A stretch of DNA of 64,000 bases from the NCBI GenBank assembly GCA_002989075.1, contig PSQN01000008.1:404861-468860 (forward strand), written 5' to 3'. Shown here one piece after another: positions 1-64,000 of the stretch. Both the position numbers and the translations under genes were made by a program. A model generated the notes under the pieces. The model had not been told where the DNA came from, made no database searches, and saw nothing but the letters and a program-made list of their open reading frames with translations. How positions within the stretch are numbered: the stretch's first letter is position 1; every line of letters begins with the position of its first letter. This DNA comes from Arthonia radiata. Its lineage: Eukaryota; Ascomycota; Arthoniomycetes; Arthoniales; Arthoniaceae.

Positions 1-3
1 GAC

Positions 4-1452
4 TCACGCCGCTTCAATCCGTCTCTGCACATCCTCCTCCACGAACTCAAAGTCAGGCCGCGCAAACAGCACGATCTCCCCCTGCCGATTTACCTTCATC
101 CTCAGCGCCTTCAGGAGTCTCCGCTCTTCCCGGCCTCGGTCGCCATCATTCTCGTACAAGCCACGCTCCCCACCTTCACAAACACCGTCGTGAAAGCTCT
201 TGAGCGTCCCGTATATGCTCTGACCCTTGTGACTGCCGTGGCCCTTGTCAATGAGACTCAGGAAGAACTCGGAATGTGAACGGAAGGCCTGACGGGAAGA
301 GGTGGTTGTCGTCGTCGATTTCGCGTAGGTGGACCCGTTTGTACGGGGATACTCGATCGCTTTGAAAGTCGGTGGGGCTTCAAGCGTCTTCTGGGTGTCG
401 TCCCCGTCGCTGCGGTGGCGTTTGTGTCTGCGGTGTCTGGTCGATGTCTCATCCTCCTCTTGGTGTCGGTCATGCCGCTTCTTGCGATGTCGATCCCGCC
501 CACCGTCCGCGCTGTCGGTTTCGATCTTTTCGTAGCGTTCGTACTTTTCTTTCTTCGAGCGCTTCTTCGGGGAGAGTGGGGACGCTTGTTGTGATTGTGC
601 TGACTTGTCTGCGAGCATTTTTGCAAGGCCGCCGGTGAGACCGGAGTGGAGCACGGCTGGTGTAGTGTCGCTGAGTTCTTGAGAGGATTTGCGCGACTCT
701 GAGAGATCGAGCTCTTCGACCAGCGGGCGCTTGCGCTTCTTTTCCGAGCCGGACTTGGTGGGGGCGCGAGTCTCTGTTTTGTATTTCGGTGCGGGCGTGC
801 GATGCTGTGCGGTGTTGGCCCTTGTTGCTTGTTGATCAACCTCCATCGCTAAGCTGAGCTCTGAAGGGTATTTAATGCTCGACGATGTCACAGCGCCGTT
901 GCCGTATGAGATTGCATCTTCAGCCACTTGCACTCTCTTCCTTGGCGGTGGTGCTTTGATCTGCGGGGCGGGCGACGAGCGTGCTGAGGCTGATGACGAC
1001 CTTTTCCCATCTTGGACTAGGAAATCGAAGACATTGATGGGAGCAGCGGGCGGCGGACTGGGCGCAGGTGGAGGGACGTCGAGACGAGCAACTGACCAGT
1101 CTGGCGGTGTCTGTGTGTCGGGCGCATCTTCGACGGACGGTTGGAGATATCCTGGAGTGACCGGCGCTGACGGCGGATTGGACCGTTTCCCTTTCTTTTC
1201 GCGATACTGAGAGCCTTCGTACTTTTGCGCTTCTGTGATGCAGCTCTGCCGATCCATGATTAGTGGGAGGTCCATTGCGGCTTGGATGATCTGGACATGA
1301 AGGCTTACCGTATGTGATTTATGCTGTTGGCCGTAGAAGGTGGTCATGCAATCGATGCAAGTGAGCGGTGCGTTATAGCACCTGCGCAGGTGATTGTCGA
1401 GCTTCTTGCGCGTGACCACATCACCACAGCTCTCACACTGGAATGAGACCAT
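4..1452 (-). CDS. LYAR: LYAR-type C2HC zinc-finger nucleolar protein
   Basis: The start ATG is at 1452. The N-terminus carries two zinc-finger modules typical of the LYAR family: Cys6, Cys9, His21, Cys25, then Cys32, Cys35, His47 and, after splicing, Cys50. The middle is long, charged and disordered (Lys/Arg/Glu and Ser/Pro-rich, with KKRSKK-like nuclear signals). The C-terminus (RQGEIVLFARPDFEFVEE) is a short conserved block. LYAR proteins bind nucleic acid and act in nucleoli, in rRNA and ribosome metabolism. A 63-nt in-frame intron is inferred at 1246-1308 (GTAAGC donor, CTAAT branch, CAG acceptor), because it interrupts the second finger between His47 and Cys50. Removing it gives 461 residues. 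Family is confident; the exact biological role in fungi is inferred. Confidence 0.85.
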   Translation of the reverse strand: MVSFQCESCGDVVTRKKLDNHLRRCYNAPLTCIDCMTTFYGQQHKSHTVSLHVQIIQAAMDLPLIMDRQSCITEAQKYEGSQYREKKGKRSNPPSAPVTPGYLQPSVEDAPDTQTPPDWSVARLDVPPPAPSPPPAAPINVFDFLVQDGKRSSSASARSSPAPQIKAPPPRKRVQVAEDAISYGNGAVTSSSIKYPSELSLAMEVDQQATRANTAQHRTPAPKYKTETRAPTKSGSEKKRKRPLVEELDLSESRKSSQELSDTTPAVLHSGLTGGLAKMLADKSAQSQQASPLSPKKRSKKEKYERYEKIETDSADGGRDRHRKKRHDRHQEEDETSTRHRRHKRHRSDGDDTQKTLEAPPTFKAIEYPRTNGSTYAKSTTTTTSSRQAFRSHSEFFLSLIDKGHGSHKGQSIYGTLKSFHDGVCEGGERGLYENDGDRGREERRLLKALRMKVNRQGEIVLFARPDFEFVEEDVQRRIEAA

Positions 1453-1949
1453 GTCGCTGGTGTGCGGTGGGAGCTATTCAGGCAAGTACTGAGCACACGC
1501 GACTGAGCTCACAAGCTTGAAGTAGAAGACTCAAAAGGGGGGATTTGCGATTCCTGATGCGAGGAGGGGAGGAGTGCAAGACCTCAAACAGCAACAAACA
1601 GGGCGCGAGTCCCGATTGGGCGATATCGTGACGAAAGCATGCACAGAAACGGGAGGATGCAGGGAGCAGCCCCTGGTGTGCGGTAGCTGAAGCGCCACGG
1701 CTCGTCCAACAGGAACTGTCTCGAACCCCATCCACACCCACGGCTGGAACATCTCTCACAGGTCCAACACTTGTTTTGCTGCTAAGAATAATGCCATTCG
1801 CTCAGAGTCAGCCTCAGGTCTCATTTGCCACCTTTCCAATGCTGCGCACTTTCATCAAGGCCGGTATTTGTCGTTGCTCATGCTCGTAACTCATTCAATG
1901 CTCCAGCTGTTGCCATGCTGTCCGAAAGATTGTTGATGATCGCGCCCGA
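1453..1949. other. intergenic: upstream of LYAR gene, downstream of deneddylase gene
   Basis: About 500 bp between two minus-strand genes. It should hold the LYAR promoter and the 3' end of the deneddylase transcript. No convincing gene or repeat is seen. Confidence 0.5.
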
Positions 1950-3110
1950 TCAATCTCCAACTCGGGGCGGGCTACGTCCCGGGTGACCACTCGGACTGCG
2001 GCTTCTGCTCTGACTTCTTCGACCTTCTTTACGAAACTCATCCACAAGACCAACCATCATCTTGCGCGCACGCGGCGCATCAATGTCCATACCGCGCATG
2101 CTCATGGAGATCTGCTCGTGGGAATCCCTCCGCAGCAGTCGCTTGAGCAGCTCCTTCATCTCGACACAGACGTAAACTCCGCAATCCATGCCATTGTGCT
2201 GTTGTGGGGAGTCCGAAAGGTTGACGAATCTCATCCGCCTGCCTAGTAACGTTTGAAACTGAAAAAAGCAGTGCTCCGCAGCGGACTGGTTGGATGGATA
2301 TAAGGAGTCGTAGTGAAAGGCGATATTGTCCAAGACACTGACAAGCAGCAAGGACCAGTGCGACCCGCCCTCGGGTAGATTTGGGGCACGGCAGTCATTT
2401 ACTGGTAAGAAGATGTGTGTCGATTTTGAAAAGTCTGGCAAAGCATCCTTCAGTGGTAGCGGGTCGGGGGTTTGCATGAGCATGAAGGCCTGATCAGCAT
2501 TAGCGAGCGGAACCTCAGCAGCTGAGTTTGTAAGCCGTTACCATTGACGGCCTCAAAAGATTGATGTGAGCATTCGGAATCGCTTGAAGCTTCTCGTGCT
2601 CGAGGTACCTGCAGGAATGAGCAACACGCTTGACTATCGTCAATTCTGTACGGAGTACTGCATACTCTTCCCAGAACGATATTGCCTGCGATCAGTCAGT
2701 CGGTCGGTACACAGACGAGCACAAAGACGCAACGTACTTGGTCTGACAGCCAGTCAGATTTGATGTTATCATAATCATCCTTGGTCACTGTGCCAAATCA
2801 GCTGAACGTGCTAACCGCTATTGGCGCAGGCCGTTTTGAGGACTTACGTCTGACATCGTAATCTACGATCAAGTTAGCATCGATGAGTTTACATAAACCT
2901 CTTTGGCGACTTACAGCTCAGATATGCGTCGTCTGGCGCAAGCTGAGAGGTGTCATTGTCAGCGTCCTTGCCGTCCTTTGCACCGCGGATTCGGGAGCGC
3001 CAGATTGCACGATAACGTCTCAAGGGGCCGGAAGACCAAGACGCGTGGGACGGAGCACACTGAACAATGTAGTGCGGAGATGGAGAATGATTGCTAAGGA
3101 TTTGGGGCAT
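1950..3110 (-). CDS. DEN1: C48-family deneddylase (SENP8/DEN1-like cysteine protease)
   Basis: Six-exon model, minus strand: 3110-2915, 2862-2848, 2787-2738, 2685-2666, 2608-2542, 2489-1950; it closes in frame at 295 residues. The spliced N-terminal part reads DAYLSYYDVRL...WLSDQAISFWEEYL, the standard entry to the SENP8/Ulp1 fold. The catalytic set is visible: His160 in SHWSLL, Asp177 in HYDSL, Gln213 and Cys219 in QHNGMDCG. SENP8/DEN1 enzymes remove the ubiquitin-like NEDD8/Rub1 from cullins and other targets and process its precursor. The C-terminus is Arg/Ser-rich. Exons of 15 and 20 nt are unusually small. The start at 3110 is the least certain point; the first about 45 residues are not conserved-looking. 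Divergent from ERV2. Confidence 0.85.
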
Positions 3111-3734
3111 ATTGCTGACGCGAATGCTATTGCGGATGCTGATGGAAAGCTACATACTCTATCACCTAGGAATTTGTCCTTGAAGCGGGAGAAGCTCCTC
3201 TGAGAAGACATGAGCTCGCGAGACTATCGTGGGCAGGCGACAGTGCAGAGCGACTGCCTTATGGGAGACGTAATCGACGCGTGGTAATACGCCTAGAAAT
3301 GACGTCTTGGAAGGTGTCACAGGCTGTTCAAGAGTGTATTGAACCAGAAAAGCGCTGCCAAATGACGACTCCTGTGTTTGAGGTCGTTTGTCAAAACGTG
3401 CTTAATCTTGAAAGTCTTAGGGGTGGCGGTTGTATGATGCTACGACCTCGATAAATGGCACGCAAACGAGGTCGAGGAGCGTGATAGATGTGTCAAGCTG
3501 GCCTATCCCGGATTAGTCCAACCGCGGGAGCGAGTGCGAGTCAGTGCCAGCGAATGAGATGATCAACCCTAAACCTTAACACTACTATTCTTCAACTCAT
3601 CTCAGGACTCTATCACGTCTGCCTCGATCACTTCATTGCTTTGACTGAGGAATGTGAGTCGTGGACTCGACAAAAGCATGTCGCGCATCACACAATACTC
3701 TTCTTGATCTATCTGTGCATCTTCGTATGCAAGC
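3111..3734. promoter_or_regulatory. divergent promoter region between DEN1 and ERV2
   Basis: 624 bp shared between two genes pointing away from each other. It contains a telobox-like AACCCTAAA at 3565-3573, about 160 bp before the ERV2 start. No reading frame here looks real. Confidence 0.4.
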
Positions 3735-4391
3735 ATGGCCTCTCATAATGCTCCGAAGCGCTCCACATTCTTCATTTATTTCATCGTCGCTATAGTCTTC
3801 GTCGTCTTCTTCGTTTCTTCGTTTCGCAACCAAGGCTTCGATCTCAAACAAGGGGTCACTAAAACCTCGCGAAATCCCTCATCACACAACCATGGGCTCG
3901 AACAACAACCGCTGGATAGTACCCTTCTTAAAGGGCACGCAATCGCGCCGAAGCTGGGCAACGAAACAGCAAAAGCCGAGCTTGGGCGCGCTGCCTGGAA
4001 GTTGTTCCACACGACCTTCGCACGCTTTCCAGATAAGCCAGCGAAAGAGGAGAGTGCGGCTTTGAAGTCGTACATTCATCTTTTTCAACGGCTATACCCC
4101 TGTGGGGAATGCGCCTCGCATTTCGGTGTGATCCTCGAGAAGTACCCACCGCAAGCTTCCTCCAGATCTGCGGCTGCTGCATGGGGCTGCATGGTGCACA
4201 ATGAGGTGAATAAGAGCTTGAAGAAAGAGCTTTTCGACTGCTCGAAGATCGGTGATTTCTACGATTGCGGATGCGCGGACAACGAGGAAGGGGAAGGCTC
4301 ATTGGACAATTCCGAAGAGAGATCTTACGAGCGCAAAAGTAGTAGCAAGAGCGAAGGAAGCGCTGGCCTGATCCTTGAAGCAGAGGGGTGA
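3735..4391 (+). CDS. ERV2: FAD-linked sulfhydryl oxidase Erv2
   Basis: Single-exon gene, 218 residues. A membrane anchor spans residues about 11-30 (mostly Phe, Ile, Val), followed by a linker and an Erv/ALR domain from about 84. The active-site disulfide is CGEC at 123-126 (YPCGECASHF), and the FAD-binding HNEVN is at 155-159. A C-terminal CGC at 178-180 matches the shuttle cysteine pair known from yeast Erv2. Erv2 makes disulfides in the ER lumen by passing electrons to oxygen via FAD, and recharges protein disulfide isomerase. The anchor plus CGC motif separate it from mitochondrial Erv1. The acidic, Ser-rich tail is not conserved. Converges on the transcription-factor gene with a 93-bp gap. 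Confidence 0.92.
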   Translation: MASHNAPKRSTFFIYFIVAIVFVVFFVSSFRNQGFDLKQGVTKTSRNPSSHNHGLEQQPLDSTLLKGHAIAPKLGNETAKAELGRAAWKLFHTTFARFPDKPAKEESAALKSYIHLFQRLYPCGECASHFGVILEKYPPQASSRSAAAAWGCMVHNEVNKSLKKELFDCSKIGDFYDCGCADNEEGEGSLDNSEERSYERKSSSKSEGSAGLILEAEG

Positions 4392-4484
4392 AGGGTATAT
4401 TCCTCGTATATCACTACAAGCGCATCCATGCTCTACAACGAGTGGCGGCTGCGCTGGACCCAGCTTTACCACCCGCGCAATCCA

Positions 4485-6119
4485 TCATACCCACCAAGCA
4501 CACAGGCACTGCCTCGACCGCCGGTTCTGCGTCGCCAAGTCCGCAAAGTAACTGCCGCCAAACTCGAGCTTCTGGAATGCCGCAACCAAGTCCTCCTCGA
4601 TTTCATCCTCCCCAGGCCTTTCTGCGATATTTCCCTTGCAGCACTCCGACACCTCTTCTCTTGTGTCCCAGAACTTTCTCGCATGAGCGACTCGATTTGG
4701 ATGCCACAGGTACTCTCGCTCCAGCACCTCCATTGCTTCCTCAAAGAGTGGGTGTCCCGCAGCAATGATCGCAACTTGCAATAGCTTCCTGAACCACCCT
4801 TGCAAATTCAACGCGAACGGCCCTGCCAATAAGGCGACCCAGATGACCGCGTATGGTTGCGCTGCTAGCAAAGCTTCAGCATCGTCCTTCGTCAGTCGGC
4901 TCCGCATCTCTAGTATCATTCCGCGAGTAATAGGGCTGGTCAGCAAACTCCCTTGGAACACAATCAAATGCCAGCTCAGCCTCAAGGCCGCATAAAAAAC
5001 CTTGTCCGCATCCGTGAAACCCAGCGAACTAGGGTTGCACATGAGCCACTTGTGCTGCGCCATTGCGCTCCACCAGAACGTGTCGCCTGGCGTCAGCACG
5101 ACCAAAGAAGAATATGTCATGGCCTGACGGAAGTACAACTCCCATGCTTTTGCTGAGATGAAGCCTGTTGTCGCCAGATTCTCGAAGCCGCCCCCACTGA
5201 AGGCAGGGGCCTCCAGTGCGAGTAAAGGCTCGAACGGATATCGCTCCGGCTTCACGTAACTCCACGTCACCTCGGGGTTCTGCTTCCGTGACTGCAGCAG
5301 TGCGCGCAGACCCGTTGTATGCGAAGTAAATGCCGTATCGTCGCGCATGCGCTGTGCAACGAGTACCAGCATCACAATGGCCAAGACGGTGCTATTGGCA
5401 AGCGCACGCTTTGACGCCAGCTCCGTGTTCGTCAGCTTGTACGCTTCGCCGAGCAACCAGTCTCTCATTCCGGCGTTGTCGCTCTCGAAGGGGCTACTGG
5501 CTGTGATCAGAGCCAGCAAGGACGTGTATGCCGCAGGGGATTCGCGAGCCACCGGGAACCAAGTCTGCTTGCGCGCAGCGATGAGCAGAGCGCCGTAGTC
5601 GTCGTCCGGCTTGAACCAGGGGCGACCCTCGACATGGTGGTGACTCAAATAAGTGTAAAGTAGGGCAAAAGCTTCGGGCGAGGTGTGTAACGGGAGTGAG
5701 CTGAAAGGATCATCGTTACGAAAGGGAAGGATCGTGGTAAGCGGTCGGGGTCGAGAGTCAAACGTGAGGGGCTTGTCTGGCTTGGATGGAGTGTTGTCTT
5801 TGGGATGAGTATGATGTGGGTTTGGTGTCTGGTCGTCATCGTGCACGTCGGGCATGCGTTCAACGTTGATTGCGGGCGTTGTAGAAGGCCGGACTGTAGT
5901 GCCAGAGAGAGGTTGTTGGCCAATATCAAGGGTCGCGTTTGGTCTATGTTGGTTCTTCCGGTTCAGCATTGACCATTTCTTGACTAGGTGCTTGTTCTGT
6001 GCCGTTTTACTTTGCGTGACTGGGTTGCCATTCGTAAAAGGCTCGACGAAGACGAGAGACTGGTGCTGTCTTCGATTCGGTCGTTGTTTGGACGCTCTCG
6101 TCGTCCCTTCCGCGGTCAT
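4485..6119 (-). CDS. fungal-specific transcription factor domain protein without zinc cluster
   Basis: One exon, 544 residues, ATG at 6119. Near the N-terminus is a block (about residues 20-60: LVFVEPF then a Lys/Arg/Gln-rich helix) typical of the large fungal family that carries the Fungal_trans_2 (PF11951-type) domain. The rest is helical, with conserved-looking stretches such as SPEAFALLYTYLSHHH, WELYFRQAM and VIWVALLAGPFALNL. No Zn(II)2Cys6 cluster is visible, so either DNA binding uses another partner or this is a cofactor-type member; many family members in dothideomycetes lack the cluster. No target can be named from the sequence. Confidence 0.75.
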   Translation of the reverse strand: MTAEGTTRASKQRPNRRQHQSLVFVEPFTNGNPVTQSKTAQNKHLVKKWSMLNRKNQHRPNATLDIGQQPLSGTTVRPSTTPAINVERMPDVHDDDQTPNPHHTHPKDNTPSKPDKPLTFDSRPRPLTTILPFRNDDPFSSLPLHTSPEAFALLYTYLSHHHVEGRPWFKPDDDYGALLIAARKQTWFPVARESPAAYTSLLALITASSPFESDNAGMRDWLLGEAYKLTNTELASKRALANSTVLAIVMLVLVAQRMRDDTAFTSHTTGLRALLQSRKQNPEVTWSYVKPERYPFEPLLALEAPAFSGGGFENLATTGFISAKAWELYFRQAMTYSSLVVLTPGDTFWWSAMAQHKWLMCNPSSLGFTDADKVFYAALRLSWHLIVFQGSLLTSPITRGMILEMRSRLTKDDAEALLAAQPYAVIWVALLAGPFALNLQGWFRKLLQVAIIAAGHPLFEEAMEVLEREYLWHPNRVAHARKFWDTREEVSECCKGNIAERPGEDEIEEDLVAAFQKLEFGGSYFADLATQNRRSRQCLCAWWV

Positions 6120-6961
6120 CCTGATGTCTCAAAATATACTGGAGGCAGTGTCTCCGCCAATGATTCAATCGTGCCAAAGTCGGAAAAAGCTACTATATAC
6201 GCCGTCTCTTTGATATGTAGTGCACGGCAACCTACGGTTCCCTATAGCAGCCAGTACTTACGGGTCCTCTACCCGCGATGTTTCCGCTTCAGAGCCACTC
6301 GTATTCAGGAGCGCCTTCTCAAAGCTTGAATTCGTGTTGGTCTCCAATCAGCGATTCTTCTCTTTCTCGCACCACTAGCACGCAAGACGGAGGACCAGGA
6401 CAGTGATGGCGATTAGGCTTCCGCGAGGGATGATGTACAATAGTAAGCGCAGCCCTATATTAGCGATTTACAGTAGTGCTGACTGGCGAGGGCGATCCAT
6501 CATCTCGCCGGGTCCGAGCGGCAAATACTGGCGTGGATTCCACGAGGTCAGTGCTTAAATGCTCGAGCGACGACATCCACTTAATGAGGCAATGGAAACA
6601 TTCGCCTCGGTGGCTAATAATCGATCAGGTCGAGCATGGCCGTGGTCGCGGCAAGCGGACCACTTGAGAAAATATCTAAGCATGCAGTACATTATTCGCC
6701 ACACTATTGACAATACGTATACTCCAAGTCCATCACATACCTTTCCGTGCCATTGTTAGAAATGCTAAGTGCGCCGCTCATGAGAGAAAGCTACCGGGTC
6801 CCTCGAAATCTACAGCCTGTACAGATATGCGTTGCACCTTTGCAAAATGGTGAACAACGCGCGGAGAGGGTACTGTCGATGGTACCGCGGAGCCAAGACC
6901 ATATGTAATGTCCTCGATCAGCTGGAGGATTTTCACCGACGACGGGTAGTGAGGCCTCGGC
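6120..6961. other. intergenic, no gene seen
   Basis: 842 bp between the start of the transcription-factor gene and the 3' end of the axis-like gene, both on the minus strand. The short frames here show no family likeness or codon structure. Upstream control of the transcription-factor gene is presumably here. Confidence 0.4.
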
Positions 6962-9900
6962 TCAGTATGCCTGCAAGCCTTTCAGCATCTTGTCGATCGC
7001 TCCAATGCCAGCTCCGAGAGTCTTCTGCGACTTCTCACGTCTGCGCTTGACTTGTTCTGTTGCTCTCTTAGCGACCTCGGCATCCTCAGCAAGCGCCCTT
7101 GTCTGATGCTCTATGCCCCGCTTAAATTTGGCCTTCGCGTGAAGGAGCTGCTTCATGCTGCCGTCTGCTTCTTGAACGTGCTGCTCAGACATGGTGTTGA
7201 GCAATTTCGACGCTCCTTCTGCGTAAGAGCGCACAATAGCTTTGGATGCTGTCTCATGATCCTCAACTTGGGAGAGAAGATGCCGAGAGATCATTGTCAA
7301 AGAGGCCAGCAGACCCCGGTGATGCAAGGGTACCGCTGGCATTTCAGGCTCAGATACTGCTGCGGCGGCGGCGGCGGGCGGAGACGACTCTTTGTGGGAC
7401 GAATCGCTCTGATGATCGGATGAACTGGGTGAGCTCTGTGTGTGCTGAATGTAGCGTTTCTGCAGCTTTTCGGCCTTGGCAGCATCGTCAATGCTGGGGC
7501 TATGTTCGACCAGCGCCGGAAGCTTTTGGTCCTTTCCAGGTTCTTCTATGCGGGAACGCTGGGAGCGACAATTGGGTGGCGGTGCTGCATCAGGAATGAG
7601 GTTTTCGACGAGAGTTTCGTCTTCATCCCAACGCGCGGATTGCTGCTGACTAGACTGCTTTCGATCGACTGCTGCCTTCTTGTGAGGCTCTGAACTGGTA
7701 GCGTTCAATGCTCTAACCTGCTGCACCAGTGGGTTGACCGTCTGAGTGACTAGCGGAAGCCGGGTTTGGGATGAGAACGGGCTGCCTGATTCGTTGACCC
7801 TTCGTGAAAGCTGAGAGCCCGTACCTTTGTTGGGGCTTGGTAAGCGTTGCTGTTGCTCCTGACCTTGAGAAAGCTCGTCTTCCCTAAAGACGTCGTCTGC
7901 AGTGTACTGTTCGTGCGTAGGGGCATCGCTCTGCTTGCCAGTATCAACCGCGGCCGTGTCCCCTTCTGCTTCAGCGCCACGCTCATCAACAAAGGCAGAC
8001 GCTCCCGAACTGCTAGAGTTGTCCTCTGGCGAGTCATCTGGTACGTCGATGGGTAGCCTCTGAGATCCTGCTGGAAGTGACTTGACAGCCTTGTTGGAAT
8101 CAGCCTGCGGTCGATCTGCCTTATCTTTTCTTGGCGTGCTGAATATATTCCTTGCAGACATAGGCTGGGTATTGTGACCTTCGAGCTTGCTGTCGACTTG
8201 CGGGATCGGTGACGTATCTTCAGTGACCAGAATGTGCTCGTCGTCAATGCCGCAATCAGATGGTGATTCAGGCTGCCGCTCGATATCGTTGATGCTTTGC
8301 GTTGGCTGAACATCTGCCTCCTTTCCCACCGCAAGCGCAGGATGTCGTGGCGGTACGGGAGGCAAAGCAAACCCATCTTTGTCGGTTCGGACCGGGTTCG
8401 CTATGGTCATTGATTGTCGCTTCGTCCGCTGCTGAGAGCCTGGCTGGTTGAGAGGCCCATCCGCATCGAACGCGACCAGGTGGGGCTTCTTAGTGACAGA
8501 AGCTTGCACCGCAGAAGGTAATGATTCTGGTGCAGCACCGGCGCCAACAGAATCCGCTGCTGGATTTTGGGACTCTCTCGCCTTCTGTGCATTCTTCCGT
8601 CCCGTTGCGGCTTTTGCCTTAGAAGTCTGACTCTTTTTCGGAGCCCCTCTTGATCCCGGCTGCTTGGTTTTTTTGCCACGTTTGGGCGAGTTTGATGGGA
8701 CATTCCATGTTTCATCAGCTTCGTCCATGGAGAGGAGACTATCAATCTTGCGAGCCTTCTTGTGTGACACCGGCTTCAATTTACCATCTTTCCCTGGTGT
8801 TGATAGCCCATCGTGAGGACGCTTGGACGTACCCCGAGGAGTCTCATTTTCGCCGTCCTCTTCGTCCTCATCTAGGTCCATGCTTGCGTCTTGCCCCGTA
8901 AGTCTGCCACTGGTAGCGAAACGAGGCTTGACTAATTGGAAGTCCGGTAGATGTTTCTGTGCACCTAGCATACTGTCAGTCCCTGCATGAAGTTCTGGGC
9001 GAAGGAAGATATCGTCGAGAGTGTGACGAACTCGGGAAACACTATAAGTAACGACAAGCGCACGAACCTATAACGGTATTGCCAACAGCCTTTGCGTCAC
9101 TAACGCTGCGAAATCCAATGTTCATTATGCTCGACTGCATAGGTTTCGAATCAACGAAGAAGTGTGGTGGTTTCAGGGTGAACTCCAGTGTTGTAATCTT
9201 GGTCTCCATTTGAGCGGGGCTTCCGTGCACATTCGCTTCAACCTGACGTATCGAAGAAATGAATTTCAAAGGAATGTCGACCACTCGGGTTGTCGATGCT
9301 CCGTTGATCAACGTGCAGAAGGAGCCAGATATGGTGAGGAATAGACATCCGTGCTCGAATTTGAAGCCTTTCGATGTCGCATGCAGAGGCCACCAGACAT
9401 CGGAGCTATTGAAAGGAGGTCAATGAAGAAAAGAACATGTCCTGCGCGCAATGAGGTACCTGTGTTGTCTGCCTTTGCTGGTGCAAAAGCCGTTGAACTC
9501 ATGCACCCATTGAGAAGAATCTCGTCGCGGAAACGTTTCAGGCTGCATCAACGATAGTCAGTGCGGCCACCAACGTCAAGCAAAAGCTTGAGGATCTCGC
9601 AAATGGTCTACTTGTGGCTACCGCCGGAGGAGGTGACGAGGAACTGACTGACTTCGAAGCCCGTGCGCTCGTCGATCCAGAATGTCTCTTCCACTGCCCC
9701 AAGAAGGAGCAAGCTCTGCATAAGGCGACCAGCCACGTATTTGATGTCCTCATGTGGCTCTTGCTGAATCAGACCGGCGACCGGTGGGAGCTCGTCGTGT
9801 AAAGATTCGATGATGGTTTCGGCGACTTTTTTACTTCTCTTGAGCAACTCGAAAAGCAAAAGACCGATCTACTGCTATCAGCGTGGTTCCCATTGTCTAT

Positions 9901-10184
9901 ATCGCAGCGGATGTACCCATCTGCGCATCAAAGCATCGCGGCCTTGCTCCACGAATTCCTCCAGCAAGACCCTGAGGTCACCTTCAGATAGAGTGAAATC
10001 CTGGATGGTTGTTTTGCGTAGATCTGCCTGATGTTGGTTGTCAATTGTAGCTGCCTCGGGAAAAACGCGAAGCATGGAGCAGTAAGCGTACGAGGACCGT
10101 TGCAACTGCATCAGAGTTTACCACGTCGGTTTGGCCAGTGAGCTTCTTCACGAGGTCATTGACGCTCGCCGGTAGCGTAGCCAT
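6962..10184 (-). CDS. large hypothetical protein with N-terminal folded domains, long disordered region and C-terminal coiled coil; axis-protein-like layout
   Basis: Six-exon model on the minus strand: 10184-10092, 10027-9917, 9868-9653, 9542-9460, 9405-9068, 8964-6962; 947 residues in frame. Residues about 1-140 are helical; about 155-300 look beta-rich (WWPLHATSKGFKF, HGCLFLTISGSFCTL, TRVVDIPLKFISSI), like a PH-type fold. A long Ser/Gln/Lys-rich disordered stretch with nuclear-type basic runs follows, and the last about 130 residues form a charged coiled coil. This order (helical domain, PH-like domain, disorder, terminal coiled coil) is that of Red1/SYCP2 meiotic axis proteins, but I recognise no diagnostic motif, so that is a hypothesis only. 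The 110-nt intron at 9543-9652 is the least certain junction. Confidence 0.6.
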
Positions 10185-10961
10185 GATCAATCGGACTGTT
10201 TAGACCATTTGTCGTATGATGGGCACAGAAGCATGGGACGTGGGAGAAGATGAAGCTCGAAGGGAAGAGGAAAGGAAAAGGAAAGGGCAGAAATGAAGGA
10301 GCGGTGAGTCTGATACGTGAGCGCTCTCTACTCCCCCATACCATTTCCATTTCTACACCCTGCCTATGGCCCGCACGTCATGCTTTCTAGCAAAGGCACT
10401 GGAAGACAATCAGTCAAGTCAGAAAGGAGCCTCCAACAGATAGTCGCCGCGTTGGATTCATGCACAAATCAAGCGCACAAGTCCCTAGGTATATGCTCGA
10501 CGTCCTGGCTCAATCACCAGCCTGCTCCAGATAGACGCAGCTCACCGAGACAATTATATCATCGGCCTTTGTCAGGCAGGTCTCGCCTTTCTGCATGTCA
10601 TTCGACTCGGTCTCCCACCCCCAAGGATTATGCGAGGGCAAATGCTATAGAGTTGCTCACTGATCTAGACAGCTGATCTCATCAGTGTCTTGGAGACATC
10701 TCCTGCATGCGAAGGGTGGTGCGGTGCGTGTCGAGACGTGGAAGATGCCGGGCCACGGAAGATGAAGAGGAGACTGGACCGTGCCAAGCCCCGTCGGATG
10801 TTCAATGCTATTGGCCCGTGCACGTTCCATTTGTCATCCGAGCGGCAGCAACGCGTCCATAAGACGGCATGTTGTCCCTGTGTGCCCTCATGTAAGAGAG
10901 GCTTGGGAAACCGACCCAGGTGACATCTCCGATCGGGCTCTGAACATCCGCGGTCGACGGC
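10185..10961. promoter_or_regulatory. divergent intergenic region
   Basis: 777 bp between the axis-like gene (minus) and the cyclotransferase-like gene (plus). It starts with a purine/pyrimidine-skewed stretch (about 10,235-10,300, rich in GGAAA). A 151-codon minus-strand frame across 10,665-11,120 overlaps the next gene and shows no protein-like pattern. Confidence 0.4.
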
Positions 10962-12092
10962 ATGGCGTTTTACGCCTTGGATGAGTCTGGAAAGGCTCAG
11001 CAGCATGACTTGAGATCGATCCGCACAAGATCTCAAACCCATTGGCTGCCCAGCTTCTTCAACGACGCGGAAATCCCAACGTCGAGTGCAGCGGTGAATG
11101 TCTGTCCGCGTTCTGTCCATCTGACCAAAGCTGCTGCATCAAATTTGAAGCCAGAGACGATATACTACTTAGCATATGGCTCGAACCTCGCCGCGGAAAC
11201 CTTTCGTGGTCGGCGCAACATCCACCCAATATCTTCTGTCAACGTCGTGGTGCCAAGCTTGCGACTTGCCTTCGATTTGCCCGGAGTTGCTTACAACGAA
11301 CCATGCTTCGCAAATTCAGCGACACGGAAAGGCTACGACCCTCCTACCGCGTCTTCCGCAAGCCAGGCAGATAAGCCAGAAGCGCCCGTGACGCTCTCCT
11401 CAGATTCTCCCTCGTATCACAAGGATCGATGGAAGAAAGGGATGGTGGGCGTGGCCTACGAGTTAACACCCTCAGATTACGCACATGTCATTGCTACAGA
11501 AGGTGGCGGCGCATCTTATCAGGACGTCACCGTCGACTGTTACGTCCTGCCTAGAGGAACCGACGTCGTGCCGGAAGTGCCTGATACAGAGCCGATCACA
11601 GTTCACACGCTCTTTGCGCCACCAAAGCGGACGCCTGGCGGAGGTGAGCAACTCAGGCGACCCGATCCGAGCTATGCTCAGCCGTCAGCGCGATACTTGA
11701 AACTGCTTACAGACGGTGCCGCTGAGAACGATCTCCCGATGGACTATCGAGAGTACCTTGCGCAGATACGTCCATACCGGGTCACAAGTCCAAGGCAACG
11801 GATCGGGCGTTTTATCTTCGCCAGCATCTGGCGACCAGTCCTGACAACGCTCTTTGCATTGTTCAGCATGTTCAGTGATGAGAATGGTAAAGCGCCCCCG
11901 TGGCTTGCGATGCTAGCTGCTGCAATCTTCTCATCAGCCTGGGCGAGCTACGATGGCTTCTTCAAAGGCACATTTGGTGACGGAGAGCGCACAGAAAACG
12001 AAGGACCAGATTCGGTAACCGTTCAAAATGGACGTCAAGTCAGGACTCTCGCGAATGACAGTGATGAGAAGAGCATGCTGCAGCTGGTCTGA
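10962..12092 (+). CDS. gamma-glutamylcyclotransferase-like protein with C-terminal membrane segments
   Basis: One exon, 376 residues. The family signature YYLAYGSNL sits at residues 68-76, where the YGSN loop binds the substrate. The general acid/base Glu is expected in ATEGGGASY (Glu180). Family enzymes cyclise gamma-glutamyl groups and release 5-oxoproline from gamma-glutamyl peptides such as glutathione products. After the enzymatic core there are two hydrophobic stretches (about 290-308 and 318-335: FIFASIWRPVLTTLFALFSMF and PWLAMLAAAIFSSAW), then a short polar tail. That suggests a membrane-tethered enzyme, a form common in fungi. About 65 residues precede the domain, so the true start could lie further downstream. 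Confidence 0.8.
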   Translation: MAFYALDESGKAQQHDLRSIRTRSQTHWLPSFFNDAEIPTSSAAVNVCPRSVHLTKAAASNLKPETIYYLAYGSNLAAETFRGRRNIHPISSVNVVVPSLRLAFDLPGVAYNEPCFANSATRKGYDPPTASSASQADKPEAPVTLSSDSPSYHKDRWKKGMVGVAYELTPSDYAHVIATEGGGASYQDVTVDCYVLPRGTDVVPEVPDTEPITVHTLFAPPKRTPGGGEQLRRPDPSYAQPSARYLKLLTDGAAENDLPMDYREYLAQIRPYRVTSPRQRIGRFIFASIWRPVLTTLFALFSMFSDENGKAPPWLAMLAAAIFSSAWASYDGFFKGTFGDGERTENEGPDSVTVQNGRQVRTLANDSDEKSMLQLV

Positions 12093-12443
12093 CGAGCTTT
12101 TCGGACGTTTGTTTGAAGCCGGTGTGCGTCAAGTTCAGAACGGGAGTCTGGTACTCGGCGCCTTCGGTAACGCTAGCACGCTAGACTAGATGGAGAGAGC
12201 GGCCCGGGGCTCGCGCAAGTTGCCCCGCGTCGCGGTGTCAAGAAAGATTTCCAGACGGAGCGTGGTCATCCTCACTCACCTTACCTGTCATAGTATGCCA
12301 GTCGCAGTCATCCTGCTCGGTCACAATATGCCAGTCGCAGTCATCCTGCTTGGCACGCATATTTAGTTCAGCTTCAGCTTCTTTGCTGGTTGAATTCAAG
12401 GATCTCATCGACCATCTTCGACTTCGGCTCCCAAAAATCGCAA
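12093..12443 (+). promoter_or_regulatory. HIS1 upstream region
   Basis: 351 bp between the cyclotransferase-like gene and HIS1. It contains a GC-rich patch at about 12,200-12,235 and a 33-bp direct repeat at 12,294-12,359. No perfect TGASTCA site was found here. Confidence 0.45.
12294..12359 (+). repeat. 33-bp tandem direct repeat upstream of HIS1
   Basis: Two head-to-tail copies, 12,294-12,326 and 12,327-12,359, each beginning TATGCCAGTCGCAGTCATCC. They are identical over about the first 23 bases and drift at the end. They end about 85 bp before the HIS1 ATG. Confidence 0.85.
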
Positions 12444-13581
12444 ATGGACCTCGTCAACCAGTATATCCTCCTCTACCCAAAGGCTCTGATCTTGAAGGCT
12501 GATTCACTCCCAGCCTCAACGACCGCCTGTTGTTCGCGGTACCTAAGAGTGAGATTTCCTGACCCAGTCAGTCTTCTCGCCAAAGGTCGACGCTGACACG
12601 TCACAAAGAGGGCCGCCTTAACGCTGCAGTACTCGATCTGCTTTCCGGCAGTGATATTCAGTTCTCCCGCCATAATCGACTAGACATAGCGCTCGTGAAG
12701 AACCTACCCATCGCTCTGGTATTCCTCCCTGCGGCAGACATCCCCACCTTCGTCGGCGAGGGTCGTGTCGACCTGGGTATTACGGGCTATGACCAGGTCG
12801 CAGAACATGAAGCCGAGGTGCCACCTACAGCTACCACAGGCGTCGAGCAAGTGCTGGATTTAGGGTTCGGTAAATGCGCGCTCCAAGTGCAGACACCTGA
12901 AAATGGACTGCTCACAGAACCAAAATCGCTCATTGGCAAGAACGTCGTCACAAGCTTCACCAATTTATCGGAGCAATACTTCCAGCGATTGGAGAAGCAG
13001 TATGGAGCGCAAGAGAATGGAGTGGATGACAAGGGTGACACGAAATTGGGTGACACGAAATTGAAGACCAAGATCATCTACGCGAGTGGTAGCGTCGAGG
13101 CGGCTTGCGCATTGGGCGTTGCCGATGGTGTTGTGGACCTCGTTGGTTAGTGGCCCTTCTCCTGGAAATCCTAACTTCACATTCGCTAAGCCGCAAAGCA
13201 GAGTCAGGCGAGACGATGCGTGCAGCAGGCCTGCGAGCAATTGATACGGTCACACAATCCACGGCTATCCTCATCAAATCAAAACATCCCTCGGATCCAG
13301 CGCTCGTCAGCCTCATCGCCTCGCGCATACAAGGTGTCATCACCGCGCAGTCGTACGTGTTTTGCACGTACAACATACGACGCAATCATCTCGAGGCCGC
13401 CAGCAAAATCACACCCGGCAAACGCGCACCAACGATCACGACCTTGGAAGACAAGGAATGGGTAGCAGTCAGTGCGATGGTGTGGCGGAAGAGCGTGGCG
13501 ACAACAATGGACAAGTTGAGCGAGATTGGCGCCGAGGATATCCTGATCACAAAGCTAGAGAACACTAGAACTTCCTCTTGA
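12444..13581 (+). CDS. HIS1: ATP phosphoribosyltransferase (histidine step 1)
   Basis: Four exons: 12444-12460, 12514-12548, 12609-13145, 13202-13581; 322 residues in frame. After splicing the N-terminus reads MDLVNHLNDRLLFAVPKKGRLN, the conserved HisG entry. GEGRVDLGITGYD, the phosphoribosyl-binding region EAACALGVADGVVDLVE and the C-terminal ACT-like domain (AVSAMVWRKSVATTM...GAEDILITKLE) follow. The enzyme joins ATP and PRPP to give phosphoribosyl-ATP, the first committed and histidine-inhibited step of histidine synthesis, in the cytosol. Exons 1 and 2 are only 17 and 35 nt. A 15-bp tandem duplication at 13,033-13,062 gives a repeated GDTKL in a variable loop. The gene converges on the DAHP synthase gene. 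Confidence 0.96.
13033..13062 (+). repeat. 15-bp tandem duplication inside HIS1
   Basis: Two perfect copies of GGGTGACACGAAATT, in frame, adding five residues (GDTKL) to a hydrophilic loop of HIS1. Confidence 0.9.
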
Positions 13582-14218
13582 ACGAGCCGTGTTGAACCTG
13601 GGTAGACTGCCTCGGCACAACATGGAAGTCGAAAACAGCCGCGCGTAGCGCGAAGATGTGATGGATAGCCATTAAAAACATGGTTTCCGTACAGCTGTTT
13701 CTGAAGTTCATTTCTATTTCGATCAGAGTGTTGTGAGACAATGCCAGCGCGCTTGCTGTAGATAGTCACTTTTAAAGTAATAAGTTGATATGCGTGGACG
13801 CTCTCACCTACTCCCAAGGGCATCTGAGTCGCTTTCCAGATGCTGATATGCCTGTAAGCTAATTGTCAGTACGAAGGTTTCTATCAGCAGTTGTAGCAGC
13901 AGCAATCGGTTCAAGAACGAAGCTCAGGGTAGAGTGCCCGCGAAAGGGCCCTTCACATGATAATGAAAGGCTACAGGAAGGCAAGTGTGGATGCTCTGAG
14001 ACTTATGGAAGCCAATCAACAGTAATGTGGCAGACATCGAGCTGGGGAGAAAGCATATGAACGCCATTCATACGATTGGGCGTTGATGCTTGACGAGAAA
14101 TACTTAGACAACCAGCGCCGTGAAAGATACGCGTTTCAGTGCTACTGCGCTCCGCACTTTGCTTGGGTATATCAGAGAAATGGTGACCACTTCGAGCTTT
14201 CAACACCTGGCCCGGGGC
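13582..14218. other. intergenic between converging HIS1 and DAHP synthase genes
   Basis: 637 bp that should hold both 3' ends. It includes some AT-rich stretches (about 13,720-13,790); no gene, tRNA or repeat is recognised. Confidence 0.45.
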
Positions 14219-15442
<1,224 letters not shown>

Positions 15443-16392
15443 GGCTGAGAGACGATGAATTTTTGGAAACGGCGCGCTTGGAAAATATCAAGTGTAGCTA
15501 AATATTTCACGACACCGCGTTGAGAAACACCGATATCTTGAGAGCCTGACACCCTCAGAAGCATAGATCAGGGCTGAAAATAATTCCCATCTGAGTCAAA
15601 ATGAGCGAAAATTCGTCGGCCGAATGTCAAACATTGGGCGTGGTGGAGGTCATCTCGGGTTCAGCAGCCCGAGACCCATGATTGATGTTTCTCAAACATT
15701 CGAGTAGTAGCAATCTACACGTCACGAATGCTGCAATCCAGCATCGTACACTTCATAGAAAGCATCGAGATTGGGTTCACATTAGTAAGAGTAACCTCAA
15801 TGCCTTTGGAATTGCGTTTTGCCCTATATGTTAAATAAGACGGCTGACAAGACAACAACAACAAACCCTAGTGACATCAAGACGGATCCTTGGATCCATG
15901 TATACGGAAATCCAGCAGCTTCAGCATCCTTTGCACAGCATCCAGCGACGGAAGAAAGGTCTGTCGAGCCTCCTCAGCAATTCCCAGTCAGAGTCTGGTT
16001 GAACAAGCGATGAAGTAACGTCCACCATTATCCATCCTCCTCAAAGCACCTTCAATTTGAACAGTTGACGTTTGCGGAGTATGAAGGCCTAGTACTTAGC
16101 TTCTTCGTGGGCTTTAGGAAACATCTCTATGGTGAAGGAACGATGAATAAGGCAAGCAGTAAGAACAATACGATCGGGCGAACAATACGAAGCCCTCGCT
16201 TCCGAACGGCCATTGTCTATCAACAACATGTAATAAATTTGGCAGAGCTCGTATTGACACTTTCTTCTTGAATTTCGAGACTCACCTCGATGTCCACAAA
16301 TTCCAGCCGAACTCGCTTTTTATAGTCATTATATCTGTCTAAACATTACAGAAACATCGCCAACAGGTCCAGCGCTACCACGCTTCGTGAAT
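15443..16392. promoter_or_regulatory. divergent intergenic region, includes DAHP synthase promoter
   Basis: 950 bp between the DAHP synthase start and the Pro-rich secreted protein gene. No gene is supported; short frames at 15,819-16,271 lack any pattern. Confidence 0.45.
15592..15598. promoter_or_regulatory. TGAGTCA, Gcn4/CPC1-type site
   Basis: A perfect TGASTCA heptamer 150 bp upstream of the DAHP synthase ATG. In fungi this is the core site of the general amino acid control activator (Gcn4, CPC1, CpcA), which fits an aromatic amino acid gene. One 7-mer can occur by chance. Confidence 0.55.
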
Positions 16393-16755
16393 ATGAAAAC
16401 CACCAGCATATTCCTAACTCTGTTAGCGGTTGTGGGACTGGCTGCGGCTCTCGAGAAAAAGGTAGGAGACTACCCCGCGACGAATGCTCTCGAGGCCATG
16501 GGGTATGCGCCACCGCATAAGAACAACCCACCAGCACCCAAAAACCCAGCACCCAAGCCCCCACCTCCACCACCACCGCCACCACCGCCGCCGCCTCCTC
16601 CTCCTCCAGGCCATACGACCAACTACGGCTTCCACGGCATCGGATTCGGCAACGTGGTCGAGTACTCGTTGAAAGCACGAGACAACAAGCCAGAAGAGAC
16701 TACCGCGCCCGAAATGGTGACACCTGCACCCGAGATGGTGTCGTCCGAGCTGTAA
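16393..16755 (+). CDS. small secreted proline-rich protein
   Basis: One exon, 120 residues from the ATG at 16393. Residues 1-20 (MKTTSIFLTLLAVVGLAAAL) form a clear signal peptide. A run of about 17 prolines lies near residues 55-72, preceded by PPAPKNPAPK and followed by GHTTNYGFHGIGFG. The tail has two EMV repeats (APEMVTPAPEMV). No cysteine is present and no family is recognised. Polyproline runs occur in cell-wall and adhesive proteins, but no function can be assigned. The frame is supported by the signal peptide and lack of stops; expression is unproven. Confidence 0.6.
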   Translation: MKTTSIFLTLLAVVGLAAALEKKVGDYPATNALEAMGYAPPHKNNPPAPKNPAPKPPPPPPPPPPPPPPPPPGHTTNYGFHGIGFGNVVEYSLKARDNKPEETTAPEMVTPAPEMVSSEL

Positions 16756-17334
16756 GGAGTTCTCATGACCTTGGTGAATTGCAAAGACATCACACTGATG
16801 ACGTCTTTCACGTACGCTGGAAAGAAACCGAAAGAAGTCACGGTAGTTAGATATTTACCTTGAGACGCATTTTCGAGTTGGAACAGAATCGGTAGACCTT
16901 GCTTTGCGATCAATCTTCCGCGAATAATCGCTACTGCGCGTGTTCTTAGATAATCGCTGTCAGTGTCCTGAGCGTCCGTGGACGCTCACATCGGACTGCA
17001 GCAGAAACGAAATAGCTGTGCAAGGTAGATTAAGAACTGTCCACGATTGAAGTATCTTGGCTGTCCCTGAGAGCGATTGAAGCTGTTCCTGCGAGTGATT
17101 GAAGCCAACTGTCACGACTGTAGGCATACTCTTACCGTTTTCGACGTCGGGTGGTCGACTGAAGGAGTGTAGGGCTGACGAGTTACGCTATTCCCTTTCC
17201 GCTCAGTCGATGTCGAAACTTGACTACTCCTGCGGCAGATCAAGCTCTATCATTCTGTCAACCCATCCTCGTTCGAGCCTCAGTATCGCGTTGCAATTCG
17301 ATTTTCCGTCCTGTACGTAGGTCGTCTGGACAGA
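16756..17334. other. intergenic, CYT1 upstream region
   Basis: 579 bp before cytochrome c1. No protein-like frame stands out, and several short direct words recur (for example GCGATTGAAG near 17,050-17,105). Confidence 0.4.
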
Positions 17335-18585
17335 ATGTTGTCCCGCGCTGCAGTGCGATCGGGTTTCACCCTGAGCTCGGGTCGCAGTGCTGGCCAACGC
17401 AGCTTCAACGTACGTCGCCTTCTCATTGAAGATGCGAATACCAGACTAATCGTCGCGACAGCGATTTTATTCCTCCACATCACAAACACACGATGTACGG
17501 AGCCAGTCGCGAACGACGGCAGCAGCCATCGCTGCAACAGCCGTTGCCATTGGAACGGGGAGCTGGTACTACTACGCATACGAACGAGACGCTTTTGCCA
17601 TGACGCCGCAGGAAGAAGGGTACGCTTTTCTCATCTCACAATGGATCGATGATTGGATTACGGAAGGAGCAATTGCTAATTGCTAACATCTCACAGACTG
17701 CATCCAATCAAATACCCTTGGGAGCATGAGAAGATATGGAAGACCTTCGATCACCAAGCGTACGATAACCCAATCAAAACATACAGAGCAGCTGCTGACC
17801 TCGCTCCAGCCTCCGTCGTGGATTCCAAGTCTATCGAGAAGTTTGCTCGTCTTGCCACTCACTTTCCCGCATTCCTTACCGGACTTTGGTCGGAAACATC
17901 ATGACTGTCGATGAAGCCAAGGCATTGGCGGAGGAACAAGAATATGATACCGATCCCAATGATGAGGGCGAGATTGAGAAGCGTCCCGGAAAGCTATCTG
18001 ATTACGTTCCTGGCCCATACAAGAACGATGAAGCCGCCAAAGCTGCCAACAATGGTGCCCTCCCGCCGGATCTTTCGCTCATGGTCAAGGCACGACACGG
18101 CGGCTGCAATTATATCTTCAGTTTGTTGACTGGCTACCCGGAGGACCCTCCGCCAGGTGTAGAACTTGCCTCCGGCCTCAACTTCAATCCCTACTTTCCT
18201 GGCACCGGGATCGCTATGGCCCGCGTGCTTTACGATGGTCTCGTTGAGTACGAAGATGGCACTTCCGCAACCACGTCTCAAATGGCCAAGGATGTCGTCG
18301 AGTTCCTCAACTGGTCAGCCGAGCCAGAGATGGACGACAGGAAGAAGATGGGTTGGAAGGTATTGACAGTGCTCACATTTCTCACGGCTATGAGTATCTG
18401 GGTTAAGCGGTAAGTATCAGCGAAGAATGACGGGATGAAACGCAGCTAATGCCGAGTACAGATACAAGTGGGCGGTGCTCAAGTCAAGAAAGATTATCTA
18501 CAATCCGCCGATGTCGGCCAAGGAGCTGCACCCATCGACACCACGCCCTCCGCGAAAGCTAAGCCAACATGGCGGGCCTCACTAG
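17335..18585 (+). CDS. CYT1: cytochrome c1, heme subunit of complex III
   Basis: Five exons: 17335-17409, 17462-17619, 17697-17759, 17810-18409, 18462-18585; 339 residues in frame. The N-terminus is basic and Ser/Ala-rich with a hydrophobic sorting segment (AIAATAVAIGTGSWYYYAY), as in bipartite cytochrome c1 presequences. The mature protein begins near LHPIKYPWEHEK. Heme attachment is CSSCH at 111-115; the axial Met lies in FPGTGIAMARVL. DVVEFLNWSAEPEMDDRKKMGWK and the C-terminal anchor (TVLTFLTAMSIWVKRYKW) follow. The protein passes electrons from the Rieske protein to cytochrome c in the inner mitochondrial membrane. After the anchor, a 30-residue tail rich in Pro/Ser extends beyond the usual SRKIIYNPP ending. 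Confidence 0.96.
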
Positions 18586-19580
18586 ACGATGGGTTATTGT
18601 GGCGTTCAAAGAAGAGTGATCATCGTTCTCTACACAAGGACTCGACCGAAGAGTTCGTTGAATGTACGTAGGTCACCCGGGTAGAAACCAAGTGTATCAT
18701 CAAACCTGCATGCACAAAACCTCCGCAACCAAGTTCAATATTAGTGCAGTTGTTGCGGCTCTAGTTTTCCGAGCATGAGATCGGGTAGGACGACTCCCGG
18801 CCACTGGTCGTGTGCGCAGCGGCTTGGTGCATAAACACATGGGTGAAGACTACGATCTCCCGAGGATAGAATCGAATGCAGCTAGCGCATATCTGGCGCA
18901 AGAGATTTGGAGTGGACCCTGCAGAGAGCCGAGAACGCCATGGGCCCGTGCTGAGACTTTGATATCAAGGGAGTACTTGTACGGAAAGAACTCCGTGATG
19001 AGAGATTATCCACTCCCATGTCTCCACCCTTCGCTGTAAACATGCTAGCTGCACCGTCAAGCATACATAAAGAGGAGAGCAAAGCGCGTTCGTTAGGTGA
19101 GGCGCAAGAATAACGATGAGAGGCTGGCAATCTCAGCAAAGAAATATGAGACGTTTCGGAGCCGGGGTCGAGACGCGGCCGGAGTGTGATTGGTTGCTAT
19201 GACAGCGATATTACTTTGCAATTAGCTGCATCGAGAAGGCGACGGGCCCGCTAGTGGAGGTTAGCGTCGACTTTGGTCGGTGATATGAAAAGCTGGCCCT
19301 TTCTTCCGCCGCGCCATTTCAAGCGCTCGTTTCCCCAACGCGTCTGCTCTGCTACATCTCTTGATCGCTGCCCATCCACCCACGATCTTACGTCCGCTCT
19401 GTTTGCATCAAGTACGGAGTATTTCACAGAGCCTTGCAGAGTCCCCATCAGCTTCAGCTTCTCGAAGACAGCGTCCAACTACATCAATCCTCCGTTACAG
19501 AGGTAAGGCTTTTGGGTGTCGATCATTACGAAGATCATCCGCTTATCGTTCATTAGCCAGTCACTCAAACCTACGTCGAC
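18586..19580. other. intergenic, no gene seen
   Basis: 995 bp between two plus-strand genes. It carries one TACGGAGTA word at 19,413-19,421 about 160 bp before the next gene. No supported reading frame. Confidence 0.4.
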
Positions 19581-20226
19581 ATGCTCTTCTCAATGCTGTC
19601 TATCGCTTTTGCCGGCCTGATGGCCAGCGTCAGCGCACAGTCCGCCACCAGCGCGTACTCGTACACCATCTCCTCTACCGACCCTAAGGCCACGCCGGCT
19701 CTCCGAAACTCATGGTGTCTCGCGCAGACGAACACCTGCCGCCAGATTTGCGGAGGCGCTGCGCCTATCAACAGCTGCACCCAGGTACGTAGATATATCC
19801 GTCTGCCGCGGATGACTTGGCTGACTGGCCGCGCGGCGATAGGACACTCTCAAATACGACTGCCAATGTCCTGATGGCACACGGCCTGACATGACCCAAT
19901 ACAATGACACCCTCCCATTCAATGAGTGTCTGATCTACCAGCAGAACTGTGTTGCTGCCAACCCTACCGATGCTCAAGCCCAGCAGTCTTGCTTGGCCAT
20001 CCCATGCGGCGGCAAAGGATCCACCGAGCTTGCAGTCTCTACCAGCGCTTCCTCCACTTCAAGCTCTTCTGAGTCCGCGACTGGAGGTGGCTCGTCTGCC
20101 ACAGCAGCTTCTAGCTCGGCCGCAGCGACTGCCGGCGCGTCAACTCTACAAACTGCCTTCAACCCTTACGTTGTTATCAGCGGGCTCGTCGTTGGACTTA
20201 TGTTCTTGGGCGGTGTCGCTTTGTGA
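19581..20226 (+). CDS. predicted GPI-anchored Cys-rich surface protein (DUF7707-like)
   Basis: Two exons, 19581-19784 and 19843-20226; 195 residues. Residues 1-20 form a signal peptide ending near VSAQSA. The Cys-rich domain contains WCLAQTNTCRQICGG, then SCTQDTLKYDCQCPDGTRP and FNECLIYQQNC...SCLAIPCG, the pattern of a widespread fungal extracellular family (often labelled DUF7707). A Ser/Thr/Ala-rich stalk and a C-terminal hydrophobic tail (VVISGLVVGLMFLGGVAL) indicate GPI anchoring to membrane or cell wall. Function in the family is unknown; the family name is recalled, not searched. Confidence 0.8.
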
Positions 20227-20944
20227 GCGCAGGTGGAATGATGGGCAAACAGTGTGTTTTGAGAGCATTGCGCGGAAGCTTGTGGCTGTCACAAGCGCGA
20301 TTCTAAAGCGAGGAGCTTCGGTTTTCTGGGTTGCTACATGTAATGATTCTTACGAGGTCGAAGACGGAGTGTATGAGCTAGCATTGCATGAATCAGGCCA
20401 GTGGGGTTCATTAGTTCGTACCGCAAGGCGAAGTCATTCTGTTCAGCATCGCATCGCATCAACCGAATGGCACTCGAGTCTCGCTCGCGTTTGCACATGC
20501 ACCGCGAATTTTCGCCGAAGGCGAGATGAGGATAGGCATATGCTGGGCTGACAACGCCAGCGCCTTTCTATCACTCCATAACAATCGCGGAATATTATGC
20601 CAGCTTCTCACCTCGTTGAAGACACGCATTGAGCGACCGTGACCTAGCAGAGCCGCCCCATGGACTGCCCTGTGAGCTCCCATACGCTTGAAGCATGGGT
20701 TTTGTGACACCTCTTGCAGAGCGCCAACCACTTAACATCGGCGCTGCATTGGTGCTTGGCCACCTGCGATGAGCTCGAGTTGTTTCGTAGCGCCAGCCCT
20801 GATGACGACGCGTTGATGATATCAATCTCAACTAGGAGCTTGCGCCAGTTTACCTTCTTTGGCCAAGCTTGTCGAGCTTTTCCACCTCTCGTACCCGCCA
20901 AGCAATCTGTCCTTGCAGTCACGCGCCCACGAACTGCACCGACT
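20227..20944. promoter_or_regulatory. GPD1 upstream region with possible N-terminal extension
   Basis: 718 bp. The last 129 bases are open in frame with the dehydrogenase and contain an upstream ATG at 20816. The rest shows no gene. Confidence 0.4.
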
Positions 20945-22319
20945 ATGGCGACTCTAGCGCCGCACAGGAAGAAGCATAAGGTCACGATCGTGGGGTCAGG
21001 CAACTGGTAGGTCGCCGGAAGGCACGATTGTTCGGTTCCGTCATTCGTAATCGGTAGTTAACCAGGCATTCTAGGGGCTCAGCTATTGCAAAGATTGCTG
21101 CAGAAAACACAAAGGCGAATCCGGATGTCTTCGAGGAAGATGTGCAAATGTGGGTGTATGAAGAGGAGGTCTCCATCTCGAAGGGCTCAAAGCACCATGC
21201 CTCCAACAGCGACTTGACGGTAGGGCCACAAAAGCTGACCACTGTGATCAACCGCTTGCACGAGAACGTCAAATATCTGCCAAATGTGCCCCTCCCAAAG
21301 AACATCATTGCGAACCCCTCCATCACGGATGCAGTCAAGGACTCGACCATTCTCATATTCAACCTACCACATCAGTTCATTGCGAAGATCTGTCAGCAGC
21401 TGAGTGGGCATATTCTACCTTTCGCGCGGGGCATATCTTGCATCAAAGGTGTGGACGTGTCCTCGGAAGGCGTGTCGCTTTTCTGCGAGTCCATCGGGCA
21501 GAAGTTGGGTATATACTGTGGTGCCCTGTCTGGCGCAAACATCGCAAACGAGGTCGCCCAAGAGAAGTGGTGTGAGTCTACGATCGCATATGACCCGCCA
21601 CCAATGGACTCTCGACAGCCGCCTTCAGCCAGTTCGCGCACAACCTCGCCCAGTCCGCCTCCCCTAACGGAGCACAATGATTCCTCTGGCAGGCCGTCGG
21701 TGGTCAAACTGCAAGCGTTGCCGCAAGAGTATCTGGAGCTCTCGCACGATACCATGAAGAAGCTGTTCCACCGACCTTACTTCCATATACGCGTCGTGCA
21801 AGACGTGGCTGGCGTATCGCTTGGTGGTGCTCTCAAGAATGTCGTCGCGCTCGCGGCAGGTTTCGCAGAAGGCTTGGGATGGGGCGACAACGCCAAAGCG
21901 GCAATCATGCGTGTCGGTATACTTGAGCAAGTCAGGTTTGGAAAGATGTTTTTCCCTCAGACGTTCGAGCCTGGTACGATGCTTGAGGAGAGTTGCGGCG
22001 TGGCAGATATGATCACAAGCTGCTCGGGCGGACGGAATTTTCGATGTGCGCGAACATCAGTGCAGAAGCACATGAGCATCGAGCAAGTCGAGCAACAGGA
22101 GCTGAACGGGCAGAAGCTTCAAGGAACGACGACCGCAGAGGACGTCAATGCCTTCTTGAAGAGCCAAGATCGAGAGAAGGACTTCCCGTTGCTCACAGCA
22201 GTGTACAGTAAGTCTACTGTCATCGCTCATTCACCCGATACCTACTGACGTCCACGCTAGACATATTGCAAGGAAAGATCAAGCCAGAGCAGATACCAGA
22301 CCTGATAGAAGACAAATGA
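20945..22319 (+). CDS. GPD1: NAD-dependent glycerol-3-phosphate dehydrogenase
   Basis: Three exons: 20945-21006, 21075-22207, 22261-22319; 417 residues. The Rossmann motif GSGNWGSA is at 17-24, split by intron 1. [21 protein letters not shown], the catalytic-lysine region [21 protein letters not shown] and the [21 protein letters not shown] ending follow. The enzyme reduces dihydroxyacetone phosphate to glycerol-3-phosphate, feeding glycerol (osmotic stress) and lipid synthesis. A Ser/Pro-rich insertion of about 45 residues after [12 protein letters not shown] is of a kind seen in filamentous fungi. An in-frame ATG at 20816 would add 43 residues without any acidic residue, resembling a mitochondrial presequence. 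The start chosen here matches the usual MATLAPH beginning. Confidence 0.95.
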
Positions 22320-23070
22320 AACCGAAAGACGGACACGCACGAATGTGTTGTTTATACGGAGTACATAGCTACAACTACAGCTGTCAGCATCACCGAGCGG
22401 TTTCCACCATGTTGGACACTTTCCGTGCTACCCTGCATGACATGACAGGAATGCAGGTCGATCAGCTTGTTCGGAGGGATGGAGTAGCTGTTGAATAGGA
22501 AAATGACTGAGTGTGGGCTCTTTGAATACGAGTGACGCGCTGGCGTGGTGTTGTCGCAATGAACGCGAAGATGAGCCATGCGTTGCAACTCCAATGTCTG
22601 TACCCGGCTCCTAGCGTCTGATCCCTGCATTGAACGCTAGGTTCCGATGGCTGGACCCTCGGTAGCGCTCCAGCCCTAGCCGCAGAGCCTCATCTCAAAG
22701 CTTTGGCTAGCGTCTTCGCGTTTTTCCTCAACAGCAGCCATCCGCGCCTACTGTTTGTATTTCGAGACACTTGAAGCACTCCTGCTGCCCCAGAATTGGA
22801 AGCCTTAGAGATGGGCAATGCCGACATCAAGAGCGTGCCCGCCCTGAGTAGTTGCTAGGCCAGGACTCCGATGCTACTGCTGTTTCCCGCTGCTCGTTTT
22901 GTTGTCTTGATTTCCTACCTACACACTCTCATTCATCCTGCTCGCCTGTTTTTTGTGCCGGTACTACTCTGTCATTCCTTGTAACTGCATAGCCATCAGC
23001 ATCTGCACATTCTCTGCTCCAGTTCTGCTTCCCGCCCATTTACCCTTCCCTTCCGACTGGTTGATACAGC
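22320..23070. other. intergenic, GPD1 3' region and GDB1 promoter
   Basis: 751 bp. Contains TACGGAGTA at 22,355-22,363. Pyrimidine-rich stretches occur just before GDB1 (about 22,900-23,060), common in highly expressed fungal promoters. No gene seen. Confidence 0.4.
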
Positions 23071-26000
23071 ATGGCTCCGGCGGCTGCCAGCAAGGCTGTT
23101 TACCTGCTCCCGTTGACAGACACCGGTGCACCTGATGTGCCTGGCAGTCACGCCTACGTCTACTTGCCGCCTCCTTCCGACCCTACCTACACAGTCCGGT
23201 TCTCTATTCAAGGCACAAGCTCCATATGCCGCAATGGTAGCTTTTGGACCAACATTCCAACCTCAGGCGAGCAATTTGAACGAACCAAATTCGGAGAATT
23301 CAAGTATGTTTCAGCCTCCACGAATGCCTCACAACCTCGATGAGGTGCTCTCCTCTCCGTCGTTGGGCGATACACGCGGCTTCAGGCTTCTCGCTGACCA
23401 TGGCGCAGGCTCAAACCAAGCTTCAACCGCTCCATCGACATCGACATTCCAATCACTATTGCGGGCGCCTTCTCATTCTTCGTCACCTATTCGCCGCTAC
23501 CAAAGCTCTCCGTCAAGTCTGCCGAGTCACCACCTCCTCCTACGAGGACGCCTCTATATTACATCGATGTCTGCCCCAAACTTTCCCTCAGAGGGGTCGA
23601 CATGCCGTTGGATGCTTTGTCGATCTTTTCCATATTGTCTAAGTTCATGGGCAAGTTCCCTGAGGATTGGAACAAGCATCTCAATGGCATTGGGCAGCGA
23701 GGCTACAATATGGTGCACTTCGCTCCTCTTATGCAGCGTGGTGACTCGAACTCGCCATACAGTCTCTACCATCAACTCATCTTTGAGAAAGAGCATTTTC
23801 CCAATGGCGAGGCGGACGTGGCGGACATGATATCGCGAATGGAGCGTGACTACGGCTTGCTGGCCATGACTGACGTTGTGCTCAACCATACGGCAAACAA
23901 TTCCTCATGGCTCGAAGATCATCCTGAGAGTGGCTACAACTTGGAGACAGCACCCTGGCTCGAACCGGCGTACGAATTGGACACCAAGATGTTAGCCTAC
24001 AGCGAACAGCTCGCTACCCTTGGGCTGCCAACCACAATTCATAGCGAAGGCGATCTCTCCAAGATCATGGACAGCGTCAAGTCAAAGGTCATTGCGGAAT
24101 TGAGGCTATGGGAGTACTACGTAGTCAATGTTCAACGTGACGCCATGGCCAGTGTGACGGCTTGGCGCGAGGGCAATGCAACTTTACCCACAGGTGGTTC
24201 AGGTCAGTCCGAAGGCACTATGACTGCCAATCCGCCGGCGTGCTCTCCAAGCCGTCTCAGACATTGTGTACAAGCGAGTATAACTGCTGACATCGCGTCC
24301 CAGGGGCCTCTGTTGATAGTGTCTTACAATGGTCACCGAAGAAAAGGGCTGATTGGGTCATTGACAACGCACTGCAGGGCAACGATAGGCTTGGTGAGCG
24401 GTTCAGACGGCGTGTAATGCCGCAGGTAAGCCGGCGTTGTTCATCTCAATCTGATTCCGCTTGAGAGGCAACTAGTGCCTCTACTCTACTTGGGTCGTAC
24501 TGACGCATTTTTCTCCAGGTCTCGGCTTCGCTTATCTCAGCTCAATTCGGGCAGTTCAGCAAATGTCCCGATGAGCATTCTGCGTATAACTTCATGCATG
24601 ACATACTCAACGAGGTCAATCTGCAGTACTACCGAGAATACGACGCCGACGTAGCAACGATCATGGACCAGATGTACAATCGCATCAAGTACCAGCGCCT
24701 GGACGATCAGGGTCAGTTGGACAGCATACTTCGTGCCATTTGCCTGCACCGGCTCGAAAGACACCCTATGCATCACGCGGCTACTTGCGTGAGTGCTGTT
24801 CAAGAACGTTTGTGCTGACGATTTTTAATGCAGGCCCAAAAGTTGGACCCATCAACCCTGCTCACCCGCTGATTGAATCATACTTTACGAGACTGCCGTT
24901 GAATGAAACCACCAAAAAGCATAACCCACGCAGTTTGGCACTGGTCAACAACGGCTGGATCTGGGTGAGTGTCGCGGGCTGTCTGGTGCTAGTCGATCAG
25001 CGTACTGACAAGCATGTAGGCGGCGGACGCAATGAAGGACAACGCCGGCTCATCTTCACGGGCCTACTTGAGGCGTGAAGTCATCCCATGGGGCGATTGC
25101 GTAAAGCTGCGATACGGTCAGTATTAAGCCTCCCGTCGGATCACTCCACCGCCGTCTCACTAGCCAGCTCAAGGACGATACCTTACATACATACTGACAT
25201 GTCTCGTGTAGGCACTGGTCCAAAGGATAGCCCATTCCTGTGGGACTTCATGGGCAAGTATGCGCGCCTCATGGCAAAACATTTTCACGCCTTTCGAATT
25301 GACAACTGCCATTCCACGCCCATTCATGTTGCCGAGTATATGCTGGACGAGGCCCGCAAGGTTCGTCCAAGCATTGCAATCATGGCTGAGCTCTTCAGCG
25401 GCAGTGAGAGTACCGACTATGCCTTTGTCAAACGCTTGGGATTGAGCGCTCTCATCCGAGAAGCCATGCAATGCTGGAGTCCAGCCGAGATCTCAAAGCT
25501 CATTCACATCAACAGTGGTATACCTATTGGCAGCTTTTCTTTGGATGAAGTCTCCAACACCGATATGGGCAATAGTCCTGAGTCAGATGCGTTACATCCA
25601 CCAGTACAACGCGAGCCTGTGCATCGCATCCGACAAAGCCAAGTGCACGCCTTGCTGTACGACTGCACTCATGACAACGAAACACCGGCGCAGCGTCGAG
25701 ATGTACGAGACACGCTGCCTAACGCTGCCCTCGTGGCTTTCTGTGCGTGCGCTACTGGAAGTGTCATGGGCTACGATGAGTTGTACAGTATCCTCATTGA
25801 CCTCGTCTGGGAAACAAGGCTGTATACATCTCAATACTCGGAGGGTCCTGTGGTGAGTTCGGGGTTTCCGCAATCTCAAATCTGCCCCAGTCCCAGAGTC
25901 CTTCTGCCGGCACTACCCGGACTTCATCGTTCGGGAATACATACACATACGCGTAGACGCTGTTTAATACGCATCGTGCTGACAGATTGGCGCGCAGGTG

Positions 26001-28787
26001 ACTCAACCAGAGAAGGGTGGGATTGGCGGCATCATGAAGCAGCTCAACCATATTCACACGATTCTTGGCCAGCAGGGCTTCGAGGAATCGTTTGTCGACC
26101 ATCGGGATCAGTACATCACGGTTCATCGAGTCGATCCTCGGACACGGAAGGGCTACTTTCTCATTGCCCATTCTGCATATCCCGGGTTTGGTGATGCCAC
26201 TCCATACTTCGAGCCTGTCCGTCTGGCTGGCAGCAAAGCGAAGCTTCTCGGCACGTGGTCATTGACCGCAGATGGAAGTGACGCTGCGAAGGCCAAGGTC
26301 CAGCAAGACAAGTCATATCTTCGTGGCCTGCCTGGAAGAGTGGACGAGCTGCACAGCGTCGCTGTCGACAATGCATTTAACGAGAGTATCATATCGATCA
26401 ACGGCAGTTTTCCAGCGGGCAGCATAGCTCTTGTTGAGACCTCACTTCCTGCGGCAGAGCATTCAGACGGTCTCGACAAGATGATGACCAGCGGTGCTCG
26501 GGCAGCCTTCAAAACCCTCAAACTGCGTGATCTCAACTTTGTTCTCTATCGGTAAGTTTCACAGCACTCACACATTCCCTCCTGTCGTTTATGACACGAT
26601 GATCGACGGCCAACGCGCTGGCGGATTTCCAAAGACTCTGCTTCGAAGTCTGGAGATCGTGTGGTGTTTGCTCCATGAGTTTATCTGTACTAACAACAAA
26701 CCCTCAGGTGTGACGCCGAGGAGCGTGAGATGAATGGCGGCAGAGATGGATGCTACAACGTTCCCAATTTTGGACCCCTTGTATATGCTGGATTGCAGGG
26801 CTGGTGGAGTGTCTTTCGGGACATTGTCCGCAACAACAACCTCGGACATCCTCTTTGCCAAAACATCCGCGACGGGCCGTGGGCCATGGACTACTGTGTA
26901 AATCGCTTGGACAAGATCTCGAAGATTGAGGGCTATGATCGCATCAGCGTCGTCGCAGACTGGTTGCGAAAACGGTTTCATGCTGTCCAAAAGCTGCCGA
27001 GCTTCCTGTGGCCACGCTACTTTGCGATGGTGATCCAGACGGCTTACAGCGCTGCTCGAGATCGCTCTATAGAGCAAATGAGCGAAGGCATCCAGACTGG
27101 CCCTCCGTTCCTCAAAGACCTGGCAATGGTCAGCGTTCAGATGTCCGGCATCTCAGAATCAGCATCCTTGTACCCAAAGCACATTGTACCCTGTCTGGCG
27201 GCTGGTCTACCTCACTTCGCAACGAGTTGGATGCGATGCTGGGGCCGTGATGTGTTCATCTCTCTTCGAGGCTTACTTCTTGGAACTGGTCGCTTTTCCA
27301 ACGCTCGCGAACACATTCTAGCCTTTGGCAGTGTGCTTAAGCATGGAATGATCCCCAACCTGCTTGGCTCTGGCAAGATTACTCGATACAACTCGCGAGA
27401 CTCCATCTGGTTCTATCTCCAATGCATTCAGGACTACACGAAGATGGCTCCGAACGGCATGCTGATCTTGCAAGACTCAATCAAGCGGCGATATCTCCCA
27501 TATGACGACACGTGGTTTCCTTGGGATGATCCTCGTGCGTATTCGAAGGTCTCTACGGTTGAGGAGATCATCCAGGAAGCTCTGCAGAGGCACGCGTCCG
27601 GCATGTCATTCCGTGAAGCCAACGCAGGACCCGGTATCGACTCACAGATGCGCGATCAAGGCTTCAACCTGGACATCCGCGTAGACTGGGAGAATGGCAT
27701 GGTCTTTGGCGGCAATCAGTTCAACTGTGGCACGTGGATGGACAAGATGGGCGAGAGCGAAAAGGCTGGCTCCAAAGGCGTCCCCGGTACTCCCCGTGAT
27801 GGCGCTGCAATCGAGATTATTGGGCTGCTGTACAGCACCTTGACGTGGCTATCCGAGATGCACGAGCGCGGTCAATTCAAACACGGCGGTGTCACCAAAG
27901 GCCCAACCGGATCGTTGGTCTCATACAAAGACTGGGCGGCCAAAATCCAGGTAAGTTGAGAGCCTCCACGCACCTCGACATATTTTCCTTGTTGGCATTC
28001 GAAGGAGCTAGCTGGATGGCGGCGCCTTAATTGCGGGCCCAAGCATTGCTGAACAAAGCTGGTGGTTTACTGACCGATGTCCATCTAGGCGAACTTCGAA
28101 CGCTGCTACTACATCCCTCTAGATTCTACATCCGACCCCGCCTACGATGTCAATCCCAAGGTTGTCCACAGACGCGGCATCTACAAAGATCTGTACCGCT
28201 CCGGCAAGGAGTTCGGGGACTACCAACTACGACCGAACTACCCAATAGCGATGACTGTCGCTCCTCAATTGTTCGATCCTGACCACGCTCTCCTGGCGTT
28301 GTCAATCATTGACTCAACACTGCTTGGACCTACTGGCATGGCGACGCTCGATCCTAGCGACTGGGGATACAGGCCAAACTACATCAACTCGGATGACTCG
28401 AGCGACTTTGCGGTTGCTAAAGGCCGCAACTACCACTCTGGACCTGAATGGATATGGCCTCGCGGCTTTTACCTGAGGGCATTGTTGCAGTTCGACCTGA
28501 ACCGGCGGACGACGCTCGAACAAAAGCTTGAAACGTATCAGCAGGTGACCCAGCGCCTAAATGGCTGCGTTGACATGATCCGGACTACGCCGTGGGCTGG
28601 GCTCGCAGAACTGACCAACCAAAACGGAAGCTTCTGTGCTGATTCCTGTCCGTCGCAGGCTTGGTCTGCTAGCTGCATGATCGACCTATTTCACGATGCC
28701 CAGCAGGCATCAATGCGTGATTTGGAGGACGAGCATGGGGCGGTGACAGCCGGCACGAAGTTGGCCAGCACCTCCGTGAGCCATTGA
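23071..28787 (+). CDS. GDB1: glycogen debranching enzyme (4-alpha-glucanotransferase / amylo-alpha-1,6-glucosidase)
   Basis: Ten exons: 23071-23303, 23409-24202, 24304-24425, 24519-24711, 24834-24964, 25020-25116, 25212-25852, 25986-26551, 26708-27950, 28089-28787; 1,572 residues in frame, the normal size. The N-terminal GH13 half shows NMVHFAPLMQRGDSNSPYSL, MTDVVLNHTANNS, FHAFRIDNCHSTP (catalytic Asp) and IMAELFSGS (catalytic Glu). The C-terminal GH133 half has CLAAGLPHFATSWMRCWGRDVFISLRGLLL, FGGNQFNCGTWMDKMGES and WPRGFYLRALL. The enzyme moves maltosyl/maltotriosyl units off branch stubs and cleaves the remaining alpha-1,6 glucose in glycogen. The nine introns were fixed by family conservation; the junctions near 25,853 and 24,203 rest on phase as well as motif. 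Confidence 0.96.
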
Positions 28788-30192
28788 TTTCGGCAAGTTC
28801 AGGGAATGGGCATTGCACACTGTGATTTGAGACCAGCAGGGATGATACGAACGTGCTGCGACGACAGACTAGAACGGGCAACGAAACCTTGTACACACAC
28901 ACACACATAGAAGCACCTAATGATGAAACCTATAAATACGCTCAGGTCGCTTTCCAAATTTCGGGATGCCTTTTGCTAGCTATTGCTCCTGTCATGTTTT
29001 CAGGAGCATTAGCACTGAGCAGAGCCTCGGTGAGGGATAAGCAATTGCCATTTCTTGAGCAGAGTCAGCCACGCCAGCTCTTTGAGATTTCTACGCCTAG
29101 CACGAAGATCTGACAGCTCCTGCGCCTACGCTCGACATCTGGCGCGTCTACCCTTGAAATAGCCTGCCGTCTCGGGGGTCGGCATCGTGAATGCGCGCGT
29201 TTTGCGGTCGGCAACCGATCCTGATATGCACCATCAGCCCTATGCGCACAGACCAGGTCTGTGATATCAACAGAAAACGCGTTTCTATTTTCACGTTTGA
29301 CTTCCTCAACTCTTTCCCTTCGCTTCTAGACGAAGCCGAAAGTCTACGTTCTTCGTGATACAATCTCTTGGTGTCTGCCCTGTCTTATGCTGTGTAGATT
29401 GATGGCGTCAGAACCGGACTTCCCAAGAGACGAGGTGGTGAGTGCTTCGTGGAGATGCATGATCTGTGAGAATACAGAGTAGACAGGTCGGCGCTTGCGC
29501 TTGGCCAGTGCTATCGTAGACGTCTCAAAGCATCTCGAATGCTTCTTTTCAAGCTCGACATGCTCCACTTTGCAAGCTTTGCAACCTTCGAACGCCGCTT
29601 TATCAGACAATGGATCGGATTCCGCTCTCGTTCTTCGCGCTCGTCATATCTCCAACCCAGTCCAACCGGCAACTCACCCGCTCCATACAACTCGTTTTGA
29701 CAACGCGTCAGATTTGGTGTGCTTGGCAGCTATTGAGCAACAAAAAAGCGTGGCTTTTCAGCGAGTGGCAGGCGCGAATTCCTCGAGCGATCTGCCGCAG
29801 CTCCTTCCCCTTGCTCTGCATAGCTTCCTCTCGCAAACTGTCGACGTTCGCCAACATCAAAGACGAGACCGTATTGTTTGCGTACTGCATTACCCTTGCT
29901 GTTGTCAGAACAGCTCTACACCGCGCGAAATAGCATTCTGTCGTTTTTTCATTGCTTGTTGACAATCTTATCATCAAGACCGTCAAATCAAGAATCGTAT
30001 CAACTATTAACAAAGACTGAGTCACATCTAAATCAGAAAATTGCACAACAAACAGTCCAGCTCGTTCACACCTTGAGGCAAACTATTACTAGTGCCACTG
30101 ACCGCACAACCGAGCGATCAGCCTTTGTCTCCACGTTGCTGCCGGCTTGGGCAACTCGCTTGCTTCTTTGTCCTCCCACAGTCCAGCTTCAC
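28788..30192. other. long intergenic region, likely PRM10 leader
   Basis: 1.4 kb. It has a short CA run at about 28,893-28,907. The frame used by the next gene stays open from 29,878 but has no ATG before 30,193, so this part is probably 5' untranslated leader. Frames at 29,344-29,962 on both strands overlap each other and show no family pattern. Confidence 0.4.
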
Positions 30193-33033
30193 ATGGCTTT
30201 CAACGCAGACAACTATGGATCTTCCGATGATCTCATACATAATGTCTCAGGCCCGAACACGGATGGGACGTCAACGCCATCTGGTTACTACGATATCCCA
30301 TCCGAGATGAGTGGACCAGGTCGACCCAAGAAGAACGTCAAATGGTCAATGGGAGGTGACGAGTCGACTGAGGAGCGCAGCGCCGCTGGAACGCCCGCCA
30401 ACGTTCTATCAGAAGGGAGGGACATAACTGAGGACGCAGTACAGCATCCATCAGCCGACGACTCTGGTGAAGCGCTGGCGGACGCTCAGGAGCATGTGGA
30501 ACTACGAAACCAACTGCAGCGCATTCTCTCCCATCCAAGCTCAACCCCCAGTGATCAGGATCATCGGCCTATTCAAGAGGTTCCCCTCCCAAGCGACCAC
30601 CTGACACGTAGCAAACCACGATCGGCACTCAGAAGTGGCACCTCAACCCCAATCGTAACCGTTAGCCCGCCACCCGAGCGCGACGAAGACATCGCAGACG
30701 TACAAGACAAGACCAGGTCCGCAAACCGGGCTAAGAAGAATGCAGAGGATTTGTCCAGGAATCTTGCCGAGGACGACGGACGTGACCGCTACCGGCGGAG
30801 TAGTTGGCGCGTTCTCTTGCCCACAAGGAAGGATCGAAGTAGCAACAGCTCACCGTCCCGACGCTTGTCCAATTTGTACCATGACGGCGACGAAGGACTC
30901 GAATCTGGCCAGGTGACACCCTTTGCTGGCGACGACTTTGATTATGTGAGAAGACCATCGCAATATCGGCTCGCTGGCCTATCTGCCCGGCAGATGGACG
31001 AGGACGCATCTCGACCCAGTCGGCGCAGTAGTACTGAATCAGAACCTCCATCACCTGGAGGCCTTGCACGACGCCCTGGTTGGCTGAACAGCCCACGTGG
31101 ATCCATCTCCTCTATCGCCGGTCTCATTCAATCTTCCTCGGCACAGCTTGGTGCCTTTGGCGGGAGCGGTATTTCGAGGAAGATCAATGACACTTCACGT
31201 CTTAACAGACCAGAGTTGCCGCGGTCACAAAGCGACTCCCGTGATGCTCCCAACCTCTACGCCTCGTCCATTGCGCGGCATAGTAGTAGTAATCTTCTTC
31301 ATGGACTCGACAATCTGTACCAGAAGGCCGTTGCTCCCGCCAAAAAGAAGAAGCGCCAGGATATCGACATCCGTATCAAGCTTCATATTAAGGAGACTCA
31401 GCTTCGACAGCGCTATCTTTGCAGGCTTTGCCGAGCTTTGATGGAGTATGGTGCGCCAACGCATCGTCTCGAGAGCTACATGAGCAACAGCTCCCGCGTC
31501 CTCGACATCGAGGCCCATTGGCTGTACCTTCCTGGCTGCATGATCGTATCGTTCGACGACTCACGAACTCACACTAGTGAGGTTAAGCTCGTGAGAGTTG
31601 CTGAAGGCGTTGACCTTGGGAAGCTGCGAGACACCCATGATGCTTACAAACAGGTCGTTCATGATGAGATTGGTGTGGATGAGGCCATGGCAAAGCTGAC
31701 CGCGATTCGAGACAAGCCCAAAAAATTTCACACTGCTGTATCCATCCTTGCGCATGGCGTTGCAAGCGCAGCCGTGGCGCCGTTCGCGTTCAAAGCCAAC
31801 TTCATCGACTTGCCTATCGCATTCCTACTTGGGATCTTGCTCGGCGTACTACGATTGTACCTGGCCCCCAAGTCCGAGTTGTATTCTAGCATCTTCGAAG
31901 TCTTCTCGGTGGTCGCCACCAGCGCAATCGCCCGTGCTGTTGGCTCTATCCGCAACGGCGAGCTGTTCTGCTTCTCGGCGCTTGCCCAGTCATCCATCGC
32001 CTTGATCCTCCCGGGGTACATTGTACTGTGCGGAGCTCTAGAACTACAGACCAGGTCACTCGTTGCAGGGTCTGTGCGTTTGGTGTATGCGATCATCTAC
32101 TCCCTGTTCATTGGGTTTGGACTCACGATCGGGACGGCTATTGTTGGTTGGGCTAACCACGCAGCGACCTCGGAGTCAACATGCCAGAAGCCAATGACCG
32201 GTTACTGGTATTTCTTCTTCGTCCCATTGTTCGCCGTCTGCTTGATGATCATTAATCAAGCGAAGTGGAAGCAGATGCCCATCATGACCCTCATCGCTTG
32301 CACGGGATATTTCATCAGTTTCACCTTCTCCAAGTATCTGCCCAACAATGCTTCAGTCTCCTCGGCCGGCGCTGCTGTTGGTATCAGCGTCCTAGCGAAC
32401 ATCTACAGTCGTCTAGGAGACAGACTTGACAAGCCTGCCGAAAAGGTCATCAACAAGCTCAAGGTCGCCCTTACTGGGAATGTCAAAAAGACAGACGAAG
32501 AGAACCAGACCGAGAAGCAGCCACAACCATCCGCGAACGGTCACAAGCGCTTAAACTCGGTCGCCTCCGCGGCGAGCGACGTCAGCCTGGCAGATCTACC
32601 AGCAAGAAGCACGATGGACGACGAACACCACACTGGCGAGGATCCCAACCACAGCTCCCGCAATGGCATGAACGGTGACCATGCGGATCGCCCCAAAGTC
32701 AAGGTGAACTACTCGCCAGCTGCTGCTGCGATGCTGCCAGCCATCTTCGTGCTTGTGCCAAGTGGGCTGTCTGTGTCTGGATCTCTTGTTCAGGGCATTA
32801 CTAGTGCCAACGACCTCACTCATAACACGACAAGCGCCACCAGCGCAGACCCTGCAGCGGGTATGACCGGTCTCGCTAGTAGCACAGCGTTCACTGTGGG
32901 TCTCAACGTTGTGCAGGTGGCTATTGGCATTACTGTAGGGCTGTTCATTGGCACCTTGTTCGTGTATCCTTTCGGCAAAGGAGGGAAGTGGGGTTCGTCG
33001 AAGAAGACGAGGAGTGGGCTCTTCACATTTTGA
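30193..33033 (+). CDS. PRM10: ThrE-domain (DUF1212) membrane protein, PRM10-like
   Basis: One exon, 946 residues from the first in-frame ATG. Residues 1 to about 380 are disordered and charged, rich in Ser/Pro/Arg. The ThrE domain starts near 385 with LCRLCRALMEYGAPTHRLESYM, a family hallmark, followed by HWLYLPGCMIVSF and about ten hydrophobic helices (for example SILAHGVASAAVAPFAF, LPIAFLLGILLGVL, SIALILPGYIVLCG, YWYFFFVPLFAVCLMII, and a C-terminal pair around AAAMLPAIFVLVPSG and VGLNVVQVAIGITVGLFIG). A hydrophilic loop of about 120 residues splits the last helices. The bacterial relatives export threonine/serine; yeast Prm10 is pheromone-regulated with unknown substrate. Transport of small polar metabolites is inference. 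Confidence 0.9.
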   Translation: MAFNADNYGSSDDLIHNVSGPNTDGTSTPSGYYDIPSEMSGPGRPKKNVKWSMGGDESTEERSAAGTPANVLSEGRDITEDAVQHPSADDSGEALADAQEHVELRNQLQRILSHPSSTPSDQDHRPIQEVPLPSDHLTRSKPRSALRSGTSTPIVTVSPPPERDEDIADVQDKTRSANRAKKNAEDLSRNLAEDDGRDRYRRSSWRVLLPTRKDRSSNSSPSRRLSNLYHDGDEGLESGQVTPFAGDDFDYVRRPSQYRLAGLSARQMDEDASRPSRRSSTESEPPSPGGLARRPGWLNSPRGSISSIAGLIQSSSAQLGAFGGSGISRKINDTSRLNRPELPRSQSDSRDAPNLYASSIARHSSSNLLHGLDNLYQKAVAPAKKKKRQDIDIRIKLHIKETQLRQRYLCRLCRALMEYGAPTHRLESYMSNSSRVLDIEAHWLYLPGCMIVSFDDSRTHTSEVKLVRVAEGVDLGKLRDTHDAYKQVVHDEIGVDEAMAKLTAIRDKPKKFHTAVSILAHGVASAAVAPFAFKANFIDLPIAFLLGILLGVLRLYLAPKSELYSSIFEVFSVVATSAIARAVGSIRNGELFCFSALAQSSIALILPGYIVLCGALELQTRSLVAGSVRLVYAIIYSLFIGFGLTIGTAIVGWANHAATSESTCQKPMTGYWYFFFVPLFAVCLMIINQAKWKQMPIMTLIACTGYFISFTFSKYLPNNASVSSAGAAVGISVLANIYSRLGDRLDKPAEKVINKLKVALTGNVKKTDEENQTEKQPQPSANGHKRLNSVASAASDVSLADLPARSTMDDEHHTGEDPNHSSRNGMNGDHADRPKVKVNYSPAAAAMLPAIFVLVPSGLSVSGSLVQGITSANDLTHNTTSATSADPAAGMTGLASSTAFTVGLNVVQVAIGITVGLFIGTLFVYPFGKGGKWGSSKKTRSGLFTF

Positions 33034-33537
33034 GCGGGGTTGCGGACGATGCCACTGCGTGGCTGCGTAGGTGGAGGTGGTCTCGGTCATGCAGGGTTGA
33101 CGGATGTACAGGCGTGCTGTGTGAATAGCGCGGTGTTGGAGGCATTGTCTGATAGGTTCAACTATTTTAGATCTGTCTATGCGATCACTATTGTAATCAC
33201 TCCAAGGGCACAAGCGTGTTATTTGACATCCTGTCATTTTGCTTGACGCTATGCTCCCTTGCTTGTTAATACTCTTCTACCATGCAGCGGAATGCCATTA
33301 GGCGAGCCAAGGTGGTCACGCATTCCGGGACCGGACTTGAGACGCCGCGCCTGGACTGAGGGATTTCGATTGATCGCAGGATGCGGCTGAACGACTTCAG
33401 GGTCTCGCCGCGCTTATGGGGAGCCTCGTCGCTGCATAGATCGCAGCTCGACGCTTGGGTGTCGCTATCCCATCCCATGATTGCAGGAGGTCCCAATCTT
33501 TCATTGATCCTGCCGCCAGCAGCACACTGATATTATT
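33034..33537. other. intergenic, no gene seen
   Basis: 504 bp between PRM10 and the Cys-rich protein gene. The true first exon of the Cys-rich protein could lie here; none is clear. Confidence 0.35.
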
Positions 33538-34320
33538 ATGCACGTCCCAGCCTTCCCGATCCCAAGGGCAGCGCCCATTCAAGATGCCAAATCCTCCTGC
33601 CGGCCCACAGCGAAGCTGCCACCGCCCCAAAAGGGCCATCCAAAACCCCCCAAAAGGACCAGCGCCACATCCAGCAAGAAAACGTCGTCAACGGCCAGGG
33701 CGACGTCCCGGACAGCTACCCTTCCCAGCCCTTCAAGTATGCTCACAACTGCCATGTCAATTTCAGCCGTTTCGCGCGCCAACGGCCAGTCCGAGGGCAC
33801 AAGCTGTTTTCCGCTTACGGTGTGTGTGGATAAAATCTTGAGCTGTGCGCCGAGTAGTTATGTGAGATACGGCGGGTGAGTAGCCACTGCGTGTCGCGCC
33901 TGGGGCGACGCACTGAGCTTGTGGGATTGACATTATTGCAGCTGCTATGACACATGCTCGCCTACTTCCATCACTACGCCGACCTGCGGTGCAGAGGCGC
34001 AGGCGAATAACGCGCAGGCCATGGCCGCCGCAGCCACCGCGTCAAGTGATGGGACGGTCATCAGCGCTACTACCACATCCTTCTCGGGCGCCGTCGCGGG
34101 AAGTGCAGCCACGGTAAATGGGGTCGCGGTAACGGGGTTTCATGTCCTTTCGAGCGAGGCAAGAATGACGGGAGCGAGCGGGAGTCGTCCGACTTCAGAG
34201 CCAGATTTATTATCAATCAATGACTTGGACGGGTTGTGGACGAAAGCACAGGAAGAGATCGGAGAAGGCGTTGAATGGATTCGGGAGTTCGTCGAAGATG
34301 GGGCATGGGGTTGGGAGTAG
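33538..34320 (+). CDS. Cys-rich hypothetical protein, 5' end uncertain
   Basis: Best model has two exons, 33538-33875 and 33942-34320 (GTGAGT donor, TTGCAG acceptor), 238 residues. The convincing part is the spliced Cys block CFPLTVCVDKILSCAPSSYVRYGGCYDTC at about residues 90-118 (shown here as its pattern C-x5-C-x6-C-x9-C-x3-C), then a further Cys in TPTCG. A CVD...YGGCYD..C arrangement occurs in small secreted fungal proteins. The upstream part is Lys/Pro/Thr-rich, lacks a signal peptide and may be mis-modelled; the gene probably has another first exon. The Ala/Ser/Thr-rich middle and acidic Trp-ending tail are unique. Confidence 0.45.
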
Positions 34321-34629
34321 CATAGCGTGCTATCGATGAGTGGCTTACCGCCCGGCGAAATACGATATTTGTACCGTTAGCTGTCTGGAACACTTCGGAT
34401 GAGTAAAAAGCTTGGCGATATAAACATGACGATCGGTGCTCAGACGCTCGTCAGGCAATCTTTTAAGGCTTCAGTCAACAGAAGTCGCATATGCTCATGG
34501 ATATATGCTTGCTGACTACATCATTGTCAGCTACGAAAAGTGTTCGTCAACTGCAATTAGCTTGTCCGCAAGCTCGATCGGGAAACCGAGCAGGCTGAGC
34601 TCGCTGCCACGCTGCGTTCGACATACAGA
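34321..34629. other. intergenic, no gene seen
   Basis: 309 bp between two plus-strand genes; nothing recognised. Confidence 0.4.
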
Positions 34630-35337
34630 ATGTTAAGTATAACTGTCAACGCACGCCCGGTGAGGGCCGCCTTCCCTTTCGAAAGGCTCCCAACAGAGAT
34701 TCAAATCGGCGTCTTGAAGTGTGCGGGTCTGATCATCGCACCAACGGATCGTGAGCACGATCCCAGGTTGGGTGAGCGCCGGAGCTTGAGTTTCGACTAC
34801 CGACGGCGCAATCGCGAATTGAGAAACAATTGCTGCAATCTCAGAGTGTGGCGTTGTGACAGAACGTGTCCATGCGTGGACGAGCCCGAATGTGCGCGGT
34901 CGTGCACTTGCCTCCGAGTGCCGTGGGCGTTATTCCAAGTGTCGCCCTCTTTACATGATCTCGCAATGCGAACCTTTTATGGACAAAACCGCTTTCATAT
35001 CATCGGCTTGAATACGCCTGACTGTCGCTGGCTTGTCAAGCGCCAACATCATGTACAGCTCATCAACGATCTCGAGATATTCGGGGTCGCGCCAAGTACC
35101 GATCAGTCCTCGAAACAATGGCTTGAGGTCATGGTGCTCCTCTGCGAACTCGGCAAGCCAAGCCTCAAGGCTAGAATAACAATTCTCCCATCCTTTCTGC
35201 AGCGCCGTGAGGTGGCTCGCGTGCGAATGCAGCGTTTCCTCGCGGAATTAAAGCATTGGCTGGAAGATCAAACACCTCAGAGGGCACTCAACTTCACCGT
35301 CACTATCGGGAAAGGGTTTCCGGGTTATGAGGACTAA
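34630..35337 (+). CDS. F-box-like hypothetical protein
   Basis: One exon, 235 residues. The start region FPFERLPTEIQIGVLKCAGLI resembles the first helix of fungal F-box domains (P-x-E-I/L...). A Cys-rich patch follows at about 75-100 (CCNLRVWRCDRTCPCVDEPECARSC pattern; several Cys pairs), then FQVSPSLHDLAMRTFYGQNRFHI, a stretch common in large dothideomycete families of F-box-like proteins of unknown role. No repeats for substrate binding are seen. F-box proteins recruit targets to SCF ubiquitin ligases; that role here is inference. Ends 128 bp from the convergent RIB7. Confidence 0.55.
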   Translation: MLSITVNARPVRAAFPFERLPTEIQIGVLKCAGLIIAPTDREHDPRLGERRSLSFDYRRRNRELRNNCCNLRVWRCDRTCPCVDEPECARSCTCLRVPWALFQVSPSLHDLAMRTFYGQNRFHIIGLNTPDCRWLVKRQHHVQLINDLEIFGVAPSTDQSSKQWLEVMVLLCELGKPSLKARITILPSFLQRREVARVRMQRFLAELKHWLEDQTPQRALNFTVTIGKGFPGYED

Positions 35338-35465
35338 CTTCGTTTAACAGACAGCAGCAACACAGCACTGAGCCCATATGAACACTTACCCATGAAGCGC
35401 GGTGATGGTGTGAGAGTATGCTATGTTAATGATTCAGCCATACTCGTGGCAACAGACCATTCACA

Positions 35466-36236
35466 TCAAGCTTTCTCAGCCTGTGCTGTAGCACACATTA
35501 CAGCATCGCGACCAAGCGGAAGCCATCGAACTTTCCCGAGCCTGCTGGCATTGATTGGACTCGAAGACACTCGCACACCCTCGTCACCAAGGTACACCGG
35601 CGCCACAGTAACAATTAAACTATCAATCAGATCAAGATGATTCTTCAAGAGCGCACCTATGATGTGTGCCCCGCCCTCGATCATGAGCGATTGGATGCCC
35701 TGTGAGGCGAGCCTTTTCAGCATTGCTGGCCACGTCATGTCAGCTTTACTCATTCGCAAGTAGGTGACTTGTCCCTGCAGACGCTGCTCTTCAACCTCGT
35801 CTGATGAGCACGTGACAACCCAGGGCGGCTTGCCCCTTCCATCCCGTGCAGCCTGCAAGATCCTCGCGCTGAATTCAGGCCGCCAGCTCCCACTTCCATC
35901 GAGAATGATGGGCCTAGGCTGCATTTCCGATGTCGCGCCATCGATTCGTGAGTTGAGCGTGGGATCATCAGCCTTTGCAGTGCCGTAGCCTACGAGAATC
36001 GCATCGTGACGAGCGCGTAGGTAATGGGTCATACTCTTCGACTCTGCGCCGGACAGTGCAGTACGCGTACCAGGCGCGGCTGCTACCATGGCGTCGAGCG
36101 AGCACGCGTATGTGAGTGTGACATGAGGCTCGGAGATATGAGAAAGAGAGTCGTTCGCAGCCGCCTTTCTTGGCTTGGGAAGAAACGGCTCCAGAGCTTG
36201 GCGGTGTTCGTCAGCGAAATGGAGAACCTCAGCCAT
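35466..36236 (-). CDS. RIB7: 2,5-diamino-6-ribosylamino-4(3H)-pyrimidinone 5'-phosphate reductase (riboflavin synthesis)
   Basis: One exon, 256 residues from the ATG at 36236 (the frame is open further upstream but only with non-ATG codons). RibD C-terminal (dihydrofolate reductase-like) domain: HVTLTYACSLDAMVA, THYLRARHDAILVGYGTAKADDPTLNSR, RPIILDGSGSW, IQSLMIEGGAHIIGALL and DSLIVTVAPVYLG. The enzyme uses NADPH to reduce the ribosylamino group in the second step of fungal riboflavin synthesis. It shares its upstream region with the divergent CFEM-like gene (493 bp). Confidence 0.93.
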   Translation of the reverse strand: MAEVLHFADEHRQALEPFLPKPRKAAANDSLSHISEPHVTLTYACSLDAMVAAAPGTRTALSGAESKSMTHYLRARHDAILVGYGTAKADDPTLNSRIDGATSEMQPRPIILDGSGSWRPEFSARILQAARDGRGKPPWVVTCSSDEVEEQRLQGQVTYLRMSKADMTWPAMLKRLASQGIQSLMIEGGAHIIGALLKNHLDLIDSLIVTVAPVYLGDEGVRVSSSPINASRLGKVRWLPLGRDAVMCATAQAEKA

Positions 36237-36729
36237 GCTTTCGCCGCGCTTCGAGTGGAGTCTGCAGGTAGTACAGCGCACGCATCAAGGTGCTCGTCTC
36301 GATCTCAGTAAGTTTCGAATGTCATGTCTCAACCGGATACAGGGGCACCGATAATTTCTCCAGCGAGAGATTGTGATAGGGCACCTTGCCTGAACGGGCA
36401 ATTCACAAAATCGATGGTTTGGGCTATGCTCGTCAGGGGCAAGCGTGCTGGACCAGACGACCGCCATCTCCAACTCTTTCCGCTCACTCGCGGCTTCTTC
36501 TCTTGCCGGTCGTCCATTGCCACGGTTGTTCTCCCATCATTCGCTTGACGGACATCTCGCGCGGTTCTTGCAGGAGCTCAGCAGCGAAGAGCAACACAGC
36601 CATCCGTCTGATGCGCGCCTGACCGCGACCGCCTCCCTATTTTCCGAAACGTCGACCCGATAATAATCCCTCACAAGTCGTTCGCTACCAGTTCATTCTG
36701 TCCTAGAAATACTTACGCCGTCGACAACC
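36237..36729. promoter_or_regulatory. divergent promoter between RIB7 and CFEM-like gene
   Basis: 493 bp, no supported gene; overlapping short frames on both strands at 36,324-36,663 contradict each other. Confidence 0.4.
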
Positions 36730-37478
36730 ATGTGGAAATCATTAGCCATACTGCCACTGCTGCTGGCCCCATCCTTCGCCCAAATCCTGCAATTTGGCTC
36801 GGGACAGCTGCCGCTATGCGCCCAAACGTGCACTCAGCTCGCCAACGCTCAGGCACCGTGTCTCACGTCACCATCGACCGAGCAGACATGCTTCTGCCAA
36901 TCCCAAGTCTTGACGCAGCAAGCCAACTTGGCCACCAGTACCGACAACATCTGCACCCAGTACTGCCCTCAGGCAAGCGATCGCCAACAAATCCAAGGCT
37001 GGTTCAACAACTACTGCCGAAATGCGCAAGCCAGTCCGAACAATAATCAGCCAACGTCCAGCACACCCGACGACTCCACCGGCACTTCGAACGCCGCGGC
37101 AGCTACCTCGTCCACCTTTTCCGGCACTCCCGTAGATAACAACACAAGCTGGTAAGTTAACGTCCGACAGCCTTGCTGAGCCGAAGTTGCTGATCTTCGT
37201 CCAGGTGGAGCGCACACGCAAAATGGATCGCCATGGTCATTGTACTCATCGTCGCATTCATCATCATCATCATTGTTGGTATCTGGCTTAAGCGTCGGCA
37301 CGACCGCAAAGTCAATCGCGCCACCACGACACCCTTACCTACCGGCTGGGGCCCTAATTCTAATCCTCACCACTACCCTGGACCGACCGAGAAGGGATCT
37401 GGCTCTCGTGCTCATGAAGCGCCTGTGATGGAGGAGGGCCGATCAAGGTCACACCGATTGTCGAAGCACAAGAAATAA
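36730..37478 (+). CDS. CFEM-like Cys-rich single-pass membrane protein
   Basis: Two exons, 36730-37151 and 37205-37478; 231 residues. Signal peptide at 1-18 (MWKSLAILPLLLAPSFAQ). Eight cysteines at about 30-100 follow the CFEM-like order: CAQTC, C, CFC, CTQYC, C. A Ser/Thr/Asn-rich stalk leads to a transmembrane helix (about 150-172, IAMVIVLIVAFIIIIIVGIWL) and a basic cytoplasmic tail (KRRHDRK, then Pro/Gly/His-rich). CFEM-type domains occur in fungal surface proteins for heme binding, adhesion or sensing. The conserved heme-ligand Asp of CFEM is not evident, so the domain call is tentative. The run of five Ile comes from an (ATC/ATT)n stretch. Confidence 0.75.
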
Positions 37479-37795
37479 GGAGGCTGGTTGAGATGTATCA
37501 AACCTACGACGACCCGCCGGTGCATGAGGAACGTGAAGAGCAAAGAGGCATTCACGCTACTGGTAGAATTGACACTGTATTTCCGGCAGCATCACAGCGT
37601 TTCGCAAGACTGTGGCAAATGCATATATTGGGGGAACTGAGCTACGCTATTTACGAACATAAACATACTGCATATTCATCACATTCTCAGGTCTTCTATG
37701 AGGGGCTCTCTTTGCGAAGTCCGAAATCAGCCTGCTGTACTCGGCGTTGAGGTTGAGGTCGAGGTCTAATAAGCTACGCACGCTACGCAAGCTAA
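37479..37795. other. intergenic between converging genes
   Basis: 317 bp holding two 3' ends; contains the small repeated word CTACGCACGCTACGCAAGCTA near 37,772-37,793. Nothing else. Confidence 0.4.
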
Positions 37796-39388
37796 TCAAA
37801 GAGTATAGATGAAGCTGGGTCTTTGATCACCCAATGCCGCAATCTCCTCCTCCGTCTTGCCTTCGACTCTGTAATCCCGCTTGCCCTCTCGCCGTTTCTT
37901 GTTCTCCCGGATCAACAGGAGCTCCGTCGTGATCGAACCGGAGAACAAGAAGAGCGTGAGATAGGCCAGCACGACTCCATGGCCAGGATAATATTTGGGC
38001 TTGTCCTTGGTACGGTAGATCTCACTGGAGACGACACCATTGAGATTACCCCAGCCGATGACGGTACCACCCACCACGCCACGCTTGTACACACCCTCGC
38101 TGTTGTTGGCAGCCCACGTGATAGTGTTTGCGACACAAGGGTAAATCCCGAGCGCGCCGAGGAAGACGGCGGCGTATTTGACGCCTGGCTTCTGCGAGCC
38201 GAGAAGCATGGAGAAACCGATTATGCCGAGCATGGAGCAGCCAATGTTGTAGATTCCGCGCTTCTGCGTACGGTCCGCGGCCCAGCCGACGATGACGGTG
38301 AGGACGGCGGCGGCTGCGTAAGGTGGGACGGAGAGTAGGTTTGCTGTCGTTGAAGTGTATCCGAGCGCGTTGATAATGCTGGGTACGAAGAGTGAAAAGG
38401 CGTACAAAGCGCCGTCGCAGCCCATGTAGATGATTGCGTAGGCATACGTCTTCCAGTCTGTGTACGCGGCAATCACGTCTTTCATGCTGAACTTGGCGTG
38501 CTCGGCACTTGCTTGGTTATCCTGTCGCAGACGTTTGAGGACGCGTGCGCGCTCTTCATCGGAGAGAAACTTGGCTTCGGCCGGGAAGTCTTCAACCATC
38601 CACCAGGTAATGACGCCCAGTATGACCGTGACTAGACCTTCAAGGATGAAGATCCACGCCCAGCCCTGTTTACCCCCAATGCCATCCATTTGCGCAATGG
38701 CGGCCGCCAGAAGACCACCGAAGGATCCTGACAGCGCTGCGGCCGAGAAAAAGATGGCGGCGCGGATGCCCAGCTCATCACGCCTGTACCACGAAGATAG
38801 GTAGAAGTTGATACCCGGGAAGAGACCAGCCTCCATGAGACCAAGGAACCAGCGCGCCGCTGCGAGGCCTTCGAAACTGGTAACAAGACCCATCAAGGTC
38901 ATCACAATGCCCCACGCTGTCATGGTGACTGTGAGGAAGAGGCGGGGACTGTAGCGCTTGAGGAGAATGTTGGTCAAGGGCTCGAAGACACTATAGCTGA
39001 CGAAGAACAGACTGAGCGTGGTTGCATATTGGTTGTCAGTGAGTTTCAGATCTTTCGACAGGCCGTCGACATTGGCGTTGCCAATGTTGGTGCGATCAAG
39101 AAATGCGACGAGGTAGAGGAGCGTGAGCCATGGGATGAGCTTGAAATCGAGTTTGCGCAATAGCTTCTTCTCCTATAATAACGGCGATTGGTTAGGTGGA
39201 AGGATTGAGACTGTACAGGTATGGGCACTTACTGCGAAGCGCTTCTCTTCCTCTGTCAATTGAACATCTGGATCTGCCAGTACCTTACCATCGGATGTCT
39301 CGACGATTCCGGCCTTCTCGACGCTCACTGGAAATGCCTTCTCATCGTCCGAGGGACTGCGGTCGCTAGAACTCTTGGGTTCCGACAT
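37796..39388 (-). CDS. MFS transporter, anion:cation symporter (allantoate/nicotinate permease-like) family
   Basis: Two exons, 39388-39233 and 39172-37796 (60-nt intron, GTAAGT donor and TATAG acceptor); 510 residues. The cytosolic N-terminus is acidic; EKKLLRKLDFKLIPWLTLLYLVAFLDRTNIGNA is the family's first helix and hallmark. Twelve helices follow, with RWFLGLMEAGLFPGINFYLSSWYRRDELGIR (MFS loop motif and ACS signature), WAWIFILEGLVTVILGVITWW, and a central loop of about 50 residues. The family (Dal5, Tna1, Seo1, Fen2) imports carboxylates and vitamins with protons. The substrate cannot be read from the sequence. Confidence 0.9.
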
Positions 39389-40418
39389 AATGAGCAGAAG
39401 AGATGGTCGGCGACGTTGGGGGATGGGCCTAAGGTCGGACACAACGAGAGGGAAGAGGATCCATTTTCATCTGGACATGGAGAGGACGACATCCCACATG
39501 GACGCCATGCCGCTTCTGGCGCCATCAAGTGCCGAAGCCATGTTTCTGCGGGGATCTCTTGGCTGGAGTCGGCCGTACGTTGATCTCACAATCCAGTTGC
39601 GCCTTCACATCCTTGTCCAATGATATACGAAGGAGGCTCTTTCTATTTTTGAGTGAGACTGGATGTCTATGACTGTACTATTCTGGAGGCAAGGAAGCAT
39701 CCAAACGCAGGCTGTCAAACCTGTCATGCATGAATCGCGCGCCATCTTTTCCGGGACGCCACGTGACGCGGGGGCGAGAACCACCTTTTGCCGAGACACG
39801 TCCTAGTAAGCGTCGTTCCTTTGATCTCCATCCAACCGACGGCCCGGAGCCCCAGAGGCTTCCTGACATGAACTTCAATAAAGCGCTCCACAACCAGGAC
39901 GATGGAGCGTCATTATTGATAGTCATGTAGCTGTACGACTTGTCTGCATCCCGTCTGCAGACGAAAGCTCATCATTCTGGCAAAAGCCGCATCGCTTACC
40001 GCAGTGTGCCTGCATGGGAAAACGCGATGAAAACCAATGTTGACAAGAGCCTGAACTATGGCTGCTAGCTTGTAGTCTTCGTGAGTATTTGAGGTTGTCT
40101 GAATTTCCAGAACTCAACCAGTCTCCTCCTAGTGCGTGATCCAATCTTGGATGTTTCGTGAAGAAGAACCAAGCCTACGGTTATCATCGCCATTAACGGT
40201 GAGCACAGGCGGCCACATTGCGTGTTTGCTCTGAACCTCGTTTGTTCACCTGCGGTGATGAGTAGCAGTAGATTTCATTCGAACCGATAGGCTGAATCAC
40301 GCACTCCTTTTCTGCACACAACCTTCTCCACCTCTTCTAAACCCCCTTGAACTCAGCACCCAGCCTTTATTGCACGTTGAGCTTTACGCTGGCCCACAAC
40401 CCCTTTCATCGATCCATC
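39389..40418. promoter_or_regulatory. divergent intergenic region, MFS gene and RRM-like gene
   Basis: About 1.03 kb. No gene supported. The last 170 bp before the plus-strand gene are pyrimidine-rich. Confidence 0.4.
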
Positions 40419-42378
40419 ATGGCGTTCTCGCCCGAGCAGGTTGACACGCTCATCGAATTGCATCGCAAGAATGCAACACTCGAAGCCGAGCTCTCACAAG
40501 CGCAAGCTGACAACAGGCATCTACAAACAGCCAACCAATACCTCTTGCACCACTTGGCCTCACGGCCCCATGCATCCCATCTCACTCACCCAACCAGGGT
40601 GCATGATGACCCGCCGTCTGCCTCAAGCATTTATCAGGTTGATCATTATTTTCCCAGGTTCGACAATACGCAGCTGTATCGTCCCAAGGTGGACCATTTG
40701 GACAAGAGAGCGGTCATTCCGTCCAGCGAACCGAAGGTCCAAAAAGGTTTCGGAGTTGCCACACCGGACGGTCAGAATCTGGACTCCGAGGACGATGAAG
40801 ATGCCTCGCCGCACGAAAGCGGCAAGCTCCTCAACATCACCGAGAATCCACATGCACCAAGATACGTCCCTTCGACTGGCACACGTGGATACTATCGAAC
40901 AGTCATGATTCTGGGTCTGGATAAGAAGGCCTCGCTCAAAGAGCTGGCGTGGAAGGTGTGTGGGGGGTTGATTGTCTCCATGAGGATTCTGGACACCATG
41001 TCGCTGCTGGGGTACAATTCTGCTATGATGGAATTTTTCGAAGAGAATGCTGCCCTGAACTTCGTTCAACACTGCACGAGGTGCCCAGTCGTGCTCGCCA
41101 ACGTTCAGGCGAACGTCGAGCTGTTGAGAAGCCCAGCCACACCTGTGCCTCCGCGCACATACCACAACATTGTCGACTTTTCCGCGACGCGGTGCCTTAT
41201 GGTTGACCGATGCCCGGTGCACATCACGCTGAACCACCTCTTAGCCAAGCTCACTCCTCACGAGCATCTGGGCATGCATGGTATCATAGAGATGTATGAG
41301 AACGACTTTGGTCGGGTCCACATTCATTTTGATTCCGTGGACCGAGCCAGCTCTGCGCGAGCGCGTATCAACAGCTACGACACTTTCAAGCCTGCCCGTG
41401 CCGAGTTCAAGGCCGATCCATGTGCGATTCCTTGTGGCAGCTTGTCGCTTCGAGAGGCCAAGCCGACACTGTTCACATACTTTGACGACCCACCGAAAAC
41501 GTCCTTTCGCCCACCTTTCACGCCGAGAGCGTCGAGAGATCCGTCGCGTGGTGTCCGTACTATACGCCACTACAACGACTGGGATGCGCCACGGCAGTCC
41601 GCTCAAGGCCGCAAGTTGGACTACGAAGAGGATACGGAGAAGCCGCCACCAACCCCACTGCTGCGAAGGGCGAAGCCAGTCGACTACAGTGAACTCTGTA
41701 CGTCTCCCATCCGTAAGCAGGTTCCCAACATCCTCGAGAGTGAGGGCGACGTGCTCGGCGACCACGTAGAAACACGCACCCCGTCAAGGTCTCCTGCTCG
41801 TAGCGCTAGCTCGTTGGAGAGTGGCGAGATCGTCGAGTCTCTGCGCAAGACGTCCTTGGAGGATTCCAAGCATGCGCCTCCACGATTGCTGAGCTCCTTC
41901 TCAACTCTAAATCCATTTACCCCAGTCACCAACCGTCACCTAGGTAAGTTTTGACACATACAAATACACCATCATCAGCTTCATTGTTGCCTTGAAGTGG
42001 CTCCTAATGTGCTGGCTTTACCTCATACGAGCTTCCTCTACACTCCTAAGCCTGCCGGTGAATGCTGACATTCTGCCTCTAGGCCCGCCTGCGCAGGCTG
42101 TGGAAGCTCCGCAGGCCGCCCAGAGTCCTGGTGATGACAATCAGTTAGGTTCGGAGGAGACTCTGCTAATACCCGACGCGCTTCAGCGCCGCACTCCACC
42201 CCCCTCGTCAGATAGCGCCTCAAGCAGTGACTCGAGCAGCTCCACCGATTCTGCCGAGAGTGAGCGTGCGAGAAACAGACGCCACGCGGACCAGATGCTG
42301 GCCGCGATGCAGGCAAGTGCGAGCACGACCGTGTTGGAATATTCAGCAATAGCAGGGCGGATGACGCAGCCAGAATGA
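40419..42378 (+). CDS. hypothetical protein with coiled-coil start and two RRM-like domains
   Basis: Two exons, 40419-41943 and 42083-42378 (139-nt intron), 606 residues from MAFSPEQVD. Residues about 8-50 form a heptad-rich helix (LIELHRKNATLEAELSQAQADNRHLQTANQYLLHHL). Two regions have the beta-alpha-beta pattern of RRMs: about 170-225 (YYRTVMILGLDKKASLKELAWKV...ILDTMSLLGYNSAMMEF) and about 265-330 (ATRCLMVDRCPVHITLNHLLAKL...VHIHFDSVDRASSARARI). RNP consensus aromatics are weak, so RNA binding is only suggested. The C-terminal half is Ser/Pro/Arg-rich and ends with a charged helix (RNRRHADQMLAAM). I recognise no named orthologue. Confidence 0.65.
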
Positions 42379-42731
42379 AACCGGAAGAACACGAAACAGC
42401 CGTGGTGGGAACTGGAGCAGGATGATGTTGATTGAGCTGAGGTCTCTTATCTATGTTACAATAGCGACTCCACTTGTGCTTTCGTTTCATCATGAATGCA
42501 ACTCTAGCATTACAAACTCAGATGCCTTTTTCCTGTCGAGACATGCTGCCAAAAGTCTGGCTGCCTGAATGCGACATACTTTCGTTGTCGATCAGGTACA
42601 TGCAGGCATACAATAGCTGCGCACCTCTCTATGTCGCCTCCATGTTATCTCTTTGTGTACTTTTAGCAACACTAGTGAAGTTTGATCGGACGTATTCGAT
42701 CCATGTGGCCGACTCCTGCAAACCTAAACGG
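42379..42731. other. intergenic between converging genes
   Basis: 353 bp with two 3' ends; plus-strand frames here run into PAM17 antisense and are shadows. Confidence 0.4.
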
Positions 42732-43490
42732 CTACATCAAGCTCTCCCTCTTTCGTCGGAAGGCCTTCTGGTCCTTCAACCACTGCCGATAACCTTTGAC
42801 GCTCGTGATCTTCTCACCATAATAGTCCGGCACCGGATTCTGCACGCTCGAGTTGCTCGGATCGACGCGGTATCTTCGTATCCTCGAGTAAAAGTCCCGC
42901 TCTTTCGCGCCAATCTCTCGCGTCCTTCCCACGAATAGTCTGAAGACTAGGCCGCCTAGCAACGGACCTGCCAACCAACCCCCGGCTGCGCAGACCAGAC
43001 ACACGATGCCGGATGCTATGAGCGGATCGAGGCCAAATACCTGCAACGACTCAAGATCCTGTGCCGCTACGACACCGACACCTGTGAGGAATGTCCCGGA
43101 AGCCGTGAGGAGGGATGAGGCAAGATTGATGTAGCGGCGACGCTGTCGAAGGCGGAAGAAGTCGTTCCAAGCCAGAGCAGGAGCTGTTGCAGGGGGCTGG
43201 GAGATTGTAGAGTTCGCTGACGCTGAAGTGGATTCATAACGTCGCTGGGGTTGGAACGAGACACGTGTGCTGGTGGGAGCAATCCGACATGCTTGCCTCG
43301 CAGTGATACTGGTCAAAATTGTTGAGGATGGGGAGGAATGGAACTGGCGCTGGTTTAATTGGGACTGGAATCGGTATCGAATCGTCGAAGCTCCCGAGCG
43401 CGATAAGGTGGTCGGTGTACTGAAGGTGGAGTTGAAGAAGCTTGCACCGAGAATGGGCCGTGACGCTGATCGAGTGCAAGTCGACTGCAT
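42732..43490 (-). CDS. PAM17: presequence translocase-associated motor subunit Pam17
   Basis: One exon, 252 residues. The first about 90 residues are Ser/Thr/Arg-rich with almost no acids, a mitochondrial presequence. The Pam17 core starts at WNDFFRLRQRRRYINLASSLLTASGTFLTGV (first membrane helix), continues through GLDPLIASGIVCLVCAAGGWLAGPLLG (second helix) and ends with FLVGRTR-like, REIGAKERDFYSRIRRYRVDPS and NPVPDYYGEKITSVKGYRQWLKDQ. Pam17 helps organise the TIM23 import motor at the inner mitochondrial membrane. Length and both membrane segments fit the family. Confidence 0.95.
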   Translation of the reverse strand: MQSTCTRSASRPILGASFFNSTFSTPTTLSRSGASTIRYRFQSQLNQRQFHSSPSSTILTSITARQACRIAPTSTRVSFQPQRRYESTSASANSTISQPPATAPALAWNDFFRLRQRRRYINLASSLLTASGTFLTGVGVVAAQDLESLQVFGLDPLIASGIVCLVCAAGGWLAGPLLGGLVFRLFVGRTREIGAKERDFYSRIRRYRVDPSNSSVQNPVPDYYGEKITSVKGYRQWLKDQKAFRRKRESLM

Positions 43491-44801
43491 TGTAATTATT
43501 ATTGATGAATCATGGGATGAGCGGAGATTATTGCTGGGGATGGGGTGACTGCAGCAACTGAGCGCGTTCGCGTAGCTTGAGGAGACAGAGGGTGCTCAAT
43601 GACTCGAAGGTCAAGGATGGACTGATCACGTGAACCAACCAATCATTCGCCCCTGTTCGCACCATTCCCTCTCCACTCCGTACCTTTCTACCCACCCTTT
43701 GGTCTATAGTCAAAGCATCTGCTCATAATCGTTGACCGCAACACTGGCAAAGGTGTGAAGAGGCAAGGTCCAGGGCAGGACCATGAAAAGTGGATATAAA
43801 AATCTTCCGTTCAGGATCTAGCTGTTTTCTTACTTTCAATACCATCTTACTAGCTGCTTCCCTCTCTACCCTGGAGGACAATTTAGCTCGCCCAGAGCAT
43901 AGGCGTGAGGGTTCAAGAGAGCAGCAGCGGCGCAAAATGGCTTCGGTGATTTCGCAATGCTCTCGCTAGTGGGCTTGAGCAGTCTTTGTGGCGGATGGCG
44001 TGGAGGAAATGTACCTTGAATGGTTACGAGAAGCCGCACTGGGCGACGACGTGAATCACTCAAGTTCGATTGACCGCCAACGGAGGTCGTTTGGAGAGCA
44101 CATTGACTGAACGTAGGTCCGATGAATCCAACGGGTGATATATGACAGGACCTCGAAATGCCCCTTTAGGCGCAAGCAATACCTGTTGATTGAGACCTTG
44201 CATGCAACGGGTTTGCCTGAGAAACGACTCCCCTTCATGATCGCTTTCGTCAGGGTCATGGTCCAATACATGCGCCGAGCAGTAAAATATTTACTATTAG
44301 AGGTAAAGCGTAGAAAGAACACCGCGGGATAAGCGAGATCTACGCATGGCGATTTATGCCCGCCTCCAACGCCCGTACAAAAACAGCTTATACGAGTATG
44401 TTTCAGCTGTAAAAGCGTCATGTCAACTGAAGGATTGGCATTAGTGGGAAATAAAATAGATGCATTTCTTTCAGAGCCTCGAAAAAGCATGGTGTCTTGC
44501 GCCTCGTCCGCCTTGTGGTGCACATTTCATGCGCGTACGCATTGGGCACCTTGAGAAGGCCAATAAGACAAGCTGGCGTGCCCAGGCAATGGTGACATTA
44601 GTTCTGAACGTATATGTCAATTGCCTTGAATCACGTCTGACATACGACCGCAATGTGCTGCGGCAGGTGATCTCGGATTGGTGTGGACCAGCCGTACTTA
44701 AGCATTCATCCATCGCCATCGACATGTTCCATACTAAGAAAATTTAAGAACGGGTCTGTTTCCCTCTGAACGTGCATGGTACATGCCCAACATTATTCGC
44801 A
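43491..44801. promoter_or_regulatory. long divergent intergenic region
   Basis: 1.3 kb between PAM17 and the seven-helix protein gene. A 95-codon plus frame at 44,460-44,747 and its antisense mates lack family features. No tRNA or repeat recognised. Confidence 0.4.
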
Positions 44802-45971
44802 ATGGCTACGGACGGCATAACCGGAGAGCCCCTTGAAGTGGGCAGGTCCTTGTACACGGCTATCACGATCTTGACAGCGATCGCGTGGTACAACGTGATT
44901 GAGCTGAACTTTCTCATCTTCATTACTTTCAAACGATACCGCGGTCTGTACTTTTGGTCGATGTTGTTGTCTTCTTGGGGCACTGCACTTCATGCTTTGG
45001 GCTTTGTCCTAAAGTTCTTCCCTACCGGCACCAATGTCTACCTCGCTGTGGCCATCATAACTATCGGCTGGTACTGCATGGTCACTGGCCAGTCCATCGT
45101 ACTTTACTCTCGGGTCCATCTTGTCACCCAAAGCCGGAACGTCTTGCGCGCAGTTCTGGCCATGGTCATCATCGATGCGATGCTCTTTCACATCCCAACC
45201 ACAGTCTTGACGTTCGGTGCGAACTCTACAACAGGGAACCAGTCGCCATTCACCTACCCCTATCAGGTCATGGAAAAAATACAGATGACCGCTTTCAGCC
45301 TTCAAGAGCTGATCATATCTGGTATCTACGTCAACGCCAGTCTGCGGCTTTTTCGGCCACTGTATTGCGACGGCAACCACAAACCGCTCATTCAGCTATT
45401 TCTCGTCAACATTATCATCATCGCCATGGACATCTCTATGCTCGGCGTTGAATACGCCAGCCTCTATAACGTGGAGGTCATGATGAAGAGTTTCATCTAC
45501 AGCGTCAAGCTAAAACTAGAGTTTGCGGTCCTGACTGAGCTGAAAAATTACACGGAGCCGGTTAGACGCCGGCAAGCGCAGTCGTCCATGGGTACCTATA
45601 CAGAGCCCGTCGGACGCCAACAAACGCCGTCGTTCAGCCGAAGGCCGCCCGGCGCAGGCCGACCGAGCTACGTGTCGTCCGCAGCGTTGAGGGATTCGCC
45701 CGGGCCCCCCACGTTTCGTGATGCAGCGACCTCGTCAAAAACCATGAACGAGGAGGTTACGTGGAGTCATCGCGGGCGTGAAACAGCGCTCAATTCTCAT
45801 CCTAACCCTCCGCTCTCACCGGATTCAGGGTATGGTACGCATCAACCAGAGACTTCCGCCATGTCCCCTGCATCATCCGAAACGGAGCTCCAGCAGTATC
45901 CACGGTCCCGCACTGCCAAGGAGAAGGTCGGTGCTTTAAGAGGCAAATTCTCGGGGTGGGCGCGCGCTTGA
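44802..45971 (+). CDS. seven-helix integral membrane protein (DUF7703-like)
   Basis: One exon, 389 residues from the ATG at 44802 (upstream open codons start with GTG). Seven hydrophobic segments lie in residues about 15-250: TAITILTAIAWYNVIELNFLIFI, YFWSMLLSSWGTALHALGFVL, VYLAVAIITIGWYCMVTGQSIVLYSR, AVLAMVIIDAMLFHIPTTVL, IQMTAFSLQELIISGIYV, LFLVNIIIIAMDISML and a final FIYSVKLKLEF helix. The soluble tail of about 140 residues is Ser/Pro-rich with a doubled TEPV-R-Q motif. The layout matches a fungal family of membrane proteins of unknown function found beside GPCR-like genes; a receptor role is not shown. Confidence 0.75.
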   Translation: MATDGITGEPLEVGRSLYTAITILTAIAWYNVIELNFLIFITFKRYRGLYFWSMLLSSWGTALHALGFVLKFFPTGTNVYLAVAIITIGWYCMVTGQSIVLYSRVHLVTQSRNVLRAVLAMVIIDAMLFHIPTTVLTFGANSTTGNQSPFTYPYQVMEKIQMTAFSLQELIISGIYVNASLRLFRPLYCDGNHKPLIQLFLVNIIIIAMDISMLGVEYASLYNVEVMMKSFIYSVKLKLEFAVLTELKNYTEPVRRRQAQSSMGTYTEPVGRQQTPSFSRRPPGAGRPSYVSSAALRDSPGPPTFRDAATSSKTMNEEVTWSHRGRETALNSHPNPPLSPDSGYGTHQPETSAMSPASSETELQQYPRSRTAKEKVGALRGKFSGWARA

Positions 45972-46260
45972 AGGCCGCAGGTGGGGGTGGAAGAGCTCCA
46001 AAGGTCCAGTCCTTGTTTGTCTATTGGTAAGGAAGCGGTATCACGATAGTGAGATGCTGTGGAACTATACCGGTATGCATGGTGGTAGTGAACGATTTGA
46101 TGAGCTTTGCACGAAAGCAATGCCAGGGTTTGGGGTTAACGCTAAAAGGTAATGCTACTACTGGGGTTGTCAAGAGCTAGAAACTTGGAGTGAGGTCCAA
46201 ACAGGCCAGCTTGCGGCGTCGAGGCGCGCCAGGGATCGTAGGAAAATATGTCTCTTGAAT

Positions 46261-46764
46261 TCAAGATCGCATTGAATTGTCTATGTGTTGCCTCAGTGCC
46301 GCCCAATGACCTTTGCCAGAGCTGGCAGATGCATTCGAGGCAGTGTGTGAATTGATCATCGCAAGATTCTTGGAGAAACGTTCCTGCTCCTGCTGCGCGG
46401 TTTTATCCCTTCGCTTTTGCACGCCTGGCTTGGTCGCCAAAGCTCCCTTCGTATGTGTCTTGTGACCGTTCGTTTGCACGGGCGTGTTTCCATTGGGTGC
46501 TTCATCTACATGCGGCAGACTCTTGAGAAGCCCCTCAAGGTTCTGCGCAGCCTTGAGCTTTTTGGATGGACGGCGTCTCTTGCTTGGCTTAGTCACGCGT
46601 GCGGACGCTCGAGCTTTCGCCACAAGCACAGAGTGCTTGATGTGTCGCTTGTCGCGCTTCGACTCGGGAATTCGGTCAGTCGTCTTGGTCGAGGGAGGTG
46701 ATGGACGAACTGCCTGCGCTTTGTTGAGAGCGCGCGCTCTTGCACGCGACCGAATGGGCGCCAT
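46261..46764 (-). CDS. SLX9: ribosome biogenesis protein Slx9-like
   Basis: One exon, 167 residues. Very basic. The conserved order of Slx9 is visible: KRDKRHIKHSVLVAKA, KPSKRRRPSKKL, NLEGLLKSLPHVDE, the basic KPGVQKRRDKTAQQEQERFSKNLAMI, and the C-terminal WAALRQHIDNSM. Slx9 takes part in 18S rRNA processing and pre-40S export. Divergent from UBA4 across 263 bp, so the two may share a promoter. The protein is shorter than most filamentous-fungal homologues but has all blocks. Confidence 0.88.
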   Translation of the reverse strand: MAPIRSRARARALNKAQAVRPSPPSTKTTDRIPESKRDKRHIKHSVLVAKARASARVTKPSKRRRPSKKLKAAQNLEGLLKSLPHVDEAPNGNTPVQTNGHKTHTKGALATKPGVQKRRDKTAQQEQERFSKNLAMINSHTASNASASSGKGHWAALRQHIDNSMRS

Positions 46765-47027
46765 CGTGAAAGGTAGTAATCGTGTGATGTGGTGTGAAGA
46801 AAAGAAGACTTGAGAGCCAGTTCGATTCTTGGCATTTGGCTAGCGCAACAATTCGCAGCATCCACGTCCTCCCTGTCGAAGACAACCTCGCGCATTATTG
46901 TGTGATGAAAGTGACCCTCGGTGATTCCGACTTTGTGCTGCACGGCTGCAATCATCCTGGGCATCATACCACTGACCTGCGATCTAAGAACCTTGGCCGG
47001 CCTATTCGCACGTCGCTGCGTTGTGCC
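46765..47027. promoter_or_regulatory. short bidirectional promoter, SLX9 and UBA4
   Basis: 263 bp separate the two ATGs, the shortest head-to-head gap in the window. Shared control of a ribosome-assembly gene and a tRNA-thiolation gene would make sense for translation, but is inferred. Confidence 0.5.
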
Positions 47028-48592
47028 ATGACTGTGGACATTGATAGACTGCAGGAACGTGTTGCAGACCTTCAGACGCAGCTCCAGACTGCGCAGGAGG
47101 AGTTGCGGCAAGCCACCAGTGCCTCAAAGTCGGGCAGCGATGCTGCACCGAACGAAGGGTTACAAACCCATGCGTGTTTGGATAATGGAGAGGTTTGTCG
47201 TATGATTGCAAGCTCCGGCCTGCCATTGCATCTCGACGACTACAAACGTTACGGGCGACAGCTCATCTTGCCTGAGATAGGCGTGCAAGGTAAGGTTCCT
47301 GCAGCAATGGTCTCGCTAGGTAATGATTGAGTGCTCTTTCTTAGGCCAGGTACGCTTGAAGTCCAGTGCTGTGCTTCTGATAGGCGCCGGGGGGCTGGGA
47401 TGTCCGGCTGCTGCGTACTTGGCAGGAGCTGGCGTAGGCAGAATTGGGATCGTGGACGGAGATACGGTTGAAGTGTCAAATCTACATCGACAGATACTGT
47501 ACAGTACACAATCCATCGGCTCATACAAGGCGAAAAGCGTGAAGGCCTATGTACAATCGTACGTTTCTCTGACTAGCTCTAAGAAAACAGTGTTGACGCG
47601 ATATTGGCAGCCTAAATCCCACTGTAGCATGTCAAGCATATACAGAGCATCTTACAAGTGCAAATGCTCCCTCCATCACTTCCAACTACGATGTTGTAAT
47701 CGACTGCACTGACAATCCCAGCTCTCGCTATCTTATTTCAGATACTGCTGTCCTTCTTGGGAAGCCACTGGTATTGGGATCAGCTTTGCGTACGGAAGGT
47801 CAGCTCGTGGTACTCAACCATCCTGTCGGATCTCCGGGGATCGCCTCAGGTGGTCCTTGCTATCGATGTGTGTTCCCAAACCCTCCCTCTCCCGAAAATG
47901 TCATGAGCTGCGGAGAAGGCGGCATCTTCGGACCCGTCGTAGGCATCATGGGCGTTATGCAGGCTATGGAGGCCATCAAGATCATATCATCGGGCATCGA
48001 ACACGCGCAGCGCCTTGAAACTGGCCAGCGTACTGACTTGCAACCATCTATGCTCGTCTTGAGTGCATTCGACACACCCATGTTTCGCAGCTTCAAGCTC
48101 CGAGGCCGTCGCAAGGACTGCCGTACTTGCTCCAGCAAGGCAACCATCACACTCAAATTGATACAGACCCATCCTCACGACTATGCCCAAGTATGTGGAG
48201 CTGCGCTGCCAGCCGATGTCTTGGGGAAATGTGAGCGTGTCAAACCGACCGAGCTGGCTGAGATCTTGAAAAATGATAGAGACGGCGCCTTGGTCCTCGA
48301 CGTGCGAGAAAAGGCGCATTATGACGTGTTTCACCTATCGCAGAGCATCAACCTGCCTTACTCATCTGTGAGCCAGTGGCGCGACCTAGACGATGCTGTC
48401 AGCTTGCACGAAATACTGTCAGCAAACACGCCTATTCATGTACTGTGCCGCCTTGGCAACGACTCACAGCTCGCGGTACGAAAGCTCAAGCAGATGGGGT
48501 TGGACTGGGCAGGGCAAAGATACATAGGTGATGTTGAAGGGGGCTGGCGAGCATGGCGACAGGACGTGGAAGGCCAATGGCCCGACTATTGA
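47028..48592 (+). CDS. UBA4: adenylyltransferase and sulfurtransferase Uba4 (MOCS3 type)
   Basis: Three exons: 47028-47289, 47345-47558, 47611-48592; 485 residues. A short N-terminal coiled coil ([19 protein letters not shown]) precedes [18 protein letters not shown], the E1-like entry. The ATP site is [22 protein letters not shown], then [16 protein letters not shown]. Zinc ligands lie in YRCVFP and CRTC. The C-terminal rhodanese domain has the active Cys in CRLGNDS (Cys438) after [15 protein letters not shown]. Uba4 activates Urm1 (and MOCS2A in molybdopterin synthesis) and passes sulfur for tRNA wobble-uridine thiolation and urmylation. All catalytic elements are intact. Convergent with the chromodomain gene. 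Confidence 0.96.
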
Positions 48593-48882
48593 ATAACGTA
48601 TAGAACGTGACAGCAGTCGCACGCAGGGAAAAATTAATAGAAACAATTTTGGATTGACTACTCATGTTGGGTCGTTATTGTAGATCCCCGAACACCACAA
48701 AGATGCTCGCTATCAGGCATATTCCAATTTGGTGAAAACAACAGTTGTCTTTTCCACTTTGCTCTGCTCTTGCACGATCAGCCTTTGCTTGGTCGAATAA
48801 GCCTCCGAGTGCACCATGCTTAGTTACTGTCAAGCCACCAAAAGCCGAATGCTTGGAGATCACTAAGGCGACTGAAAGGCCG

Positions 48883-49944
48883 TCAATTATGAACGGCATC
48901 CACATCCGGTAGCTTCTTCATCTTTGAAGCCCAGTATCGAGCTACGACTTCCGATGCATCCTCAAAATTGTCGGGAGGCTCTTCTGTGAGTTGTTCATAG
49001 CCCACCCACTTCACGAGGTAAAGGTGCTGATCATCCATCATGTAATCATCGAGTATGCGCTCCACCTCGTATTCCTCTTCCTCCTCCTCTTCCACTGCGG
49101 TGTATTCGGGCTCTGACTCCTTCGCCCGACCCTTGCCTTTGTAATTCTGAGGACTGGCGCGTGATGAGGCCGACCGGGACTGCCTGTGACGGTTCCCTTG
49201 TCGAGGCATGTCGAAGGTGAACTGCTTCTGCCGGCGCCAGGCTTTGGTTGATGGTGCAGGGGATCTTGAGCGCTTGGTTCCGCTGAGAGTGACTGTGCCT
49301 TGAGTCTTCCTCTGGGGATTATTCGCGTCGCTTGACGAGCGAGGCGAATTCTTGTGAGGGGTGTCAGCACTCCTTGAAGGTGTCGAGCTACTCTGATGCG
49401 CCACGCAGTTGGCCACAGCCTCTTCAGCTTGCGCAGGCGAGACAGAAGCCCCACTACTAGCTGTCGTGCCGCCAAACTGAGCGCCTAGTAGGCGCTTCAC
49501 TTTAGGAGGACGTCCCGGCTTTCTCTTGATTTCGCGGATAGCAAGTCGAGCCTTCCGATCGGCTTCTTCCTTCTCCTTAAGCTGCTCTTGTCGAGTGCAC
49601 TCAAAGCGCTCCAGCTCTTCGTCCGCAACATGCTGGCCGATGTCGCGTATAGAGGCAGTCAAGAAGGCTCCTGTAGAAGTCTGCAGCCGATAGAGCTCAA
49701 TGTTTGTGCTCGATTCTGTAAATATATCGACGATACGGGTTCCATTGTACGAAGGCGAGATATGAGATGGTGCGAGGGTAACAGTCGGGAGTGGTCGATT
49801 GGCGGAGGCATGGCGGTCTGAGGATTCTGATATAGACCCAGCTTGCTTAGCATATGTATTCGCTGCTTGACGACTTGACGACTGCAGAGAACGACGCCAG
49901 GAAGAATCAACGGAACTTGAACTCTTGTTGCTAGGCGAAGAAGA
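48883..49944 (-). pseudogene. chromodomain/AT-hook protein gene, 5' end lost at the AT-rich junction
   Basis: The frame is open from the stop at 48883 up to 49944 (353 codons), where a TAG ends it at the exact edge of the AT-rich block. No in-frame ATG occurs before the middle of the protein. Going from the open end: a Ser-rich start, a beta-rich block (LAPSHISPSYNGTRIVDIFTE...NIELYRL), a charged helix, an AT-hook (KRKPGRPPKVKR), a disordered Ser/Arg stretch, an acidic run and a C-terminal chromodomain (YEVERILDD..LYLVKWVGY..PPDNFED). Chromodomains read methylated histone tails; AT-hooks bind AT-rich DNA. Either the 5' exon was lost by rearrangement, or a first exon lies across an unrecognised intron (a CTAAT...CTAG acceptor is present at the edge). 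Confidence 0.7.
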
Positions 49945-51670
49945 CTAGATACATTAGAAAATCTTTAGTAGAACTAAGAGCTTATATTATTACCTCTTTA
50001 TTACTAGAAAACATCTTAGTAAGATATTCTAATAGTATTTAAGGCTCTTAAGAAAAAAAGAAAAGTATAATATAGAAAAGAAAGAGAAAATATAAGTAGA
50101 AAAGATAGTATATATATTTAGAAAATTAGAGTTTAAGCTAATAAAATTCAACTTTATAAGTACTATACTATACTATTACTATATTATATTCTACTACTCT
50201 AGTACTATACTATATTCTACTACTCTAGTACTATACTATATTCTACTATTCTAGTACTATACTAAAATAAGATAGAAGTTAGTATATAGAATTAGTAGAA
50301 GAGTTACTAGTAAAATAGTCTTAGAAATAAAAATTATAAAGTAGTATTTAATATAATTAAAACTTAGTAGAATTTATTAAAAGAATCTAATATTTATTCT
50401 ATATACTAGATAAGAACTATAATAATATATTTATATATTCTACTATTATTAAAACTACTATATGTTTTATTATTTAATAATATAAGCTTTATTATCTTTT
50501 AATAGTTCTTTTCTTTAAGAGTCTATTTACTTTTCTACTTAATACTAACTTCTAGTATCTAGATACTAAAATTTTAGCTTTATTTAGTATATAATATTAC
50601 TAATAAGTTAGTAGTTCTATTAGTAAGCTAGTATTTACTTTATAATCTATAGATATAAGCTAAAAGTATAGAGTAAAAGCTAATAATTTATATTAGTTTA
50701 AATTATTTCCTACTATTTTTCTATAAGTACTATAAAATATAGCTCTTAATATATAGTAAAATTTAGAGACTTAGTAGTTTTTATTAGTATTTAATCTTAT
50801 TATCTAGTAGTATTAAAAGTATATACTTAAGAGTAGTTATCTACTAGAGTATATCTACTAGAGTATATCTACTATAAAGACTACTTATATTTTATTAAGA
50901 TAACTATAGCTAAAAAGACCTAGAATAGTATACTAGACTTAAGAATTATATATTTAAAATACTAGATAAGGCTCTATTTATATCTAGTATAATCTAAATA
51001 GTAAGAATTAAGTTTTAGGCTTATAGTAAGATAGTTTCTATATATTACTAAGAATAGTTTTAATTACTTTAAATCTATTTTAAGGAAGTTATATAGAACA
51101 TACTATAAATATATTAAATTATCTAGACTAGACTCTCTAATTCTAGTAAAGATTATATATGATAAGAGATTTTTATTCTTTTTTAACAATTATATTAGTA
51201 TACTAGATAGTATATAAATATCTATAAAAATTCTAGTAGATAAAGCTGTAGCTTTTAGGAATTAATATAGTAGATTATTATAGAATATAGTAGAGATATA
51301 TAATTTTAATAAGAATTTTATCTATATACTAGTAGACTAGAAAGACTCTATATATAATATATATATACTCTAGTATCTATAATAGAAATATAATAATCTT
51401 TTCTATATAGCTAGAGCTAAAATATTCTCTAAAGAGATAATTACTACTAGATAGTCTAGTAGTTCTATATAGTTTTTTCTAGATATAACTATAGATAAAC
51501 TCTATAAATTAAAGAATATTAGTTTATATATAATTTAAATGTATTATTTTTATACTTAGTATAATAGAGTAAGCTAGCTTATATAAGAATAGTTTAAAGT
51601 AGAGATTAGTAGGATTAATAGTAGTAGTATACTATATTAACTAGCTCTAATTAAGATATAATTAAAAGAT
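49945..51670. other. extremely AT-rich, RIP-like block without genes
   Basis: The composition changes abruptly at 49,945. By eye CpA and TpG are almost absent while TpA, CpT and ApG are abundant, the product expected from repeat-induced point mutation. No reading frame of note and no recognisable element; a 26-bp tandem repeat lies inside. Confidence 0.8.
50191..50268. repeat. 26-bp tandem repeat, three copies
   Basis: Copies at 50,191-50,216 and 50,217-50,242 are identical (CTACTACTCTAGTACTATAC then TATATT); the third, 50,243-50,268, has three changes. Confidence 0.85.
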
Positions 51671-52702
51671 ACCTTTATTAGCTCTAGAGTTAGGGTTCTA
51701 TACGGCGCAGAGAGGAATAAAGTAGAGTTATAGTGTTATTTGTACGCTAATTGGTTGTACGCTAGGGCGCCGACTTAGTAGACCCTATTAAATTCTCCTG
51801 CCTCCAAGCAACACACTAAATAGGCCTCTCTAGCAGACATTATTTAAGCTTAAATTAATATAAACAATATTATATACTATACGCAATATATTGCCCGAAT
51901 ATTAGCTCTTAGTACTTATATACAGCTTAAATACAGAGCAAATACTATCTAGTGTGGTACTAGCATACTAAGAGTTATACTCTTATTTAAGCGCTAATTA
52001 GCTAATCTAACCCGCTGTACGCACCGTAATTTGTATATAAGCGATCAACAACAATATAAATTTGTTTAGTAAATAGGCAAAGGACAGGCTTAAGTAGATT
52101 TAATATATTGCTTCTCTTACTAAAGCTTAAATACTAAGCTTAATTAGATAGCTATAGTATAGAAGAAAGACGGTTTAGAGCGCTACTAGTATACTAAGAG
52201 TTACGTTAATATTTAAGTGCTAATTAGCTAGTTAAGCCGGCCGCTTATTTTAAACTTTATTTATAAGCAGGCTTTTTGCTATCCGACAAAAACCTTTAGT
52301 ATCTACTTTTTAATAGGAAGCCTTTCTCTACTATAGTCTCCCTAGCAAGCAAAAATTCTTCTTTAACGCGTACGTCCTTCGCTTCTTCCTTTTTAGTTCT
52401 AAATCGCCTTTTTTCGCTCTATATAGGCCTACTTTTATCCCTACAGCGAGCCCTATAGTCAAACTAAAGAAGTATTTAATCGAAATATAACTATAAGAGC
52501 GCGCTACGTATATAAAGCGACTAACGGCGGAGCGTTAAGTACAATCTTAAGCTTATAAAGCTAATAAAGCCGCCGCGCTAATATTATTAGCGGCGTCTTA
52601 CCTACTACTATTACCTCTCTCTATTGCTAAACTAGCTCCTCGATTAGCGTCTCTAATAGTTGTATCTTTGTCTACGTCTAAGATCGACGCTATCGCTAAA
52701 GT
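51671..52702 (+). repeat. subtelomeric 2.41-kb repeat, proximal copy, left part
   Basis: Matches 60,086-61,117 without net gaps (constant offset 8,415). The left edge carries TTAGGGTT at 51,690-51,697. The copy is cut at 52,702 by the retrotransposon and resumes at 58,702. It is more T/A-shifted than the distal copy. Confidence 0.9.
52698..52702. repeat. target site duplication AAAGT, left
   Basis: AAAGT directly before the left LTR, repeated at 58,702-58,706 directly after the right LTR. The unfilled site in the distal copy has a single AAAGT. Confidence 0.93.
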
Positions 52703-52976
52703 TGTTACGGAACTACCTTAGATCAACCATCTACCGCCTTTAGAAGCTATTAACATACCTACTGCATTGGAAAGACTGTTCTTTGCTACTAATTAATTGC
52801 TAGTTTACCTTCTTCTAGCTTTACCTCTAGTTACCTAGGCAAAAGGTAAAGACTTAGCAAACCGCTCTAACTAACTAAATAGCAGTTCTAGTTTCCTAAA
52901 TAGTTGTTCTGTAGCTTTAGAATTCTATCTATTTCTCTGCAGAGTTAATAAGTTGTTCTTAACATCGCCCGTAACA
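52703..52976 (+). repeat. 5' LTR, 274 bp
   Basis: Begins TGTTACGG and ends CCGTAACA, an 8-bp inverted repeat. Same length as the 3' LTR; the differences I compared are nearly all transitions. No canonical TGG primer-binding site follows; the next bases are TTATTCC. Confidence 0.93.
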
Positions 52977-52999
52977 TTATTCCAAAGCTCTACCCTTTT

Positions 53000-54450
53000 T
53001 ATCTATATATACGCAGCAGACTTTAGTAGTGTTAATACTTACTAAAGACTGTTATACTACACTTAATAAACCCATCGAACTATTTAAGCATCCTTTAGTA
53101 AGACACAACTAATAAACGCCGAGCGAGGTAGTTAGTAAGAACCGAACCAAATTAAACCGACTTTATAGAATAGATCCCGCTATAGTAAAAAGTATTATTA
53201 ACCCTATCTAAGCACAAAGCTTTAATAATTATATACCTACTATACGAGATAGCACCCTAAGAATTGTTACTAAACCGTTTAGTTAGTAATAATAACACTA
53301 ATACGCAATTCTATAGAGATATTAGAAGCTACGCGACAGACGATAATATAATTAACCTAATAATAACCCGGCCGGAGAACTTCTCTATATTTTGGATAGA
53401 ATTTTACGCCAAATATACCGATACTCAAGCTCAATTACGTAAGCTCTAGACTAAAGAGAACGAGCGCCGAAATCGTCGTTAGAATGTTAATTTCTAAACA
53501 ATTAGAGAGAGTCGTAAAGAGACTACTAAGGAGACGCCTGCGTTGGGCTAGATTAGCAATAAAGAGAAATTTAAGAAGGTGTCCGACCCTCCTATTTTCG
53601 CTGGTAAGGCCTTATAAGAGCTTAAGTTATAGATACGTTATATAAAGAATAAAATGTATATTAACGCTAATCGCTACCCGTTAAACGAAGTTAAAGTAGC
53701 TTATATTCTATTACGCCTAGATAAAACCGCCGCTTAGTACGTAGAACCTTACTTAAACTGAGCCAAAGAGACTATACTAGAGGACCTCTACTAGGCGTTA
53801 GAGAACCGGTACAGAGATCTATTTTAAGAAGAAACTGCTTGCGAGAGCTACTACAATCTATACTAAGAACAGAAGAAATTATTTAAGTTCTTCGCTTAGT
53901 TCTATAAATACGCGATTGAAGCTAATATCAATAAACTAACTTAGCTGTATAACTTATAAAATAAGATTAATATTCCTCTTAAAGAAGCTACGCTGCTATA
54001 CAAGCTTAGAACTGTCGCTAGTTATATTAAGAAACTCTAATTCGCCGACCAAAACATTTAGCAGATTAATAAGGCAAAGTCTCGAGTAAACGTAGTTAAG
54101 AAGAATAACTCTCGACCGAATCAATCTCTATAGTCGTAAACAAACTTAGCTCTAGCAGGAACTAAAACTCCTACCGCTGCCGTTAAGCTTCTAATTGCCT
54201 TAGTAGTACGTTAATCGACTTTAAGCACGAACCCTTTTTAAACGAAACGTAGAAGACATTACTTGCTATAAGTATTAGAAGAAGGGCTATTACCGAAGGA
54301 ACTATCCTCTTAAGAAGACTCTAGCGCTAAAATAGAGAAACGCGTAGTCCTCTATAAAGTCTAGTTAGAGCGGCTAGCATTAGGCAGCAGTTAGACTTTA
54401 GAGAAGTTTAATAAACTCTACTCTCTATCTTTAGAGCTAATCGGCATCAA
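53000..54450 (+). pseudogene. degenerate gag region with mutated zinc knuckle
   Basis: Short open stretches remain (for example 53,264-53,449). At 54,264-54,305 the spacing of a CCHC zinc knuckle (C-x2-C-x4-H-x4-C) is kept, but three of the four ligands are now Tyr and a TAG sits within it. Cys to Tyr (TGY to TAY) and His to Tyr (CAY to TAY) are the changes RIP produces. Confidence 0.7.
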
Positions 54451-54479
54451 AAATAATATAAAGATATAGAACAACCCGT

Positions 54480-57400
54480 TTATCTAGATACAGCTATTAA
54501 TAGCTAGCAACTAAAACTAAACTCTGCTTAAGTTCTTAGCGATAATAGATATAGGTTGCTAGATCGCTGTTACTATAGATTACCGCTTTACAGAGAAGAT
54601 TTGCTAAACGTTTAAGATTAGCTTAGTAAAGCTAAATAAATTAATTACTACCCGAGGATTTAAAGAACAGCCGGGAAAGACTATTAAAAAGGGACTATTT
54701 GTACCGGTACAGGTACAAGACTACTAAGTCCCGTATACGTTGTTCTACGTTATCTAACTAAGAACATAAAAGATCTTATTAGAGAAACGCTGATTAGAAA
54801 CGTACTCCGTGTCGATAGACTATAAGAAAGAACTACTAAAATTTAAAAACAATTGTAAGTACGAGTAGAAGCTGGTTTAGAATTAGTTAACGATACCTGA
54901 ATCTCTATTTAACTTAAGACTAGCTCAAATCGATCCGAATCTGTCTCGAAACGGCCGAATTATAGAAGATAAGCGGCCCTTATTTTTAGTGAAGGTAACA
55001 ATACTAAAGAGACCCGAGGCTAATTAGTAGGTCCAATCTTAAATACCGATTAGCTCCGCTAGAACAAGCTTAATTAATTAAGAACAAGGAGCGTTGGTTG
55101 CCGCGAGAGGTGCTTAAAAGGCCTCTTTTAAGAAAGAGATATACAAGGAATCTAAGCCGCGACTCAAAAAGCGACAGAATACCTCTATACTCGGAAGCCT
55201 CTAATAGATTAACTTTATAGGTACAGCTCTATTTCGATACCTAGCAAAGTAGAAGAACGCCAAAGTATTTTCTGTAACTATAAAGAACATTAAATTCTAT
55301 TGGGAAAAAGACTAAAAAACGATTAATCTAAAATTAAAGCTATCTAAAGAGTTCTGGAAGTTTTTAAATGTGTTTAATAAGGACGGCGCGGACAAGCTAT
55401 TACCTTATCGACTACAAGACCTAAAGATAAAGCTAAAGTCTAGCTCTAAATTACCTTACCGAGAACCCTTAAGGAGGATATTAACGGAAGAGGCTAGTCT
55501 TATTAAAGACTATATATAGTTAAACCTCGCTAAATAGTATATCTCGCCCAGCAACTTTTATTACAGCTCTTCGATCCTGTTTGTTCGTAAACTAGGAGAT
55601 AAACTTTATTTGTATGTTAATTATCAGAAACTAAACGTAGTTACTTAGAGAGACTCTTATCCGCTTTCGTTAATCGAGAAAACTCTGGTAAGGGTTACTA
55701 AAGTATAGTAGTTCTCGAAGCTTAATATCTATTAGGCCTTTTACTGGCTAAGAATAGCTTTAGAAGAAGATTTGAACCTTACGACTTTCGCTATCTGCCT
55801 TAAAAACTATAAGTACAACGTAGTTCCGTTTGACCTGTATAATGCCCCTTCGGCCTTCTAACAATTTATAAACGATTTCTTTTTAGATATACTTAACAAG
55901 TACGTATCGATTTATTTAGACAATATACTTATCTTTAGTAAGTTAAAGAAGAAACACAAGAAATATATTCGATAGGTCTTATTACAGCTAAGGTTAATCG
56001 GCCTATACGCGGACATTAAGAAGTACGAGTTCTATAAGCAAGAGATTAAGTATTTAGGCCTAGTCATTACGTTAATTAAAACTAAAATAGACCTTAAAAA
56101 GGTTCAAGCGATTAAAGACTAGGAGAGACCTCGGCAAGGTAATATTACTGCCGTACGGCGGTTTCTAGAGTTTTATAACTACTATCGACAATTTATTCAG
56201 AACTTTAGTAAAATAGCTTGCCCGCTAAATAGCCTAACGAAGAAGAATAGCGGACCGTAGGACAATAGCTACAATAGAGCCTTTAAGTATCTTAAAGAAG
56301 AAGTTAGCAAGAAACTAGTTATAATGTACTTTCGTCTAAATAAGCAATTATTTATAGAATATAATTCTTTAGATTCGGTAGCGGTAGATATTTTATTGTA
56401 ACTTAATAATAATAGTTAACTAAGACTAGTAGCCTACTAGTTCTTAAGCCTCAACCTACAGAGCTAAACTATGCTATCTATAATAAAGAATTATTAGTAA
56501 TCGTTAAGTCCTTTAAAATATTCTAACCGGAGCTATAGTCTGTACCTACTAATAAGCTAACTTAAATTCTTACCGATTACTAGGTATTAAAGTACTTTAT
56601 ATTAACTAAGCAACTAACCTAACAATAAGCCCGATAGACTAAGTTCCTCTTAATATTTAATTTCGAAATTACGTACCGTAGAGGGACAGCGAACAGAAAG
56701 GCAGACGCTTTAATAAAAAGAGCCTCGGGCCTAAGAGCAAAAGAAGATTCTAATATATTTTAAACGTTGTTGCCTGCTAGTAAACTATCTATAGAGGTTC
56801 GAGAAGACTATTAAGTGTATCTAATCGATATAGAAGACGAGACCAAACCTCTAGCGGTACTTAAAGAATTAATAAAAGAAGCGAATACTAAAGATAAAGC
56901 TTTTAGTCGTATCTATAAAGCTCTAGCTAAATATAAAGAAGACAATCTAATCGATAGAAACGTTGAAGGCTATTATCTATTACTATGCTTAAATGTTAAT
57001 AGACTACTATTAATATAAGAACGCTTAGTAGTGTTTAGTTTCTACGTTACTGAAGTAATTAATAAGATACATTCTTTAATAGAAATAGAACACCTAGAAG
57101 TTAGAAACACAATTCGTTAGCTCGCTAGATACTACTAGTTTCCCTAACTATTAAGAAAGATAAAGTAGTTTGTCGACAATTGCTATATTTGTGGGAGAGC
57201 TAAGCTAAGGAACGAGAAGCTAGTAGAGCTCCTTTAACCGTTGCTAACCTTCAAGAGGCCTAACTTAGACTATATTATAGATTTTATTACCGACCTACTA
57301 AAGTCTGAACTAAATAAAGATAATACTATCTTAATGCTAGTTAACAGATTAGCGAAGCTAAAAATATTTCTTTTCTGTAAGTTTAGACTTAGCGAAACGG

Positions 57401-58350
57401 ATACCGAATCGATAGCGAACCTAATTTACTAAAATATATAGTATAAACAAGAACTCCCGAGGTCCCTAACGTCTGACTAGGATCTATAGTTTGCTAGCAT
57501 AGTTTAAAGATACTTAATAAAGCGCTTAAAAGTAAATACTAAACTTATAACCGCTTACTACCTCTAGATTGATAGCTAATCCGAGATCTCTTATCGAGGT
57601 ATAGAGATGCATCTAAGAATATTTATAAATTACTATTAAGACGACTAGTACGACAAGCTTCCTACAGCTAAGTTTGTAGCAAATACTACGGTGTCTAAAA
57701 TAACTAAAATGTTACTATTTAGTATAATCTATAGATACGAACCCCAAATAAGCTTCAAACCTATAATAGAACCCGTTAATTAAAACTAAACTACCTATAA
57801 GAGGGTTTAATCGGACAAAGTAGAGGCTGTAAGCAACCGTTTCTAGGAATTATAGAAAGAAGGGAAATTAAATATAGAATAAGCTTAACTTAAGATAACG
57901 GAGTAGGCCAATAAACAGAGGTCTGATACAACCTTTAAAGTTAGAGACAAAGTATAGCTATTAACTAAGAACATTTAAACGGAGCGACTATCAAAAAAGC
58001 TAAATTACAAGTATATCGGACTATACGTAATTACGTACCGCCAAAGAAATACCTATATACTAGACCTTCTAGATTCAATAGAAATCTATAAAACATTTAA
58101 TTTCTCGATGTTATTAAGAAACCTTAACAAGCCTTTAAAAGGCTAGAAGTACCTCGACCTAGAGCCTATCGTAATTAACAATAACAACAAATAGGTCGTT
58201 AAAGACATTATTAACGTACAGAAAAGTTAAAAACGAATCTAAACCCGCGTAAAATAGTACAGCTACGACGAAGACCGAAAATAGTACCCGATTAAAGACT
58301 TTAAACAAGCTTAAGATCTACTAAAGAGCTTCTACGAGAAATATCTAAGC
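54480..58350 (+). pseudogene. degenerate pol region: protease, reverse transcriptase, RNase H, integrase, chromodomain-like end
   Basis: Protease-like IIDIGC lies near 54,545-54,560. The reverse transcriptase is clearest at 55,440-56,120, with LYVNYQKLNVVT, SYPLSLIEK, FSKLNIYQAF and YLDNILIFSK at about 55,908-55,935 (the usual YxDD is YLDN). RNase H-like sequence follows to about 56,800. The integrase zinc site is suggested near 57,060-57,200 (H...H...CYIC), with the core after it. The last part, about 58,195-58,345, reads like a chromodomain. Many in-frame TAA/TAG stops interrupt all of it. Residual open stretches are 56,815-57,018 and 57,241-57,432. Confidence 0.75.
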
Positions 58351-58412
58351 AAGCTAAGACTTAGGTAGTTAAAACCCTCTGTTATCTCGCTGAGTAAGAG
58401 CAACTAGCTTCT

Positions 58413-58427
58413 TGAAGGGAGAGATAG
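58413..58427 (+). other. polypurine tract of the retrotransposon
   Basis: GAAGGGAGAGATAG lies immediately before the right LTR, the expected plus-strand priming site. Confidence 0.7.
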
Positions 58428-58701
58428 TGTTACGGAACTGCCTTAGATTAACTAACTACCGCCTTTGAAAGCTGTTAATACGCCTACCGTATTAGAAAGA
58501 CTGTTCTTTGCTACCAATTAATTGCTAGTTTACCTTCTCCTAGCTTTACCTCTAGTTGCCTAGACAAAAGGTAAAGACTTAGCAAACTGCTCTAACTAAC
58601 TAAATAGTAGTTCTAGTTTTCTAGATAGTTGTTCTATAGCTTTAGAATTCTATCTGTTTCTCTGTATAGTTAATAAGTTATTCTTAACATCGCCCGTAAC
58701 A
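58428..58701 (+). repeat. 3' LTR, 274 bp
   Basis: Same ends and length as the left LTR (TGTTACGG...CCGTAACA), followed at once by AAAGT. Confidence 0.93.
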
Positions 58702-60084
58702 AAAGTACTTAATTATTAGCTATAAATCTTACTATCAGCTCTTAGCAAGTATTGCCCTTAGCTTACGGATATACAATAAAAGAGATTAGAAAAACAACAG
58801 GTTAGAGCTTTAAGCGCCTATAATAAATATAACAGTAATAGCAAAGCTCTTTAGTTTAATAATACTTTTATCTTTACTACTTTTACTAGGCTACTATTAG
58901 TTTTACTTACTTCTTTTTTAACGTACAATAAACTATCTTCTCTATAGACTAGCTCTAAATAAAATAATTGCTTACGCTCTATAATATACTCGCATACAAT
59001 ATCCTCTCTTATAACATTATAGCGATAGTAAGCGTCTATCTTAACTCTTCTTTATTAAATAGTGTTAAATAACAAACAAACTATTTAAGGCTCTTTAAAC
59101 AGCTATAACAGTCTTACTTTTTTAACTTATACTAGTACCTTTAATAGCTCTTAAAGCGATATATAAAGTCTATAGTCTTTAGCTTATAATTAGTCTTAAC
59201 TATCTTAACTATATAAGTATGCTCTATTATCTTTAACATATAGACAACCTGCCTTAGAGTTAGAATATAAGTAGTCTAAATTATATTTATAGCTCTAGTC
59301 TTTTACTTTAAGCTAAGCCTTCGGTAGTATCTTTACGTCTTCTTATTATTTATCTATACTATCCTCTCTAGCAGTAGTTAGCGACTATAGCATTCTATTC
59401 GCCTAGTCGAGAGTTAATAATATGCTATAACTAGAGCAGTTATATTAAGTCTAGCAACAGCTTTAGCGCAACTTTCGCCTCTTTAGCTACGATTATAAGT
59501 CTATAGCACTAGATACGAACAAGCCGCTACTTAATATATATTGTGTAATTAACTTTTTTAACCGTACTATAGCTAGCTTTTAGCCGTTCTTCTCTAAAAT
59601 TTAAGACTTAGACGCTCTACCGACTATTATACTCGATAGCACTAATTAGCAAGCTATGCTTATAGCAGTAAGCGACTATATACGCAGAAATCTGTTATTT
59701 ATAGACTTATAACCTTTACAACTATATTAAGTATAGCGATTATAGAACATCAATTATATTATTCTAACGCTTCGCTCTTTTGCTATATATTGAGCTAGTA
59801 TTAATATTTACTACTATCTACGCTTTAGTAAGACTATAACTAATAATTAGTATATATACCTCTACGGCGGCCGCGTAGATATTTAAAAGTTTAAGCACGT
59901 CTATACTTTTCGAGGCTATAGGAGCTTATAATTCAATATAATCGCTATTTTTTTAAATCTAAAACTATCTAAGAATATATACTATTCTATTGATAAAGAG
60001 TACTAGCTTTAGGTTAATAGTATTCTACTATATACGCTCCGATCTATACTCGCAGACTAATACTCCTACCTACTGTAGCACTAT
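58702..60084 (+). repeat. subtelomeric 2.41-kb repeat, proximal copy, right part
   Basis: Starts with the right AAAGT target duplicate (58,702-58,706) and continues the copy that broke off at 52,702. Matches 61,113-62,495 with constant offset 2,411. Ends with CACTAT at 60,079-60,084, where the distal copy begins. Confidence 0.9.
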
Positions 60085-60085
60085 T

Positions 60086-62495
60086 ACCTCTACTAGCTCT
60101 AGAGTTAGGGTTCTATACCTCGTAGAGAGGAATAAAGCGGAGTTATAGTGTTATTTGTACGCTAATTGGTCGTACGCTAGAGCGCCGGCTTAATAGACCC
60201 TATTAAATTCTCCTGTCTCTAAGCAACACACTAGATAGGCCTCCCTAGCAGACGTTATCTAAGCTTAAATTAATATAAACAATATTGTATACTATACGCA
60301 ACATATTGCCTGAATATTAGCTCTCGGTACTTATATATGGCTTAAACATAGAGCAAACACTATCTAGTACGGTGCTAGTATGCTAAGAGTTACGCTCTTA
60401 TTTAAGCGCTAATTAGCCAATTCGACCCGTCGTACGCACCGTAATTCGTATATAAGCGACAAACAACAATATAAATTTGTTTAGTAAACAGGCAAAGAGC
60501 GGGCTCGAGTAGATTTAACGTATTACTTCTCTTACTAAAGCTTAAATACTAAGCTTAATTAGATAGCTGTAGTATAGAAGAAAGACGGTTTAGAGCGCTG
60601 CTAGTATGCTAAGAGTTATATTGATATTTAAGTACTAATTAGCTAGTTAAGCCGGCCGCTTATTTTAGGCTTTATTTATAAGTAGGCTTTTTGCCGCCCA
60701 GCAAAAACCTTTAGTATCTGCTTTTTAATAGAAAGCCTTTTTCTACTATAGTCTCGCTAGCGAGCAAAACTTCTTCTTTAATATACGCGTCCTTCGCTTC
60801 TCTCTTTCTAGTTCTAAATCGCCTATTTTCGCTCTATATAGACCTACTTTTACCCCTACGGCGAGCTCTATAGGCAAACTAAAGAAGTATCTAACCGAGA
60901 TATAACTACAAGAGCGCGCTACGTATATAAAGCAACTAGCGGCGGAGCGTTAAGTACGATCTTAAGCCTATAAAGCTAACAAAGCTGCCGCGTTAATACT
61001 ATTAGTAGCGTCTTACCTACTACTATTACCTTCCTCTATTGCTAAACTAGCTCCTCGATTAGCGTCTTCGATAGTCGTACCTTCGCCTGCGTCTAAGGTC
61101 GACGCTATCGCTAAAGTACTTAATTATTAGCTATAGACCTTATTATCGGCTCTCAGCGAGTATCGCCCTTAGCTTACGGGCACACAATAAAAGAGATTAG
61201 AAAAACAACGGGCTAGAGCTTTAAGCGCCTACAATAAATATAATAGTAATAGCGAGGCCCTTTAGTCTAATAATACTTCTATCTCTACCGCTCCTGCTAG
61301 GCTACTATTAGTTTTACCCGCTTTCTTTCTAGCGCACAACAAACTATCTTCTCTATAGACCGGCTCTAAATAAGATAATCGCTTACGCCCTATAATACGC
61401 CCGCGTACAACATTCTTCCTTACAATATTATAGCGACAGCAAGCGTCTACCTTAACTTCTCTTTATTAAACGGTGTTAGATAACAAATAAACTATCTAAG
61501 ACCCTCTAGACAGCTACAACAGCCTTACTCCCTTAACTTATACCGGTGCCTTTAATAGCTCTTAAAGCGATATATAAAGTCTACAGTCTTTAGCTTATAA
61601 TTAGTTATAACTATCTCGACCGTATAAGTATACTCCGTTATCTTTAGAATACGGGCAACCCGCCTTAGAGTTAGACCACAAGCAGTCTAAATTATATTTA
61701 TAGCTCTAGTCTTCTACTTCGAGCTAAGCCTCCGACAGTGTCTTCGCGCCTTCTTATTATTTATCTATACCGTCCTCTTTGGCGGTAGTTAGCGACTATA
61801 GCATTCTATTCGCCTAGTTGGGAGTTAATAATGCGTTATAACTAGAGCAGTCATATTAAGTCTAGTAACAGCTTTAGCGCGACTTTCGCCTCTTTAGCTG
61901 CAATTACGAGTCTACAGCACTAGATGCGAACAAGCCGCTACTCAATATATATCGCGCAATCAACTTTTTCAACCGTACTATAGCTAGCTCTTAGCTGTTC
62001 TTCTCCAAAATTTAGGACTTAGACGCTCTACCGCCTATTATACTCGATAGCACTAATTAGTAAGCTACGCTTATAGCAGCAAGCGACTACGTACGCGGAG
62101 ATCTGTTATTTACAGACTTATAACCTCCGGGATTATATTAGATGCAGTGGTTGTAGGACATCGATTGCATTATTCTAACGCTTCGCTTCCTCGCCGCGTA
62201 TCGAGCTAGTATTAATATCTGCTACTATCTACGCTTTAGTAAGACTATAACCAATAATTAGTATATATACCTCTACGGCGGCCGCATAGATATCCGGAAG
62301 TTTAAGCACGTCCGCACTTTCCGAGGCTATAGGGGCTTATAATTCGATATAATCGCTGTTTTTCTAAACCTAAAACTATCTAAGGACACGTGCTACCCTA
62401 CCAATAAAGAGTACTAGCTTTAGGTTGATAGTGTCCTACTATGTGCGCTCCGATCTATGCTCGCAGGCCAATACTCCTACCTACTGCAGCACTAT
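60086..62495 (+). repeat. subtelomeric 2.41-kb repeat, distal copy, uninterrupted
   Basis: Direct-orientation partner of the split copy, same length of about 2,410 bp. TTAGGGTT lies at 60,105-60,112 near its left edge. The unfilled insertion site (single AAAGT) is at 61,113-61,117. It retains more C and G than the proximal copy. Confidence 0.9.
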
Positions 62496-63827
62496 CCAGT
62501 TAATTTCAACGATACTTACAATAAGTCTCGTCTTACATAGCTTAAACAAGCAAGCAGCGAGAACTAGCATATAACGAAGCTCTTCTACTATCTGCCCTCC
62601 CGCCTTCCCGGCTCTACTCCATAAGCAAACTTTCTTGATCGTTTTATAAGCGCTATCCGCGAGTATACCTCTAGATATAAATAGTTCCGCGATATCTTCT
62701 TTGTTATCGTTACGTACGGCTGTAAGCTTTACTATCGGTCGACCTTCCTTAATGCGATACGCACCTTACTAGTCTAAGAGCTGCATAAGACGTTTAATTT
62801 TGAATATATAAACCTCGACGAGGTCTGGGTCGATTTGGCCTTAGAGAACATTTCGCAAACCCCTCATCTCACATCGGTAGAGGACGCCCTTTGCCTCTTA
62901 TAGCGTACACCTTGTTATAAAGCCAATATAGAAGCGCTAGACTTATTACGCTATACGTAGTAGTTTAATTGGTAGTTAACTCGCGACGCTATATCCGTTA
63001 GAGCCGTCCCTCCCAAGCAATTATCTCTGCGCGCCGGCGGCCTGTACTACGTCTAGAGTTATAATTTAACTAAAGAGCTCTTTATTACTATTAATAGCAA
63101 GAGCCTGTCGTTTAAGGATATACGGCTACGTACCTTAGCATACAGCAAGCAGACTCTGAACGAGATTTAAGCTACGAATCGCTCTTACTACGTTTACCGT
63201 CCCGGATTGCTTTAATCTTTTATAGCAACCGTCCGGCGACTGGCCAGAGTTCTTAGGGCGTCGGTCTTCAAAGCTTAGCACAACATTAGTGTCCGCAAAG
63301 AGTATCGTATTTATTAAAACTTACTGCATACAATAGATATAGCCTAGAAGCAGCCTACGCTAAAGGGTACAGCTTACTACTAGCTCTTTTAGGTTTTGTG
63401 CAGAGCCGATATCTATTTCTTTACGTTCTCGCAGCTTACGCGCTAGCTCGCCTCTATGTGTATACTAATCGCTTCTACTAGCTCCTCGATCTTACTATCT
63501 TGGTACCAGCAAGATATAAACGCCGCGATGTTAACTGTCCTCCTCGACTATATAGAGGTTACCTTGAATAGCGGGTGCATCGTTCTCCGCTCCCAAATCG
63601 CGCTCGCTAACTATACCCGCCGCCGTCCGTCAAACGCTCGCAGTCGTCGCTGTAGCCGTCGCACGCAACCCAACACGGTTAAGCAACCCTTTATAAACAT
63701 ACATATCGTAGTCAAGGACGACCCTAGTAATAGTAAAGTTAATAAAGTCCTACGCCGCGGTCTTAGGCTCCTAGGATATATCGCTCGGCACGGCGTTGGG
63801 TGGTTGCCCCGCAACATGTTCGAATGA
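60783..63827 (+). pseudogene. unrecognised long subtelomeric gene, degenerate, ends 78 bp before the telomere
   Basis: One reading phase holds from about 60,783 to the TGA at 63,825-63,827 (about 1,014 codons) without a frameshift at the points I tested (60,876, 61,113, 62,304, 62,487, 63,456). It is interrupted by many TAA and TAG codons, which fit former CAA and CAG. Protein-like stretches include KRLEKQRARALSAYNKYNSN, ALENISQTPHLTSVEDAL, SVRKEYRIYQNLL and an Arg-rich patch RRRPSNARSRRCSRR. The last 123 codons (63,456-63,827) are free of stops. I see no helicase, reverse transcriptase, transposase or tyrosine-recombinase motif and cannot name it. No start ATG is visible at the left end. The first about 1.7 kb also exists in the proximal repeat copy. 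Confidence 0.6.
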
Positions 63828-63905
63828 ACGACGCTCAACTTCCGCGTCAATATCTTACCCGAGACAGTATTCGTTACCACTGCGTAGCTAAATAGTCTCG
63901 TTTTT
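63828..63905. other. telomere-adjacent spacer
   Basis: 78 bp of mixed sequence between the last frame and the repeats, ending in a short T run that merges into TTAGGG. No feature seen. Confidence 0.6.
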
Positions 63906-64000
63906 TTAGGGTTAGGGTTAGGGTTAGGGTTAGGGTTAGGGTTAGGGTTAGGGTTAGGGTTAGGGTTAGGGTTAGGGTTAGGGTTAGGGTTAGGGTTAGG
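63906..64000 (+). repeat. telomere, (TTAGGG)n
   Basis: Fifteen full perfect TTAGGG units plus TTAGG to the end of the window. The G-rich strand runs 5' to 3' toward the end, so this is the right chromosome terminus. Confidence 0.98.

What the first reader, a model, noticed from the sequence alone, without database searches (positions are those of the whole stretch)
60783..63827. Unrecognised telomere-proximal gene of about 1,000 codons in a single frame
Seen: one phase continues for about 3 kb to within 78 bp of the telomere; the breaks are TAA/TAG stops rather than frameshifts, and the last 123 codons are open. Known: RIP turns CAA/CAG into TAA/TAG. Inference: this is a decayed member of a large subtelomeric gene family whose product I cannot assign; functional copies may exist at other chromosome ends.
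Basis: partly seen in the sequence, partly recalled or inferred. Interest (0 to 1): 0.78.

Follow-up and report, generated by a model that had tools for sequence, protein, structure and literature searches.

The report
RIP-killed chromosome-end element with unknown genes
The odd reading frame beside this fungal telomere is the mutated remains of a real gene inside a repeated element that sits at many chromosome ends, pointing the same way, and whose protein matched nothing in the searches made here.

Summary
The frame is real, but it is part of something larger. Window 60783-63827 lies inside a repeat unit that starts sharply at 60085 and is cut off by the telomere at 63896. Parts of the unit occur at 14 contig ends of this 33.5-Mb ascomycete genome; the longest copy reaches 8.5 kb. 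A search with the unit's first 700 bases gave 23 hits, all within 21 kb of a contig end, 22 of them oriented with the start toward the chromosome interior. Copies differ almost only by transitions, the mark of RIP. Stop counts alone do not beat chance. Pfam shows no family above its cut-off on the unit, while a RIP-mutated Ty3 element in the same window is still recognised. Two protein searches with ORF A found no relative. Fixed proximal end, unrelated flanks, and variable distal ends that meet telomere or the next copy suggest attachment to chromosome ends. The class of element and the function of its proteins are open. No intact copy was found.

The parts
60085..63896 (+). Repeat unit, distal copy (unit positions 1-3812), cut off and capped by the telomere
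   Evidence: Shared start TAYCTYTAYTAGCTCT and homology with copies at other ends; both C10 copies continue past the point where this one stops
60783..63827 (+). ORF A: RIP-broken coding frame (the finding), about 1,014 codons; true ends not established
   Evidence: Codon-usage phase test, best of six frames in two copies, 0 of 200 shuffles; strand margin within the range of host ORFs
60085..60782 (+). Leader of the unit, no coding signal; contains imperfect direct repeats of about 70-115 bp
51670..52702 (+). Proximal copy of the unit, first part (unit about 1-1033)
   Evidence: 89% identical to 60085-61117
58702..60084 (+). Proximal copy, second part, ending at unit 2411 and joined directly to the start of the next copy at 60085
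   Evidence: 85% identical to 61113-62495; junction read directly
52703..58701 (+). RIP-mutated Ty3/Gypsy LTR element that split the proximal copy (274-bp LTRs, 90.5% alike; AAAGT on both sides); natural sensitivity control
   Evidence: RVT_1 5.5e-15, Integrase_H2C2 1.3e-8, RT_RNaseH 4.7e-7
63906..64000 (+). Terminal TTAGGG repeats (15.8 units)

Best explanation
The frame is ORF A of a multi-copy, chromosome-end-specific mobile element. It spread recently, judging by copies that differ almost only by transitions, and was then mutated by RIP in every copy examined. Shown: the unit has one fixed end, joined on the chromosome side to unrelated DNA at each of 13 sites compared, with the same polarity. 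Copies stop at different distal positions and are followed by telomere repeats, another copy, or other repeats. Shown by codon statistics: two coding stretches (unit 699-3740 and 6002-8508), both reading toward the telomere. Inferred: new copies were added to damaged or unprotected chromosome ends by the fixed end; distal parts were lost by incomplete copying or erosion, telomerase re-capped the end, and later additions built head-to-tail arrays. Inferred: ORF A and ORF B are the element's own proteins, for copying or end-attachment. What enzyme they are is not known.
For: 23 hits of the first 700 bases, all within 21 kb of a contig end, 22 with the same polarity. 13 starts read directly begin at the same base; in 78 pairs no flank similarity reaches it, and none of the 13 has a TTAGGG within 200 bp on the chromosome side; three more starts read. 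Eight copies run into TTAGGG, within about 20 bp, at about unit 450, 617, 1468, 1793, 2201, 3392, 3812 and 7354. Three direct head-to-tail joints, at unit 2411, 5341 and 206, with no telomere repeats between. 1,275 of 1,338 variable columns among 3,743 positions are pure transitions. Coding test. RIP base composition.
Against: No transposition enzyme was recognised in six-frame Pfam scans. No complete distal end was seen, so terminal repeats and target duplications could not be tested. The coding strand runs outward from the fixed end, opposite to HeT-A-like attachment (recalled), where the 3' end is fixed. Fixed polarity also occurs in subtelomeric repeats explained by recombination. One hit (C16:4-164) has the opposite polarity relative to its contig end. 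Copies beside other repeats may have been cut by those insertions rather than truncated. Over unit 2699-3740 the C10-left copy does not favour either strand (margin -0.004 to +0.005 per codon).
Confidence: 0.6

Rival explanations
1. A subtelomeric gene block spread among chromosome ends by break-induced copying or ectopic recombination after telomere failure (Y'-like or TLH-region-like), then mutated by RIP; not a transposon in its own right.
For: Subtelomeric location, fixed polarity and RIP-like mutation are described for A. flavus class H AT-rich elements (PMC9910759, section 23 read); truncated subtelomeric tandem copies of a 4-kb repeat, bordered by interstitial telomere repeats, arise in telomere failure in P. 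oryzae (PMC8381367, section 28 read).
Against: In 13 starts compared, flanks differ right up to the same first base, which copying from a shared end does not predict; no telomere repeats lie at the three copy-copy joints.
Confidence: 0.25
2. A decayed telomere-linked RecQ helicase gene (TLH), as found at the ends of many fungal chromosomes.
For: Location, copy number, RIP and ORF length resemble TLH genes (X26 in S. nodorum, PMC3017866; the 3.5-kb RecQ family in M. graminicola, PMC4522978; passages seen).
Against: No helicase domain at E up to 1 in the six-frame scans of the unit nor in ORF A or ORF B of several copies at E up to 10, while in-silico RIP-mutated RecQ proteins of this genome still hit DEAD at 0.002 and 2.9e-7. 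The RecQ model passes its cut-off at two loci only, both over 100 kb from a contig end.
Confidence: 0.05
3. A telomere-targeted retrotransposon (MoTeR/FoTeR type non-LTR, or endonuclease-less Penelope/terminon) whose reverse transcriptase lies in the part missing from every copy.
For: Terminal arrays, fixed polarity and truncation match these elements (PMC12857005, PMC6431247, PMC4522978; passages seen).
Against: No reverse transcriptase found on either strand of the 8.5 kb known; no hammerhead ribozyme or other Rfam family; no TTAGGG within 200 bp of the proximal joint in 13 of 13 starts; the two coding stretches start from the fixed end.
Confidence: 0.15
4. Chance: the low-stop frame is an accident of RIP composition and the repeat is noncoding.
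For: Stop counts are within reach of shuffles (35 of 400).
Against: Codon-usage phase test, 0 of 200 shuffles in each of two copies.
Confidence: 0.06

Closest known systems
A. flavus class H (and A, F, G, I, J) subtelomeric AT-rich repeats (PMC9910759; abstract and section 23 read)
   Same: Subtelomeric, constant polarity, no recognisable transposon homologue; RIP-like mutation reported for class H
   Different: There explained by recombination of a progenitor repeat; here a fixed start on unrelated flanks, copies joined directly to each other or to telomere, and two coding stretches
Terminons / endonuclease-deficient Penelope-like elements (PMC6431247; passages seen)
   Same: Attached at chromosome ends, truncated by telomere repeats, head-to-tail arrays, unusual extra ORFs
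   Different: No reverse transcriptase, hammerhead motif or telomere repeats at the fixed end detected here; the coding stretches run away from the fixed end
MoTeR / FoTeR telomeric non-LTR retrotransposons (PMC12857005; passages seen)
   Same: Chromosome-end location in fungi, truncated copies, RIP
   Different: Those encode reverse transcriptase and are inserted in telomere repeats
Telomere-linked RecQ helicase genes (PMC3017866, PMC4522978; passages seen)
   Same: Subtelomeric multi-copy ORF of about 1,000 codons or more; RIP-mutated in S. nodorum
   Different: No helicase domain detected here
Drosophila HeT-A (recalled; only a search listing was seen)
   Same: Head-to-tail arrays of variably truncated copies attached at chromosome ends
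   Different: TTAGGG repeats are present here; the fixed end is the 5' side of the coding strand, not the 3' side

Membership tests
Telomere-linked RecQ helicase (TLH) | RecQ/DEAD helicase domain in the ORF | tested here: not met
   Six-frame Pfam scans without it; damaged controls detected. A domain beyond unit 8508 could not be tested
Telomere-linked RecQ helicase (TLH) | Multi-copy at chromosome ends | tested here: met
MoTeR/FoTeR non-LTR retrotransposon | Reverse transcriptase | tested here: inconclusive
   Not found in the 8.5 kb known on both strands; the missing distal part was not testable
MoTeR/FoTeR non-LTR retrotransposon | Inserted in telomere repeats | tested here: not met
   No TTAGGG within 200 bp on the chromosome side of 13 of 13 starts
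Endonuclease-less Penelope element / terminon | Hammerhead ribozyme motif near the fixed end | tested here: inconclusive
   No Rfam match, but RIP may have destroyed it
Endonuclease-less Penelope element / terminon | Fixed end is the 3' end of the coding strand | tested here: inconclusive
   ORF A and ORF B start from the fixed end; a reverse transcriptase ORF was not seen, so its direction is unknown
Polarity-locked subtelomeric RIP-mutated repeat (A. flavus type) | Subtelomeric only, constant polarity, transition-dominated divergence | tested here: met
   23 of 23 hits subtelomeric, 22 of 23 same polarity; 1,275 of 1,338 variable columns
Element with a known Pfam transposase, integrase or polymerase | A recognised domain above its cut-off | tested here: not met
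   only sub-threshold hits

The most novel reading that the evidence does not exclude
A new kind of chromosome-end mobile element that attaches itself to broken ends by the 5' side of its coding strand. It carries two large proteins unrelated to any known family, one of which (ORF A) acts in copying or joining, so that the host's telomerase only has to cap the result.
Probability: 0.2. Interest if true: 0.82.

Novelty: new variant of a known kind. Interest (0 to 1): 0.55.

Why it matters
Fungal chromosome ends are colonised by few known element types. A family that is confined to ends, locked in one direction, joined to unrelated flanks and without a recognised enzyme suggests another way of adding DNA to chromosome ends in an organism that has TTAGGG telomeres. 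It also shows that RIP-mutated ends can hide protein families that annotation misses, and that a codon-phase test can recover the frame without altering the sequence.

Tried and rejected
Known enzymes. Pfam six-frame scans covered unit 1-3821 in the window copy, about 3311-8510 in C10-left and 4192-7354 in C15-left, all at E up to 1; ORF A in several copies and ORF B were also scanned at E up to 10. Nothing passed a family's cut-off. The strongest sub-threshold hit is DUF3335 (peptidase C39-like) on the antisense strand at about unit 5975-6200: E 0.0031 in C10-left and 0.2 in C15-left, the two copies that cover the place. These are homologous copies, so the hits are not independent, but the E-value is of the order of the weaker damaged-RecQ control (0.002), so it is left open rather than dismissed. 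Others, each in one sequence only: Orbi_NS3 0.0064, KRIT1_FRMD8 0.024, SF3A2 0.036, ACT_AHAS 0.073, PsbU about 0.08 (same window sequence), DUF1774 0.16, DUF7323 0.25, Equine_IAV_S2 0.28, DGF-1 0.42.

Solved structures: none for A1 or A2; seven weak partial hits for ORF B, best E 0.4. Structure model of the C-terminal half of ORF A: mean pLDDT 32.8, meaningless, so no fold search was made. Viral contigs: none for the C-terminal half of ORF A or for ORF B. Plasmids, near-identity DNA search: none. RNA families: none. RecQ proteins of this genome against the retrieved ends: one chance-level hit outside the unit (E 2.8).

The idea that the TTAGGG-like motif about 20 bp into the unit is a telomere seed was dropped: copies vary there and one copy (C13R) reads GTCAGGG, so it is probably a product of RIP. 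The argument that absence of TGA proves the frame was dropped, because variable C sites include many CpG and other frames have few TGA too. Transversions by codon position are too few to decide.

Limits. The protein searches used only residues 400-1014 of ORF A, considered only proteins of 0.55 to 1.75 times the query's length, and scored only candidates sharing exact five-residue words; remote relatives are not excluded. ORF B and the first 400 residues of ORF A were not searched there. The third search was a control with a window gene: 967 proteins, the named ones among the 120 listed being mostly lichen fungi. The RIP simulation assumes CpA preference, while the still-variable sites are mixed in context (CpG 503, CpT 410, CpA 327, CpC 243). 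The training ORFs are long window ORFs presumed to be genes.

Full report
Setting. The window is G000:C8:404861-468860 of a 33.5-Mb genome in 16 contigs with TTAGGG telomeres. A window gene with a DUF7703 domain finds 967 relatives; of the 120 listed, those that carry names are mostly lichen fungi, so the host is probably a lichen-forming or related ascomycete. The species was not established. GC drops from about 0.53 to 0.19-0.47 beyond 50 kb, with TpA excess and CpA/TpG loss, the composition of RIP.

The frame. Stop scarcity alone is not convincing: 35 of 400 shuffles do as well, and 9 of 400 have as long an open run. Codon usage is convincing. Fifteen long window ORFs were RIP-mutated in silico and used to train a six-frame score; the right frame was recovered on held-out 900-bp pieces in 14, 15 and 13 of 15 at mild, middle and strong RIP. 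The C10-left copy gives +14.8 in the corresponding frame, 0 of 200. The score is weak in the first 900 bp (+0.8; 14 of 200 shuffles reach it). In unit 2499-3398 the antisense frame is slightly higher (7.5 against 4.6). Over the whole frame the sense-over-antisense margin is 0.046-0.058 per codon, within the range of host ORFs (medians 0.026-0.048; 4 to 7 of 75 simulated host cases are negative), but C10-left 2699-3740 is neutral. A RIP-mutated Ty3 reverse transcriptase in this window, whose frame is known from Pfam, is placed correctly.

The unit. A DNA search with the region found 15 places in the genome. A search with 60085-60784 found 23, lower bounds by the tool's note, all within 20,985 bases of a contig end; 11 on left ends are all minus, 11 on right ends all plus, and the exception is C16:4-164, at a contig end where no telomere repeat was found. 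The contig ends involved are C1L, C2L, C5L, C5R, C8R, C9R, C10L, C10R, C12L, C13L, C13R, C14R, C15L and C16L. The 13 starts read, and three more, begin at the same base. In 78 pairs of 600-bp flanks, six show some similarity and none reaches this base; several flanks lie in other repeats. No flank has a TTAGGG within 200 bp (0 of 13). In the window a second copy lies proximally at 51670-52702 and 58702-60084, split by a Ty3 element, and runs at unit 2411 directly into the start of the distal copy at 60085. Two more direct copy-copy joints are on C10R (unit 5341 to 1) and C2L (206 to 1). Eight copies end within about 20 bp of telomere repeats at eight different positions. On C13R the joint shows CTTTAG repeats before TTAGGG, as expected of new telomere addition (interpretation inferred). 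The C10-left copy reaches unit 8508, where another, LTR-like repeat begins; the C15-left copy covers 2113-2303 and 4192-7354. No copy examined shows a complete distal end.

Second coding stretch. In C10-left, unit 6002-8508 scores +41.0 in one plus-strand frame, next best +9.3, 0 of 200 shuffles. In 3741-6000 no frame scores above zero; the best is antisense at -5.2, reached by 6 of 200 shuffles, and one 900-bp window there (3601-4500) is weakly positive on the antisense strand. Both main stretches read toward the telomere. At the place of the stop at 63825 the two C10 copies carry a different stop codon, and the coding signal fades soon after.

Age and decay. In 3,743 aligned positions of ten copies (not all present at every position), 1,275 columns are pure transitions and 63 involve other changes (sums made here). 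The copies were therefore nearly identical when RIP struck. All seven translated matches to the less damaged half contain 12 to 34 stops, so no intact copy was found in this assembly. Some other copies also carry frame-shifting deletions.

What it is not. Pfam shows no family above its cut-off on the unit: 1-3821 from the window copy, about 3311-8510 from C10-left and 4192-7354 from C15-left, both strands. The strongest sub-threshold hit is an antisense DUF3335 match near unit 6000-6200 (0.0031 and 0.2 in the two copies covering it). At similar or stronger damage Pfam still recognises the Ty3 element (5.5e-15) and two simulated RIP-mutated RecQ proteins (DEAD 0.002, itself under the cut-off, and 2.9e-7). 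Domains of ordinary conservation should thus mostly have been seen, though a fast-evolving one could be missed. The RecQ model passes its cut-off at two loci only, both over 100 kb from a contig end. Two protein searches with ORF A found nothing: the first scored 7,992 candidates at E 0.001, the second 922 at E 10. Viral contigs gave nothing.

Mechanism. A fixed end on unrelated DNA, locked polarity, variable distal ends and direct copy-copy joints are what repeated attachment to chromosome ends would leave. Ordinary insertion followed by terminal loss would need an orientation bias to explain the polarity, and would be expected to leave some complete internal copies; none was seen. Copying from other subtelomeres would carry flanks along. 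This makes end-attachment the leading reading, without direct proof, and the enzyme is unknown. Known end-attaching retroelements fix their 3' end (terminons; HeT-A recalled); here the coding strand begins at the fixed end. That is either a real difference or a sign that the ORFs are passengers.

Literature. Nearest descriptions are A. flavus subtelomeric AT-rich repeats (PMC9910759, abstract and section 23 read), telomere-failure repeats in P. oryzae (PMC8381367, passages and section 28 read), FoTeRs (PMC12857005, passages), terminons (PMC6431247, passages), subtelomeric repeats of M. graminicola (PMC4522978, passages) and RIP-mutated RecQ repeats of S. nodorum (PMC3017866, passages). In the capped listings of the six paper searches no title or abstract start shown describes this family; most subscription papers are not in that library.

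Noticed in passing
52703-58701: RIP-mutated Ty3/Gypsy LTR element (274-bp LTRs, RVT_1, RNase H, integrase zinc-binding, Tf2-type SH3) inside the proximal unit copy; a useful real-world control for detecting RIP-mutated domains.
   Followed up: yes
L013:2723-3229, L013:7753-8255, L015:5797-6304, L014 from 4700: A repeat of about 505 bp (starting near TTGTTGGAAATTAACC) sits inside or beside several unit copies; perhaps a solo LTR.
   Followed up: partly
L009 (from C10:6001 downward), L013:8702, L019:924 and 9674: A second chromosome-end repeat starting near TGTAACGCCGG, with a repeated stretch of about 291 bp, LTR-like; it cuts the longest unit copy.
   Followed up: partly
L016:8819-8838: CTTTAG repeats between the truncated unit and the TTAGGG array at C13R, resembling a mis-templated start of new telomere addition.
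   Followed up: no
L009 about C10:8310-8535 and L021 about 1299-1478, antisense to the unit: Weak sub-threshold match to DUF3335 (peptidase C39-like) in both copies that cover this place.
   Followed up: no
50000-51669: Stretch with GC about 0.19-0.24, several short tandem arrays and no coding signal, between the genes and the subtelomeric repeats.
   Followed up: partly
C16 left contig end (L019): Unit fragment in the opposite direction at a contig end without telomere repeats; may be an assembly break.
   Followed up: partly
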